A stretch of DNA of 64,000 nucleotides from Ehretia macrophylla (Eukaryota > Streptophyta > Magnoliopsida > Boraginales > Ehretiaceae): the NCBI GenBank assembly GCA_037974665.1, contig CM075766.1, positions 51,220,569-51,284,568 on the forward strand. Direction: 5' to 3'. The position numbers and the translations under genes were made by a program. Positions 1 through 64,000 of this stretch are shown in pieces (position 1 is the first letter of the stretch; every line of letters starts with the position of its first letter). The notes under the pieces are model-generated. The model was given only the letters and a program-made list of their open reading frames with translations, did no database searches and was not told the origin of the DNA.

Positions 1-298
1 ATTGTCGTTGTCAAGCCTTCACCAACCTTTTCCCTCACCAAACCGTCAATAATCATTCCCTTCACGTAGCCCTCGCCAACTTAACCATTCCATCTAATTA
101 AACAACTCATAATTCCTTGAAAAATTCATGAATTTTTTTCCCACATTGAACCTATTTCACATATGAAATACAATTCAAATAATGACGCAAATACGATATT
201 TAAAACACAGACTGTTATGTTAAACTGTAATCAAAAGGAAATGTATTGTACATGCCAGTGTATTAAACATCAAACTACAAAGATAACATTCTCACAAA

Positions 299-715
299 CT
301 ACTCTTCATCTTCATCACTATGTGAAGATGAAGATTGTTGGTCTTCAAATTGACCACATACTTTCGCGTAGAGAACTTCCAACACTTTGTTCTGCTTCGT
401 TATTTGTTGCTGAAGTTGAATGATTAACTCGTCCTGACTCTCGATCCGCTGGCGATGACTTTGTACAGTTTTATTCAAATTCACTGTGGCACGTGTAACG
501 GCGGCAGTCAGTTGCTCATCTGTGATGACACGCCGATGATGGGATGCAGTATTTGACACGGACTCAACGGATACCTGAGAACCTACCCCGTATAGCCGAC
601 CTTTTCGTGGTGGTCCAACAGCCTGCAAAAATACTGCGTTCTCATCCACAGGCGTTGGATTCGAGTCTGATTCAGATGCATTCCTTGCCGTTTGGAGCAT
701 TTCGTCATAACGAGC
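299..715 (-). pseudogene. En/Spm-type plant transposase, C-terminal coiled-coil exon
   Basis: An open exon on the minus strand begins after an acceptor (TGTAG) at about 715 and ends at a stop at 299. Its first residues ARYDEMLQTARNASESDS, and a later helix rich in Q, K and L (TDEQLTAAVTRATVNLNKTV, then a glutamine-rich heptad stretch), are typical of the C-terminus of the plant Ptta/En/Spm transposase family (Transposase_24). The tail is acidic and serine-rich. It is the last coding piece of the CACTA gene group; upstream exons of the same family lie at 1981-2700 and contain stops. Function inferred from family resemblance only. Confidence 0.6.
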
Positions 716-730
716 CTACAAAGACAGTAG

Positions 731-1745
731 TAACAAGTTAGTGTTAAATAACCGATGTTAGTTATAACCCAATGATAACAAGTTACATATACTTAATATT
801 GAAACACACAATATTAAATTACTACATCTGTCTTTAATGCATTTACTCGTCAAAAAATAAACGAAGTTACAATCAAATGTTTATAAGCTACACATACTTA
901 ATATTGAAACACAAAATATTGACATTACTACATGTGTCTTTAATGCATTTTTGAGATGCCTAAAAAAAACGGACATAGTCTCCTCTGTATTTTGGACTTT
1001 TCCCAATTACATGTTTGTGAATAAAGCCAACTTACTACATAGTATCCAAGCTCATACAGTACCACACTTAACCTCAACATATTAATCATGTTCTACTACA
1101 ACGCTAAGGAGACATTTATAAATACATTAGACAACACAACAAGTTAGTGTTAAATAACCGATGTCAACATGCAAATGTTTATAAGCTACACATACTTAAT
1201 ATTGAAACACACAATATTAAGTTACCACATCGTTCTTTTATCAATTTACTCGAAAAAAAAAAAAAAAAAAAAAAAACTCATATAGTCTCCTCTGTATTTA
1301 GGACTTTTTCCAATTACCTATTTGTGAATAAAGCCGACCTACTACATAATATCCAAGCTCATACAGCACCACCCTTAATCTCAACATATTAATTATGTTC
1401 TACTACAACCATAATGAGTCATTTCTAAATACATTAGAAAACACAACAAGTTACTGTTACATAACCGATGTGAGTTACCACCAAATTTTTATAAGCTACA
1501 CATACTTAATATTCCAACACACAATATTAAGTTACCACATCTGTCTTTAATCAATATTTACTCGTAAAAAAAAAACACAACGGACAGAAACTCCTCTGTA
1601 TTTAGGACTTTTCCCAATTACCTGTTTGTGAATCAAGCCAACCTACTATGAAGTATCCAAGCTCATACAGTACCACACTTAACCTCAACATATTAATCAT
1701 GTTCTACAACAACCATAAGGAGACATTTCTAAAAAAAATTAGACA
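731..1745. repeat. Tandem repeat of about 300 bp, three copies, inside the CACTA element
   Basis: The phrase AACAAGTTAGTGTTAAATAA recurs at about 731, 1138 and (slightly changed) 1445. Each copy continues with TTTATAAGCTACACATACTT, a copy of AATATTGAAACACA, a TCTCCTCTGTATTT block and the phrase AAGCTCATACAG. The last two copies are about 307 bp apart; the first is longer because it holds an extra partial unit (two copies of the TACTTAATATTGAAACAC block). A poly-A run at 1255-1276 interrupts the middle copy. No coding potential is visible. Confidence 0.75.
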
Positions 1746-1980
1746 ACACAAGGAGGAAAATAGGTATCCAAAGTACATTTGTGAAATGTTTTGGCACCAT
1801 GTACATACGTATTCATGCTCACTAATCACGAAATATGTTTTCCCTCTGGTACTGTAGCTTTAACAATTATAGATACTTTGCAAACCCAACAAACCTTTAG
1901 TCCGATATTGTGAATCCCAAATTATCTTCAATATAAACCCTATGCCTTCCTTCATCTTATAGAAAATACATGAAAAATAC

Positions 1981-2700
1981 ATAGCATTGTCTGCTCGGCC
2001 CGAGAGTCTGTGTTCGGTCCGTCAGTCCCCTTGCAATGAGCCTTCTTGAAAACCTCTGCATAAGTCACTGTCCTCCCTAGTTCTTTTTCCTACAATAACA
2101 ATTGCCCAAATCAACCTACATATATTTGTGTAGTTCTACGAATTTTTATTCGTACACATAACATGTAAGAGTAAACAAGATTATATGACGAAATCAAAAC
2201 CATTCTTCTAGCTGCTTCATGGGTTGGGATTGAACCCAAATGATGAATAGACGGATTGGCCTTTCGATTAGCTGAATTTCTCTTTGATATTTCCTGCCAC
2301 TCTGGCCTTTGTCATTGCTCCAGCATTTCGTTCCATATGTCAAGTGGTATAAAATCTGGCTTTTTCGTTCTTGTCCATCCTTTGTTTGTCAGATCTGAAA
2401 TTCAGCGTCTTGCAGTTGATTCAAATTTGCGCCAAACTTCAGCTTCATCAATTGGAAGCCATTTGTACTCCCTTTGAAACCGCTAATACTATCATCCATC
2501 TAATTCAACAATGGAATATACAATTAAACAATAATTCTCACAATATCTATTGCTTTAACAGTTCATACCCTGAAATATTCGAACCATAATTTCTTTGTAT
2601 CACTTGGAACATGTCTGTATGTCAACCACGGCTCTACATACCCAGCATGTAGAGCTCTTGTAACACCTTTGACAGTATTATATGGATCACATCTATAACA
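1981..2700 (-). pseudogene. En/Spm-type transposase exons (Transposase_24), broken by stops
   Basis: Three minus-strand exon-like blocks are visible. Block 2570-2690 encodes residues including EPWLTYRHVPSDTKKLWFEY and ends at a GTATGA donor near 2570. Block 2200-2490 encodes a stretch with WTRTKKPDFIPLDIWNEML and NRKANPSIHHLGSIPTHEAA, but carries two in-frame TGA stops (after STARR and after EMLEQ). Block 1981-2089 encodes ELGRTVTYAEVFKKAHCKG and DSRAEQTM. Order and motifs match the plant En/Spm Transposase_24 family, the second gene region of CACTA elements. The stops show this copy is dead. Exon edges are approximate. Confidence 0.6.
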
Positions 2701-2839
2701 TAACATAATCCAAACAGATATATTAGGGTACAACAAAGAGAATATTTAAACTTCAAATTGCAACTATTACATACCCGTTTCCTACGACCTTCACATAGCG
2801 TCACTTGTCATTTTGCCATACCATATAATCGGCTTGAGA

Positions 2840-3274
2840 CTAGAATCCATAAAATTGCCAATCTTTAATACCTGCAGCCCGTCTCTCAGTAGCGTGCGAT
2901 GACTCGGGCATATTAGAAAATTGCGCACCACCGGGTATGGAAGAGCCATCACCATCTACACATAAGTCTTGTAACTCCTGTGGTAGTCCAGCTGATGAAC
3001 AGTGTTGTTCATTATGACTAGTGGACGTGGCCTGTACATATGGCTGCTCTTGTTGGGGTTCCACATCGTCTGGGATCCGATGTCGCATTCTCACTGATGA
3101 ATTAGATGAACCACGCCTAATTACCACAGGGACATTACCACCAACACGGTCAGTTGCTGTATGTGCACGTGTGGATCCACGTCCACTCATATGATGTGCA
3201 CCTATAGATCCATGGCCACCCATTTGTTGAGCGTCAGTCGGTCTGGCCTGATTGAATTGCTGCGTCTCGGGCAC
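2840..3274 (-). pseudogene. Low-complexity N-terminal part of the En/Spm second gene
   Basis: A 144-codon open frame, rich in Ser, Gln, His and Arg, with a methionine start followed by PETQQFNQARPTD. There is no recognisable fold. Position between the DUF4216 part and the Transposase_24 exons, same strand, suggests the disordered head of the C-terminal transposase gene. It could also be a non-coding open frame; only its context supports it. Confidence 0.3.
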
Positions 3275-3599
3275 AATAGGGGGTCTTCGTCGATGATGTC
3301 CTTTTTCCTAACAAACTGCTCTGCTTCAATTGTTTTTTTCCCTTGCGAGTTGGATCTTCACCGCCTCCCATTGCCTGTTTTTACACAATAGCATTAGAAT
3401 ATATAAATAATATAAATTGACTGAATAAATGTAATTATGTAACATAACATACCATAATTGTCATATATCTATGTATAACACTAGCAATCATTGCTTGATC
3501 AATTGAAATACAACCATGACAAATATTTGTTCACTGGCCTATCTTTTTTTTCAAAATTCATCATTTCCCTCATTGTCATCGCCATGATTAAAAACTGGT

Positions 3600-3671
3600 T
3601 GAACATTCCCCCTCTTCCTCCTCATCATCATCCTCATCATCGTATGGGTCACAATCATCATCATAGTTATC

Positions 3672-3705
<34 letters not shown>

Positions 3706-4421
3706 CAATTATCGTTTGTTTCATGCTCATATTCTTCATCATATACATATTCTTCTACATCTCTATGTTCGTCATTAAGATATTCGCTTACATTTTCACT
3801 ATATACATCCGATTAATTAATATGTGAATTAGAATCAAAAACATTGGGTTCCACTGGGGGCACATTCATGTGATCTGATTGAAAACTTGTGTTATCATCC
3901 ACATCTATCTCCTGTCTGTCCATGTCATATAAATGTCTTGGATGGATTTTAACGACGGCCACCCAATCCACTCTATCTTTCTTGGCCCTTGGATAAACAC
4001 AATAGTACACTTGTTGGGCTTGACCTGCCAATACAAATGGTTCGTGCTTGGGATATCTTTTTTTCACGTTCACCTCAACCAATCCGGTCCTATGATTTGA
4101 CTTCATACCTCTATCATTTGTGGTATTATACCAATCGCACTTAAACAGAACAACTCTTGTATGTTGTAACGTTGGATTAGGATATTCTAGTTCAATAATG
4201 TCTTTCAATATCCCATAGTACTCTATTTCCTCAGTTGTACCATCGCCTGTACCTCTTACAAAAATTTCACTATTGTTCGTGGATTTTGAAGACCCATATT
4301 CGATCGTAGAGAACCTGTATCCGTTTACCATGTATCTACACCATCTGCGTGCCTTTCTGTGCGGCCATTTGGAGAGATATTTCACACGATCATCTACATC
4401 ATACCGATCTCTTAACTGCAA
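3600..4421 (-). pseudogene. CACTA transposase DUF4216-type domain with acidic tail
   Basis: The frame 4421-3813 contains the conserved strand YYGILKDIIELEYP, the block VVLFKCDWYNTTNDRG, and RTGLVEVNVKK followed by EPFVLAGQAQQVYYC, which is the DUF4216 module at the end of plant CACTA TNP2-like transposases. A TAA stop at 3813 ends it. In the same frame beyond the stop the sequence stays protein-like and very acidic (DVYSENVSEYLNDEHRDVEE, then an aspartate run encoded by the GAT/CAT microsatellite at about 3670-3705). So the stop may be a later mutation, or the tail may be read-through noise. Confidence 0.65.
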
Positions 4422-4436
4422 AGTGATTACATTTGG

Positions 4437-5340
4437 TTAATACTCAACTACTCGTACCCTTAATGAATAGGCATAAATTGCATACAAAATACTGACCTGG
4501 CAATATAACCATCTCGGGAAAGATTTGTCAATATGCAACTGTCTATCTCTGTTGTTAATAGGGTCGTATTGTTGTTCCAAGTATTCCTCAAACAATCTGC
4601 TTTCAAATTTTTCAAACTGCTCATTAAACAAGGTGTAATAATCCCAACGGAGGAAATTGCATACCAAATCATTGCGAACATACCTTAGATAAGGCTGCAC
4701 CTCTGGGCAATTCATGAGTACATATAAGTATGCCAAATGGAGATCATACTCCGATAGTGAGATCTCTGCATTCGCCCCAATTGGACAACCCGGACAAGTA
4801 AATATAGATAAGCAACCCTCAGGATATTCTATCTCGTTATACTGGTTGTTTCGACCTAACCTTCTACTTTTAGTTGACACGTGTTGTTCAAAATAATATG
4901 AACAGAAAGTTGATGTCTCTAGGACGTGATAAGCTTCACAAATAGATCCTTCAACACGTGCTTTATTCTTAACTACCCTTTTCAGGCCTTGCAAAAACCT
5001 CTCGAAATGATACATCCACCGATATTGAACAGGTCCACAGCATATAGCTTCATAAACCAAATGGACAGGTAAATGCTCCATTGAGTCAAAAAATGCAGGA
5101 GGCAACATCTTCTCCAGTTTGCATAGCGTCATGACAATATTATCTTGCATCATTTCCAAATCGGTTCTTTGCAATGTTGAACAACATAGATTGCTAAAAA
5201 ATAAACTCAGTTCAGCAAATGGCTCTGAAGCCTGTTTCAGCATTAATTCTCGCAATGCAATGGGAAGTAGTCTCTCTATAAAGATATGACAATTGTGACT
5301 CTTCATGTGTGACATTTTCAAATTCTTCATATCGACACAA
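4437..5340 (-). pseudogene. CACTA transposase DUF4218-type domain
   Basis: Minus-strand frame with the sequence MKSHNCHIFIERLLPIALRE near its start, then LEKMLPPAFFDSMEHLPVHL and QYRWMYHFERFLQGLKRVVK, the core of DUF4218, which follows the catalytic domain in TNP2-like CACTA transposases. The frame is open for 297 codons and appears undamaged internally. The homology begins a few codons upstream of the first ATG (5330), which fits a piece whose 5' neighbour has been deleted rather than a true protein start. Confidence 0.75.
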
Positions 5341-5584
5341 TTTGATAGATTAGAAGCATAAAACCCTTCTTATACAGATGATCTACCATAATTCCTGTTG
5401 TTTGGAATTTTAAGTTTCGGCATCTTACACATGGACATCTTATCTTGGTGCCATCCATATAATAATATTGGTTACTTGTGAAGGATACAAAATCCGAAAC
5501 ACCTTGGATAAAGGCCTCATTAAGATTACCGTCAATCCATTTCTGATACATCCATTCACGGTTTGACTCCATGAAATGATACAC
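5341..5584 (-). pseudogene. CACTA transposase-associated (N-terminal) domain fragment
   Basis: Begins MYHFMESNREWMYQKWIDGN and contains IRCPCVRCRNLKFQTTGIMV then DHLYKKGF. This is the transposase-associated domain (zinc-binding CxxC type) that opens TNP2-like transposases. In intact proteins it is followed by several hundred residues of catalytic core before DUF4218. Here only a few codons separate it from the DUF4218 piece, so the core is deleted at about 5330-5360. Confidence 0.75.
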
Positions 5585-6285
5585 TGAGCAATTTGTTAAA
5601 TGTTATTTCCTTTTAAATAATATATTATTATGTAAAAGAGCTATCCAAATTCGATGAGTGAGACTTATCATGCATGAGTTTGACAACATGGCAAAGATAC
5701 ACAACAATCCAATCCAAGAACAATGTTATTCAATGCAGAAGATGATATCAAAATTAAAAATTGTGCAACTAAAAACATACATGAAATTAACTTTAAATTA
5801 TTTGACAAATATTAATCAAATTATTAAAAATCTTCGTGTGCAAGGTACAATGTTCATGATAAAGCGTTGAAGAGCCCAAAGTACAATGTACAAGGTTACT
5901 CAACATAAATATGAGACAATTCAATAAAAATGAAGTTACAATCAGTCATTAGAAAATAGGTTAATAGTTGATCCGGGCTAGGACGTGACATTGGAATTAA
6001 TAATTTTATGGTTGACGATTATCTGAAACTGAAATTATATACCACAAATTGTGAAGATAAAAAAAGAGTAAGCGAAGTTTCAAATAATATTACCCTAAAA
6101 TCTGTAAACTCCGGACGCGACAAACGGACAAAAGTTCACCGCAACACCCCTTATAATATGATAACCAGCAATTAAAAGATTTACATAGCAACAATACATT
6201 ATAACAAAAAAAAATATAAAATACAAACAATGCTGAAAATTAAAAAACAAATATCCAAAAAATAATACAAAAAATCAGAAAATAA
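5585..6285. other. CACTA internal spacer, no gene seen
   Basis: AT-rich sequence upstream of the transposase-associated domain fragment. It holds short open frames only, none resembling a known family. It may include the 5' untranslated region of the minus-strand transposase gene. Confidence 0.4.
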
Positions 6286-6289
6286 AATC

Positions 6290-7160
6290 ATATTAACTAA
6301 AATGTGATAAAAATAACACAAATTTTAAAAAAGAAGAAATTATAACAAATAAAAAAAATAGACAAAAAAAAAATGAAAAAAAATCATAAATAAAAAAAAT
6401 TAAATCCGAAAAAAATAAAATAAAAAAATAAACAAAAAATAAAAATAAAAAAGAAAATTCAATAAAAAAAAAACCAAAATGTGTGAAAAATAAAAAAACT
6501 TAATAAAAAAAATTATAACAAATTAAAAAATAGACAAAAAAAAATGAAAAAAAATCATAAATCAAAAACAAAATAAATTCGAAAATAAAAAAATAAAAAA
6601 AATAGAAAATAAAAAAAACAGAAAATTCAATAAAAAAAACCAAAATGTGTTAAAAATAAACAAATTAATAAAAAAAAGAAATTATAACAAATAAAAAAAA
6701 ATAGACAAAAAAAATGAAAAAAAATCATAAATAGGAAAAATTAAATCAGAAAAAAATAAAAAAAATAGAAAATTCAATAAAAAAAAACCAAAATGTGTTC
6801 AAAATAAAACAAATTAATAAAAAAAAGAAATTATAACAAATAAAAAAATGAAAAAAATCATAAATAAAAAAAATTAAATCTGAAAATAAAAAAATATAAA
6901 AAAATAGAAAATTCAATAAAAAAAACCAAAATTTGTTAAAAATAAAACAAATTAATAAAAAAAGAAATTATAACAAATAAAAATAAAAGACAAAAAAAAA
7001 CCTAAAAAAAAATTTAAAATCCGAAAATAAATTAAAATTCCGAAAAAAAAAATTCAGAAAATTAACTAAAACTAACCAAAATTAATAAAAATAACACAAA
7101 TTAAAAATAAAATTATAACAAACAAAAATAATAGACAAATATAAACGCAAAAAAAAATCG
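6290..7160. repeat. A-rich tandem satellite, unit about 140-175 bp, about six copies
   Basis: The plus strand is almost pure A with scattered T, G and C, yet a fixed order of words recurs: CCAAAATGTGTTAAAAATAA, AAGAAATTATAACAAATAAA, ATAGACAAAAAA, ATCATAAATAAAA, AAATCCGAAAA, AGAAAATTCAATAAAA. The CCAAAATGTG word sits near 6296, 6473, 6641, 6787, 6926 and 7075. So this is a diverged tandem array, not random low complexity. No coding potential. Confidence 0.7.
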
Positions 7161-7419
7161 TAAATAAAAAAAACAAAAAAAAAACAAAAAAACTGAAAAA
7201 ACAAAAAAAACCATCGGAAAATACCAAAAAAAAATTATAAACTAATTTAACATATTTAGGTTAGGTGCATTATTAACACAGATTCATAACAACACACAAA
7301 ATGTATCATATTTACATAGATGTACATGCATATACAAATGTGTATATAAATAAACTAAAAAAAATAAATTATTTATAAGGTTGGGGATAAGGTAATGTGT
7401 TGAGAGTATATAGCATGAT

Positions 7420-7490
7420 AAGAGGGGCGGGGGGGGGGGAGGGGAAGGGGAGGGGGGGTTATATCTAGATCTACACATATATATACATAC

Positions 7491-7561
<71 letters not shown>
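7420..7561. repeat. Microsatellites: G-rich tract and (TA)n
   Basis: A poly-G-rich tract (about 7424-7459) is followed by (CATA)n at 7486-7502 and an uninterrupted TA array to about 7560. The surrounding 7250-7720 has no gene; a second GT/G-rich tract lies at 7635-7690. Confidence 0.9.
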
Positions 7562-7563
<2 letters not shown>

Positions 7564-7771
7564 AAACATGTATAAAAACCAAAAAAATATACATTATTAC
7601 CTCTAAATCGTTGCAAGTGAAGGGTATATAGAAAGGTGGGAAGGTTAGGGGGAAAGGTGTGGGGCGTAAGGGGTGGGGTGGGGGGTGGGATTTTTCTCAA
7701 AGCTTAAAAAAAAAAAAAAAGTAACAGATGGCAGAACCTGTTAAATGAATTAAATTGGGCAACAGCCCGGC

Positions 7772-8400
7772 ATGAGCCAGGGCTATCGCCCAATTAAAGA
7801 GGCCCACATTTGTGGGACTCTTATTAGAGACGAGCATGCCCGTCTCCATTTAGAGAGGCCCACATTTGTGGGCCTCTTAAATGTGGGCCTCTTATTGGAG
7901 ACGAGCAGCTGCCCGTCTCCAAATGCCTGTCTCCATTTACTCTTATTGGAGACGGGCTTCGCCAAGATAGAGATGGGCATCAGCCCGTCTCCATTTAGAG
8001 AGGCCCACGTTTGTGGGCCTCTTATTGGAGACGGGCATCTACCCGTCTCTAAAATGGAGACGAGCTAATGCTCATCTCCATTTAAAGAGGCCCACATTTG
8101 TGGGCCTCTTATTGGAGACGGGCAACTGTGATGCCCATCTCCATTTACTCTTATTGGAGACGGGCAGATGCCCGTATCCAACATGGAGACGGGCATCAGA
8201 CCGTCTCCAACATAGAGACGGGCTTGATGCCAGTCTCCAACGTTGTGACGGGCATCAGGCCCGTCCCCACGATGGAGACGGGCTACCGTCGCCAACCCAC
8301 CTCCATTGGATACGGGAATAAGCCGTCTCCAATGTGGAGACTGGCAACCTGTCTTTAGCCCGTCTCCAATGAAAAAGACTGACATAGCTTCACAATTTGA
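7772..8400. repeat. Subterminal repeat cluster with four 22-bp inverted repeats
   Basis: The words GGAGACGGGC and its complement GCCCGTCTCC occur many times in both orientations. Between them lie four copies of an inverted repeat with 10-bp arms GAGGCCCACA / TGTGGGCCTC around TT, at 7799-7820 (one mismatch), 7855-7876 (perfect), 8000-8021 (one mismatch) and 8087-8108 (perfect). Each is followed by TTATTGGAGACGGGC or close to it. It is GC-rich in an otherwise AT-rich element. Such clusters are known in CACTA elements as transposase-binding subterminal repeats; that role here is inferred. Confidence 0.7.
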
Positions 8401-8538
8401 TAAGTACAATCTAACCGTGCCTTCATCGAGTCGTCGCCAAACCGTCACAAATGTTTGGAAGTCACGTGAAGATGGTACCAATAATTTAGGGAAAGACCCC
8501 TTACCGTGCCGTGGCCAAATTTTCACGAATTTGAGTTC

Positions 8539-8837
8539 TATATAAAGAGTAAACCATCCCGCATGTTCAAGTCTTCCATATTTACAGCCGTCTTTATTCT
8601 CGATACTTAAATATCTTATAAACGATAAGTAAGGAAGTTCAAGGTGAGTGGGTCACCGTGAAAAATGATAAACAAACAAATAAATGTGATTTATCGAAGG
8701 CAAGCAGTAGCAGAGTTGAAGGTAGATTTGATCTAAACGAACCACCAAAAGAAGATGGTTACATTTCAATGGCTCAACACCATCAAAGGAATGTGGAGCA
8801 AATGTACCGGATCCTTCTGCCGAAGTTGTTCGAGTGA
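8539..8837 (+). other. Possible plus-strand promoter and short exon-like frame
   Basis: TATATAAA at 8539-8546 is a good TATA box on the plus strand. Downstream, a frame open from about 8624 ends at a TGA at 8837 and encodes a polar peptide with the phrases SKASSSRVEGRFDLNEPPKE and SMAQHHQRNVEQMYRILLPK. There is no early ATG, so it would need to be an exon or start at the internal ATG at SMAQ. I do not recognise it. It is opposite in strand to the transposase pieces. It could be a remnant of a second CACTA gene or a captured host exon. Confidence 0.3.
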
Positions 8838-9239
8838 AAACTTTGTAAAAACGTAGTAAGTAATTAAGGTTAACAAATATGTCATATATTCACAAAATAT
8901 GTGTGTGTATCCTGTTATGGACTTTTGTATGGTTTCCATCTAAGTTAACCGTCTGTTAATGTAATCCCTAATTATCGAATGTTATGCAATAAAATCTTGT
9001 TCATTGTAAATTATGTTATGAAATTTCTAATATATTGTAGTAAAAACTATGTAGACAAACATAGTATTTACAAATTGTGTTTAAATAATGACTAATTATA
9101 TACTCGAAGTTAAGAATACATGAGTAATTGGTATTGTCACTGAAATAATGTTAACTGATGTTGTTACTCAGTGTTTAAAGACGTTATTCGTTAAAAGAAA
9201 TATGGCAAATTGCGCGGCAAACTATTTGGTGATGGCATA

Positions 9240-9533
9240 GTGACGGACTATCACCGTACCGTCACCTAACAGTTTCTATATATCGGAAGGGGAGAAACTT
9301 ATCACTGAGCCGTCACCAAATTAGTGACGGTCGTAGCTGGGCCGTCACCGAATGAGTAACGGCTAATAAGCCATCACTGTTAGTAACGGCTCGGTGACAG
9401 TTATTGTTGCCCGTAACTGTGCCGTCACTTTTCTGTCACAAAACTAATGTCAAAATTTTCCTTCACTATGCCATCGCCATATTGGCGACGGATTGGCAAC
9501 GATCCATCACAAAATCTAATTTTGTTTGTAGTG
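9240..9533. repeat. CACTA terminal inverted repeat and subterminal repeats
   Basis: The last bases of the element (to 9533) are the CACTA terminus on the minus strand. Inward, the motif CCGTCAC and variants (GTGACGG, CCGTCGCC, CGGTGAC) recur in both orientations about every 15-30 bp, the usual transposase-binding architecture of this superfamily. Confidence 0.8.
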
Positions 9534-11003
9534 GCTTGTGTATGTATGTGTTAGGAAGAAATGTTAATGCATAGAAGATTGTAATTACTAGTTATGTTAT
9601 GTACTTATGATCAAATAGCAGTAAACTTGAGGTGAAATGATATAATAGTAGAAAGGTCAAGCTAAGCATGAAGTAAATATGTAGATTGTATACAGTGTGT
9701 AAAAATCAATACTAGTATGATACAGTACATTTTATATTTAGAAATCTCAACTATACTTGTTGTTTTGCAGAGTCGACTTAGCTCAAAATTGTATTTTAAG
9801 GAAAAAAAACTACATTACTTTTAACAAAAAGCTAAGGTAAGTTGGACATCCTTCTTGCACCTAGATCTCCTTTGGTTCTCTCCTTACTATTTCAATTTAA
9901 TGTCTCATATACCGAAATTTGTTAGCTCCGTTCCGATTCACTCATCTTTTGAAATCTTGTACTCAACTTCTAGTAAGGGACTGTGGCATTTAAGTACTGA
10001 TTGTGTTAATTGCTATGTGTTATCCTTAGAGCTGTGACACTCATTTGACGGGTAAAACTGCAGGATATTCTTAGCTTTGTACCCGTAGGTAAGGGACGCT
10101 TCACCCTACGGAGGCAGGGGCCGCAAGTGGCCATTTTGTAACCTCAACGGTGGGAGATGGTTCACCGTTTGAGGACGAGGCTTAGAAGCCTTCTGTTATG
10201 GTGTGAGGAATTTAGCTATCACTATCACGGCTCTAGGTGATATTTATGTGTTATGTGGTAATTACGATATTATACTTTGGAATATAATTAAGCTTATATG
10301 AGGCTTCAATATAGATGGAATTGTGGGATAATTGTTCAGGTTGTTATGATATCCAGTTGCGGAGCTCTGATATTAGTCTGATGTGTATGTTTTGTATTGA
10401 TCAAGTTATGATTCGGTTATAAACTTGCGTAAACTAACTATTCTCCGTTCGTCCTTCTTCCGAATACTCCTGTACCTTGACTCCCCATTGTATATTTGGT
10501 TTAACTTCAAGTTCTATATTGCATCATATCATTTGGACAACCCTCAGAGCCTGACTCTGGGTGTTCACCTTACTGAGTTTTTTTTGCTCATGTTATTTAT
10601 TTATCTGCTTTGCAGGGGAAGGTGAGTCCAGTTATCAAGAGGAGGACCAGTCTTAGAACCCCTACCTCAGTCGGCTTGTGGTATGTTGGATTTCTTTTGT
10701 AGGACAAATCCAGCTAAATTTTGGATGCGTCTATGTTATTGTAGATTATTAGTAAAAACTTGGTAAACCTTAGTAATGTATTTTTGTATGGTGGAGAAGA
10801 TGAAAATCTTAGTAAAATATTATGTTTGGTTCAGACTATGTAGATACTTCGACAATGATGTTATATAGACGCTCTGATATGAATTTAACAGGTTCTGTCA
10901 CTCTTTATATTAGTGCCTGATTAGCTTTGCAGGTTTGAAATGAATTGAGTAAGTCCCTAGCGAGTCGCGCCTCGGGTTTAGGGTCTAAGTTCGGGGCGTG
11001 ACA
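9534..11003 (+). repeat. Gypsy left LTR, 3' part only
   Basis: This 1470-bp stretch matches 19333-20803 of the right LTR nearly base for base and ends TGACA at 11003. The first about 880 bp of the LTR lie beyond the CACTA insertion, off-window. Short open frames inside are conserved between both LTR copies only because the copies are recent. Confidence 0.93.
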
Positions 11004-11006
11004 GAT

Positions 11007-11018
11007 TGGTATCTGAGC
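11007..11018 (+). other. Gypsy primer-binding site
   Basis: TGGTATCTGAGC, three bases after the LTR end, matches the usual plant initiator-tRNA-Met primer site except for one base (T where A is usual). Confidence 0.8.
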
Positions 11019-11153
11019 AATAGGTTTATTGATCAATGCGGCCTAGGTTATGGGTAGCTAGGAATTTTGTTATATTAGCTTTGTTTTTAGAATTATATTA
11101 TGTTTTGTATTATGACTAGTTGGAAGTGTTTGTATTGTATTTGTTTTCAGGAA

Positions 11154-12375
11154 ATGGATCATGAGACTCGTGGTGGATATGCCAGTGACAACGCCCCTTT
11201 AGCTGAGATCTTAGAAAAGCAGCGAGCTAAAAAGAAAGGGAAGACTTTTGTAGATGAATCCACATCACAGGTAGATACTCATGCTGTAGCGGGAGAAATG
11301 TTACACCAAATAGCAGTTGGTATTATTCAGGCGGGGATTAAAGAAAAGAAAAAGAGAAAGGAGAAGAAGAAGAACAAAAGTCAAGATGTTAAAGATTCTG
11401 AAACTTACAGAGAATTCTCAATTCATAATCCTCGGGAATTCTGGGGTTTAAACAATCCACGGGAGGCCCATATCTGGTTAGAGTCGATAGAAAAAATATG
11501 GAGACTAGTGAGATATGATGAAGCCGCTAAAGTTCGACTTGCAACTCATAAACTTTGTGGGTTAGCAGAATCATGGTGGAAGAAAAAGTTAGTTGGCGTA
11601 TCAGAGGAGATAGAATGGAATCAGTTCAGAAAGATTTTCGAGGAAAAATATTACCCTGGCGCATATCGAGACGAAAGGATCAAAGAGTTTATGCATTTGA
11701 TTCAAGGAGATCTGACTGTGCCTGACTATGCTGATAAATACACGGAGTTGGCCGAATATGCGCCCTATATGGTACATGATGCAGAAGCAAGTGCAAAATT
11801 TTTTTAGCAGGACTACGACCGTCCATACATAGGTTTATGGGTTATAATCGTTATTTGACCTTTGAGGATGTGTTTGATGCTACTATTAAGATAGAGAGGG
11901 CTGAGAATTTAAAAAGGCAACATTTTCAGAAGTCTATGGTCAGTAGTAACAAGAAAGGGGGCAAATCCTGGACTTCCCAGCAAAGTAGTAGTTCTAGTAT
12001 GAGCTCTGTAAAAAAGCCATATGATCAGCAGTATGAGACACAGGGATTTCAACAACCCTCTATGTTCAACAAGTTAGAGACCAAGGATCGCAATACAGAC
12101 CGTTTGTTTCACATCAGAAAAGTTAGACACCTAAATGCAATCACTGCGGCTTCACTCATCTTTCTAAAAATTGTAGATGGTTAACTGGGGGATGTGTTAA
12201 ATGTGGGGCTATGGATCATCGTATTAAAAACTGTCTGTTGCAGACAAATCATCAGCCACCTTCTGTGGGACCGACTCGCCCTCTTGTGATTCGACCTGAT
12301 CAGCAGTTTTGTACCGAGAGGTGGTGGCCAGAAACCTCAGCCTAGGGCCCGAATGTATGCTCTGACCTCTGGAGA
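11154..12375 (+). pseudogene. Gypsy gag (capsid and zinc-knuckle nucleocapsid), frameshifted
   Basis: The likely start is the ATG at 11154 (MDHETRGGYASD). A retrotransposon gag domain follows with FWGLNNPREAHIWLESIEKI and AESWWKKKLV, then YYPGAYRDERIKEFMHL. An extra T in the T-run near 11795-11802 shifts the frame to a stop at 11807; the protein sense resumes in another frame from about 11803 (MGYNRYLTFEDVFDATIKIE). A second shift lies before the zinc knuckles at 12136-12240, where CVKCGAMDHRIKNC fits C-x2-C-x4-H-x4-C, preceded by a knuckle-like CNHC...C. A TAA stop lies at 12380 before the protease. Confidence 0.85.
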
Positions 12376-12382
12376 TGACTAA

Positions 12383-13089
12383 GCTTCAGATGAAGTGGTT
12401 GCAGGTATTTTTAAAATTTATAATGCATATGCTCACATTTTATTAGATACGGGGTCAAACTACTATTTTGTGTCCTCCACATTTGCATCCATGTTCAATT
12501 ACTTGCCTGAATCATTAGAAACTGAATTATCTATGGAAACTCCAGTTGGGACCTCTATAGTTACAGATGTTGTATATAAAAATTATGTAGTACATGTTGG
12601 GAACAGGGAACTGTTAGCTGACCTGATTCGTTTAGACATTAAAGATTTTGATGTCATCCTAGGAATGGATTGGTTGTCAAGTTATCATGGGTATGTCGAT
12701 TGTTTTGCCAAAAAGGTTACATTTTATTTGCCCAATGAGCCAGAATTTGAGATCCAGGGGAGGACACTAGAGATACCAAGAGTTATATCAACATTGAAGA
12801 CCCGGAAACTATTGAAGAAGGGTTATGAAGGATTCTTAGCTTATGCGGTGAGTACTGAACAGAAGGAGTTGAAAGTAGCAGATATTCCAGTAGTCAAAGA
12901 ATTCCCAGATGTATTTCCAGATGACATTCCAGGGCTTCCCCCAAAGCGTGAGGTTGAATTTGGGATTGAACTTTTACTAGGTATGCAGCCTATATAAAAA
13001 AACACCATATCGGATGGCTCCAGCAGAACTTAAAGAATTAAAGGTTCAATTGAAAGAACTACTTGATAAAGGTCAAATCCGCCCTAGTG
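12383..13089 (+). pseudogene. Gypsy aspartic protease and start of reverse transcriptase
   Basis: The open frame contains the retropepsin active-site motif ILLDTGSNYYFVSS and the later flap-like ILGMDWLSSYHG, then the linker that opens plant gypsy reverse transcriptase (EFPDVFPDDIPGLPPKREVE). A stop at about 12995-12997 ends the frame; codons for the continuing reverse transcriptase ([20 protein letters not shown]) follow in a shifted frame up to 13089, where the solo LTR is inserted. Confidence 0.85.
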
Positions 13090-15711
13090 TGTGAGACCCC
13101 ATACCGAGCCAGTATAGAGCCCATATGCATTTTATAACATTTCATATAATTTAGCATCATTTAATATGCATTTATATCAATTAATGTATATTTACATCAT
13201 TTAACATGCATTTGTCTCGATTTACGTGCATTGCATTGGTTAACGTGCATTTGGGTAATTAATATAGCGTAGCTAATAATTATCACCTATCTAGTTCAAT
13301 AGCTAGTTAGAGTAACTAAACTATAACTAAAACAATTAAAATTAACACTAGAATGACAAACTAGTAATACATAAGATAGTTAAGGAACACTCTTGTCCTA
13401 AAGTAAAATAAAAAATATCCTAATACTATTCATGCACAATAAAAACACACTATACCACATACACACTAAAACACTACAACACACATATACATACTCAGAT
13501 TTTCAACCATAGAAAGGTGAGAAAGAAGAAAGAAAAGGAAATGAGAAGGAAGAGGGAAGGCATTTCAAGTCATCTTCAAGCTTCCTAGCACCATTTCTTG
13601 CATTCAATCACAAAGCTAAAGTGAATGAAGTTTTATAAATGTTTCACAAAGGCATATTATGCTTGATTGATGAGTTTTAATTGTGTTTTGAACATGATAT
13701 TGGTTATGAATATGTTTGCTAATGAATATGTTTGGATTTATTGCAAGGCTTGAGGCTTATCTTGTATATAAAGCTAGGGCTTGATCTAACGGGTTATAAT
13801 TTATGAGTTGCGTGGTGATTCTTGGTTGAATAGAGCTAGTTTAACTTGTGGGTAAGGTAGGAATCGGAAGCCAAGCACATTGATACTTAGTAGGTGTTCT
13901 TGAGGTTTTTTGAGAATTCTTGAAGTGTTCTTGGGTTGTTGTTTGATTTGAGAATGTTATAGTGTTGTTCTTGAGCTTAAGAATGTTGCCAAGAAGACCT
14001 TTTTGAGTATGCAAAACGTTTGGTTGAGTTGGAGGCAAGATAACAAGCAAAAAAGAGCAAAAATGTCATGTTTTCGTGTTCTCATACCTCCATCCGGAAG
14101 AGTGGATCCGGTCGAGTTACTCGACCGGATTTACTCGACCGGATTTTTGACAGACTTGCGCAGTGATTTTCCGAATGCCATATCTTACTTAATTCAACTC
14201 CGAATTGAGTTCCGTTTGATTCTAGAACTATCTAATTTAGATAAGCTTCGATTCTAAGCCAAAATAAAATTAATTGGAGTTTAGGAAAGTAGGAAAATTG
14301 ACCTCATAAGATAGGCTAATGTAGGAGCATTTGATTTCTTCGTGCGTCAAACTTGATTTAATGATTCCAGAAGCTACCGGTGTCGGATTGAGGCATGGTT
14401 GGATGCGTTGGAACCGTATTGAACCCTAGTTTATCATAGTAGAATTTAATTATGGTTTTGTGGCATTATGTCATGTCTAAATAATGATCAATAAACATTT
14501 CATGGAGTTGATTGTGGCATTACAAACGTGGCAAATGCATGATGACTATGTGTTATTGTAATCTATGCTATTAGTTTATGCACGAATATAACTTCTAGAC
14601 TTGCTACTTCTAAGTATAATATTTGTATTCAAATGTGACTTGTTATTCATTATTGCCAATGTCGTATATATATACAAGATGTTTCTATGATTGTGCATTG
14701 TGTCGTTAATAATTGTGAAAGCGTTTGAGTTGTGATTGCATGGTGGTAAAATCATTATTTAATGAGGAAGTGACAGGACCTCCGACTTTTCGGTATATCT
14801 AGACCCTCAAAATCAATATTTAACGAGAAAATGACGGGACCTCTGGCTTTCTGGTATATCTTGACCCTCAAAACTATTGATCCTTTCTCTTGCTAAGACC
14901 CATTGGTCCTCCTACGGGTCGGGACGCAATGATATCTTGGAAGAGCAAGGTTGCATGATTGAATTTGCGTATTTGTTCAGATCAATTATAAGTTCTCGTG
15001 TGCCTCACATGTATTATTAAACTGATTCCATCTCTTGCTAAGACCCATTGGTCCTCCTATGGGTCAGGACTCAATGATATCTTGGAAGAGCAAGGTTACA
15101 TGATTGAAATTGCTTATACTTGATATGATAATTGTGCATTCTTATGTGTTTGGCATGATTTCTTGAACTGTTTACGAAAAGATGAAAACCTTTGTGAAAA
15201 CCCTTCCTTGTTTTCCTCATCACCGAGCTATATGTAAGAATCTAGCTTACCCCTCTTTCTAACAATTTCAGGTGATGATTAGTCCGAGCAAGCTCCCATG
15301 TGGTTGCAAGCTATATTGATGTGTTGTGATAAATCTCTACCCTAGTTGATCTACGTGCTTGCCTATGAAGATGAACTTCTTGTTGGGAAAAGATAATTTT
15401 GTAAATTGTTCAACTGATTATGCTGTAATATTCTTTTGGGTTATTAGACACCTAGTTAAGTTAGGATGATAGAATGTATGAATTCAAGTCTTGTAATTAT
15501 GTAACAGGGTGATGTAAACCTTTAAAGCTGATTACTTTGGAGAATGTTGGAGGTCTTTCAGTAACTTTTTTGTGGTATTTTAACGGATGTACAGATTATT
15601 AAATTATTATCTACAGGTTTTAAAGTTTTAAGTTGTTAATCTCCGAAATAAGGGTTACGAACGTCATGTTTCGGCCTTAGCCTAGTGATGGGTCGGGGTC
15701 GGGGCGTGACA
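13090..15711 (+). mobile_element. Solo LTR (2622 bp) inserted in the gypsy reverse transcriptase
   Basis: Begins TGTGAGACCCC and ends GGGGCGTGACA, i.e. TG...CA, and is flanked by TAGTG (13085-13089) and TAATG (15712-15716), a 5-bp target duplication with one change. Reverse-transcriptase coding runs into 13089 and resumes just after 15716. No gag or pol coding lies inside, so it is a solo LTR left by LTR-LTR recombination. It holds two internal duplications: 14767-14823/14826-14877 (GACC TCCGACTTTT-like block ending GACCCTCAAAA) and 14886-14975/15032-15117 (block TCTTGCTAAGACCCATTGG). Its length and termini differ from the host element, so it belongs to a different family. Confidence 0.88.
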
Positions 15712-15716
15712 TAATG

Positions 15717-16880
15717 TCTCTCCGTGGGGCGCGCCAGTATTATTCATGAAAAAGAAGGATGGTAGTTTGAGATTGTGTATCGACTACCGTGAGTTGAATA
15801 AGGTCACAGTGAAGAACATGTATCCTTTGCCCCGTATAGATGATTTGTTCGATCAGCTACAGGGTGCACAAGTGTTTTCAAAGATAGATTTGAGGTCAGG
15901 TTACCATTAGTTGAAAGTTAAATCCAAGGATGTCTCGAAGACGGCTTTTTCAGACCAGATACGGATACTATGAGTTTGTTGTAATGCCGTTCGGCTTGAC
16001 AAATGCTCCGGCAGCCTTTATGACTCTGATGAACGTGATCTTCAAGCCTTATCTGGACCAATTCGTAGTGGTATTTATAGATGATATCCTCATATATTCT
16101 AAGAGCCATGAAGATCACGAACATCATTTGAGAATGGTTCTACAAACTCTTCGAGATAAACAACTATATGTTAAATTTAAAAAGTGTGAATTCTGCTTGG
16201 GTAGTGTGACTTTTTTAGGTCACATTATATCTCAGGATGGTATTTCTATGGACCCTCAAAAGATTGTCACAGTGAAGAACTGGCCAAGACCGACGTCTGT
16301 TACTGAAGTTCACAATTTTTTGGGGTTAGCTGGTTACTATAGGAAATTTGTAGAGGGGTTTGCATGATTATCGATGCCTTTGACACAACTAACATGGAAA
16401 GACTCTAAATTCAAATGGACTAAAAAATGTGAGCAAAGTTTCCAAGAATTGAAGGATCGTTTGGTTTCGGCACCAGTGTTAACCCTTCCTTCCGGATCGG
16501 AGGGTTTAGCTATATATAGTGATGCTTCTAAAAGTGGTATGGGCTGTGTATTGATGCAACATGGAAAAGTAATTGCTTATGCTTCCAGACAATTGAAGAG
16601 TTTTGAACAAAACTACCCCACACATGACCTGGAATTGGCAGCAGTGATATTTGTGCTTAAGATCTGGCGGCATTATTTATATAGAGTTACTTGTGATGTG
16701 TACACTGATCACCAGAGTTTGAAATATATCTTTACTCAAAAAGAATTGAATCTTAGACAAAGGAGATGGCTGGTACTTTTGAAGGATTACGACTTGACTA
16801 TTCATTATCACCCTGGAAAAGCTAATAGAGTGGCTGATGCATTAAGTAGAAGACCCTCAATACTTGTAGCAGCTTGTTAA
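15717..16880 (+). pseudogene. Gypsy reverse transcriptase and RNase H
   Basis: Sequence after the solo LTR encodes the reverse transcriptase fingers/palm: [17 protein letters not shown], then [18 protein letters not shown] and the catalytic [10 protein letters not shown]. The RNase H part has [40 protein letters not shown] and [12 protein letters not shown]. Nonsense codons lie at 15908-15910 (TAG) and 16365-16367 (TGA), and a frameshift near 16870. With the 2.6-kb insertion upstream, no functional enzyme can be made. Confidence 0.92.
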
Positions 16881-18420
16881 CATCACAGAAAGAGCTGATC
16901 AAAGAATTTGAGAAGTTACAACTTGAAGTAATTACTTCCACTGAGAAGAGTTTACTAGCTCATTTAACCTTGCAGCTTACATTACTGGAACGAATAAAGG
17001 GAGCACAAAGAAATGACTCATTCTTAGAAAGAATCAAAAGAAAATTCGAAGAAGGAAATGAGTCTAAATTTCAAAAACACGAAGATGGTACTGTTTGATA
17101 TAATAATAGATTGTGTGTTCCAGATAACCTAGCATTGAAGAAGGAAATTCTGTTTGAAGCACATGAGTCTCCATTTACAGTACATCCAGGTGGAACCAAA
17201 ATGTACCGAGATCTTTGAGAACAGTTCTGGTGGAACAACATGAAATGTGACATCAGTGATTATGTGGCTAAATGCCTAACTTGTCAAAGGATTAAAGCTG
17301 AACACCAGAAGCCCTCAGGATTGTTACAGCCATTAGAGATTCCGGAATGGAAATGGGATAGTGTGCCAATAGATTTTGTGGTGGGATTGTCCAAAACCAG
17401 GGATAAGCGTGATGCAACTTGGGTGATTATGGACAGGCTAACCAAAACAGCTCATTTCTTGCCTATTCAAATTGATGAGAATAAAGATAAGTTGACCAAG
17501 CTCTATATAGATGAAATAATATGTCTACATGGGGTACCAAAAGAAATTATTTATGACCGTGATCCCAGATTTACATCTAGATTCTGGCAAGGTATGCAGT
17601 AAATACTAGGTACAAAGTTGAGAATGAGTACGGCATTTCACCCTCAGACAGATGGCCAAACAGAAAGAATCATTCAGATTTTAGAAGATATGCTTCAAGC
17701 TTGTGTTATGAACTGGAGTGGTAATTGGGATTCACATATAGCTTTGGTTGAATTCGCTTATAACAATAGTTATCAATCCAGTATTCAAATGGCACCTTAC
17801 GAAGCATTATATGGCAGAAAATGCAGAACCCCATTATATTGGGATTTAAATGAAAGAAAAGTAATAAGCTCCCAACTACTCAAAGATGCGGAAGAAAAAG
17901 TTAAACTGATCCGAGCCAGGCTTAAAAGTGCACAAGACAGACAAAAGAGTTGGGCAGATATAAAACAGGGAGATCTAGCATTCGAGGTAGGTGAACATGT
18001 ATTTTTGAAGGTATCACCTACTAGAGGCGTAATTAGATTTGGTAGACGAGAAAAATTGAATGCGCGATATATGGGCCCGTTTGAGATATTAGAACGAATT
18101 GGGGAAGTTGCTCACATAATAGATTTACCTCCAGCATTAGCAGGTATTCACAATGTATTTCACGTCTCTCAATTGCGAAAATATGTACCTGATTCGAGCC
18201 ACATTATACAATATGATCAAATACAAGTACGAGATAGTTTGACATATGAAGACTATCCAGTGGCTATTGTGGACAAGAAAGATCAAGTACTTCAACACCG
18301 TACTATTTCGTATGTAAAAGTTCAGTGGAGTAGTAATCACACACTGAGATAGGCTACTTGGGAATTAGAGTCGGAAATGGAAGAAAAATACCCATTTCTA
18401 TTCAAGATGCCAGGTAAATA
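16881..18420 (+). pseudogene. Gypsy integrase with GPF motif and C-terminal chromo-like block
   Basis: A zinc-binding HHCC module (histidines near AHESPFTVHPGG, cysteines in KCLTCQRIKAEHQ) precedes the integrase core. Acidic residues of the DDE triad sit in VPIDFVVGLSKTRD, YDRDPRFTSRFW and TDGQTERIIQILEDML. The GPY/F motif (ARYMGPFEILERIG) and a short tail (WELESEMEEKYPF) follow, with the latter matching the end of chromovirus integrases. Stops lie at 17096-17098, 17216-17218, 17600-17602 and 18350-18352. Confidence 0.92.
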
Positions 18421-18455
18421 AGTTTCGAGGATGAAACTTTTGAAGGGGGGAAGGG

Positions 18456-20803
18456 TGTAACACCCAACCTTATTTTAGGCCACATGTGCAAGTTTATTTT
18501 CATTTTATCATTTTATAATCTTTGAGGCTAGTGTGTAAGTAAACAAAAAAAAAAAAAACTAAGGTAAGTAGTTGCTGGGATTCAAACATGTGCACTCTTT
18601 TCCATATGCATGAGTCTTAACCATCTAGGCTGATGCTAGTATGTTAACAAAACTAGGAATTAATAGAATTTATATTTGTAAAGCAATCTGATAAGCTTAA
18701 GTTTAGCAAACCAAGAAAGTTTCTCACACATTCTCTTTTAAATTCCTTACCTGATAACCCTAATTCCAATTAAGACCCAGCAGCGATTTTAGTGAAATAA
18801 ATCTTCAAATTTGAGTCAACTAAAGCCTTGTAATCATGAGAATCCAAGCGGGTGAGTTGGATTTAGTTTAGTTATAATTCTTTATATGTTTTGTATATAT
18901 ATATATTGTATATATGAGTATGGATGAATTATTATGTACTGACCTTGAGGAAGTTGAATAAATCACCTGTTGAATAGCAAAGAAACTCGAAAGCTATAGG
19001 GTTTAGAGGTGATAATAGGCAGGAGGTGGTTAGAGTAATATTAAACTATGATGAATCTATGGAATAATATGGAGATTTACATGTTTAATTAGTTTGTGAA
19101 ATATATGTGTGTAGTATGCTACTGTCGTGTGTGTGTGTGTCTATTTATGTGGTTACTGTTTATGGAATAATTGAGTTTCCTACCTATTGAATAGCAAATA
19201 AACATAGGAGCTAAAGGAAATTGTAATGATAATGGTAAATAGGTATAATTGTAGAAGATGGTATAAGCTTTGATGGAGTTTATGGATATGTTTGACCATG
19301 AATTTGTGGCTGACCGTGAATATGTTGGGCTTGCTTGTGTATGTATGTGTTAGGAAGAAACGTTATTGCATAGAAGATTGTAATTACTAGTTATGTTATG
19401 TACTTATGATCAAATGGCAGTAAACTTGAGGTGAAATGATATAATAGTAGAAAGGTCAAGCAAAGCATGAAGTAAATATGTAGATTGTATACAGTGTGTA
19501 AAAATCAATACTAGTATGATACATGTACATTTTATATTTAGAAATCTTAACTATACTTGTTGTTTTGCAGAGTCGACTTAGCTCAAAATTGTATTTTAAG
19601 GAAAAAAAACTACATTACTTTTAACAAAAAGCTAAGGTAAGTTGGACATTCTTCTTGCACCTAGATCCCCTTTGGTTCTCTCCTTACTGTTTCAATTTAA
19701 TGTCTCATATACCGAAATTTGTTAACTCCATTCCGATTCACTCATCTTTTGAAATCTTGTACTCAACTTCTAGTGAGGGACTGTGGCATTTAAGTACTGA
19801 TTGTGTTAATTGCTATGTGTTATCCTTAGAGTTGTGACACCCATTCGACGGGTAAAACTGCCTCATATTCTTAGCTTTGTATCCGTAGGTAAGGGACGCT
19901 TCACCCTACGGAGGCGGGGGCCATAGGTGGCCATTTTGTAACCTCAGTGGTGGGAGATAGTTCACCGTTTGAGGACGAGGCTTAGAAGCCTTCTATTATG
20001 GTGTGGGGAATTTAGCTATCACTATCACGGCTCTAGGCGATATTTATGTGTTATGTGGTAATTACGATATTATACTTTGGAATATAATTAAGTTTATATG
20101 AGGCTTCAATATAGATGGAATTGTGGGATAACTGTTCAAGTTGTTATGATATCCGATTGCGTAGCTCTGATATTAGTTTGATGTGTATGTTTTGTATTGA
20201 TCAAGTTATGATTCGGTTATAAACTTGCGTAAACTAACTATTCTCCATTCGTCCCTCTTTCGAATACTCCTGTACCTTGACTCCCCATTGCACATTTGGT
20301 TTAACTTCAAGTTCTATATTGCTTCATATCATTTGGATAACCCTCAGAACCTGACTCCGGGTGTTCACCTTACTGAGCTTTTTTTGCTCATGTCATTTAT
20401 TTATCTGCTTCACAGGAGAAGGTGAGTCCAGTTATCATGAAGAGGACCAGTCTTAGAACCCCTACCTCAGTCGGTTTGTGGTATGTTGGATTTCTTTTGT
20501 AGGACAAATCCAGCTAAATTTTGGATGCGTCTATGTTATTGTAGATTATTAGTAAAAACTTGGTAAACCTTAGTAATGTATTTTTGTATGGTGGAGAAGA
20601 TGAAAATCTTAGTAAAATATTATGTTTGGTTCAGACTATGTAGATACTTCGACAATGATGTTATATAGACGCTCTGATGTGAATTTAACAGGTTCTGTCA
20701 CTCTTTATATTGGTGCCTGATTAGCTTTGCAGGTTTGAAATGAATTGAATAAGTCCCTAGCGAGTCGCGCCTCGGGTTTAGGGTCTAAGTTCGGGTCGTG
20801 ACA
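18456..20803 (+). repeat. Gypsy right LTR (complete, 2348 bp)
   Basis: Starts TGTAACACCC right after a purine tract (GAAGGGGGGAAGGG, about 18442-18455, the plus-strand primer site) and ends GTGACA. The bases after 20803 are coding sequence of the broken UGT gene. A tRNA-like stretch on the minus strand at about 18538-18645 (see separate entry) lies near the LTR start. Confidence 0.93.
18538..18645 (-). repeat. tRNA-like (SINE-type) fragment within the LTR
   Basis: On the minus strand an A-box-like CCTAGATGGTTAAGACTC is followed about 35 bases later by a B-box-like GTTTGAATCCCAGC. Spacing and order are those of an RNA polymerase III internal promoter. The acceptor stem is not closed, so it is not a tRNA gene. 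It may be an old SINE fragment carried by the LTR family. Confidence 0.35.
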
Positions 20804-20851
20804 ATAGGCAAGCCAAATTGTTCAGCAACTTTAATTGCGAAGCTCATGACC

Positions 20852-21193
20852 TGTAACGATGATGCCACAATCACATGCTATTGGCAAAGAAGGCATAACA
20901 AACTCGGGGCGCAAAAGGAGTGATCGCACCAAGCACACACCTTTACACCTAAAGAATGTTGTGTAACTGCTTAGGAGAGCACATCCTCAACATATCATAA
21001 AAGCAGCTCATTAAATGAAAAGAAGTAAAGAATCATTTTGCTAAAAGTCTTATTTTGTTTTCTTCTTTACTTTGGAGAGTCGCTTCTCGAATAGCCTTAT
21101 TTTCTTTCAATTTCAGTTGTAATTCCTCCTCACATTGCAGCTGAGTAAATAAAATCACCATCTTCAATTGCCTCCATATTTGATATCGCTTCA
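20852..21193 (+). repeat. Left LTR of the chimeric element
   Basis: 342 bp, begins TGTAACGATG and ends GATATCGCTTCA. Immediately followed by TTGGTGCTTTCATTG, a primer-binding-site-like sequence at 21194-21208 of the kind seen after the LTR in plant gypsy elements. Confidence 0.88.
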
Positions 21194-21217
21194 TTGGTGC
21201 TTTCATTGCTCTCCGCC

Positions 21218-21634
21218 ATGGCCGACGGCTCGAAGCTCACACACGTTGAATTACTCAAACAACTATCTGCTCTTTCTGCTTACAAAACCCAGCTACTTCA
21301 ACAACTTGCTTCTCAAGAACACCACCTTGATAACTCTCCCTCAAGCACTGAACCACCTCAGCCTCAAATCTCTCTAACCACCACCACTCTATCGCCACCA
21401 TCTACCTCTAGATCTACAATTGGTATTCCACCAAATCCCCAAAGTTTTGATACTTTTGGATGCTTGCCTCATGATCTTATTGAGCTTACCGACATACCTA
21501 AGTAGAAGCCGGTGAATGTTGTTAGCAAAGTAACGGAAACGTTAGTTGGATATCAACCAACACATAATTATTCTACACACATGAACTAGCCAACTTCATC
21601 CCAAAACCCAGATTCCATTAGCAAACTGTCACCT
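21218..21634 (+). pseudogene. Leader frame with captured Toc64/OM64 fragment, two in-frame stops
   Basis: An ATG in good context (CGCCATGGCC, 21218) opens a frame MADGSKLTHVELLKQLSALS of unknown origin, proline/serine-rich after residue 45. From about 21427 the DNA matches the OM64 gene found at 56116-62131: PNPQSFDTFGCL corresponds to the end of its exon 4 and start of exon 5, HDLIELTDIPK and KPVNVVSKVTETLVGYQP to the end of exon 5 and start of exon 6. Both introns are absent, and about 40 codons in the middle of exon 5 are missing. TAG at 21503-21505 and a later TAG near 21587 interrupt the frame, which otherwise stays in phase with the next open frame. Confidence 0.75.
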
Positions 21635-22870
21635 ATGCCACCAGATTCGACAATATCCACCGCGTCTCTACCACCTTCAACTCCTTCAACGGAAACTTCT
21701 TCAAACATGTCACAAACTCCTTCTACACTATCGTCGGCAACGAAAACACTTACGGCACTTCCTGGTTTCGTCAATGTAGGAGCCTCTCTAGTTCCATATC
21801 TCACATCGGTATGCTCTCCACTAACCACTGACATGGGTACTCAAGCTTTTCCACAAGCTCTACACTCTCCACAAGCTCCGCTTTCACGTTCATTTCGGTA
21901 TGGTGACAAGTCTCTTGGTGAGGTTAATGCAATTCAAAACCATGGTAAGGAGATGTCATATGTCAATTATCTTGCTGTTAATGCTATTTGGAACTGCCTT
22001 TGTGAATTTACTAAGCCTCCATGTGTGGTTGTGAAGCATACAAATCCTTGTGGTGTAGTTTCACATGATGATGTCATTGAAGCATATAGACTAGCTGTGA
22101 CAGTAGATTCAGTGAGTTTGTTTGGTGATATAGTAGCATTCAACATGGCGTCTTTTTCAGTTGATATGTATGGCAAGTTTGAAGAAATGAAGTATGCGAG
22201 GAAGGTGTTTTCTAAAATGATTGAGAAAAGTTCGGTGTTGCGGACTGCACTTATGGGTGGGTATGTCAAGTGTGGAGGTTTTAATGTTGAGAACGAGTTG
22301 TTTGATGAGTGGGCAAATCTCCCTTGGTGGATTCCGTGGCGGGTTTATTTGACAGTGAGACAAAAGGGTAGGATTAGGGTTTCACGAGCTACATTTACGA
22401 CGCTTGAAGAGGATGTAGTAATTGATGGGAGAAAAATCAATAAAACATCATTTGATAGTAATGAGGATTTGTACAATACATTGAGAGTAGTAAAAGTTGA
22501 GTTAAAGTTGATTTGGCAGCGAAAGCAGCAGATAAATAGTATCCATCATATCTATGTACTGCTTGTTAATATATACGCTACTGCTTCAATGTGGCACAAG
22601 GTGGCCAAAGTGCCAACTATGATGGAGAAGATAGGTTTGTTGTTTTCTCCGGCTTTGTCTGCAACGACTAATGATGGATTGTTTCGACTTGAACTCAAAA
22701 CGACCTACCCGCATCTGAACCTTAAGGACAAGGTTCTTGTTCGAGGGGAGGGTAATATAACGATGACGCCACAATCACATGCTATTGGCAAAGAAGGCAT
22801 AACAAACTCGGGGCACAAAAGGAGTGATCGCACCAAGCACACACCTTCACACCTAAAGAATATTGTGTAA
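21635..22870 (+). CDS. 411-codon chimeric open frame (ATIC/PurH-like, PPR-like, gypsy pol end)
   Basis: Open from ATG 21635 to TAA 22870, ending inside the right LTR. Residues about 1-85 are Ser/Thr/Pro-rich and unrecognised. Residues about 88-170 resemble the formyltransferase/IMP-cyclohydrolase ATIC (HGKEMSYVNYLAVNAIWNCL; CVVVKHTNPCGVVSHDDVIE; AYRLAVTVDSVSLFGDIVAF), with short internal gaps against the family. Residues about 171-225 resemble PPR repeats (KYARKVFSKMIEKSSVLRTA; GGYVKCGG), and about 300-335 a PPR E-type motif (YVLLVNIYATASMWHKVAKV). Residues about 345-375 resemble the end of a gypsy polyprotein. None of these pieces is a complete domain, so any product would be novel; whether it is expressed is unknown. 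Confidence 0.55.
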   Translation: MPPDSTISTASLPPSTPSTETSSNMSQTPSTLSSATKTLTALPGFVNVGASLVPYLTSVCSPLTTDMGTQAFPQALHSPQAPLSRSFRYGDKSLGEVNAIQNHGKEMSYVNYLAVNAIWNCLCEFTKPPCVVVKHTNPCGVVSHDDVIEAYRLAVTVDSVSLFGDIVAFNMASFSVDMYGKFEEMKYARKVFSKMIEKSSVLRTALMGGYVKCGGFNVENELFDEWANLPWWIPWRVYLTVRQKGRIRVSRATFTTLEEDVVIDGRKINKTSFDSNEDLYNTLRVVKVELKLIWQRKQQINSIHHIYVLLVNIYATASMWHKVAKVPTMMEKIGLLFSPALSATTNDGLFRLELKTTYPHLNLKDKVLVRGEGNITMTPQSHAIGKEGITNSGHKRSDRTKHTPSHLKNIV

Positions 22871-23107
22871 CTGCTTGGGAGAGCACATCCTCAACATATT
22901 ATAAAAGCAGCTCATTAGATAAGAAGAAGTAGAGAATCATTTTGCTAAAAGTCTTATTTTTCTTTCTTCTTTACTTTGGAGAGTGGCTTCTCGAATAGCC
23001 TTATTTTCTTTCAATTTTAGTTGTAATTCCTCCTCACATTGCAGCTAATTAAAGCTGAGTAAATAAAATCACCATCTTCAATTTCCTCTATATTTGATAT
23101 CGCTTCA
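22756..23107 (+). repeat. Right LTR of the chimeric element
   Basis: 352 bp; matches 20852-21193 with about 18 base differences and a 10-bp extra block (ATTAAAGCTG, near 23045-23058). The first bases read TATAACG where the left LTR has TGTAACG, so its terminal TG has mutated. Confidence 0.88.
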
Positions 23108-23566
23108 TGACCCCATCAGATACTATACATGTCACAGGTGGAATATTTGGGACTGAGTTGTTGAGTTTGTGAAGCTTGCTGCAAAGAGGAGCTAAGCGAT
23201 TCTTGGATGTGGATTCACACAGAGAAGGAACATCTTGTGTGGCATCAACATCAGATGGTAGAAGGCCATCTGAGATTGTTTCAAATCGAAAATCCAGCAA
23301 GCCATCAAGAACGTTAGGGCCTTTAGACTTGAGCAAGCGTTTGTGGTTAAACTCTGTGTTGATGAAGGTTATGTGAAAGCCTCGATCGTGAAGAAGTTTA
23401 GCTAGTTTAAGCATTGGGGTAATGTGACCTTGAGCTGGATATGGTATGCACACAGCATGAGGCTTGTCATTAGTGGAACCCATCTTCCTCTGTGTCTGTG
23501 TGTGAGTGTATGTTTGTATGAATCTTTCAAAATAATTATGTTCATGAAAACCAAGGGATATCGCAA

Positions 23567-23576
23567 CCTTTTATAG
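23567..23576 (-). promoter_or_regulatory. TATA box of the broken UGT gene
   Basis: On the minus strand CTATAAAAGG lies about 85 bases before the UGT start codon, the normal spacing for a plant TATA box plus a short leader. The promoter thus appears intact although the gene is split. Confidence 0.6.
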
Positions 23577-25384
23577 CCGAATGTGCCCAAGTGGAGTTGT
23601 ATATTTCCTTACAAGTAAATATTCTTAACCACGTACCCATCTATGATATGGGTTAGGCTCCAAATCAAGTTGGAACATCCTTCAAAAAGATAACATTTAA
23701 GATTTAATATTTACTAAATGTCGTGTATAATCACATAAGCTCATTTGTCGTTTATAGGGATGGCTATTGGGGTCGGAGATCTATCCTCACTCCCCGTCCT
23801 TTACCTAAAATTTATTTTAACACCTATCCCACCCCCGCATTCTTCACCCCGCCATCACCCCCATCTTGAATTCCCATGACTAATAGGGATTATCTAGGAA
23901 TTTTTTAATATTCGTTTAAATAGTGCATAAGTTTAATTTGGACCAGATTACTTTAAAATACAAATTAAAAATATAATAAATGATGAATATAAATTTGGGT
24001 GATTAAATAAAATTCAAATATGAATTATATATTGAGTCTTGTGCTTCCAATTAAATAGTACAAATGCCATTATAATAACAGTGTTTTAAACATTTAAAAT
24101 AAGTTATGGCTGAAATTATTGTGTATGGGAACTACATATGGAAAAAGAAAATATTTCTTTGTATTACATTGATATCTATAAAACTTTTCTTTTGTTATTG
24201 CATGTACATATGATTAGCAAGTCTTTAAAATATCACCTTTAATTATATTGTTTGAAATTATTTTGAAACACAGTTAGGAACAGTTAACAAATCTCTTAAA
24301 TCTACAATGATCAACAATGAAATAAAGGTATTCATATAAAATGATTGCAAATACCAAATAATGGCATTTAATGTCTTGATTGAAGGAATTCTTATGATTG
24401 GTCATTTTTTTCTTCTCTATTTTAATAATATTTTATCTAATATCATTTTTCTATATTTTTATATTTACAACTTTAAATTTTATAAAAATATAAGACTAAC
24501 TTCACATGTATACAAGATGGAAAATACTTATTCCTGAATCACCCCTACGTAGGAATCAAAAATTAATCCCCACCCTTCCCTATTTTTCACCCTAATACCC
24601 TACCAATTTAGAATAAAACGAAACGAGTACTTGTAAAATTCATCCCGTTACAGTTCCTACTTGCTCATTTGTGGTTCAAGCGCCTGTCTTGGAACCAAAT
24701 GTACTATTTGTTTATGTTTTCCCACAGCTTAAGGATTGAGATGGCTTGATTTCGCAGTATAGCTGTTCACATGCTTTTTTCTTTGTGGTCGGACCATTCA
24801 CATGCCTTGAACGATGCATAAAATCTCTTTTCCTGTAAAGATAATTTTTCTGCTTTCCATTATAAATGATAAAAGGCGGCTTAACACAAATTTTAATTGG
24901 TTCGAGACAATATTAATTATTAGTGCGTTTTATCCAGAGATCATACAGAGAGTACGCACCGTTTTATCCGATATTAATTATTGGAATATTTGATTTAGTT
25001 AATTTTTAGATATTTAATACTTCTTAACTATGGTTATAAAATTGGTATAGAAGGATTAATTTAATTTATATTATATTTAGTGATACGTGTCATTAATCGA
25101 GACATGTATTGCGTAAAATTATAAACAAAAGCATTAGAAAGTAGCCGTTTATGTATTGAATATCGTTGGAAAGACTAAGGCCAACAAGGATGATTAGGGC
25201 AGGTAATATATTGTTTAAAGTTCAAAGATGCATTGATTGATGTGAAGACCATTTTCCTTTTATATTATTTCGGGTTCATATCAGATGGATTATTAAATAA
25301 CTAATAAAGTAGAATCCTGGGATGGTTGGCTGGAAATAAAGATAAAATATGATATAGTATATATGTTTTTAATTAGTTTGTATT

Positions 25385-25640
25385 CAAGTTATTTATTTTA
25401 AGAATCGGCTGAAATTGACAAGTTGTAGATACTTTCAGAGAAGTAGGTTTTTAGTTGGTTGGATTTTACGATTGTTTTGTACATACTAATTAATGATGTA
25501 TGTGATCAATGAAAACCCTTTTGGATTTTAGCATACAGGAATAGTTTTATAGAAGATACTATATATGCAGGCATCATTCACAATGAAAATAAATTATTTT
25601 AAATAATATTGACAGAATCAAATGGATAGTGTGAGATACG
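25385..25640 (+). repeat. Dispersed duplicate A (partner at 28120-28345)
   Basis: Shares with 28120-28345 the phrases ATCGGCT, ACGATTGTTTTGTA (ATGATTGTTTTGTA), TTTTGGATTTTAGCAT, GGAATA, AGATACTAT, GCAG, CATCAT and AATATTGACnnnATCAAATGG in the same order and orientation. The copies are diverged and of unknown origin. Confidence 0.6.
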
Positions 25641-26330
25641 GTTGTAGACAAATAATTCAAAGTGAATTTATTAAATTATGAGATAGACATTATTTTATCT
25701 GTATTTGAATTCTTCAAACATTCGAAATATGAATATTTTGATATTTGAATCTGAAAATAATATGAAAGAAGTGAGATTCCAAATTACTCTTAAAATTTTA
25801 GAAAAGAATTGTATCTCGTTTGATAAAGATAAGGACAAATACAGAACACAGAATATTTTTTTTCAGTAATATTATTCGCTAAAACTTGAAAAACAAATCA
25901 GTAGCTGAAGTAGTATTATTAAAATTTTAGAAAAATTCTGCTTGTATAGTAAGTGTTTTTGTTTGATGGATTAATTAACTAAGAATATTATAGCGTCATG
26001 TAAATTCCTATGGTGGTAAAATATATATTACTACATATATAGTTAAAAACAATTTCTTTATTTTCTTAAACAAACAAAGAAATACAACATATTCATACAA
26101 TTATTCAAGTTAAATTTCACTAATAACAATCATTTACTTTGTTATAGACATTATGTTCTAATAATTTTTAAATGACTTAGAAATAAAATAAATTTCTATC
26201 TCCTTAATATACATGGAATTGGCGTATACAAACATATATTCATTATCTATAAGCTACTATCTATATTGGTGGAGCCAAGTGGACATGAGGGGTGGACATG
26301 CACACTAGCGGAGGCACATATGGGTCAGTG

Positions 26331-26610
26331 GGGGTTACAGTTCTCACTAACTCATAAAAACGTTAAAATTTTTATGTATTTTTTAAAAAAAAATTAGATA
26401 TTTATGTATTTTTAGTTAAAAAAAATTAATTAGCCCCCACTGAAAAAATAAAAGTACTCGTACAATGAAAAAATTATGGAGTTTAGCCTCTACTGGCTCA
26501 TAAAAATATTAAAATTTCTATGTATTTTTAAAAAAAAATTTAGATATCTATATATTTTTAGTTAAAAAAATTAATTAGCCCCCACTGAAAAAAAAAATAC
26601 TCATATAATT
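26331..26610 (+). repeat. Two-copy tandem unit of an interspersed repeat
   Basis: The block CATAAAAACGTTAAAATTTT ... TTTTTAGTTAAAAAAAATTA then ATTAGCCCCCACTGAAAAAA occurs at about 26354-26455 and again at 26498-26602. Related, more diverged copies lie at about 28630-28740 and 47520-47650. This is a dispersed family, class unknown. Confidence 0.6.
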
Positions 26611-26807
26611 TAAAAATTATAAATTTTAGCATTTACTGACAAAAATTCATGACTTCACCCCAAGACATGCACCCCTGAAATTCAAGTATAGATTCTTGAA
26701 TTTCAACGAATTTATTACAATCTCTTGTATTGGCCTTATTATTTCCAAGCCCACTCCGATCTGAAGCCTGATTGAAGGATCAGATATTATTGTAACTAAG
26801 AGAAAGA

Positions 26808-26838
<31 letters not shown>

Positions 26839-27296
26839 GGGTCCAATTATTTCAAAGCCCCCTCCGAAGGCTGACTGGATGATCAGATTTATGGTAGATA
26901 TTGAAAAGCTAGCTAATACCATCCTCTCTAAAAATAAAAAATTAAAAAATTAAAAAATTAAAATAATAAATAAAAAAAACACTAATGCCATTCTCCAAAT
27001 CAACTTCCAATAGTGGAAAAAAACCGTACATTTTCAAAATGTTCGGATCTAATATGTTATATAATTCATCTATCACACATAATGTGAACATTTTAAAGAC
27101 CTCTCCTTAAGAAGAAGAGCTTGTAATAAACTCGTTGATTAGACGGCCAAGTTATTGCTCACAATAATTTGCCATAAAATTGGTCGGCAATGTATCTAAG
27201 CACTTCAACAAAAAAAAAAAAAAAAATGTATCTGGGCACTTAGTCTAATGGAAGTATTTTTCTTGAAAAAAATAACACATAGAGACAAAGAAGACA

Positions 27297-27497
27297 TCAT
27301 TTTAAACACGATAAGATTATTTCAACTACATGTAATGGTTCTGCGCTCTAAGGACAACTAAAAGTTAAATGGACATGAAACCCCGTTTTTATTTTTATTT
27401 TTGCTTTTCTTTAATTGGAAACTGCCGTTTTGAACACGTTAAAATTATTACAACTACGTGTAATGGTAGCTCCAAGGACGACTATAAGTTAAATGGA
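27297..27497 (+). repeat. Direct repeat pair of about 75 bp
   Basis: The sequence from CATTTTAAACACGATAAGAT to AAGTTAAATGGACA (27297-27374) recurs with about 15% change at 27426-27497. The two copies are separated by a T-rich 50-bp spacer. Nothing coding is seen. Confidence 0.65.
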
Positions 27498-28119
27498 CGG
27501 GGAACTATGTGCCGTTTGACCTTGTTTCGCTTGTTACTCGGAGAGCACTCTTAGTGTATTAATTTATAATACATCTCATCTTAAAATAATAAAAAAAATG
27601 AGAGGATCCTTACCCGCGCTTATATGTAGAAGAAAAGGTGACCATTGCAGTATATTCTCTTCCAATGCGAAGTTGACTATATATGTTCACAAAAGATGTT
27701 ATTAAAGGAGAAAACAAAGGATAATCAGTAATAAAATGCTGAATAAATTTGGGGCAAACTCATAGCCGCTAGTGACCTGTAAAGAAAAATGTAAAATTGA
27801 AAGTATAACGTGGTAGGGATGATGTTGAGGTAATGAATTTGATTATTTTTTTTTACGGCAGGAATTAAATTAAATTTTTTTAGTAAATAATAAAGATTAA
27901 ATTGACTAATTTTAAATAGTAGGGACGAATTTAAAATTTTAGATAAATAATAACCATTTTTATAATTTTTCCTTTCATCTAATAAAGTCAGACTTTGACT
28001 TCTTGAATTAAGAAAAAGAGGGAACCATTTTTGGATGGAAGTACCAAAATTTTATGGGTTGTAATGTAGATGAAAATTTTATGGTGTCCATATAATGTAG
28101 TATGTTTTGTAACCCAAGT

Positions 28120-28345
28120 AGGTTAATTATTTCAAAAATCGGCTAGATCCAATCACGTTTCAAATTTGTATAATATATATAAATACTTGGATTCTATGAT
28201 TGTTTTGTATAAATTTATTATGTATATGATCAGTCAAAGGTTTTTGGATTTTAGCATTATGGAATAATGCTATAGGAGATACTATGCAGTCATCATAATA
28301 AATATATTAACTAATATTGACGACATCAAATGGGTATTTTGGGAA
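28120..28345 (+). repeat. Dispersed duplicate B (partner at 25385-25640)
   Basis: Second copy of the diverged segment described at 25385-25640, about 2.7 kb away and in the same orientation. Confidence 0.6.
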
Positions 28346-28981
28346 TCATACTGCCATTATACTGAGACTCTAATATTCCTCATGAGCTTTAGGGGTTGCT
28401 TATTTTGGACATTTCTTAGCAAGAATTGGATTTTTTTTTTTTTTCTTTTTACTAATTAACCAAGTACATTATTAAATCCAAAAACTTTTAGAAAGTTTAT
28501 CACCTCAAGAAATGTGACATAAACTACCTATACTAAAATGTTTTCATCGACTTTCCAAGTTATACATATAGCACTATTTGGAACACTATTTTTGTACTCA
28601 CATGTGGATTTATACTACGGCAGTGGGCCAAAAAAATGTTTAAACAATCTATATATTTTTTAAAAATTAATTAAATATTTATATATTTTTAGTTAAAAAG
28701 AATAATTAATCCCAACTAAAAAAAATATATATTCATATAGATAAAAAGTAAAGTGTCTTATTCTTTATTAAAAATAAATCATAAATTCGCACTCTATTTG
28801 TATTTCTTACCTATACACATTTTGCATCTAATATCAAATTGTATCACGTTGAACAAATACTCCTCTCTAGATACTTACATCTCGGTGAATTCTTTTGTTC
28901 CTTTCTCGCTAATCACATCATGCCAACCATAGTAAGCCTTCATTCTGTCTTGTGTTATTTGTGAACATCGAAGCATCAAAA

Positions 28982-29066
28982 GGGGTGGTGGCGCAGTTGG
29001 CTAGCGCGTAGGTCTCATAGCTTCTGAGTGATCCTGAGGTCGAGAGTTCGAGCCTCTCTCACCCCA
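28982..29066 (+). tRNA. Elongator tRNA-Met (CAT) with 11-nt intron
   Basis: Acceptor stem GGGGTGG pairs with CTCACCCC-end bases, D arm GCGC/GCGC, anticodon CAT at 29016-29018, T arm GAGAG-TTCGAGC-CTCTC, discriminator A at 29066. The sequence GCTTCTGAGTG at 29020-29030 sits one base 3' of the anticodon, the canonical intron position; plant elongator tRNA-Met genes are known to carry a short intron. CCA is not encoded. A T-run (TTTTTTT, from 29072) follows and would serve as RNA polymerase III terminator. Confidence 0.95.
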
Positions 29067-30230
29067 TAGGTTTTTTTCCCCGCCTCTTTATTAGTTAACC
29101 ATCATGCTCACATACCAAAGTAGTGTAGGTATACTGGAACTCCATAGTGGTGTGCGAATATACGAGGAACATGACCTCTCCATATATAGCCCCTTAGAAG
29201 GCGGAAATCACATAGTACAATGCGTTGTTGAAGTAGAATTCGGGATACAAAACAAATCGATATGCGAACTGGCTAACTAATTTTAACTTGACTCAACCAC
29301 TTGAGTCACTTGAGAACATGATATTGACAAGTTAGACGCCTTGATGGAGCAGGACAATAGGGGTGTAGCATTCCTCCAAATTGTGAAAGGGTGTCCAGAA
29401 ATGGCTTTCCTCTCTGCTGTGTTTTAGTTGGACTACAATTAAGCCTTCTTTCAAACCAAAAAACAAAAAGAGAGTAAATGACTTTTGTGAGGCCCAGAGG
29501 ACAACTTGGTGTAAGATTTTGCACCATCCAAAATAGAGGGATGTGTATATTTATGACCACTAAGTAGCTTAGCAGAAGCTAAAAACTCGTTAATATATTC
29601 TCGTCCTATCTAAATATAAGGTGAAGTAGAAGCGTCGACGGTTTGCTATGAGAAATATGCTGGAGTAGTCGCGGCCTTGTACCATACAGGAGCGATTGTT
29701 GCAGATTTAAATTCCATGTAAAATATAATGTTAAAAATGAGATCTAATTACGATAAATTATTCAAATTATTTTATCATAACTATATAGATAATTCATCAT
29801 CGTCAGATAACGTTGTGAAAGAATCTATGTCCAATTGTTGCACTGCATCTTTTGTTATTGGAATAGGAGACCTCGACTGCTTGGTAACAGACAATAGACA
29901 AAAATGAAAATGTGAAGTAGAATGTCAACCAAGAGTTGTACCCCATTATACATTTCAAACGATTACATAATCAAGAAAGTAACAAGAGGACGTAATGCTC
30001 AATTTCCAGAATGATTAGCAAGCTCTATCTCTAGTCTTGTTTTTCCCCTCCCTTTACTGTAAGTATAGTACAAGATACAAAAACTAACCCCAAAATCCCT
30101 AAAGACTGCAAGCTGCTTCCTGCATATCAAGGAGTCGATGTGAAGATGGCGCGGCAGTTGAAGAATGAAGAAAGATCAATCTAGATAAAGCAAGAAAGAC
30201 GAGCGCAAAGCAAAAGACCGTTCTCCTAAG
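29067..30230. other. Spacer between tRNA-Met and the DnaJ gene
   Basis: No convincing gene. An 84-codon minus-strand frame at 29306-29560 resembles nothing I recognise. The last 200 or more bases before 30230 are probably the 3' untranslated region of the minus-strand DnaJ gene. Confidence 0.5.
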
Positions 30231-33200
30231 CTATCTCCTACTACTGGGAGCTTTGGCTTTGTTTAAGTTGTTGAGCTCTTCAATGAGCTTCCTCTCTTCA
30301 CTGCTCAGTCGTTTTGGAATCTCAACCTGGACTTTAACCAACTGATCACCCCTCATATTGCTTTTGCTAAGAAGAGGTACACCTTTCTTAGCCATCACCA
30401 ATGTTGTCCCTGGCTGTGTGCCGGCTGGAACTTTGAGATCAACCATTCCATCTACCGTAGGAACCTTCAGTGTTGTTCCCAGAATAGCATCAATGTACGA
30501 GACCTTGCAACTGTAAAGAATATTTGTGTCATCTCGTTTCAGTACAGGATCCGGAAGAACTTCTATTATGACAAAAAGGTCTCCAGGAGGTCCCCCTCTC
30601 CTTCCAGCATTACCTTCTCCTCGAACCCTTAAGCGACTTCCAGAATCTACACCAGCAGGAACTTTCAGGCTGATTCGCTTGGACTTCCTCACTCGGCCAT
30701 CCCCACGACACATGCTACAAGGAGTAGAAGTTTCTCCAGTACCACCACATGCAGAGCAGGTCATTACCTGCTGGAAGACACCCAGTGGAGTCCTTGCTGA
30801 GGAGACAACTTGCCCTTGTCCACCACATGTGCTACACGTAGTGGACTTCGTCCCTGGTTTGGCACCTGACCCATCGCAGGTGCCACAGCTCTCAAGGCGA
30901 GTTATTTCAATCTCCTTTTCAACTCCAAATACAGCTTCTTTAAAGTTCAAAACTAGGTTGTAGATCTGGTCTTCACCTTGTGTGGCCCTGTTCCGAGAGG
31001 CTCTTCCTCCCATTCCCATGCCACCCATTCCACCCAGGCCATCAAACAATGATTCAAAGAGATCAAAGGGGTTGCTGAAATCCTATCATAATGAAACCAT
31101 CAGATGTTAGGACATGCAGAAAACTGATGAAAAAGTTACTAGCATGTGAAAGCCAGATTTTTCTTTGCCATGCTCAGCAGAACTCACCCCGGTTCCCATG
31201 CCAGCACCCTTAAGACCAGCCTCCCCATACCTGTCATAAATGGAACGTTTCTCATCATCCGATAAAACCTGTGAGAGAAATCTTGCAGAGTTATAAAATG
31301 CTAAAACAGTAGCATGCAATGACAACTGCATAGAATGGTCAGGAAAATGATATTGTGCACAAGGGTCAGAAATTTACCTCATACGCATTGCTTATCTCCT
31401 TAAATTTCTGTTCTGCTCCAGGTTCCCTGAAGGAAAGGAGGAAATAACAGTTCATATGAGAAACACAGATACAGAATGATGCGAAAGATTCAACAACAAT
31501 CAGACGATCAGAATTATAGCCAGGGAAAACATATGCACACTCTAACACAGTGGACAATCCAATTTTTCTCTGGTCCCAATGCGTACTATTTAAGTTTAAT
31601 CAAGAAGATGCCGGTTGATGAGAACAGAAATCCTTCTCCAAGTGTTTGCAACTAAAGATACGTAACATAATAAGCTGGAAATAAAGTTCATATCAGCATC
31701 TCTTATGCTCAATCAAATGCAGCACGGTAGAAAAGGGGCTAATTTGTAATTCATGCTGCAGTCAATCTTATACAAAATTTTGGTAGCAGAGACTGCTACT
31801 GGAACCACTAAATATGTCAACCTTATTAATAAAAAAACTATTTCAATCTCCATCTTGAAATGACATGCGTGTTTAATAAGCCAAGAGATATAACCTACTT
31901 TATCTGCTATAACACTTTTAGAAGGTAATATATCATGATCAAAGATAATTCCTTCAGGACATCTGTTAGTGTATACAGTCTTATACATGTATTTGCTCAT
32001 TAGTTAGACTTGACAGCTGTAATTAGACTGTAGTTAGTTACATTCAGCACATGACTTATGTGCAGTCATGTGCTGAATTACTTGGAAGAAAAGTCAGAAG
32101 GATAACTGACTTCATTCCTGAAGTCTATACATATGTAAGCACACTACTTGTAATGAGTTGAGAAATGAATACATGAAATTTCCAAAAATATCTTCTTTTT
32201 TCATGAACCACAGGAAATAAGTGTTATCGTTCATGTGAATCAGGTGGACTCACAAGTCACAATGACTTATTTGGGATAAAAGTTGTGTGGCTCTAACAGC
32301 TCAACCGCTAAGCATTCTCGCTCCAATCTGTTTTCTCTGTTCTCCTAAGCTTTTCTAAAGCTCTTTTTCCTTTAATCTACAATTATATTATCTCAAAAAT
32401 TGTTGTTTGCTTATGCATAAATTTTTTCTTTAGAAACTGTCTAAGTTGCACCGACCCCACCTAGTGGGATAAGACTTAGTTTGCTTCAGGCTGTTAAACT
32501 GTCTAAGTTGCCTAATCTATCAAAAAAGTGAGGTTTGAGCATCGTATCATCTCCTTCTTCCATTCACTAAAGTCTCGCATAATGATTTTATAAACATAAA
32601 TGAAAATTCACTGAAGCAGCACCAATGATTAAGACAGCACCAACGATTAAGTTCCACATTGAAAGCAATGAGATTCTGGCAGTGCAACTTACTTATTTAC
32701 ATCAGGATGGTAGCTCCGGGCAAGCTTTCGATAAGCTGAAAATGAAAGGGAAAACAATAAGGAACATCAAGAAAATATATATATATATTTCCTGCAAGCA
32801 AAGGTTCTAGCTCTCCTTTTAGGGTATTTGGATTGGGCACTGCATAAGGTTGGCAAAACAGTATAGCAAGACCATATACAACTGCCAGATGATGCAAAGT
32901 TTCTATATCAGCATAAGTAAAGCATCTTCAGCATTGATCCCATAAATGAATAAAGAACTACAACAGCTCCAGAAAGCCACATAGAACGTAAGTGTATGCC
33001 AAAGGCGTTTCTTGCTAAAGAGTTAGCGCTAAAGACATTATCTCAATATTATTACATCAGCAAACTTGCCAGGATAGTGATACAAGCTAGTAGGTCTTTC
33101 ATGAGAGAGAGATTTTAAAGTGATGCTTAACGAAAAATATTACACTACTCCATCCAAAACTGAATGTCACCCTTTGCCTTGGCAAGAAGTAACAGGAAAG

Positions 33201-34570
33201 AGTTGATAATAAAATTTATTTCAAAATAAGTGGGGATTGAGTGGGGCCATCAAATAATTCTTAGATTATTAAACATTTCCATGTAGTAGAGTTAAGAGAT
33301 AAGTGGATCCCAAGGTGGTTGGTGGATACATTCATTACCTACAGAATGGAGAAGAATAGCAGAAATTTGAGAAAGCAAGAGTATAGAAGTCCAGAAAAGC
33401 ACTCACCACTTTTGATTTCTGATTTGCTGGCATTTTTGGAAACCCCAAGGACAGAATAATAATCCTGTGAAGCATAAAATCAATCACTTTTAACCATATG
33501 CAACACAAACCGTCATAGTAAAATGAAAGAAACCAAAAATTTATTACAAAAGTAAGCAGTATAAAACAAAAGAAAAATGCATAGCATCTCACCCTATCAG
33601 CTCTAACTATCAAACAAGCTCCCCTTCGTTGACATGATCTCTTACACAACCCAGAGGTGAAGAGTGCATGCACAGACTCCTGCGAGAATAAAGTTGAGCT
33701 TGGCGACCCCAATGCTCTAACCTTGTTTGAGACACTGCATACAAGAACATAAGGTTGACGGATATACATTAATGCCTACATATATCTCCATATGGTGATT
33801 TACTAATCAAAAGAAATGAATTCTGTTAATCTAGCAACCTAGATAAGTTCCGGAAAGCTGGCTCCAATCTGTATACAATAGATGTGTAGGATAGCTATCC
33901 ACGAAAGCAATAAATATTTATCAACAAAAGCATCAAGGAACTGTAAAACATAAAGGTCTGTAGACAGGCAACCCTAAAAAAGAAGGTGAAGGGAACGCTC
34001 TCTCTTTTTACTAATAAAATTATACGCTTGCTTCTTCTAACTTCTAAACTAATAAGAACCAAAAACACCGGGGAGTTAGCAATGTTCACACACTCACGTG
34101 TAGGTAAACAGCCTTTCTAGGAGCATTATTGTTGATTGAAGTTCTCATTACTGGTAACTAAAACAAGCTATATGAACAGCCTGGCAATTCATTTTCACCA
34201 GAATTCAAGAACACTGATACACCTCTTCCAATCCCATGGAAATAGACCAAACCAATTCAAGTCTTTACGGCAAGCTGAACAAAATAAACTACGAGAACCT
34301 AAGCCTGTTGAGAAATTCCTCGGTACATTCAAAATCTCTCTTAATTTTCATCTCCAGCACAAACACCGCCACAAGCAAGCTCGGCATTACAGATAAAGAT
34401 AGCAGTTGACAAACAATACCAGGTGGCAGATTTACACATGAGAAGTCAAGAGTAAAGTTCTTTCACAGTTTAAAAGCTCACCATTGGGGAGACGTCGAGG
34501 ATCTGGCTACTAACTGAGGCTGGACTCCCCACCGTGCCACCCATGTACTTCCACAAGGTATAATTGCCAT
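30231..34570 (-). CDS. DJA6: Chloroplast-type DnaJ (Hsp40) chaperone, type A
   Basis: Co-chaperone that stimulates Hsp70, probably in plastids. Seven coding exons read by phase: 34570-34482, 33734-33593, 33464-33407, 32735-32693, 31426-31378, 31268-31188, 31082-30231; 437 residues, the usual size. Residues 1-77 form a transit-peptide-like, Ser/Arg-rich leader beginning [15 protein letters not shown]. The J domain starts at DYYSVLG (78), with the HPD motif at 106-108. A Gly/Met-rich linker (about 168-182) leads to four CxxCxGxG zinc motifs (from 220, 237, 263, 276), then the C-terminal substrate-binding domains ([20 protein letters not shown]). A non-coding first exon probably ends at a GTACGT donor near 35049. 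All boundaries are GT-AG and phases agree. It closely resembles Arabidopsis DJA5/DJA6; which one is not certain. Confidence 0.93.
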
Positions 34571-35434
34571 TCAATATACTGTAGATGTTTTCCGATACAA
34601 AAGACGATAAACGGCCTAAAAAACCTGTGTCTTTACAAAGTCCGACGTTAGACACATAGTACGCTATAATCTAATAACCCATGTAATTATAAAAAGTATG
34701 TGTCATAAAACCTCTCGTAAGGCACGTTCTTATAAATCATAGGTTTATTATATTATTACGGTACCACAGTCCACAGAGTATAAGAACAACTTCGACAAAA
34801 TACAGGAAGATTTTTGCACAAATTAAATTAAAATAGAATATCAAATTAAAACAGAAAACTCAAAAGTCAAAAACCACATTTATAGTCTGGGACAAATACT
34901 TGAGCAGAGAAAAAAAAATGTTTATTTGCATTTATTTATTTATTTATTTATTTAATTATATACTAGTGAATTTAGCTGGATTATTAATAAGTACGTGTGA
35001 GTAGAGGAATATAAAATTACTAATATGTGAAACTCAAATGATAACGTACCTAAAACATTGACTGGAATTGGAGCTTTGATAATATGAAGTGAAGGTGCAG
35101 CAAAGGCGATGGTGGTAGAGCTGCTGCTTAAGCAAAACGAGTCAGAGAAAGCTCAACGCCTGGCCACAGCAGTGTGCGTTGTGTGTGTGTTTTAGTCGAA
35201 GATGAGGTTCCAAAAGAGGGGGCGCAAAGGGCTTTCCGGAACGCTAATTATACTCCCTCTTTTTGGACCTGATAAGAGCGCCTCTTGTGTCTGATAATAT
35301 AGGAGTTAAACTCGTGTGCGAGGGGCCACGAGTCTTGTTTCGCAGTTAGGTGTCAGAACGGCGCATGCGTTGACTGGATTGCTAATTATCTATTCAGTGA
35401 ATATGAAATTATTAATATCATAAAATTGCAACGA

Positions 35435-35528
35435 CCGACCTTAGCTCAGTTGGTAGAGCGGAGGACTGTAGTGGGTTAAACCTTTGATGGCTATCCTTAG
35501 GTCGCTGGTTCGAATCCGGCAGGTCGGA
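35435..35528 (+). tRNA. tRNA-Tyr (GTA) with 21-nt intron
   Basis: Acceptor CCGACCT (35435-35441) pairs with AGGTCGG (35521-35527), discriminator A at 35528. D arm TTAGCTCAGTTGGTAGAGC, anticodon GTA at 35468-35470, T arm GCTGGTTCGAATCCGGC. The intron is 35472-35492, one base after the anticodon, as in all nuclear plant tRNA-Tyr genes. It is divergent from, and about 240 bp beyond, the first non-coding exon of the DnaJ gene. Confidence 0.96.
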
Positions 35529-36175
35529 TTGTTTTCTTTCTTTTTTCCTTGAACCATGCAACTTGCTGTAATGCAAATCTTTCACTAGTTGAAAGTACTT
35601 CTTAATTAGCCAGCAATTTGATATATCTCTTTCCCCCCCCACCCTCTGTCTCTCTCTGGGGTCTGAGTGGGAATCTTTCGCACTTCTTGATAGTTATGCC
35701 GTGCAACGTATGCATCCAAATCCACTTCTAGAGAGAGCATCTCGTGTAAAAGAACATCTTATAATTTAGGCATGCATGCACTTTTACAGCCATATTTAAT
35801 TAATTTTTCAATGAAGAGTGTACATGTAAGTCCAAAAGCTAGTTCACACCGAACTGATACGCATACAGCAAACTATCTTTATTCCATTTTTCATGAAAAG
35901 ATGGATTCTTTCACTTTATTGATTTACACGCAAAGTTAATACCTGCCAATTTAATTTACTTGATTGAAGCATTGCTTAGCTTTTCTTGTAATATTTTTAC
36001 AAAAAAAATAAAAAAGCGAGCTGAACTATATCAAGAATCTCATGCGATAATTTGTTCTTGGGAGGTGTTAACTCTTCGCCTATCAGAGGGTGATTTCAAC
36101 TTCGAAAGCCATAAGTCCCATTCACGAAAGTCGGCCTACTGAACAAACTTGCCACTTTTGATTAACTCGTCGACA
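35529..36175. other. Spacer and probable promoter of metacaspase gene 1
   Basis: No gene seen. CTATATCA near 36026 is a weak TATA candidate about 150 bases before the start codon. Confidence 0.4.
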
Positions 36176-39100
36176 ATGAACGTTATCATATGCAAGGATT
36201 GCCGGCGGCAATCCTTGGCATCACAGCATGCTCAGGCCGTTCGCTGCCATGGATGCCGAAGAATTATATCAAGTGGTTTGCTGAGTACTAAAAATGATCA
36301 GGCTAGCCCAGTGAATGTCGTCAAGATCAGTAGAAGGGAAAGGTTGAAAGACTTCTTAAAGATGCATTCAGGCACTATACGTCCATCTGGTGCTTCCCCA
36401 AGTGTTAATAATCAACGTTTTTCGATCACTTCAATGCCTCCACCGAGAGGGAAACGAGCATTTCTTTGTGGAGTGACTTACAAGGGGCAGAAAGTTAAGG
36501 TTAAGGGAGCCTTGCAAGATGTGAAAAGCATGAGAAATTTACTAGTCGACCGGTTTAATTTCCCATCTAGCTCTCTTCTGATTCTTGCAGGTAAAACTTA
36601 TATGTATGATCTAATAACAACATCTTATCTTCCATGGAAAATGTATATAGAACTTGAAAAGTTGTTGCAGGAAGGAAATGGACACTCTTGGATTTGGACC
36701 GTCCGGTCTCATGTATTTTCGGAACACTCTTGATTCCGGATGACCGGCTGTCTAGACTAAGCTTACATGGGATGTGGGCTTTACGTACAAGGGTCCACCT
36801 TATTGTGGGGTTGTATTAGTATTTGATAATGTTTTTTAGATATTAGTAAATGCTTATGTATCATGCCTATGGTTTCCAAATTTGTCTTTGTCATTTATTA
36901 ATCAGAGCATGCATATGTAGTAGAACTGAGATTAGATATAACAGTTTGAGATGTGGAATGATTGTGGAGCTGTTAAAGGGTAGAATGTACGTAGCGTGTT
37001 TCCTGGTGGAATTAATGACTACAAATGAAAATTCTTGGGTTAGTCTAGATTGTTTTTTACATGGTTAGCGAGACCGATTCTCACACTAATATAATATATA
37101 AGAGACTAATGTTAGTTCGAACTAACTAAATAGTTTTCCGAGTATGAAGATATTTACTGAAGAAATTTAACACCCTGCAGAAGAGGAGACTTATAAGCTC
37201 CCAACAAAGAGCAATGTCCAGGAGGCCTTTCGGTGGTTGACATCAGACTTGCAATCAGGAGACTCATTGGTGTTCTACTTCTCAGGTCATGGCAAGCGAC
37301 AGCGTGATTTTAATAGAGATGAGATGGATGGATTTGATGAAGCAATTTGCCCTGTTGATTTTGCGACTAAGGGCATGATATTGGATAATGAAATCAATCA
37401 AACCATTGTTAGACCGCTCAAGGAGGGAATCATACTTCACGCTATCATTGATTCTTGTCACAGTGGAACTATGCTTGATCTACCATATGTGTATAATAAA
37501 GATAAGTATGTTTATCTCTTCTTTAGCAATGATGTGGCGTCAATTCTTGTAGTCTGGGATTTGCATTTGTTTACTGGAGATTGGTTCAATCAATTTCTGT
37601 TTAGAATGATAAAAAAACAGATTGATAACAAATTGACAGGGCCGAGGCACAGACAGCTCATGTGGGGCCCAGTCTCCAAAGGAGGCGGTACAAATAAGTT
37701 AAATATATTCAATCCGTAAAAATTGACAGTAAGATATTACATACTAATATACAACATATATAAATGCGTCCTAAATTACTAAAAGTCTCCCAATTAAACG
37801 CTCGGCTCCTAATAATTTGTCAATCAATGACAAAATGTTGGCTTGTCAGCCAGTATAATTTGTAACTTAAAATCACCTTTAATTTGTAACTTAGAATTAT
37901 CAAATCTGTTACAATTTGGCAATAGAAGAAAATTGTAATTTTCTTTTTATATCTTGAATGGAAGAGAGAGGATAATCAACTATCGACTATTGGCCTTTAC
38001 TGGATTCAACAGGAAAAAATGGGATGACAATCGGCCTCCATCAGGTGCTCACAAAGGTACAAGTGGAGGACGTGTTATCTGCTTTAGTGCTTGTGAGGAT
38101 TATCAACTAGCTGCAGATACCTCAGTGAGTAGTCTTCCCTGATTCTTTTGTTCAATGGTTTAATTGAGTCTGGAGATAATAAATCGATAAATAAACTTCT
38201 CTCGAACCGCTTAATCTGTTAAATTAAGTGATCAATTAACATTTCATCTTCTTCCATTCTTCGTTTTCTCTCTGTTATCTAGCTCCAGGAGGAGATTGAG
38301 GTGTCCTACATTTCTTACATCTCGCCATCTACAGACGATATTCATTGTTGGAATTTATAATCTTTCTACATGAAAAAATCATAAACTTTGGACTACTATT
38401 CCAAGCACTAATTGATTTTAGGATGAAATCTCATAATTCTTAATATGGTATCAGAGTTAGGCCATTAATTTAATCATATTCATCTATGTGTTTCTTATTT
38501 GTCTGTCTGTTTCGCTCTTGATTTGGTCAGGATGTCTTCCTTAATTCTTATTTTTGCTGTACTTGCAGGCTTTTTCCTCGGGAAAAAATATGATTGGTGC
38601 CATGACACACACATTTATAAAAGCAGTGGAGTCGAATCAAAAAGTTACATATAGGAGCATACTCCATCATATGCATGAGGCCATCGAGGAGGCTAATAAA
38701 CCAGATTGTCCTTGTAGTCATATTTTAAGAGGATTCAACCACAAGATATTACAGGTAATAATCCATCTGCTTTGCTCAAATCATACTTGAAAAATAGACA
38801 TCTTATACAATATATGATAATTGTATAATTACATTCGAAATCTGCAGAATCCTCAATTGTCATCTCGCCTCATGTAAGGAGTGATTTAACATTTTAGATG
38901 AGGTGGTAATTAAATTAAATATATGAGTAATTTGAAAATCACCAGCATTGTTCGAACTTGAAGTAGTTCGGACTAATAATTTGTAAATAAATCGTGAATA
39001 CGATCCAAGCAATAAATGCCTTAGGGTTCCAATACTCTTAAATAATATGCCTCAATTTCAATACCGTGAATTTTTACTACCCTCTGGCCTGTGGAGTATT

Positions 39101-42100
39101 GGTATATGTCAATGCCCACCTTATAATAAGTATCGTTAATTATATGGTAGCATAAATTAACGATTCCGACTTATACGTCGATGAGATCAAAAGAGACTGC
39201 GATGGCTACAAGAAATAAGTTCGGGAATTTAGAGTTACCTAAGATGACGTCGGGATTATGCAATGCTAAAGTCAGCAAATTTGACTAAAGGAAGCTTCCT
39301 ATAAGTTGACTTGGATGCTAGCCACCCATGTGGTTAATTGAAGTCACCCATGTGATAAATATGGGTGGTCAATACTTTGAACATGGTTGGTAAAGCCAAC
39401 CAAGATGGAAATGTTTGATAGGAAAGTCTCATATGGTGGGCTAGCTTAATTTTATAGTCTCCTATGGCGGGCTAGCTAAATTCTATAAATAGTAATGCAT
39501 TAAATCATCAAATTCATCCACAACACAACTCCAAACACAATCCTAAGTTAGTCTTTCTTTCTTGTATTCTTCTTGTAAATCCAGAAACTATTGAAACTCT
39601 AATCTTGAGAACGCACGGTGGGACAATTATGTTGTAAGAATTATATTGAATTGTTATAATGAGTAGTGTTGTCTTTCTACTTGATTGTTGTTAAGACGTT
39701 TCTGAAAAATTGGTTATATTTTTACATGGTATCAAGAGCTTAAGGGGCTCTTAACAATAATTTTGTCTAGTAAAGCTCAACAACTATGACTACTCAAGGT
39801 GTTAGTTCTTCTTCTACCAGTTCTAGTTCCGGTTTAGTACCGACAATTCGTATCCGTCCCCCTACCTTCACAGAAGGAAAGCTTGATGGCACGAACTATT
39901 TTTTGTAGAAGTTCAAAATCACTACAGTTCTGGACTCCTACGAACTCCTTGATACAGTGTTAGGCACAGATGCAGAACCAGTTGCAGTTCGTGCTGAAGA
40001 TGACACAAAAAAGGTCACACCTCTAGATCCTCAGCTTGTCAAAGAATGGAGGAGACGAAATGCTGATGCACTTTGTGCAATTGTAACAAGTGTTCAGGAT
40101 TCCGTCCTTACTCTAATTCAACACAGAACCAAGGCAACTGAAGCTTGGAACATACCGAGAAATCAGTATGAAACAAGGAATCAGACTCGTATTCAGAACT
40201 TGGAGAATCAGTTAGCTGCTGAGAGATTAAGTAAAGATGAAGCAGCTGAGTCATTTATTAGTCGGATGAAAAACCTACGTGATCAAATGGCTGCAGTTGG
40301 TATTGCCAAATCAACTGAGGAACTAGCTTGAAGGTGCATTAGAGTGTTGCCTCCAAAATTTGACGGTCTTGTGACAGTACTCAATACACAAGTTTGCATT
40401 CCTCCTTTGACATTTGAAGAATTCACTGCCATGTTGATGGAGGAAGAGATGAGGCTAAAAAGCGGAGAAAATCAACTTGACTCTGCCTTTGTAGCAAAAG
40501 CGAGGAGTAGCCAAGAAGAAATGAAAGAAGAAGACATTCTCTGGATCGTGCTACTACTGCAATAAGAAAGGCCATACTGTCAAAGACTATAGGAAACGAA
40601 TCTATGACGAGAACAACAGAACTCTAAAGCTAAATTGGAGAAATAAAGAATCTGTCAATACGGCTGAAACAAAAGTGCATCTGTTTACTGTAATAAATGT
40701 ATCGGAGGAAACGTGTACTAGCGCACATGTACATCAAACAAGTGCATGGGTGTTAGATAGTGGAGCTTCCCGACACATGATCAGCAAGAAAGAGTTATAT
40801 GACTCAATAAAACCTCTACAAGAACCAATGAATGTTGTCGTTAGGAATAATGCTAGGTGTTCCGTTGAGGACACTGGAACCATCTTGCTTGTGTCTAAAG
40901 ATGAAGGAAGCAAGAAGCTGTCCAACGTACTTTTTGTACCCCAGATCACCAGAAATTTGCTATTTGTAGCTGCTATTACAGATAATGATCTAAAAGTGCG
41001 GTTCAAGAAGAAGGAAGCTTTGATTCTTGACAGAAATCAAAATATCATAAGTAAAGGTATTCGCAAAAATAACCTTTACAAAATCAGCTCTCTTTTTGCT
41101 ATCGTGGATGCCAAAACAAGTCAACTTTGGCATGAAAGGTTCGGGCACATTTCTTATCCTGTGTTAAAGGAAATGTAAAAGAAGAAGATGGTGGCCGACT
41201 TGCCTTCAATTGAAGAAGTTGAAGGACCATGTGAAGCTTGTATATTGGGCAAGCAACATAGACAATCATTTCCCAAAGAGAGTCATAACCGATCAAAAGC
41301 TCCTCTAGAATTGGTACATGCTAACCTCTACGGAAAAATGACTACCCCGGCGTTGGGAGGATCTTCTTACTTTAAGTTGTTAGTCAACGATTAAAGTAGG
41401 AAGATGTGGGTGTACTTCCTTGGGGACAAGGCTGATGCTCTTGAAAAGTTTAAAGTGTGGCACAAACTTGTTACAAATGAGAACACAACTCAGTTGAAGA
41501 AACTTCGTACCGATCGTGGGGGGGAATTCTGTTCTACAGAGTTCACCAACTACTGTAACAATCTTGGGATTAAACGCCAATTGACTGCTCCTTACACACT
41601 ACAACAAAATGGAGTTGTGGAACGAATAAATCGAACAATTGTAGAAATGGCTTGATGCATGTTGAAAGGTGCTGGCCTACCTGATACATTTTGGGTTGAA
41701 GCAGTCAACACAGCGGCGTACATCCTCAATCGGTGCTCAACCAGGGCACTTAACGATAAGACTCCTAATGAGGCTTATTATGGTACGAAACCTTCTGTGT
41801 CTCATTTAAGAAAATTTGGGTGTGAGTGTTTTGTACACGTCCCAAATGAAAATAGAAAGAAATGGGATGACAAGAGCAAAAATGGCATTTTCTTGGGATA
41901 TAGTGAAGAGTTTAAAGCATACAGACTATATGATGTAGAGGCCAAGAAAGTGATCATAAGCCGAGATGTGGTGTTTAATGAGCGACCACACTCAATGGAG
42001 GATAGCGGTCCTGCCATTTCGTCATCAACTGATGAAGTAATCCACCAAGTGCCTGAACAACGACCGTTGAACAATGAAGAAGTCTCTAATGAAGACCAAC

Positions 42101-44560
42101 ATGTTGTTTCCACAAGGAAGCCACAACCGAAGTGGTTTCAACAGCTCTTTGATGGAAGAAATCTAGGAGTTACTGATGATAATCCACGTCCTGATGGATT
42201 AAGACGATCAAAGAGAATAGAGGAGCAGAACAGATCAGGACAACAGCTAGTAACATGATTTTGATTACCTAAATCATCAAGACGGTAAAAGAACTGGTAA
42301 CTGTGGAGGAAGTCATGTCAGATCCAAATTGGAGAGCAGCTATATAAGCCGAGTATGATAGTATCATGAAAAATGATACTTGGGAGATCGTTGAAAAGCC
42401 ACCGAACAGAAAGATCATTGGCACCAAATGGATCTGGAAAGTGAAGTACAAGGCAGATGGAAGTCTTGAAAAATACAAGGCACGCCTTGTAGCACAAGGA
42501 TTTTTGCAAGTTGAAGGTTTCGATGTATATGAAACCTTTGCTCCAACAGCAATAAATGTCAACAATCAGGCTAGTTGTTGCAGCTGCCGTGCATTATGGA
42601 TGGATTGTACATCAAATGGATGTCAAGTCAGCTTTCCTTAATAGGCAACTTGAAGAAGAAGTCTACGTTGCACAACCCTCTAGCTTCTAAATACCAGGTG
42701 AAGAAGAAAAAGTCTGCAAATTGAAAAAGGCTTTATATGGGTTAAAGCAAGCACCACGAGCTTGGTACAAACATATAGACTCTTTCTTCTTGCAGCATGG
42801 TTTCTATAGAAGCAAATCAGAGGTCAACTTGTATGTTCTAAGTGAACAAGGAAATAAGGTAATTGTAGTCCTATATGTAGATGATCTTGTAATCACTGGT
42901 GACCATGAAGATAATATTCAGAAGACGCAAGAATTTGAAATGACAAATCTTGGTCTTCCTCATTATTGCTTGGGAATCGAGGTATGGCAAAAACCTCATA
43001 CTATCTTCATCTCGCAGCAACGATATGTTCGTGAGCTCCTGACTGCATTTGGTATGTCCGAGTGTAAACCAGTTGTCACCCGATGGAAGTGAATACAAAG
43101 TTATCAATTGACAATCCTTCAAAACAAGTTAATAACAAGCTCTACATAAGGTTGGTGGGAAGTTTAATCTTCATTTGTAACACAAGAACTGATATTAATT
43201 ATGCTGTGGGAGTTCTCAGTCGGTTTTCAAATAAACCGAGACAAAGTCACTGGCAAGCAGGGATGCTGATCCTCAAATATCTCAAAGGCACATTGGAGTA
43301 TAGGATATCATACAAGTCTGGAGATACTTCATCTAGGTACTGGGCTGGTGATATTGATTCAAAAAAATATGTTACAAGTTATGTATTCATATTCGGTGGT
43401 AGAATCATCTCATGGTCTAGTAAGAAGCAACCCACTGTTGCACTTTCATCAACGGAGGCGGAACACAAGGCTGCTTGTGTAGCATCCTGTGAAGCTGTTT
43501 GGCTACAACGCATCATGACTGATATTGGCATTTCAATAGAGGAAACAACAATGTTGAAATATGACAGTCAAAGCTGTATAACCATGTCAAAGAATCCGGT
43601 ATTTCATGATAGAACAAAACACATAGAGATTCAGTATCACTATGTGAGGGAATTGATCGAGGAATGTGAAATCTACATGGAGTACTGCCCTACAGAAGAT
43701 AATTGTGCAGATATATTCACTAAAGCGTTAGGAAACGTCTAGTTGAGCAAGCATCTTCAAACATTGGGTGTTGGTCCAATAGCTTAGTCAACGTGAGGTG
43801 AACATTGAGAGGAGGTGTTGGTATATATCAATGTCCACCTTATAATAAGTATCGTTAATTATATAATAGCATAAAATTAATGATTCTGACTTATACGTCG
43901 ATGAGGTCAAAAGAGATCACAATGGCGACAAGAAAGAAGTTCGGGAATTTGGAGTTACCTAAGATGACGTTGGGATGATGCAATGCTAAAGTCAGCAAAT
44001 TTGACTAAATGAAGCTTCCTAGAAGTTGGCTTGGATGCTAGCCACCCATGTGGTCAATTGAAGCTACCCATGTGATAAATATGGGTGGTGAATACTTTGA
44101 ACATGGTTGGTAAAGCCAACCAAGATGAAAATGTTTGATAGAAAAGTCTTCTATGGCGGGCTAGCTGAATTCTATAGTCTCTTATGGCGGGCTAGTTGAA
44201 TTCTATAAATAGTCATGCATTAAATCATCAAATTTATCCACAACACAACTTCAACACAATCCTAAGTTAGTCTTTCTTTTTTGTATTCTTTTTGTAAGTC
44301 CAGAAGCCATTGAAGCTCTAATCTTGAGAGCGCACGGTGGGACAATTATGTTGTAAGTGTTATATTGAATTGTTATAACGAGTAGTATTGTCTTTCTACT
44401 TGATTGTTGTTAAGACGTTTCTGGGAAATTTGTTATATTCTTACATGAAGGTGATTTTCTTGATATGCTAATTAATTTGTGTAATTGCATTTGGCATCTG
44501 CAGGATCCTCAGTTATCATCTTCGGAAGAGTTCAATATCAACTCCGAATTCAAGCTCTGA
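36176..44560 (+). CDS. Type I metacaspase, copy 1 (LSD1-type zinc ribbon)
   Basis: Caspase-fold cysteine protease cleaving after Arg/Lys; plant type I members act in the cytosol in cell-death control and protein aggregate clearance. Exons 36176-36590, 37181-37505, 38013-38124, 38569-38754 and 44504-44560; 364 residues, normal length, all phases fitting. The start chosen is ATG 36176, because the LSD1-type zinc ribbon begins directly after it (Cys6, Cys9, Cys24, Cys27); an upstream in-frame ATG at 36149 is also possible. The catalytic dyad is His175 (YFSGHG) and Cys231 (IIDSCHSGT). The fourth intron is about 5.7 kb because a copia element sits in it (39097-44445). A second copy of the terminal-exon start at 38848 offers an earlier end. 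A paralogue follows at 49388. Confidence 0.9.
38848..38877 (+). other. Alternative terminal exon of metacaspase 1
   Basis: After TCTGCAG at 38841-38847 the sequence reads NPQLSSRLM and a TAA stop, in the phase required after exon 4. It parallels the distal last exon at 44504 ([16 protein letters not shown]...), including the preceding intron bases (TAATTACATTC... versus TAATTGCATTT...). Splicing here would make a protein nine residues shorter in its tail and would bypass the copia element. It may be a used exon or a decaying duplicate. Confidence 0.5.
39097..39726 (+). repeat. Copia left LTR
   Basis: 630 bp, ends TTTTTACA. A TATA box (TCTATAAATAG, about 39482-39492) lies in the promoter part. 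It is followed directly by the primer-binding site TGGTATCAAGAGC at 39727. Confidence 0.92.
39786..40640 (+). pseudogene. Copia gag with damaged zinc knuckle
   Basis: ATG 39786 opens a Ser/Thr-rich head ([20 protein letters not shown]), then a copia-type gag: [20 protein letters not shown] and [24 protein letters not shown] at 39906-39908 and a TGA at 40329-40331 break the frame, and another shift occurs near 40530. The nucleocapsid zinc knuckle reads [14 protein letters not shown], so the fourth ligand Cys is replaced by Tyr. Confidence 0.85.
40641..43742 (+). pseudogene. Copia pol: protease, integrase, reverse transcriptase, RNase H
   Basis: Protease motif [16 protein letters not shown], then a GAG-pre-integrase block ([17 protein letters not shown]). 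The integrase core has [19 protein letters not shown] and [15 protein letters not shown]. Reverse transcriptase spans from [20 protein letters not shown] to the catalytic [12 protein letters not shown]. RNase H has [20 protein letters not shown] and ends [15 protein letters not shown]. Stops lie at 41176, 41392, 41653, 42256 and near 42345 and 42688, with frameshifts near 42565 and 43085. Dead as a protein-coding unit. Confidence 0.93.
43816..44445 (+). repeat. Copia right LTR
   Basis: 630 bp, begins TGTTGGTATATATC after the purine tract GAGAGGAGG, ends TTCTTACA, and is followed by intron sequence leading to the last metacaspase exon. Confidence 0.92.
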
Positions 44561-47500
44561 CAATTGCAGCGGTGATATCAATGTAAAATATTGATGTATT
44601 AGGACAACTCTAATAAACTCTGTATTTTTTCTCCATAAATTGGTGACTATCTATTTTTATATACTTTCTATATCAGTTTGACACCAATAACACTCTCTAT
44701 TTTAATTTTACTCTAACAATATTCTCTATTTTAAATACTCTCTATTTATTTTCACTCCAATTACTCTTCGTATTTTATCTAAACTCATTATTCAATAATA
44801 TTTTGTTTATCTTTTATTTTTAATTATAAACAACTATGTTCTAACAAAATTGTAATATTTATATAATTTAAGTTGTTAAATATCATCATTATTATTATTC
44901 CGATACAAATTAAAAAATTCAGGCAAAAGATTATAATGATTTTTAAACTTATAATACAAATATTGTCTACGAATTAGAGTTATGAACTTGAAGCGCACAA
45001 CAATCGTATGTATTCACTTTATTCTTCTTTTGGATGCTGCCTCATCAATTAAATGAAGAAAAAAAAACACAAAAAGCAAACAAAACAAAAGAAGACAAAA
45101 AAAAAAAAAAAAAAACAATAGAATAGAAAAGCAAGTCTGCACGTTTGACCAAAACAAATGCAGTAGCGAGCTTAGTTTGCTCGCTGGAAGCAGCGAGCCA
45201 AAGTATATCACCTGGCGAGCTCGAAATTCTGGAGAAAAACAGACTGTTGGAGCAATTTTTTTTTTTTGAACTCTCTACTTTGATTAAAAAGAGCCAAAGC
45301 AAAGGGTTGTTGGACTCTTATATCAGATGTAGTGCAAATAATCTGTCTGAATCCTCTGTACATCAGTTCCTATGTCAGAAAATAATAAATAGATATAATA
45401 AATTATTTTTGAAAAATTTAAGCTTTTAGATAAACTAGTAAATTAAATTAAGATGATATTGAAGTACAGAATACCAAAACAATCATAGGTTCACGTCTCG
45501 TAGCCAACCATTTAAAAAAATGTGCAAAAGTTGATTCAAAATGCTATCACACCTCATATGAACGGCAGTTTAACCCTTTACATTAACATGATCTAAGGTC
45601 AATTCCAACAGTTTCTCTATTTTTTCTCTACATGTAGAGATTTTGAAGAATTTTTCTACATTTAGGGATTCCCTATTTCAGTTTTACTCCAACAGCTTCT
45701 CTACATTTACTCAATCTCTATTTTTAGGGAATATTTATTTCAGTTTCATTCCAACAACTTCTCTATTTTACAGATTCTCTATTTTTATTTTATTCCAAAA
45801 TCTTTTCTTATTTTAATTAAATATATTATTTTAATTAAAGCTTTATTATTAATTTTTTATTTATATTTGTTACTTTTTTATGATGATTTTTAATTTTAAT
45901 TAATAATTTTTATTGTTTTTTATTTTAAAACCTTTTCAACTTTTTATTTATATTTGTTTATTTTTTATGATGATATTCTGCTTCTAATTACTGATATTAT
46001 TTCAATACTCTTAGTAAAAAAAAAGATGTCTCTGTTAAAAATGAAAAAAAGATTCCATACAAGTTTGACCAAAAAAACAAAAAAAAATCCATACAAAATA
46101 ATATAGTGTTTACAAATATACTTCAAATAATATCTTCGTTTACATTTCCCATCTAAACAGGCCCCCACCCAAATTCACGACAACTTTGAGCAAAAAAAAA
46201 AAAATCTCACAGCAACAACCCTCCACCCCAATCCCTTACTGACGGCAAGACGCCCCACCCCAATCCCTCACTGACGGCAATAATGATAATAAAGCAGCAA
46301 TCATTTTTTTTTTTTTTTGCAAAAAACAAACTGAATTTTTTTCAAAAAAATTGTTACTTGTGGGTTTAATTTCTGATTTTTTGTTTTTTTTTTTTTCACA
46401 GCTTTGTGTGTATATTTGCACAAGTTGAAATTTTTTTGTTGAAATATGGTGTGAAATAAAGCACACCTGATCTGTGTTTATATACACAGATCAGATGTGC
46501 CTCTAATGATCATATTTCAGACTATTTGGAGACTTTTTTTTTTTTTTCAGCCAGAATTTTTTTTTTTCAAAGTTGTCAGATGTTTTGAGACTTTAGGGCA
46601 TAGATTCAGCATCTCCACATGTGGAGATGCTGAATCCAAGTTGTAGGGATTCTCTACAATGTAGAGAATCCTTAGGGAAACTGTTGGAGACAAAAGTCTC
46701 TAAAAACTCCTATACATGTAGAAATTTAAGAATTTTAATTAGGCAGTTGGAGACAACTTAAGAAAGAAACTGGCAAGTTTCCTTCGGGTTCTTATTCCAG
46801 TATGATTCCCATGCTTGGTTACCCCATACTTCTACCGAAAGAAGCACTTGCTTTTTTTGGAAACAAGATAAAAAAGGATCTGAAAAGGGGTGTAGAATAT
46901 AAAGAAGATGATGTGACAATAGAGGCAAAGGTATTTCAATTTTCCATCCAAAAGGACCACTAGTCAAAAATAGATACATGGTAGGCACTATCTCAGCATC
47001 TTGGTCGATTCATAATGGTTCAAGGTCTAAATCGTATTAGGATTTACGGGAAGATCCCACCAAAAGACTCTCATCTATATACTTCTATGGGACGTAAATT
47101 TGCGTGCAGTTACTGTCACGATTCCAATCGCTTTGATATCACATTATCACGACCGTGGAATGGTATCACAACAATTGGGGTTGTGACAGTTACCATGGCA
47201 TCTATTAAGCACATCTAGATTTGCAAACGTGGCGCCTTGTATCTCTTATGTCCTTTTAAGTGATGAGAACGAATAATAATAACAAAAACAACAACAACAA
47301 CAACGAGGGCTGAAACATAAAAGGATAGAAGAATGACAACAATCAATAATATTATTGATTTTCTTACTGAGCTTTGTTAACATGAATTCTTATCATATAA
47401 AAAAGAATTAAAACACTATCAATATACGTAAAAGTATTACAACAGTATTGCTGTAATAACAAGAAAAGAAAGGTTCTTATGCTCCATATTAATGGCAGGT

Positions 47501-47757
47501 GCATTACCAATTTGCCCCCACTCAACTTATTTAAAATTAAAAAAATGGGTACTTTTAAAATATTTTTAATCTAAAAAAATTAATTTAGCCTCCACAGAAA
47601 TAAATTATTTATATATGAGTATTAAACCATATATTTTTAGTTTTCACTGAATAAATATTGCAAATCCTCCCTTAATCCATATTGCATGGAGAGTTGATGT
47701 AATGGGAGTTTTCCCAAATGTTTATCAAGGAAAGAGGCAGTTCGCATGCAACCAAAT
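44561..47757. other. Intergenic region between the metacaspases, repeat-rich
   Basis: No convincing gene. 44630-44780 and 45600-45800 both hold repeated TCTCTATTTT/ACTCCAACA-type phrases. Poly-A or poly-T runs are frequent (45097-45115, 46303-46318). A 67-codon frame at 47015-47218 is unrecognised. Palindromes at 46461-46671 are listed separately. Confidence 0.6.
45597..46755. repeat. Possible non-autonomous DNA element with inverted ends and large palindromes
   Basis: The left side has TTCCAACAGTTTCTCT (45602) and the right side the complement-type AGGGAAACTGTTGGAGA (about 46673-46690), i.e. inverted ends. Inside are a hairpin at 46461-46500 (17-bp arms, one mismatch, 6-bp loop), a perfect 34-bp palindrome at 46603-46636 and a 12-bp-arm palindrome at 46647-46671. 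A 30-bp GC-rich unit (CCACCCCAATCCCT...ACTGACGGCAA) is tandemly doubled at about 46219-46280. Exact ends and target duplication are not clear. Confidence 0.4.
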
Positions 47758-47771
47758 TCACGTAGTGCTTG

Positions 47772-48036
47772 TCCCCAGGGATGCCTAACGGTAAGAGTGT
47801 GTCTCAAATGCGATATACTTTTGGATTTGATTCACTTCTCTGTTTTGGTTGAAAGTCTTGACTGAATTGGTGTACGTATTGAAGACGTTTCACTGCACCC
47901 GATATTTATCAATTGGTGATTGAGCTCTATCAGATTACCAATGGTCGGATTGAACTATAAGATAAGATACATTTATTATACTACTTGACTCGCCAACTGG
48001 GTTTCCCTTGACAACAAACAAACAAACAAACAAAAA
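47772..48036 (+). mobile_element. tRNA-derived SINE with 14-bp target-site duplication
   Basis: The 14-mer TCACGTAGTGCTTG occurs at 47758-47771 and 48037-48050. Between them lies a 265-bp element starting TCCCCAGGGATGCCTAACGG (A-box-like GATGCCTAACGGTAAGAG), with a B-box-like GGATTTGATTCAC at about 47824-47836, and ending in an A-rich tail (AACAAACAAACAAACAAAAA). Internal polymerase III boxes, the tail and the long perfect duplication together define a plant SINE. No open frame. Confidence 0.85.
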
Positions 48037-48329
48037 TCACGTAGTGCTTGAACAGCATGTATGCAAGCATAATTAATTGCTGGAATTTCACGCTAAGTAT
48101 ATATAATGTTTCTTTAATATCTATAAGTGCGATTAAATTCCATTAATCATTTATAGTAGCTTAAATTAAAATATTGACAAAGATCCAAAACGTAATTCAT
48201 GTGCTCTATAATAGCCGTGCATGGAACCCGCTCACTAAGTCTTGCATTCCATATGTTCAGAAATATATTTCTATTCTAAATTCAATTGAATTCACGATTT
48301 TAAATTTTATTTTAGGATTCAATTCCTGT

Positions 48330-48570
48330 TCTTTAAATATATATATATATATACGCTACTTGAAACCCTATATTTCTTAACTGCATATTTATTGCCACAC
48401 TAGACACTTAACTTCAAGAACGGATCCAAAATATCTTTTTAGTGGGCATTTTAGGATAGGATGTCATGTTCTTTAAATATAGACACTACTTCACTAATAA
48501 AACCCTATATTTCTTAAAGGCATATTTATTGCCACACTAGACACTTGACTATTTTTAGTGGGCATTATAA
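48330..48570 (+). repeat. Tandem duplication of about 135 bp upstream of metacaspase 2
   Basis: The run TTCTTTAAATATA ... AAACCCTATATTTCTTAA, GCATATTTATTGCCACACTA, GACACTT, then TTTTTAGTGGGCATT appears at about 48330-48455 and again at 48468-48570. The copies are close to identical in the second half. Confidence 0.75.
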
Positions 48571-49270
48571 TATATCATCAATGCTTATATAAATTTTTTT
48601 ATTTATTTTCTTTAGTGCGAGCTAATAATATTTTAAATTAAAAATATCTTTAAAATGCCATTATATTTTAAAAATTTCAGAATAAATGGAAGTTGCAACC
48701 CCTAATGTGCAGTCGCCCATACTTGACTTAGCTTTTCATATACAGGACCTTGATAATCAAATAATTAAGCTATGCTTAGTGTTTCCTATTAATTTTCTTG
48801 GTTCAGTGGCAATCTTGAGATCAACCACCCACAATTTTCATAAACTTAAGTCTAGAATCAAAGAATCGATTGAATAAATTAGTCGATCCACGTAGAAGAT
48901 AAGTGAATCTATATCACCAAAAGTAGGAAAAAAACAAAATTAAAAAGATATGAATCGGGTTCTCTATGCCCTCCCTTGGGCGGTGGAATAAAGCCATCAT
49001 GCCAATTTGCATGTTTATACACAATTTAGAGTTGGATTCAGAATTTTTATTTAGTAGATTAAAAAATACATAAATTATATTCATATACATGTAATTTTTA
49101 GTGGGAGCTATATTTAAATTTTTCAGTCTAAAAATACAGATATTTTCAATAAATACAATCACAACTTACTCTTTAATAACTCTACTTTCGGTGTCAATAA
49201 AACTACAGCCTCATTGGTCCGTGAATACATTCGTGTATACGGGCACCATCTATAGGCAAAGAGGAGAAAA

Positions 49271-49280
49271 ACTATATAAG
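49271..49280 (+). promoter_or_regulatory. TATA box of metacaspase 2
   Basis: ACTATATAAG lies about 108 bases before the chosen start codon (49388), which leaves room for a leader of about 80 bases. An in-frame ATG at 49283 lies too close to the TATA to be in the transcript, which supports the 49388 start. Confidence 0.6.
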
Positions 49281-49387
49281 TAATGCAGCACCGTATTCAC
49301 TTTTCATGTAGCTTAAATATAATCCCCTCTTACTCGACCACTCGACACCCCAAATTAAGAGATCAGACAAGTGAAAAACAACAAGAA

Positions 49388-51495
49388 ATGACGACAAGAT
49401 GCAAATGGTGCAAGACAAGGTTGGCGGTGCCGGACGATTCTCAAAGCATAACCTGTACGAGATGTGGAGTTGTCACACATCTCCCACCTAAAAACAATGG
49501 AATTTTCCCTCCTTTTCTGAATGGTGGTGGTGGTAATGCGCTGCCAAGAACCGCGAGTATGATCGGTGGTGCTGTTAATGGCCTGCCAAGAACCGCAAGT
49601 ATGATTGGTGGTGGTGTTGGGAATGCCATCAAGCATGGCGTGGCCAATTTCCAGCGAGCTCAAACCTTCATAAGAACCCAAATTGCACCACCCAATGCGT
49701 ACGGGCCGAAACGAGCAGTTCTTTGTGGGGTGACCTACAAGGGACACCCAAAGGCTCTAAAAGGTAGCATCAATGATGTCATGAGCATGAAAAATCTCTT
49801 GACTGACCCGTTGGGATTTCCCCATGCATCTATCTTGCTCCTCACAGGTACATCTCCGCTAAACTGAAATTCATTGTTTGTTCATACAATTCTCGCACAT
49901 TAATAAATTACGAGTTACAAAATTATAATATAAAATTTTAAACTACTCCACATGTAATATCAATTGATTTTAATATTTGAAATCTCGTGTCTATTAACAT
50001 GGTATCACGTGCATGAATGATCGCTTTAAGTTCATACATGTTACAAGGTGGATCAAATTCCATTTCCTCACCCACTATCAACCATGAAAATCTGCAGAAG
50101 ATGAGAGAGATCCATCTAGAATTCCAACAAAGATGAACATTCGAAGAGCTTTAGGTTGGCTTGTCCAAGGATGCCAAGCAGGAGACTCATTGGTGTTTCA
50201 CTATTCAGGACATGGTTCAAGAGTCAAAGACCAACATGGGGACGAAATCGATGGACATGATGAATGTTTGTGTCCTGTTGACTATGAAACTGAGGGAAAA
50301 ATATTAGATGATGAGATTAATATGACCATTGTCAGGCCTCTAATCAATGGAGTTACACTTCACGCAGTCATTGACACTTGCTTCAGTGGAACCTTTTTAG
50401 ATCTATCATATATGTGCAGGGTTAATAGGTAAGATTAATTCACGAGCATTTTTATATATCACTCTACACATTTTTACCCTTCTTTATAAAAACTGTTGGG
50501 TCCGGCTATTAATTAGTGATTGTGAGAGCGTGTTTGGTTCGGCTTTTATTATAGACACGAGAAATTTAATGTTTAATACATAAATTCTTACTTTACATAA
50601 AATATTATGCTTAAAAAATATACGCTTCGAGACCACTTTGAGTTGTAATTATTTATTTGAAAAATTCACTGAGCAGGGAAGGATACTATAAATGGGAAGA
50701 TCATCGGATGCCAGACTCAACAATATATAAGGGCACGAAAGGGGGATTAGCAGTTTGTATCAGCGCATGCGATGATCATCAGACCTCTGGAGATACTACG
50801 GTTAGTAGAATTTCCTGGCGCACATGGAAAATTCTTGTATTTAGCAAACGGCTCCTAAAATAAAAAATGAACCCCACATCTATTTGTGAGAGCAGCCGAA
50901 TGGCCGAAGGCTACAACATGCAACCAACTTCCCTAGTACATATATCACCAGCAATGATTTACCTCTGTATCTTGATGTTATTTGTGCAGGCTTTCACAGG
51001 TACTCCAAATGGTGCCCTGACATACAGCTTCGTCCAAACTTTACAAAAAGAACGCAAGTTGACATATGGACGGCTTCTTATTGCTATGCGTAACAAAATC
51101 TACCAAGCACAGATGGCAATAGGCCAAAGGGATCAATTTCAGGTATGCTTCTAAGAGATGGTTAACTAATTCTTTTTCATGAAGATTAACTTAATTCTTT
51201 AAAAGATCTCACTAGAGTACTGTATTGAACTCATTTTAGATCTTTCTCCATCTTTTTTACGGTGTTTACTACCTATATAAATACCTGCCTCTTAACATGT
51301 TCAAAACATTTCAAATAGTTCTTCCTCATCTACACTCAATTCGAGTCACCCCCACTTCAAGAAGATGTTATAGATTCAATTTATATTAGCTGATCATAAT
51401 TGGTAATTGGATTTTGCTAAATTTATGATTTGTAGGAACCTCAATTATCTACTTCTGAGATTTTTGATATACACTTGAAGACATGTACTATATAA
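49388..51495 (+). CDS. Type I metacaspase, copy 2 (LSD1-type zinc ribbon)
   Basis: Paralogue of the gene at 36176 with the same five-exon plan and phases: 49388-49847, 50098-50428, 50677-50800, 50990-51142, 51436-51495; 375 residues. The zinc ribbon at the start has Cys5, Cys8, Cys23, Cys26. A linker holds a doubled phrase LPRTASMIGG (residues about 55-80) absent from copy 1. The catalytic dyad is His192 (HYSGHGSR) and Cys248 (VIDTCFSGT), and the acidic substrate-pocket region HGDEIDGHDECLCPVDYE is kept. Start chosen at MTTRCKWCK because the family begins there. Intron 3 uses a GTTAGT donor. No damage is visible, so it is probably functional. Function as for copy 1. Confidence 0.93.
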
Positions 51496-52407
51496 GTGTG
51501 GCCAAGCCTAAATAGTTGTGTGGAATAAGGAGCAATATTGTCTCTGCTCAAATGAAGCTTTGTTCTTGAATAATCACTCTTGCAGTATCTTGTTTTTGAT
51601 TTTATATGTAATAACGTTTCAAACTCAGATGTTGTGCAATTTTTGTAGACATTATGTACTCTACAAGTCATATTTGTACCATGATTAAAGGCCATTATGG
51701 TACTAATTAATGGAAGCCTCCATATATATCTACTTTAATTTAATTTCTTTTGTTTTGTTTAGTGTTAAATCTTGATCGTGTCAAAGGATCTCATTCTCTC
51801 TTTTGAGAACAATGATACTTTTTACATGTGATTTACATGCATATAACATAAATTGTTTCTTCTTTTTCAAAATAAACGTCTTACTTTCTATTTTACTGTA
51901 TCTCAAGGATCATCGCCCTTAAACAAAACTTCACTTTTTTCAATATCATGGCCTATGTATAACATAAATAATCTTTTCCGAATCCACTTTTCATGAAATT
52001 AATATTTAAAAAGTACACCAAATTATTCTATGTTAGATCTCACTTCTCTTTAGATATTACAATTAACATATCTCAACCATAAAAATTGTATTGAATGAAG
52101 GTAATTTAAAAGAAAAAAGTACAACGAAGTATCTTTTTCGACGCAAATTGTCATGAGCAATCTCAAAAGTAAGTGACTACACTCAACTTCAATGCAAACT
52201 GAACATGTTAGAAAAGATGATAAGGACATACATTTATTTGAGCTTAGATTAAAAAAAAAAAAAAAAAAGACTAACTAATTTTCGAGGAAATGAAAGGGAT
52301 TTCTTTGTTTGGATATACAGCATCCTAAGCTTTAAACTCTACAAAAACAATCCCCAGATAAGCTATAAGCTAATAAGCTGCAGTTAGCGTAATACTCATA
52401 ACAGATA
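51496..52407. other. Spacer between convergent genes
   Basis: Holds the 3' untranslated regions of metacaspase 2 and of the minus-strand hydrolase. A poly-A run lies at 52249-52268. No gene seen. Confidence 0.6.
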
Positions 52408-54576
52408 TCACTTGGAATGTGAATCCACAAGAAATGCTTTCAAATGTTTGGTAAACTCCTTGGACTTCTCCAAGTTCACCGCGTGCCCTGCATCTTTTAT
52501 GACGACTAATCGAGCGCTCTCCCCAATATGCCTATCATATATCAATCCAGAATGATTATGAACTAATTACGGCGGCACCATAAAAGGTAAGTGTTATACA
52601 ATTACCTTTTCAATCTGTGCCCCAATTCCAACGGAAATATTTGGTCCTGCTCTCCCCATATTATTAACGTGGACTGTCGCAAAGTGAAAAAAAAAAAAAA
52701 ACGCATTTCAGTTAAACAATAAATACATTGAAACTGCAGCAAATTAATCCACAAAGTAATAGTATTGTGGCTGGTGATAATTGATATATCATGCGGAAAA
52801 CTCTTCAAAAAGTCTAGACTGACCGGTCAGTCAGCTTTTTATTCATATGAAATGGTCCCCATATGTGTGTGACTCTCTATGTTTTGTGAGTAAAAAGCTA
52901 ATTGACTGGTCAATTTAAACTTTTTGAAAAGTTTCTCCTATCATGCCCTGCCTTTCTAAAAACTGACTGAAACGTAATGTTTGGGGCCCACTAGTGTGCG
53001 TAAGAGTATTGGATTAGTCGAAGAGTTTCCCAAAACATTATCGTATCTCATTGGTGATTACGTTAGCAGGAATGCACGAAACAGCAAAAATACAAGAATT
53101 CCTTTTTGCCCCGTTAATGCATCAAGTGAAAGATAAATCATAATTACAAGTCTAATGATCACAATTAAAAAAATTGCAAGCATAGTTTTGTTATTTTGGG
53201 ATGGGTTGATTATATCGAACAATAATGATACATCACAAAGTATGGTATGGAATCAAAACTATATCATTTATGAACAAGGGCAGCTTGATGCTCAAAATTT
53301 CCATTAAGTGCTAGTCTAGGAAGAGTCGAATTCTCTTTAGAGTCTAATAAATGAAGTTAAGTTTCTACTTAACTATATCATTATTCTTGAAAGATGCAAA
53401 CCTGTTTAATCTTTGGAAGATCGGAAAGCCTTCGACCTACGAGTATTGATTGGATGAGTTCCCTCTTTTCTTCGAGATGATCTGTGCACATAACCTGCCA
53501 TGCCACAAAGCTATCAGAAAAACCTTGAATAAAGCTACTATCAATAAAGCATTTACACTTTTGTTTTTTCTCTTGAGCCCCTAGTTTTTGACAAATATTT
53601 TTTTCAGATAATTTTCAATACTTAGTTTACCGACCACTAGAATAAGGTGACATTCTACTGCCTCTCCTTGGCCCCATTGAGAACTAACTAATCCTAAGTC
53701 AAAGGATCGAGAAGCTCAACACCACTATTCTTGAAAATTTTGGAGTCAGGCATTCTTTTTGCATTAGAATCCACCATGTCATAGAAACCAAATTAATTAA
53801 ACTTAATTAAAATAGATTTCAAAAGACCATCCTTACGAGAGGTTGTTTCCACAATTCTAACCCATGACTCGTTACACTCAAAATAGGAATAAAAAAGAAC
53901 AAATTGAAACAGCAATTAGTCATGCATGTTCTACAAAGGAAGAGAAGCTTACATCAATGAAATCAGAGAGGAACCAAGAGGGCACTACTGTAACAGGCTT
54001 CACAAACGAAAAACGCATCAATTTCTTTAGCTTCTCTGGTGTTTGAGGCAACAAAATGCTGACAGCTTCTTCTATATCAGAAACCTGGAACAAACCTTCC
54101 TTCATATCCTTCTCCTCCAAGCAAACACCTGTGCAACACAACACCATCTTCTCTATCGCATCAGGAAATTGCACAGCCATGCCATATCCTACAAACCCAC
54201 CATAGCTTATTCCCACCAGGCTCGTTCTATAAACTCCATAGATTTCCATCAACTTCATCACGCATTGTGCCTGGAATTGCTCGCTTCTTTCAGGCCTCGT
54301 CGTGGATGATTTGCCGAAGAAGAGTAAATCAGGCACGTAGACGTTGAATTGGGGGATGAAATGGCGTAGGAGGTCCCCGTATTGCCACATTGCATTGGCT
54401 CCGAAGCCATGGATGAGGAGAAGATTGGGTTTGGATGGTTTGTGAAGTTTTGGTACCCAACAATGCATGATGGTTCCATCCCCAAAATCTGTTGTCACGG
54501 AACGGAGGCCAGCGTATGAGAAGAAATACCTATAATACAAATCCCGTGATGCAGTGAAGCTTAAACATCTTGCCAT
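52408..54576 (-). CDS. Alpha/beta hydrolase fold protein
   Basis: Exons 54576-53953, 53494-53402, 52673-52606 and 52531-52408; 302 residues, with phases and GT-AG sites agreeing. An oxyanion-loop motif LLLIHGFGANAMWQYG lies at residues about 53-67. The nucleophile elbow is LVGISYGGFVG (Ser124), the acid is in IIWGEQDQIFPLELGHRL (Asp249) and the histidine in VIKDAGHAVNLEKSKEF (His278), so the catalytic triad is complete. This is the family of small plant hydrolases annotated as epoxide-hydrolase- or lipase-like; the substrate is unknown. No clear targeting signal. The first exon carries about two thirds of the protein. Start at the first ATG of the frame. Confidence 0.9.
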
Positions 54577-56115
54577 TGTTATTAGATAACGATGATTGAA
54601 AATCTAGTGATCCTCCAAACTTTTTCATATATTTTCTTCTTGTTGTAGAACGATGTCTCAAATACGTATAGTTAATCCACCTAATAAAATACCGCTTAAT
54701 TTTGTTCAATTTGATTCGGTTTGTAGGAGTAATTATATAATCTATTTTACGGAGAAAAACTGATTGCCCTTTAGCGTATTTAATCGATATAAAGATAAAG
54801 CTGATGACCATAGGAATAGTATTCTATGTAATTTCTAATGGAGAAAATTAGGGTTTCTAAAAGACACAATGCTTATTCAGCTATAAAGGAGACGAATCAT
54901 TAGAGTCCCGAGATAAGTGGTCTCTATTTCTAAAAGTAAAGCTCCATCTTTCTTTACGGCCGGCCTCCCAGAAAAATAGGAAAAGTTATTCGTGTCAATT
55001 TATAACTCGTTGCATCACGAAAAGAGCAATAATAAGAGGATATTAACCGCAAACCATATTTTTTTATGTCAAAAAACTCACTCTTGCCTATTGTATATTA
55101 AATTTACCACAAAATTACAATGACGAGTCCCAAAATATATTTTAAATTAATCAAAATCTAAACAATATTTGTGATAAGAGATAATGGATTCAAATTTTAA
55201 GACTTCTAAACTCTATAGTCAGTGCCTAACCACTCTACCTTACACATGGGAGAATTTCTCCCGATTGTCATGGTGTGTCTAACCGTCTAAATTGCATTTT
55301 CGTGGCACTATCTATTTCCCTTCTCATACAATCTCTCCATTGTCTTTTCCTTCTTTTTTGTTTTTGTCAAACAATCTCTCCATTGTCATACACTCTAGCA
55401 TTGAGTTTTTCCTTCTTTTTTTTTTTCATAACAGAAAATTTTCACTAATAAAAAGGCCAAATGGCACTGACAATAAAAAGAGGTCTTCCTTTCTGTAGCC
55501 ACTAGAACAAGGGTCATACGAGTGATCTAATGTCCTACAAAATACGACTATGAGCCAGCATAATTGCTACGCAGGGCAACTCGTGTACAAAGCTCACGCT
55601 ACACGCAAGGTGCGAGGAATTATCAAACCACTTGTCTTATCGTATGCAACTTTACTTTGCATTTTTGCAAGAGACTGAGAAGTTAAAGGATTAGCTTCAA
55701 CTCTTTTTATCATTGGCTATGTAGTAGATTAAGAGGTACAGCTGTGAGATATACTCTAGTCACGAGTGGGAAAACAGTCGAAACCTTTCTTAGACTATAA
55801 ACACAAAAGAGGAAATTGTAGCTGGAACTGAAAATAAAGAAAATATTGATATCATTGACAAAATTGTATTAAGCATAACCAAATTATACACAGTTCTACC
55901 ACGAGATTCATTGCGAATATACACGTGAAATTCCCAACACGACAAATTATTTTCAGTATCCTAAAACCTGAGCTCCGCCCATCAATTTTATCTTTTCAAC
56001 TTCACATATTCTGCCTCAAAAAACGGTGTCAAGAAAACAGTTGCTTACCAGTTCTTTTCTCTCCCACCTTTTGAAGTATATCACAATTATGTGTATCAAT
56101 GTGAGAGCCAATGCA
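54577..56115. other. Promoter side of the hydrolase and 3' side of OM64
   Basis: AT-rich spacer, no gene. A tRNA-like fragment at about 55175-55262 is listed separately. Confidence 0.5.
55175..55262 (-). repeat. tRNA-like SINE fragment
   Basis: On the minus strand an A-box-like GTAGAGTGGTTAGGCAC is followed about 30 bases later by a B-box-like AATTTGAATCCATTA. The region upstream (GGGAGAAATTCTCCC, palindromic) would be its start. No closed acceptor stem and no clear tail, so a fragment or old copy. Confidence 0.4.
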
Positions 56116-59100
56116 TCAACTGATCAGTTTTCTGAGTCTCTTTTCAGCCTGACTGGCCACCTTGTTCTGTGGCTCCAGAACAAGTGCATGGTTGAAATCT
56201 GCAAAAAATACAAGATAAAATATTACAACAAAAGGAAGACGAAACATGATACAGATATATATGGAGAGAGTAAGGGAGGGAGATTTGGGAAAAAGAAAAT
56301 GAAAAGATGAGGGTTATATGTACAGTGCCCACTTAACGAAAACCCTCTTGTTTTCTCACCTTGAAGAGCCTCTCTATAGGAAAGGAGTGACTCCCTCGCC
56401 GTCCCTCGTCGCAAATATGCCTTCACATTCTGCCAAAAAGAAGGAAATATGTCTTATAAAATAATCATAATATAGCGTGGTGCATTCTCCATGACATTAA
56501 TTCATTCCTTTTCAACATCAAAAGCCTAAACAGTAACTTATTATATCTTTCTTAATGAAAGTACTTATTACTACAGTTCATGCCTACCCAATTTCAAGAC
56601 GAGCAAACTACGTAAATCATCAATGCCAGAAAGCTAAAGGAAGGAGGCAATTAGCACAATTGTCTAATTACTTGCCCCTTGATGGCGGACTTTAAGTCAG
56701 TCCAGGCTCACTGTAGAAAGGGGTTTGCTGTCTGCATATGAGTACTGTCTGAAGTTAGCGGGGTATGAGAGTATCATTCACGATATTATTAACTTCTCCT
56801 ACCTCACACCTTTTGAATTCAATCACATTGCTGGTACTAATCTTCAACACCAGTACAATAAACACTTCAAAACTGAACTTTATGACCAAAATTATGGAGC
56901 AAAGAAGAGAAAAAACAAAGATTTAATTAATGAATCTAAACTGCAAAAAGAAGGATGACGAGAAACTCTGCTCACCTTCTTATCAAGAGATATCGCCTTA
57001 GTGCAGTCATCTTCAGCTTGTTGAAAGCTGCAAGAATGATATGAATAAATAGAACAACTCTTGGAAGAGATGAACTAAGGAAAAGAATGATGGACAATAA
57101 AAAATGCAAAGCATAGGAGATATCAAACCATCCTAATTCCAAGTAAGCAGCAGCACGGTTGCTATAGTAAGTAGCATTCTTCTCATTTAATCTAATTGCT
57201 TGAGTGTAGTAGCTAACAGCCTTATTCCACTGCCGTTTCTTGTATGCAGCATTCCCCTGAAATGTAACACATCAGAACCTCAAACAAGTAGAACAGAGGA
57301 GAGAGGAATTCAGAACACACTATGCAGTTTTAGTGTACCAGAAATATTGGACAATCCATTACCAGAAGATGGAGAATATGTGCAATAACCAGTCTCACAT
57401 ACAAATAGTCATTTTATTTTTTTCCTGAATCATTCAAATAAAGTTGTAATAATTAACTCCAACATATTTACAAAGAGTATAGAGAACAAAACCTTTTCTT
57501 TTAGCAGATCAGATGCGTCCACGTTACCATTGGTATCTGGCAATGGTGAGGACCTGGAGACAATGCTAACTTCTTCTTGAAGAGATGAATACATATCTAA
57601 GACAGTATCGAGTAGAAATTTATCAGTTGTATGAGACGCAATGAATGATGCAGAGATTGGGTAGTTATCGTGTTTTCCAAGTGGAACAGAAACCTGAAAA
57701 CACATAAAAGATATAACCGTGAGAAAAAAGACAGCGAAGACAACCCAATTGACTTATTAAAAGGAGAAAGAAGGGGGCTAGAAGAAATAAATCCTCCATA
57801 ACCGTGAGAACTGACTTATTTAAAGAAGAAAGAAGGGAGATGGGGGAAAAGGTGAAGGGAAGGTACTGAAGCCTTACGCTAAGGATTTACCTGACAGCAG
57901 CCAGACATGCTAGCAATGCTCAACAAAGCAAATGTTCGATCATGAAACTCGGCAGAGAGGCTTTTCTTGCTCTTCAATGTAAGTGGAGGGTCTGCAACTG
58001 TGGGAATTACTAGAATCCCGTCATCCTTCAAAACAACAAAGAACAGTTATGTCACACTTTGTCTTACTAAATAGAGTTTCATCATCTGAATGTCTACAGC
58101 AGAATAAGGATTCTGGCTGCACATTATATGTGATGCTTATGACTGCACATGACAACAAAGAACAGCCATGTCTCGCTTTTTGTTATTAATAGCTGAAGTT
58201 TTGAGTCTTGCATTTTAAACCCCAAATACTCCAAAAATTCATCAACATCATACAATATATTGCCAGAAGTTGAAGGTACCTTACCGGGGCCCCTAAAAGA
58301 TCTACAAAGAAAACCAAAGTAGAATAGAGTACAGACTCTCCTCCACTTTCCAAATTCCATCTTCCACCCACAGATACAGAGAAAGACACACAAACACACA
58401 CACAAAGAGAGATAGAGAGATGGATAGATGCACTTAGCACCATAAATAGTTAGACTTACCTTCAACAAACTTTGAAGAGCGTGTCGCATTTCTGTCCTGA
58501 CTTTGTAAAGTGTCTTGATGTTGTCCGGTGTAGTGGACATTGCTGCATTAACATGGTCAGAGACATCAGGGCTAAACCTGCATTTAACTGATTTAATCCA
58601 TTCTTCATGGTTTGTTTTGAACTCATATCTGAAAAAGCAATATGCACATCAGTCAGAATGACTTTCAAGCTTCAGCTTTATTTTAAAACTAGAGATAAAC
58701 AAAAAGACAAGAAAAGAAAAGAAAATAACAACAGCAGCAACAAATAATGATAGACTTGTTATATTTCAACCCGACATTACAGAACAATAGGGGCAAAACA
58801 AAGAAAACTAGAAGCCAAATCAAAAGATTTGACCAAAACAAAAACAATATGTGGTCATCCTATAAGCTAGGAACCAATTTCAACATCACAGAGAAGCACA
58901 AATGAATTTACCATAAAAACATGTGATCTTCTGATGAAGGTGCAACCAATTCCCCAGGTCGACAATCCACTTAATAGACAACACAAACAGTGATCTACTT
59001 CACTATGAAAACTCCATCACTACTTATCTGGCTTCTTGAAATATTGCAGTGAACTTGCACTCATTAAGCAGTGTCCTCTATTCATCAACGTTTGAAAATA

Positions 59101-62100
59101 CATATAGAAGGGGTAACGATAAGAACCGTGGGCACATATGTCAAATATGATTCTTGGATCACTTCAGAAGTATATCAACTATTACACATGCCATCATCCA
59201 TATAATGAAACTTGTTTGCAGCAATCCAATAGATAAAAGAAGCTTTAGCCAGCAATTCATATTTAGAAGCACTTCCTAGCATTTGTCATATAGTGAACTA
59301 CAAAACTCCAGCTTTTTATGCAAGTAAATGATATGAATTTTATACTCCTATTAAGGTGAACGACTAGCATACACACATTCATTCTACAAAAAACCTCACC
59401 ATTAAACAACACAGTTACAGAAACACCTCATGTTGAGTTATATACCACATCAAATTTCAGCAAATGTAGCAACCTTTCATTAGCATATATCATCTAATCA
59501 CATAGTGAAATAAAGAAACGCTATGCAAGACAGTTTTCCAAGTACCTCTGCAGTAGAAACATTACAGAAGAAAGAGCCTTCAATGTGGATATTCCATTCT
59601 GCTGATTTGTTGATTCTTTGAGAAATCCTTTGAGGCTGGGTACGTTGGAAGCAATATACTGCACAAAATTCATATGTTTCGGTGGCTGATCTGCACAAGG
59701 TAGATAGAAAACAAAAAGGAGAATATGTTAACATGATGGTTACCGCTTTCCCCAAAAACTAGAATCACATTAGGAAAATAGTGTGATATACAATAAAAAA
59801 CAAAATGACATCAATTGAACGGATAGAAAAGAAGGAACCACAATAGATTCATGAAATGTAACATAAGAAGCTGAAACTTACACCCAACTAACTTTCCTGC
59901 CACTCTGCTAACAACATTCACCGTCTTCTGCTTAGGTACTTTGATAAGCTCAAAAAGATCATCAGCTATAATAAAGCGTCTTGTCCGCTTAGGTTCTAAT
60001 GGTTTTAATTGAAGTAGAACATGTCCAACTCGATGCAAGATAGATGGATCACGAGCCAAGCATCCTGATATAGAATATTATCATTGCAGGCAAATAATTA
60101 GTGACTACAGAAACTCGTACCCCAACTGAAACCACAAAAGGTGATAGAAAAGGATTACACAACAAAATGATAGTACTGAATTTTGGCAAGTAGACTCAAG
60201 GTGTCATTTTTACAGAAGCAAGCAATTACAATTTTGCAGATCCTAAGAGCAAGAAAATATCACCTTCTTTACTTACCAATAGTATCTAAACTTTGGGAAT
60301 TTGGCAGAACACCAATTGTAGATATTATTCCATGAGATGGTCTAAATCCAAGAACACCAGAAAAGGTCGCTGGTACTCTGATACAACCAAATGTGTCAGT
60401 ACCTGCATTGTCATCAATCTTTATAAACATACATAACAAAAGAAATGAAATAACCCAAAATACAAGAAAACAATGAACTACTATATAATTACAGATATAT
60501 CGTTACAATGCTGTTTAGGTAGAAGAAGAGAGTGAGAATACAACATATTGAAACAGATATTTTCTTCATGATACAACCAAGTACACATAAAACACCATGT
60601 AATAGACGGAGATAATATAGAAAAATCAACTTCCAACTTTGGAAGTTTTAAAGATGATGAGATTTATAAATCCAACTGGTAAGGTAGTGATAGAGGTAAA
60701 TAGGGGCAAGAAATTAGAAGACATTTCTACATCATTCAAATAAATTTAACAGAAAAAGATAATGATGTAGTTGCAATAACTGTTTGAGCCTTGCAACATG
60801 AATCAATTCCATTTCAAGCATGAAAATCATACCAAGAGCAAAATCAACAAGCTCAGCCGCAACAGCAACAGCAGAACCACTAGACGATCCTCCAGGAATA
60901 TGAGACGGCACTTTTGGGTTAGTCGGAGTTCCATAATATGGATTCTCCCCTGTAATCCTGCAATCATCTCCCAGAAAAGCGGAAATAAAATAAATAACCA
61001 AAGAATATCATCTCAGCATTTTCCATGGAACCCCAAATGGAAAAGCAGAAAAGATGAAAAACGAAAGACAAAAAAGGAAAAACCCCTCCACACACGCAAA
61101 TACATATGATAGTTCGTGAAGGCAGAGACAAGTGTAACATGTAAGCAATGTATCAGGGGATCAGAATGCAATGAGAGTCGTACAATTAGCAATAGTCTCT
61201 TCACAAAAATCTAATTTTCTCACCACAACAAAAAAAATTAGCACATTACGCATCAGAAACATTCGTGTAATGCAGTTATTAGTAACACATACATACATAT
61301 AATTGTGTGTGTGTGTGTGTGTGTGTGTATGTAGACAGATAGATTGATAGATATATGTATACCCAAGTCCAAGTTGATCCATGACAGTCTTGCCAACGCA
61401 AGTAGAGCCATTCTTGAGCAAAGCCGTCACCACCACCGCCGTCTTTGTCGCAGCCTCGTGTGTATTCTTCCACTCTGGACTCCCATACCCCGTCACATGG
61501 TCCTTCACATCAATACTACAAAAACCACAACCAAAAAATAATAAAATTATTTGAAAAAGAAAAATCCTTGTAGCCCAACAATATATTAACTTTACGGGTA
61601 ACGTCATGTCCATATTATTTCCGTAAAGAATATGTAGTCAATTTACAATGATTTGTGTTTTCGATCATAGTGGATCTTAAGCATTTTGGGCCAGATGACT
61701 AGCTCAACGTGTTAACAGGCTAATAGTAGCTGAACAGCTCAACTCAACGTGTTAAAAGACTAATAGTTGTGCCAGCTGAACAGCTCAATGTGTTAGCAGA
61801 CTAATAGTTATACCAGTCATTACAACACACGCGCATATACATACATATACCAAATATATGTGTATATATATATATAAAGGTTGACTGACTTGTCTTTGAT
61901 GGCAAATGTGAGGCCGGTGAGGGGCAACGGAGCAGCGGGCGGAGGAGGCTGAGGAAACGGAAGAAGCTCGAAGCGTTCGACGAAAGCTCCGAAGTCTTCT
62001 TTGACGGAGTTCTTGGCGATCATTCGTCGCCGGTGAGTCTCGGCCAGGATTATAACTCCGGCGATGCCGAGGCCGATCACGAGCCATACTTTGGGGTTGT

Positions 62101-62131
62101 TGGATATATTCAGCTTCGAAAGTGTTGGCAT
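56116..62131 (-). CDS. OM64: Outer envelope protein 64, mitochondrial (OM64/Toc64 family)
   Basis: Receptor at the organelle surface that docks Hsp70/Hsp90-bound precursor proteins. Thirteen exons: 62131-61890, 61515-61363, 60957-60833, 60402-60277, 60064-59882, 59690-59546, 58628-58460, 58025-57891, 57693-57493, 57256-57129, 57027-56976, 56429-56360, 56198-56116; 603 residues, matching the family. The first ATG is 62131; the in-frame codon at 62146 is GTG. A membrane anchor (VWLVIGLGIAGVIILAE) lies at residues 15-31, an amidase-like domain at about 70-480 (GGSSSGSAVAV), and three TPR units at about 485-603 (YYSNRAAAYLELG; AYLRRGTARES), the chaperone clamp. The amidase nucleophile position reads DTFGCIRVPA, Cys instead of Ser, so the domain is probably inactive, as known for the family. 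No damage seen. Mitochondrial rather than plastid form is inferred from the N-terminus. Confidence 0.93.
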
Positions 62132-63372
62132 GATCGGAAATGACACGTAGGATTGGTCGGCGAATTAGGGTTTTAGAATAAATGGAGAAAATTGTTAGGG
62201 GAAAGGGTTTTAGAAGAGAGAGAGAGAGAGGGGTTTGGTGAGGTGTGATCATTTGAAAATTCTAGGAGAATTTGCTGGAAAATGTATATGATTCTGCGCG
62301 TCAATTCCACGCGCGAACCTTAGCTTTATTCCCAAGAAATAATATATATTTTCACCCAAAAAAAAAGGCAAAATGTATATTACTATTAGGAAATATTTCC
62401 ACTTGACAATCGAAAAAAAAAAAACGACTTGATAATCGAATCATAGTAAAGATATAGCGCATCGTTATTTTAGTAATTTTAGAGAGTTTGTTCAAGACTC
62501 AAAATTAATAAAATTAAATCTAACGATCTTTCAAATAATTTGACAGTTAAATTAAATTTATAACCTCACTATTATAATTTATCAAAGAGACTTTTACTTT
62601 AAAAATCCGTTTCTTTCCCGTGGACATCACGTATCTATGTCACTATTTCACAATGACTTCAAAATGATGGATGTTCTAAAGAATTTTTCTTTACGAAATA
62701 ATGGGTTAAAACCCAAATTTCAGAATATTAACATCGTATACAAAAGTATCAATACCCTCGGCACATCTGATGGCCAAAAAAACCCTATTCATATTGATGC
62801 TACATAATATTTTTGGACCTGTTTTAAAGCAAGAAGAGAAGAAAAATGGAACAAATACTGAGGAAAGGGAAAGAAAACAAAAATTCTCAGAAGCTGTAAA
62901 TCGTTTTTCACTTGAGGAAAACTATTTAGCCCGTCAATCAAACTATGTGATTATGTAGTGCCCACCCCATGTTAGTGTTGCACACTCCAACAGACGAATT
63001 GAAGAACGACTCTTCACTTGACCACCTGAATATGATGAATAGTAAATTTACTTTTCACTTTCTCACCAAGATATTGTTCATTCTAACAAATGCACATTTC
63101 CCATTTAACTATTACACCATGCCATGGAATTTGGACAACCCAGCTTCAAATATTATTTGCAAATTACAGGAAAATGAAGGCTCTTAATCTACACATTACA
63201 GAAATCAAATGCTATAACACGCCGCACGACTGTATAAAGAACTTGACAAAATATTACAGAGGGAAGGGAGGAGGATTTATATCTGTTCTCGAGTACCGGA
63301 AACTTCACTTCGGATAGCCTATCAAGTCTCCCTATTATACATATACTCCATGAGGAGATAGTTCACAGTATT
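62132..63372. other. Promoter of OM64 and 3' side of the PP2C gene
   Basis: No coding region seen. A CT/GA-rich stretch (AGAGAGAGAGAGAG, about 62215-62230) lies about 90 bases before the OM64 start and could be a GA-type promoter element or leader. 63190-63372 probably includes the PP2C 3' untranslated region. Confidence 0.45.
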
Positions 63373-64000
63373 TCACCCCTTAAATCGAACAACAATGCAG
63401 GAGATGTCGTCTTTACTTTCTCTTTTCAATGCTTCAATGGCTAGCTGTTTGGCTGCTTTCTGCGGGTCCTTGGTCTTCTTTGCGATGTCAACTGCCTCTT
63501 GATTAGACATTACCTGCCGTATTCACAAACAAAGAAAGAAGAAAACGACTACCTAAGAAACTATGTCAAAGTGCTCAGAGAGAGAAGAGGACGAAAGTGA
63601 GGTCAGGTGTAAAAGGGTAAACCTTCCATAGGCCGTCACTAGCAAGGATGAGAAAATCAGTGTCTGCATAAATAGTAGCATTGGTGACATCAGGATCTGA
63701 TCGAAGGTGTGTTTTCAGGTTCTTGTCTCCAAAAGCGCGAGAGACAGCTAGCTGACCATTCACTCTTGCAACGTCTCCTGAAACAAGAGGCATTGAAAAG
63801 GATTTGTTTAGCCTGAAAAATTAAAATACAGATACTGCTCCACGACAAAATATCAGGCCTGAGTCCATAGGAAAAGCGGAAAACAGGACCCTCAACAATT
63901 AATCCTCCTATCAACTTCTGATTGATATTGGACTTCCCGCTACAAGATGAAGAATTTCAAGAAAATTGTCAAACCATATCATGAGAAAGAGTGGATTGAT
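63373..64000 (-). CDS. Protein phosphatase 2C, C-terminal exons (gene continues off the right edge)
   Basis: Two clear exons: 63777-63623 encodes GDVARVNGQLAVSRAFGDKN and ADTDFLILASDGLWK; 63513-63373 encodes VMSNQEAVDIAKKTKDPQKA and ends DDISCIVVRFKG before a TGA. GQLAVSRAFGD, the DGLW motif and the metal-binding Asp in DDISCIVV are signatures of plant PP2C Ser/Thr phosphatases (clade resembling the PIA1/PP2C group). The exon upstream of 63777 is not clear: the sequence to 63960 has an AG acceptor near 63944 but the encoded peptide is not a confident match. N-terminal half not in the window. Confidence 0.85.

Follow-up and report, generated by a model that had tools for sequence, protein, structure and literature searches.

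Results

An LTR element within a UGT85-like exon

The window analyzed here is a 64,000-nucleotide stretch of Ehretia macrophylla contig CM075766.1. Its positions 20852-23107 are occupied by a non-autonomous LTR retrotransposon of 2256 bp, at the very coordinates that a first-pass annotation had assigned to a 2.26-kb element. The LTR pair and the perfect 5-bp target duplication reported there were likewise verified, the LTRs being 92.6% identical with one 10-bp gap and TGACC standing on each side. The outer parts of the element and the gene that it interrupts are as follows:

20847..20851, no strand: target-site duplication, left copy TGACC (sequence read directly)
20852..21193, plus strand: 5' LTR, TG...CA, 342 bp (repeat comparison)
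21194..21208, plus strand: likely primer-binding site TTGGTGCTTTCATTG, after the 5' LTR
22743-22752, plus strand: purine-rich tract GAGGGGAGGG, within the pol-end part
22756..23107, plus strand: 3' LTR, 352 bp, begins TA not TG, ends CA (repeat comparison)
23108..23112, no strand: target-site duplication, right copy TGACC (sequence read directly)
20803..23570, minus strand: UGT85-like gene (identified by eye), split by the element into an N-terminal part, 23108-23570, and the codons that follow, 20851-20803

The 3' LTR, which opens with TA in the window copy, opens with TG in L009 and L020, two further copies of the family described below. The sequence TTGGTGCTTTCATTG lies downstream of the LTR in nine of the ten copies or kin displayed, including the gag-pol-bearing kin, and was not found in the tenth, L025. 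When the flanks are joined without the element, a continuous reading frame results in the UGT85-like exon, for which Pfam gave a weak glycosyltransferase match (0.11). The K2P distance between the LTRs of the window copy is 0.052. Plant sequences accumulate 7e-9 to 1.3e-8 substitutions per site and year, which would place the insertion at about 2-4 million years ago.

Other repeats are present in the window. A large element with LTR stretches at 9534-11003 and 19333-20803 (96% identical) ends about 48 bp from the 20852-23107 insertion; an LTR-like repeat pair, 91-92% identical and 4.7 kb apart, lies at 39096-39728 and 43815-44447; and tandem or degenerate local repeats occupy 732-1775, 6174-7234, and 7758-8238, the last with GAGACGGGCAT-type units.

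An interior composed of host-gene pieces

The interior of the window copy holds pieces of six identified host genes and two other pieces, with its modules in the following order:

21218..21411, plus strand: gag N-terminal leader (beginning MADGSKLTHVELLKQLSAL) and Ser/Pro-rich linker; ATG at 21218
21412..21559, plus strand: captured piece of OM64 (Toc64 family), exons 4-5-6 without the two introns; 90-nt in-frame deletion
21585..21896, plus strand: Ser/Pro-rich segment, origin unsettled (genome matches)
21899..22148, plus strand: captured ATIC/PurH piece; one intron gone, in-frame 33-nt and 18-nt deletions
22143..22306, plus strand: piece captured from a PPR gene (86% to C3:11900683); 6-nt match at the join with ATIC
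22315..22383, plus strand: piece X1, 82-87% to ten other loci
22405..22504, plus strand: captured CSB/CHR8-like piece, gene named by eye; 86% to C19:47081331
22504..22631, plus strand: E-motif end captured from a PPR-DYW gene, C8:79812107
22635..22703, plus strand: captured aspartic proteinase piece, N-terminal region; C18:47704175 and C1:87373032 match equally well (84%)
22704..22755, plus strand: end of pol (ending LNLKDKVLVRGEGN; module comparison)

The first ~40 codons correspond to the start of gag, with 43% identity (E 2e-9) to the gag of L023, a relative considered below. Of the earlier assertion that the element carries no retroviral genes except the end of pol, the presence of the pol end stood, and this gag start has to be added to it. 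The proposed origin of the interior from at least three host gene families (Toc64/OM64, ATIC/PurH, and PPR) was borne out, with donors exceeding the three named; rather than a single gene or a known polyprotein matching throughout, we found several unrelated donors.

The ATIC module was recovered by Pfam with an E-value of 4.4e-24, and a homology search with the long ORF gave 916 matches, the 120 listed being of the PurH type. Searches with two stretches of the read-through frame, residues 360-445 and residues 1-222, had no match at E<=1. The PPR piece and the PPR E-motif in the long ORF fall under the Pfam cut-offs (0.032 and 2e-4, respectively), yet they are clear in comparisons with the donor genes. 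Placing the other modules required the host genome. PDB matches to TIMP-2 and Cry toxins, and a Pfam FANC_SAP match on the leader, were judged to be due to chance.

Part of the Ser/Pro-rich segment, 21764-21872, shows 79% identity to sequence that continues at other loci as an HSP70 fragment. Such sequence is present in middling copy number, at L044, L045, and further loci, as a Ser/Pro-rich linker leading into the HSP70 fragment (Pfam 1.2e-17 and 1.7e-14 in the two loci read), and perhaps constitutes another transcript-capturing family. Ten loci, L040 among them and five of them on C14, contain sequence matching X1. L040, the X1-bearing locus that was read, has a Pfam match to DUF7135; a single frame there spans a PPR-like part (by eye), X1, and DUF7135, making it another possible chimera.

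Donor genes and the loss of their introns

We searched the assembly of 1.58 Gb in 20 contigs for donors. That of the OM64 piece is in the window itself:

58496..62131, minus strand: OM64 host gene, donor of the OM64 piece (first seven exons examined; the gene continues)

By Pfam, this gene codes for an amidase part (2.4e-12) and TPRs (4.6e-8), which we take to be the Toc64/OM64 layout. It is 83-88% identical to the OM64 pieces and is the sole non-element match listed for the OM64 piece (12 of 12 candidates scored). Both exon joins of the piece fall inside ungapped alignments to the spliced gene, and its missing 90 nt lay between the near repeats CTCGTGATC and CTGATGATC. In the ATIC piece, AAG is joined to GAG, between which the gene at C19:5982000-5991000 (L024) has an intron of ~470 bp; this donor was taken from the best 40 of 224 candidates, and further ATIC copies may exist. 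The aspartic proteinase gene is on C18 (L041, L043); a locus on C1 matches just as well. A sister copy of the element, L018, crosses four introns of the C18 gene, which are GT-AG there, with no bases gained or lost. One of these joins was located by a string match in a script and the other three, being substituted or not string-matched, by eye; a fifth gap in L018 is unreadable, with ~380 bp of other sequence at that point. All seven readable introns are therefore absent, two of OM64 and one of ATIC in the window copy and four of the proteinase in L018. These joins demonstrate that spliced mRNA was the source of the captured pieces for the three donors OM64, ATIC, and the proteinase.

For the PPR piece, the locus at C3:11900683 (86%) is the best non-element match among 40 scored, and for the PPR-DYW piece the match at C8:79812107 is 91% identical over 78 bp. 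Pfam supported the PPR-DYW, aspartyl protease, and PPR assignments on the donor loci; on the CSB-like donor it found nothing convincing, the name reflecting our reading of the donor protein by eye. The identified donors are spread over four contigs, C3, C8, C18, and C19. With regard to possible siRNA cross-talk with the donors, the longest exact matches measure 27-31 nt in ATIC, 39 nt in one copy of PPR, and 10-24 nt in the others.

The modules are short and their joins are at small matches, as DNA repair also yields; hence, capture at the DNA level might be considered, whereby repair patches, nested insertions, or gene conversion assembled the interior in the manner of Pack-type elements and the introns were lost afterwards. 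Against this, the seven readable introns of three donors are all missing at GT-AG sites, and every tested module of the window copy is in the sense orientation. The splice joins already contradict DNA-level capture, which we regard as highly improbable. Pack-MULEs are marked by terminal inverted repeats and a 9-bp duplication; neither is present in the window element, which has direct LTRs and a 5-bp duplication instead.

A family of insertions sharing the capture set

A genome query with the element gave at least 47 matches (best 40 of 224 candidates scored). About eight independent insertions bear the module set of the window copy, namely the window copy itself, those on C17, C9, and C2, three on C1, and a duplicated cluster on C16. 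As the same interior with the same joins recurs, whole or in part, in about eight insertions, chance is excluded. Sister insertions have their own 5-bp duplications, TAGTG, GTATC, and CTCTC, as well as TTTTC in two of the three C16 pairs. Target duplications were thus observed in L009, L010, L018, the C16 cluster, and also L021 of the second set described below; that of L019 is imperfect, and none was seen in the flanks of L012 or L020. The LTR K2P ranges from 0.014 to 0.079 across the nine copies measured. Of the autonomous parent and the sister copies that the first-pass annotation had proposed to look for, the sister copies are present, as are kin with gag-pol, and the window LTRs belong to an element family.

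A module matrix of 20 targets revealed that L018 (on C2) has every module, though interrupted by other sequence, and in addition an extended CSB piece, a larger part of the proteinase, and a piece of an alpha-mannosidase (GH38, 2e-5 in L012, slightly below the Pfam cut-off). The central block of L018 is absent from the window copy, the C17 copy, and two C16 copies; L010 and L011 are without another part, L012 is without CSB, and L019 is without part of the leader and OM64. As L018 has the full set and the window copy is without the central block, the latter is most simply interpreted as a deletion derivative of a fuller element. In the C16 copies L015-L017 (2.24-2.30 Mb), other sequence of ~10.9 and 5.5 kb breaks the element at its position 1278-1285; these interruptions show an 8-bp overlap and were duplicated together with the locus.

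The long open stretch resembling host proteins might, by itself, suggest an ordinary host gene or retrogene lying between two unrelated repeats. Given the LTR pair, the likely primer-binding site, the target duplication, the clean empty-site frame, and the approximately eight dispersed copies, this reading is already refuted, and we assign it practically no credence.

The window insertion is ~35 kb from its OM64 donor gene. This closeness is probably a coincidence, because other copies elsewhere bear the same module. It might nevertheless be cited for read-through transduction, in which element RNA extending into or from neighboring genes is spliced and trimmed with no switching between RNAs: RNA so made would also be spliced, and an excerpted review (PMC13317346) terms the captures of maize Bs1 transductions. 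Several observations are at odds with this scenario: the donors are on at least four contigs, the captured blocks lie between the gag start and the pol tail rather than at the 3' terminus, the OM64, ATIC, and CSB-like pieces come from the interior of their genes, and the full module set is found in L018 on another contig. We thus consider read-through transduction to be unlikely.

A second capture set and gag-pol-bearing kin

In L020, L021, and L022, we found the same LTRs, leader, and pol tail (88-94%) around different cargo, comprising threonine synthase, a gag remnant, PPR, and GRAS (2.1e-20). The threonine synthase was identified on the kindred locus L027 (PDB match 1.2e-17) and the PPR on the matching part of another, L042 (PDB match 1.1e-23), Pfam alone having missed the PPR; the gag remnant was named by its short likeness to the L023 gag (E 0.02-0.3 over the stretch). 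L025 has a PPR-GRAS block that is 94-95% identical under a different LTR, which demonstrates, on comparison of the loci, that captured blocks are common to different LTR types. Some modules may accordingly be second-hand, considering that the Ser/Pro segment resembles the other family of middling copy number and that PPR-GRAS is shared with L025. L027 (C19:45070000-45077500) combines threonine synthase and PPR with another PPR piece and an AAA piece. The LTRs of this chimeric relative are 98.6% identical, so that its insertion is recent.

L023 codes for gag (8.6e-13), reverse transcriptase (1.6e-23), RNase H, an integrase zinc domain (5.6e-16), and a Tf2-1-like SH3, its coding sequence being broken by stops. 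Its likeness to the family is partial, with 89-90% in the 3' half of the LTR and 73% in the leader. L042 is intermediate, its single frame of 621 codons running from a gag start through a gag remnant and PPR to integrase. The gag-pol of L023 and the integrase-bearing intermediate L042 tie the family to Ty3/gypsy; through these kin, it can be assigned to that lineage.

Discussion

Origin of the element

The first-pass annotation had described an LTR element made of captured, spliced transcripts of several host genes, and the absent introns, the donors on four contigs, the sister copies, and the gag-pol kin uphold this description. We consider it very likely that the element is a non-autonomous Ty3/gypsy element whose gag-pol body was replaced by pieces of host mRNAs through several events, presumably by template switching. 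The parts needed in cis are kept, namely the LTRs, the likely primer-binding site, the gag start, and the polypurine tract. Under this proposal, host mRNAs would be packaged beside element RNA in the particles of a Ty3/gypsy helper, and reverse transcriptase would repeatedly switch templates at short matches onto these co-packaged mRNAs. A gag-pol relative would supply proteins in trans, enabling the element to spread, while further switching or slippage would delete modules differently between copies. Repeated template switching, also part of the original description, fits the one donor-to-donor join read, that of ATIC and PPR on the 6-nt match ACGTGG, which is found in both donors, and the three internal deletions in OM64 and ATIC between short near repeats; we infer it from such traces rather than from observation.

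Comparison with known systems

The suggestion that the element is undescribed was too strong, as the general kind is known and gene capture by LTR elements is common. Bs1 of maize is a published LTR retroelement with parts of three host genes in a chimeric gene (excerpts of PMC13317346), and PMC11963269 cites it, in its excerpted text, as a transduction. Like Bs1, the window element is an LTR element with several host-gene parts in one frame, here with two stops. Unlike Bs1, it has six identified host genes and two other pieces, and its family displays two capture sets under one LTR family, donors located in the same genome, and serial loss of modules between copies. In the excerpted maize survey (PMC2774510), gene fragments are recorded for 425 intact LTR elements, none of which, under the survey's conditions, combines several standard nuclear genes; these elements contain host fragments as does the window family, but of one gene each rather than many. 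LTR elements of rice and sorghum likewise contain host fragments, and 672 and 1343 captured genes, respectively, are given in the excerpt of PMC3726574. NLR genes of pepper and potato were retroduplicated from spliced mRNA by LTR elements (PMC5664825, in part), which in pepper are mostly non-autonomous; the capture is spliced as here, but mainly concerns one gene family rather than many unrelated genes. Two hallmarks of retroduplication, the absence of parental introns (all seven readable) and location between the LTRs of one insertion, are found in our family.

Pack-MULEs and gene-carrying Helitrons also have host gene pieces within mobile elements, some producing chimeric transcripts (PMC13317346, excerpt); they are DNA elements, whereas the window family reflects capture at the RNA level without introns. 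The Veju and BARE-2 chimeras, attributed to abnormal template switching in the same excerpt, joined retroelement or unknown sequence, whereas host exons are joined here. Among open-access titles and the beginnings of abstracts, a range mostly outside subscription papers, we found no family with as many donors. We therefore see the present case as an unusual variant with respect to its donor number, two capture sets under one LTR, and gag-frame joins. One small element joins six identified host genes, most of whose donors are readable in the same genome, and its copies record gains and losses of modules, so that the course of RNA-level exon shuffling and the rules that it follows can be read. 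The family thus illustrates a way in which LTR elements can shuffle exons of many genes, with capture having happened more than once.

A shared reading frame

In the window copy, the gag frame runs from the ATG at 21218 to the end of pol with two TAG stops. All 12 motifs tested are in this frame, and so are all eight modules tested after the leader, in sense. To the earlier statement that much of the interior is in one open frame, the two stops have to be added. If the joins were independent, which is uncertain, the chance of eight in-frame joins would be (1/3)^8, about 1.5e-4.

Over the parts compared, seven of the ten copies have in-frame stops, and L010 (427 codons compared), L012 (367), and L016 (304) have none; L012 has stops further on. 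At 39 of 487 compared sites, every copy in the comparison (three or more) departs from the donor; at this rate, 3.5 stops would be expected per 427 codons with P(0)=0.03, a figure tempered by divergence that may in part be donor-side. As a sign of frame keeping, the stop counts carry little weight. Six of the eight distinct indel events among copies are multiples of three, counting those inside or touching the frame and excluding gaps at the edges and one of 1 nt upstream of the ATG; the deletions relative to donors are of 90, 33, and 18 nt. This pattern resembles frame keeping, but some of the frame-multiple indels fall in the Ser/Pro repeat. The second PPR piece, which is outside this count, has a net loss of 17 nt, its first ~40 nt being out of frame.

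This long shared frame, the copies stop-free over the codons compared, and the preponderance of frame-multiple indels could be taken to mean that the chimera is a new host gene or element protein selected for its sequence, as reported for Bs1. However, dN/dS between copies scatters around 1 (0.44-1.61 in 45 pairs), 18 of 70 near-invariant ATIC columns in 60 plant sequences are changed (~four of these at alignment edges), modules vary between copies, and stops occur in frame in most of them, including L012 beyond the part compared. Selection on the protein sequence is hence quite improbable in our assessment.

For a captured-transcript element, these observations taken together suggest that the frame, but not the sequence, may be favored during multiplication; the case for frame maintenance is suggestive rather than proven. 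Joins in the gag frame would be favored if RNAs with a long open frame survive or package better, a step with weaker support than the others. More tentatively, and with considerable doubt, we posit that the lineage operates as a permanent exon shuffler equipped with a frame filter, in which mainly gag-frame captures of spliced mRNA pieces propagate. If this were true, RNA translated from the gag start would escape decay or be packaged whatever the protein sequence, and new multi-gene frames would accumulate at dispersed sites over time. Such a filter is a testable idea for chimeric frames that are open without sequence conservation.

Frame keeping varies among the relatives. L042 and L025 keep one frame at the motifs tested, and L027 does so except for its threonine synthase, which is out of frame; L012 is in frame up to the PPR piece and then shifts, and the frame of L020 is broken.
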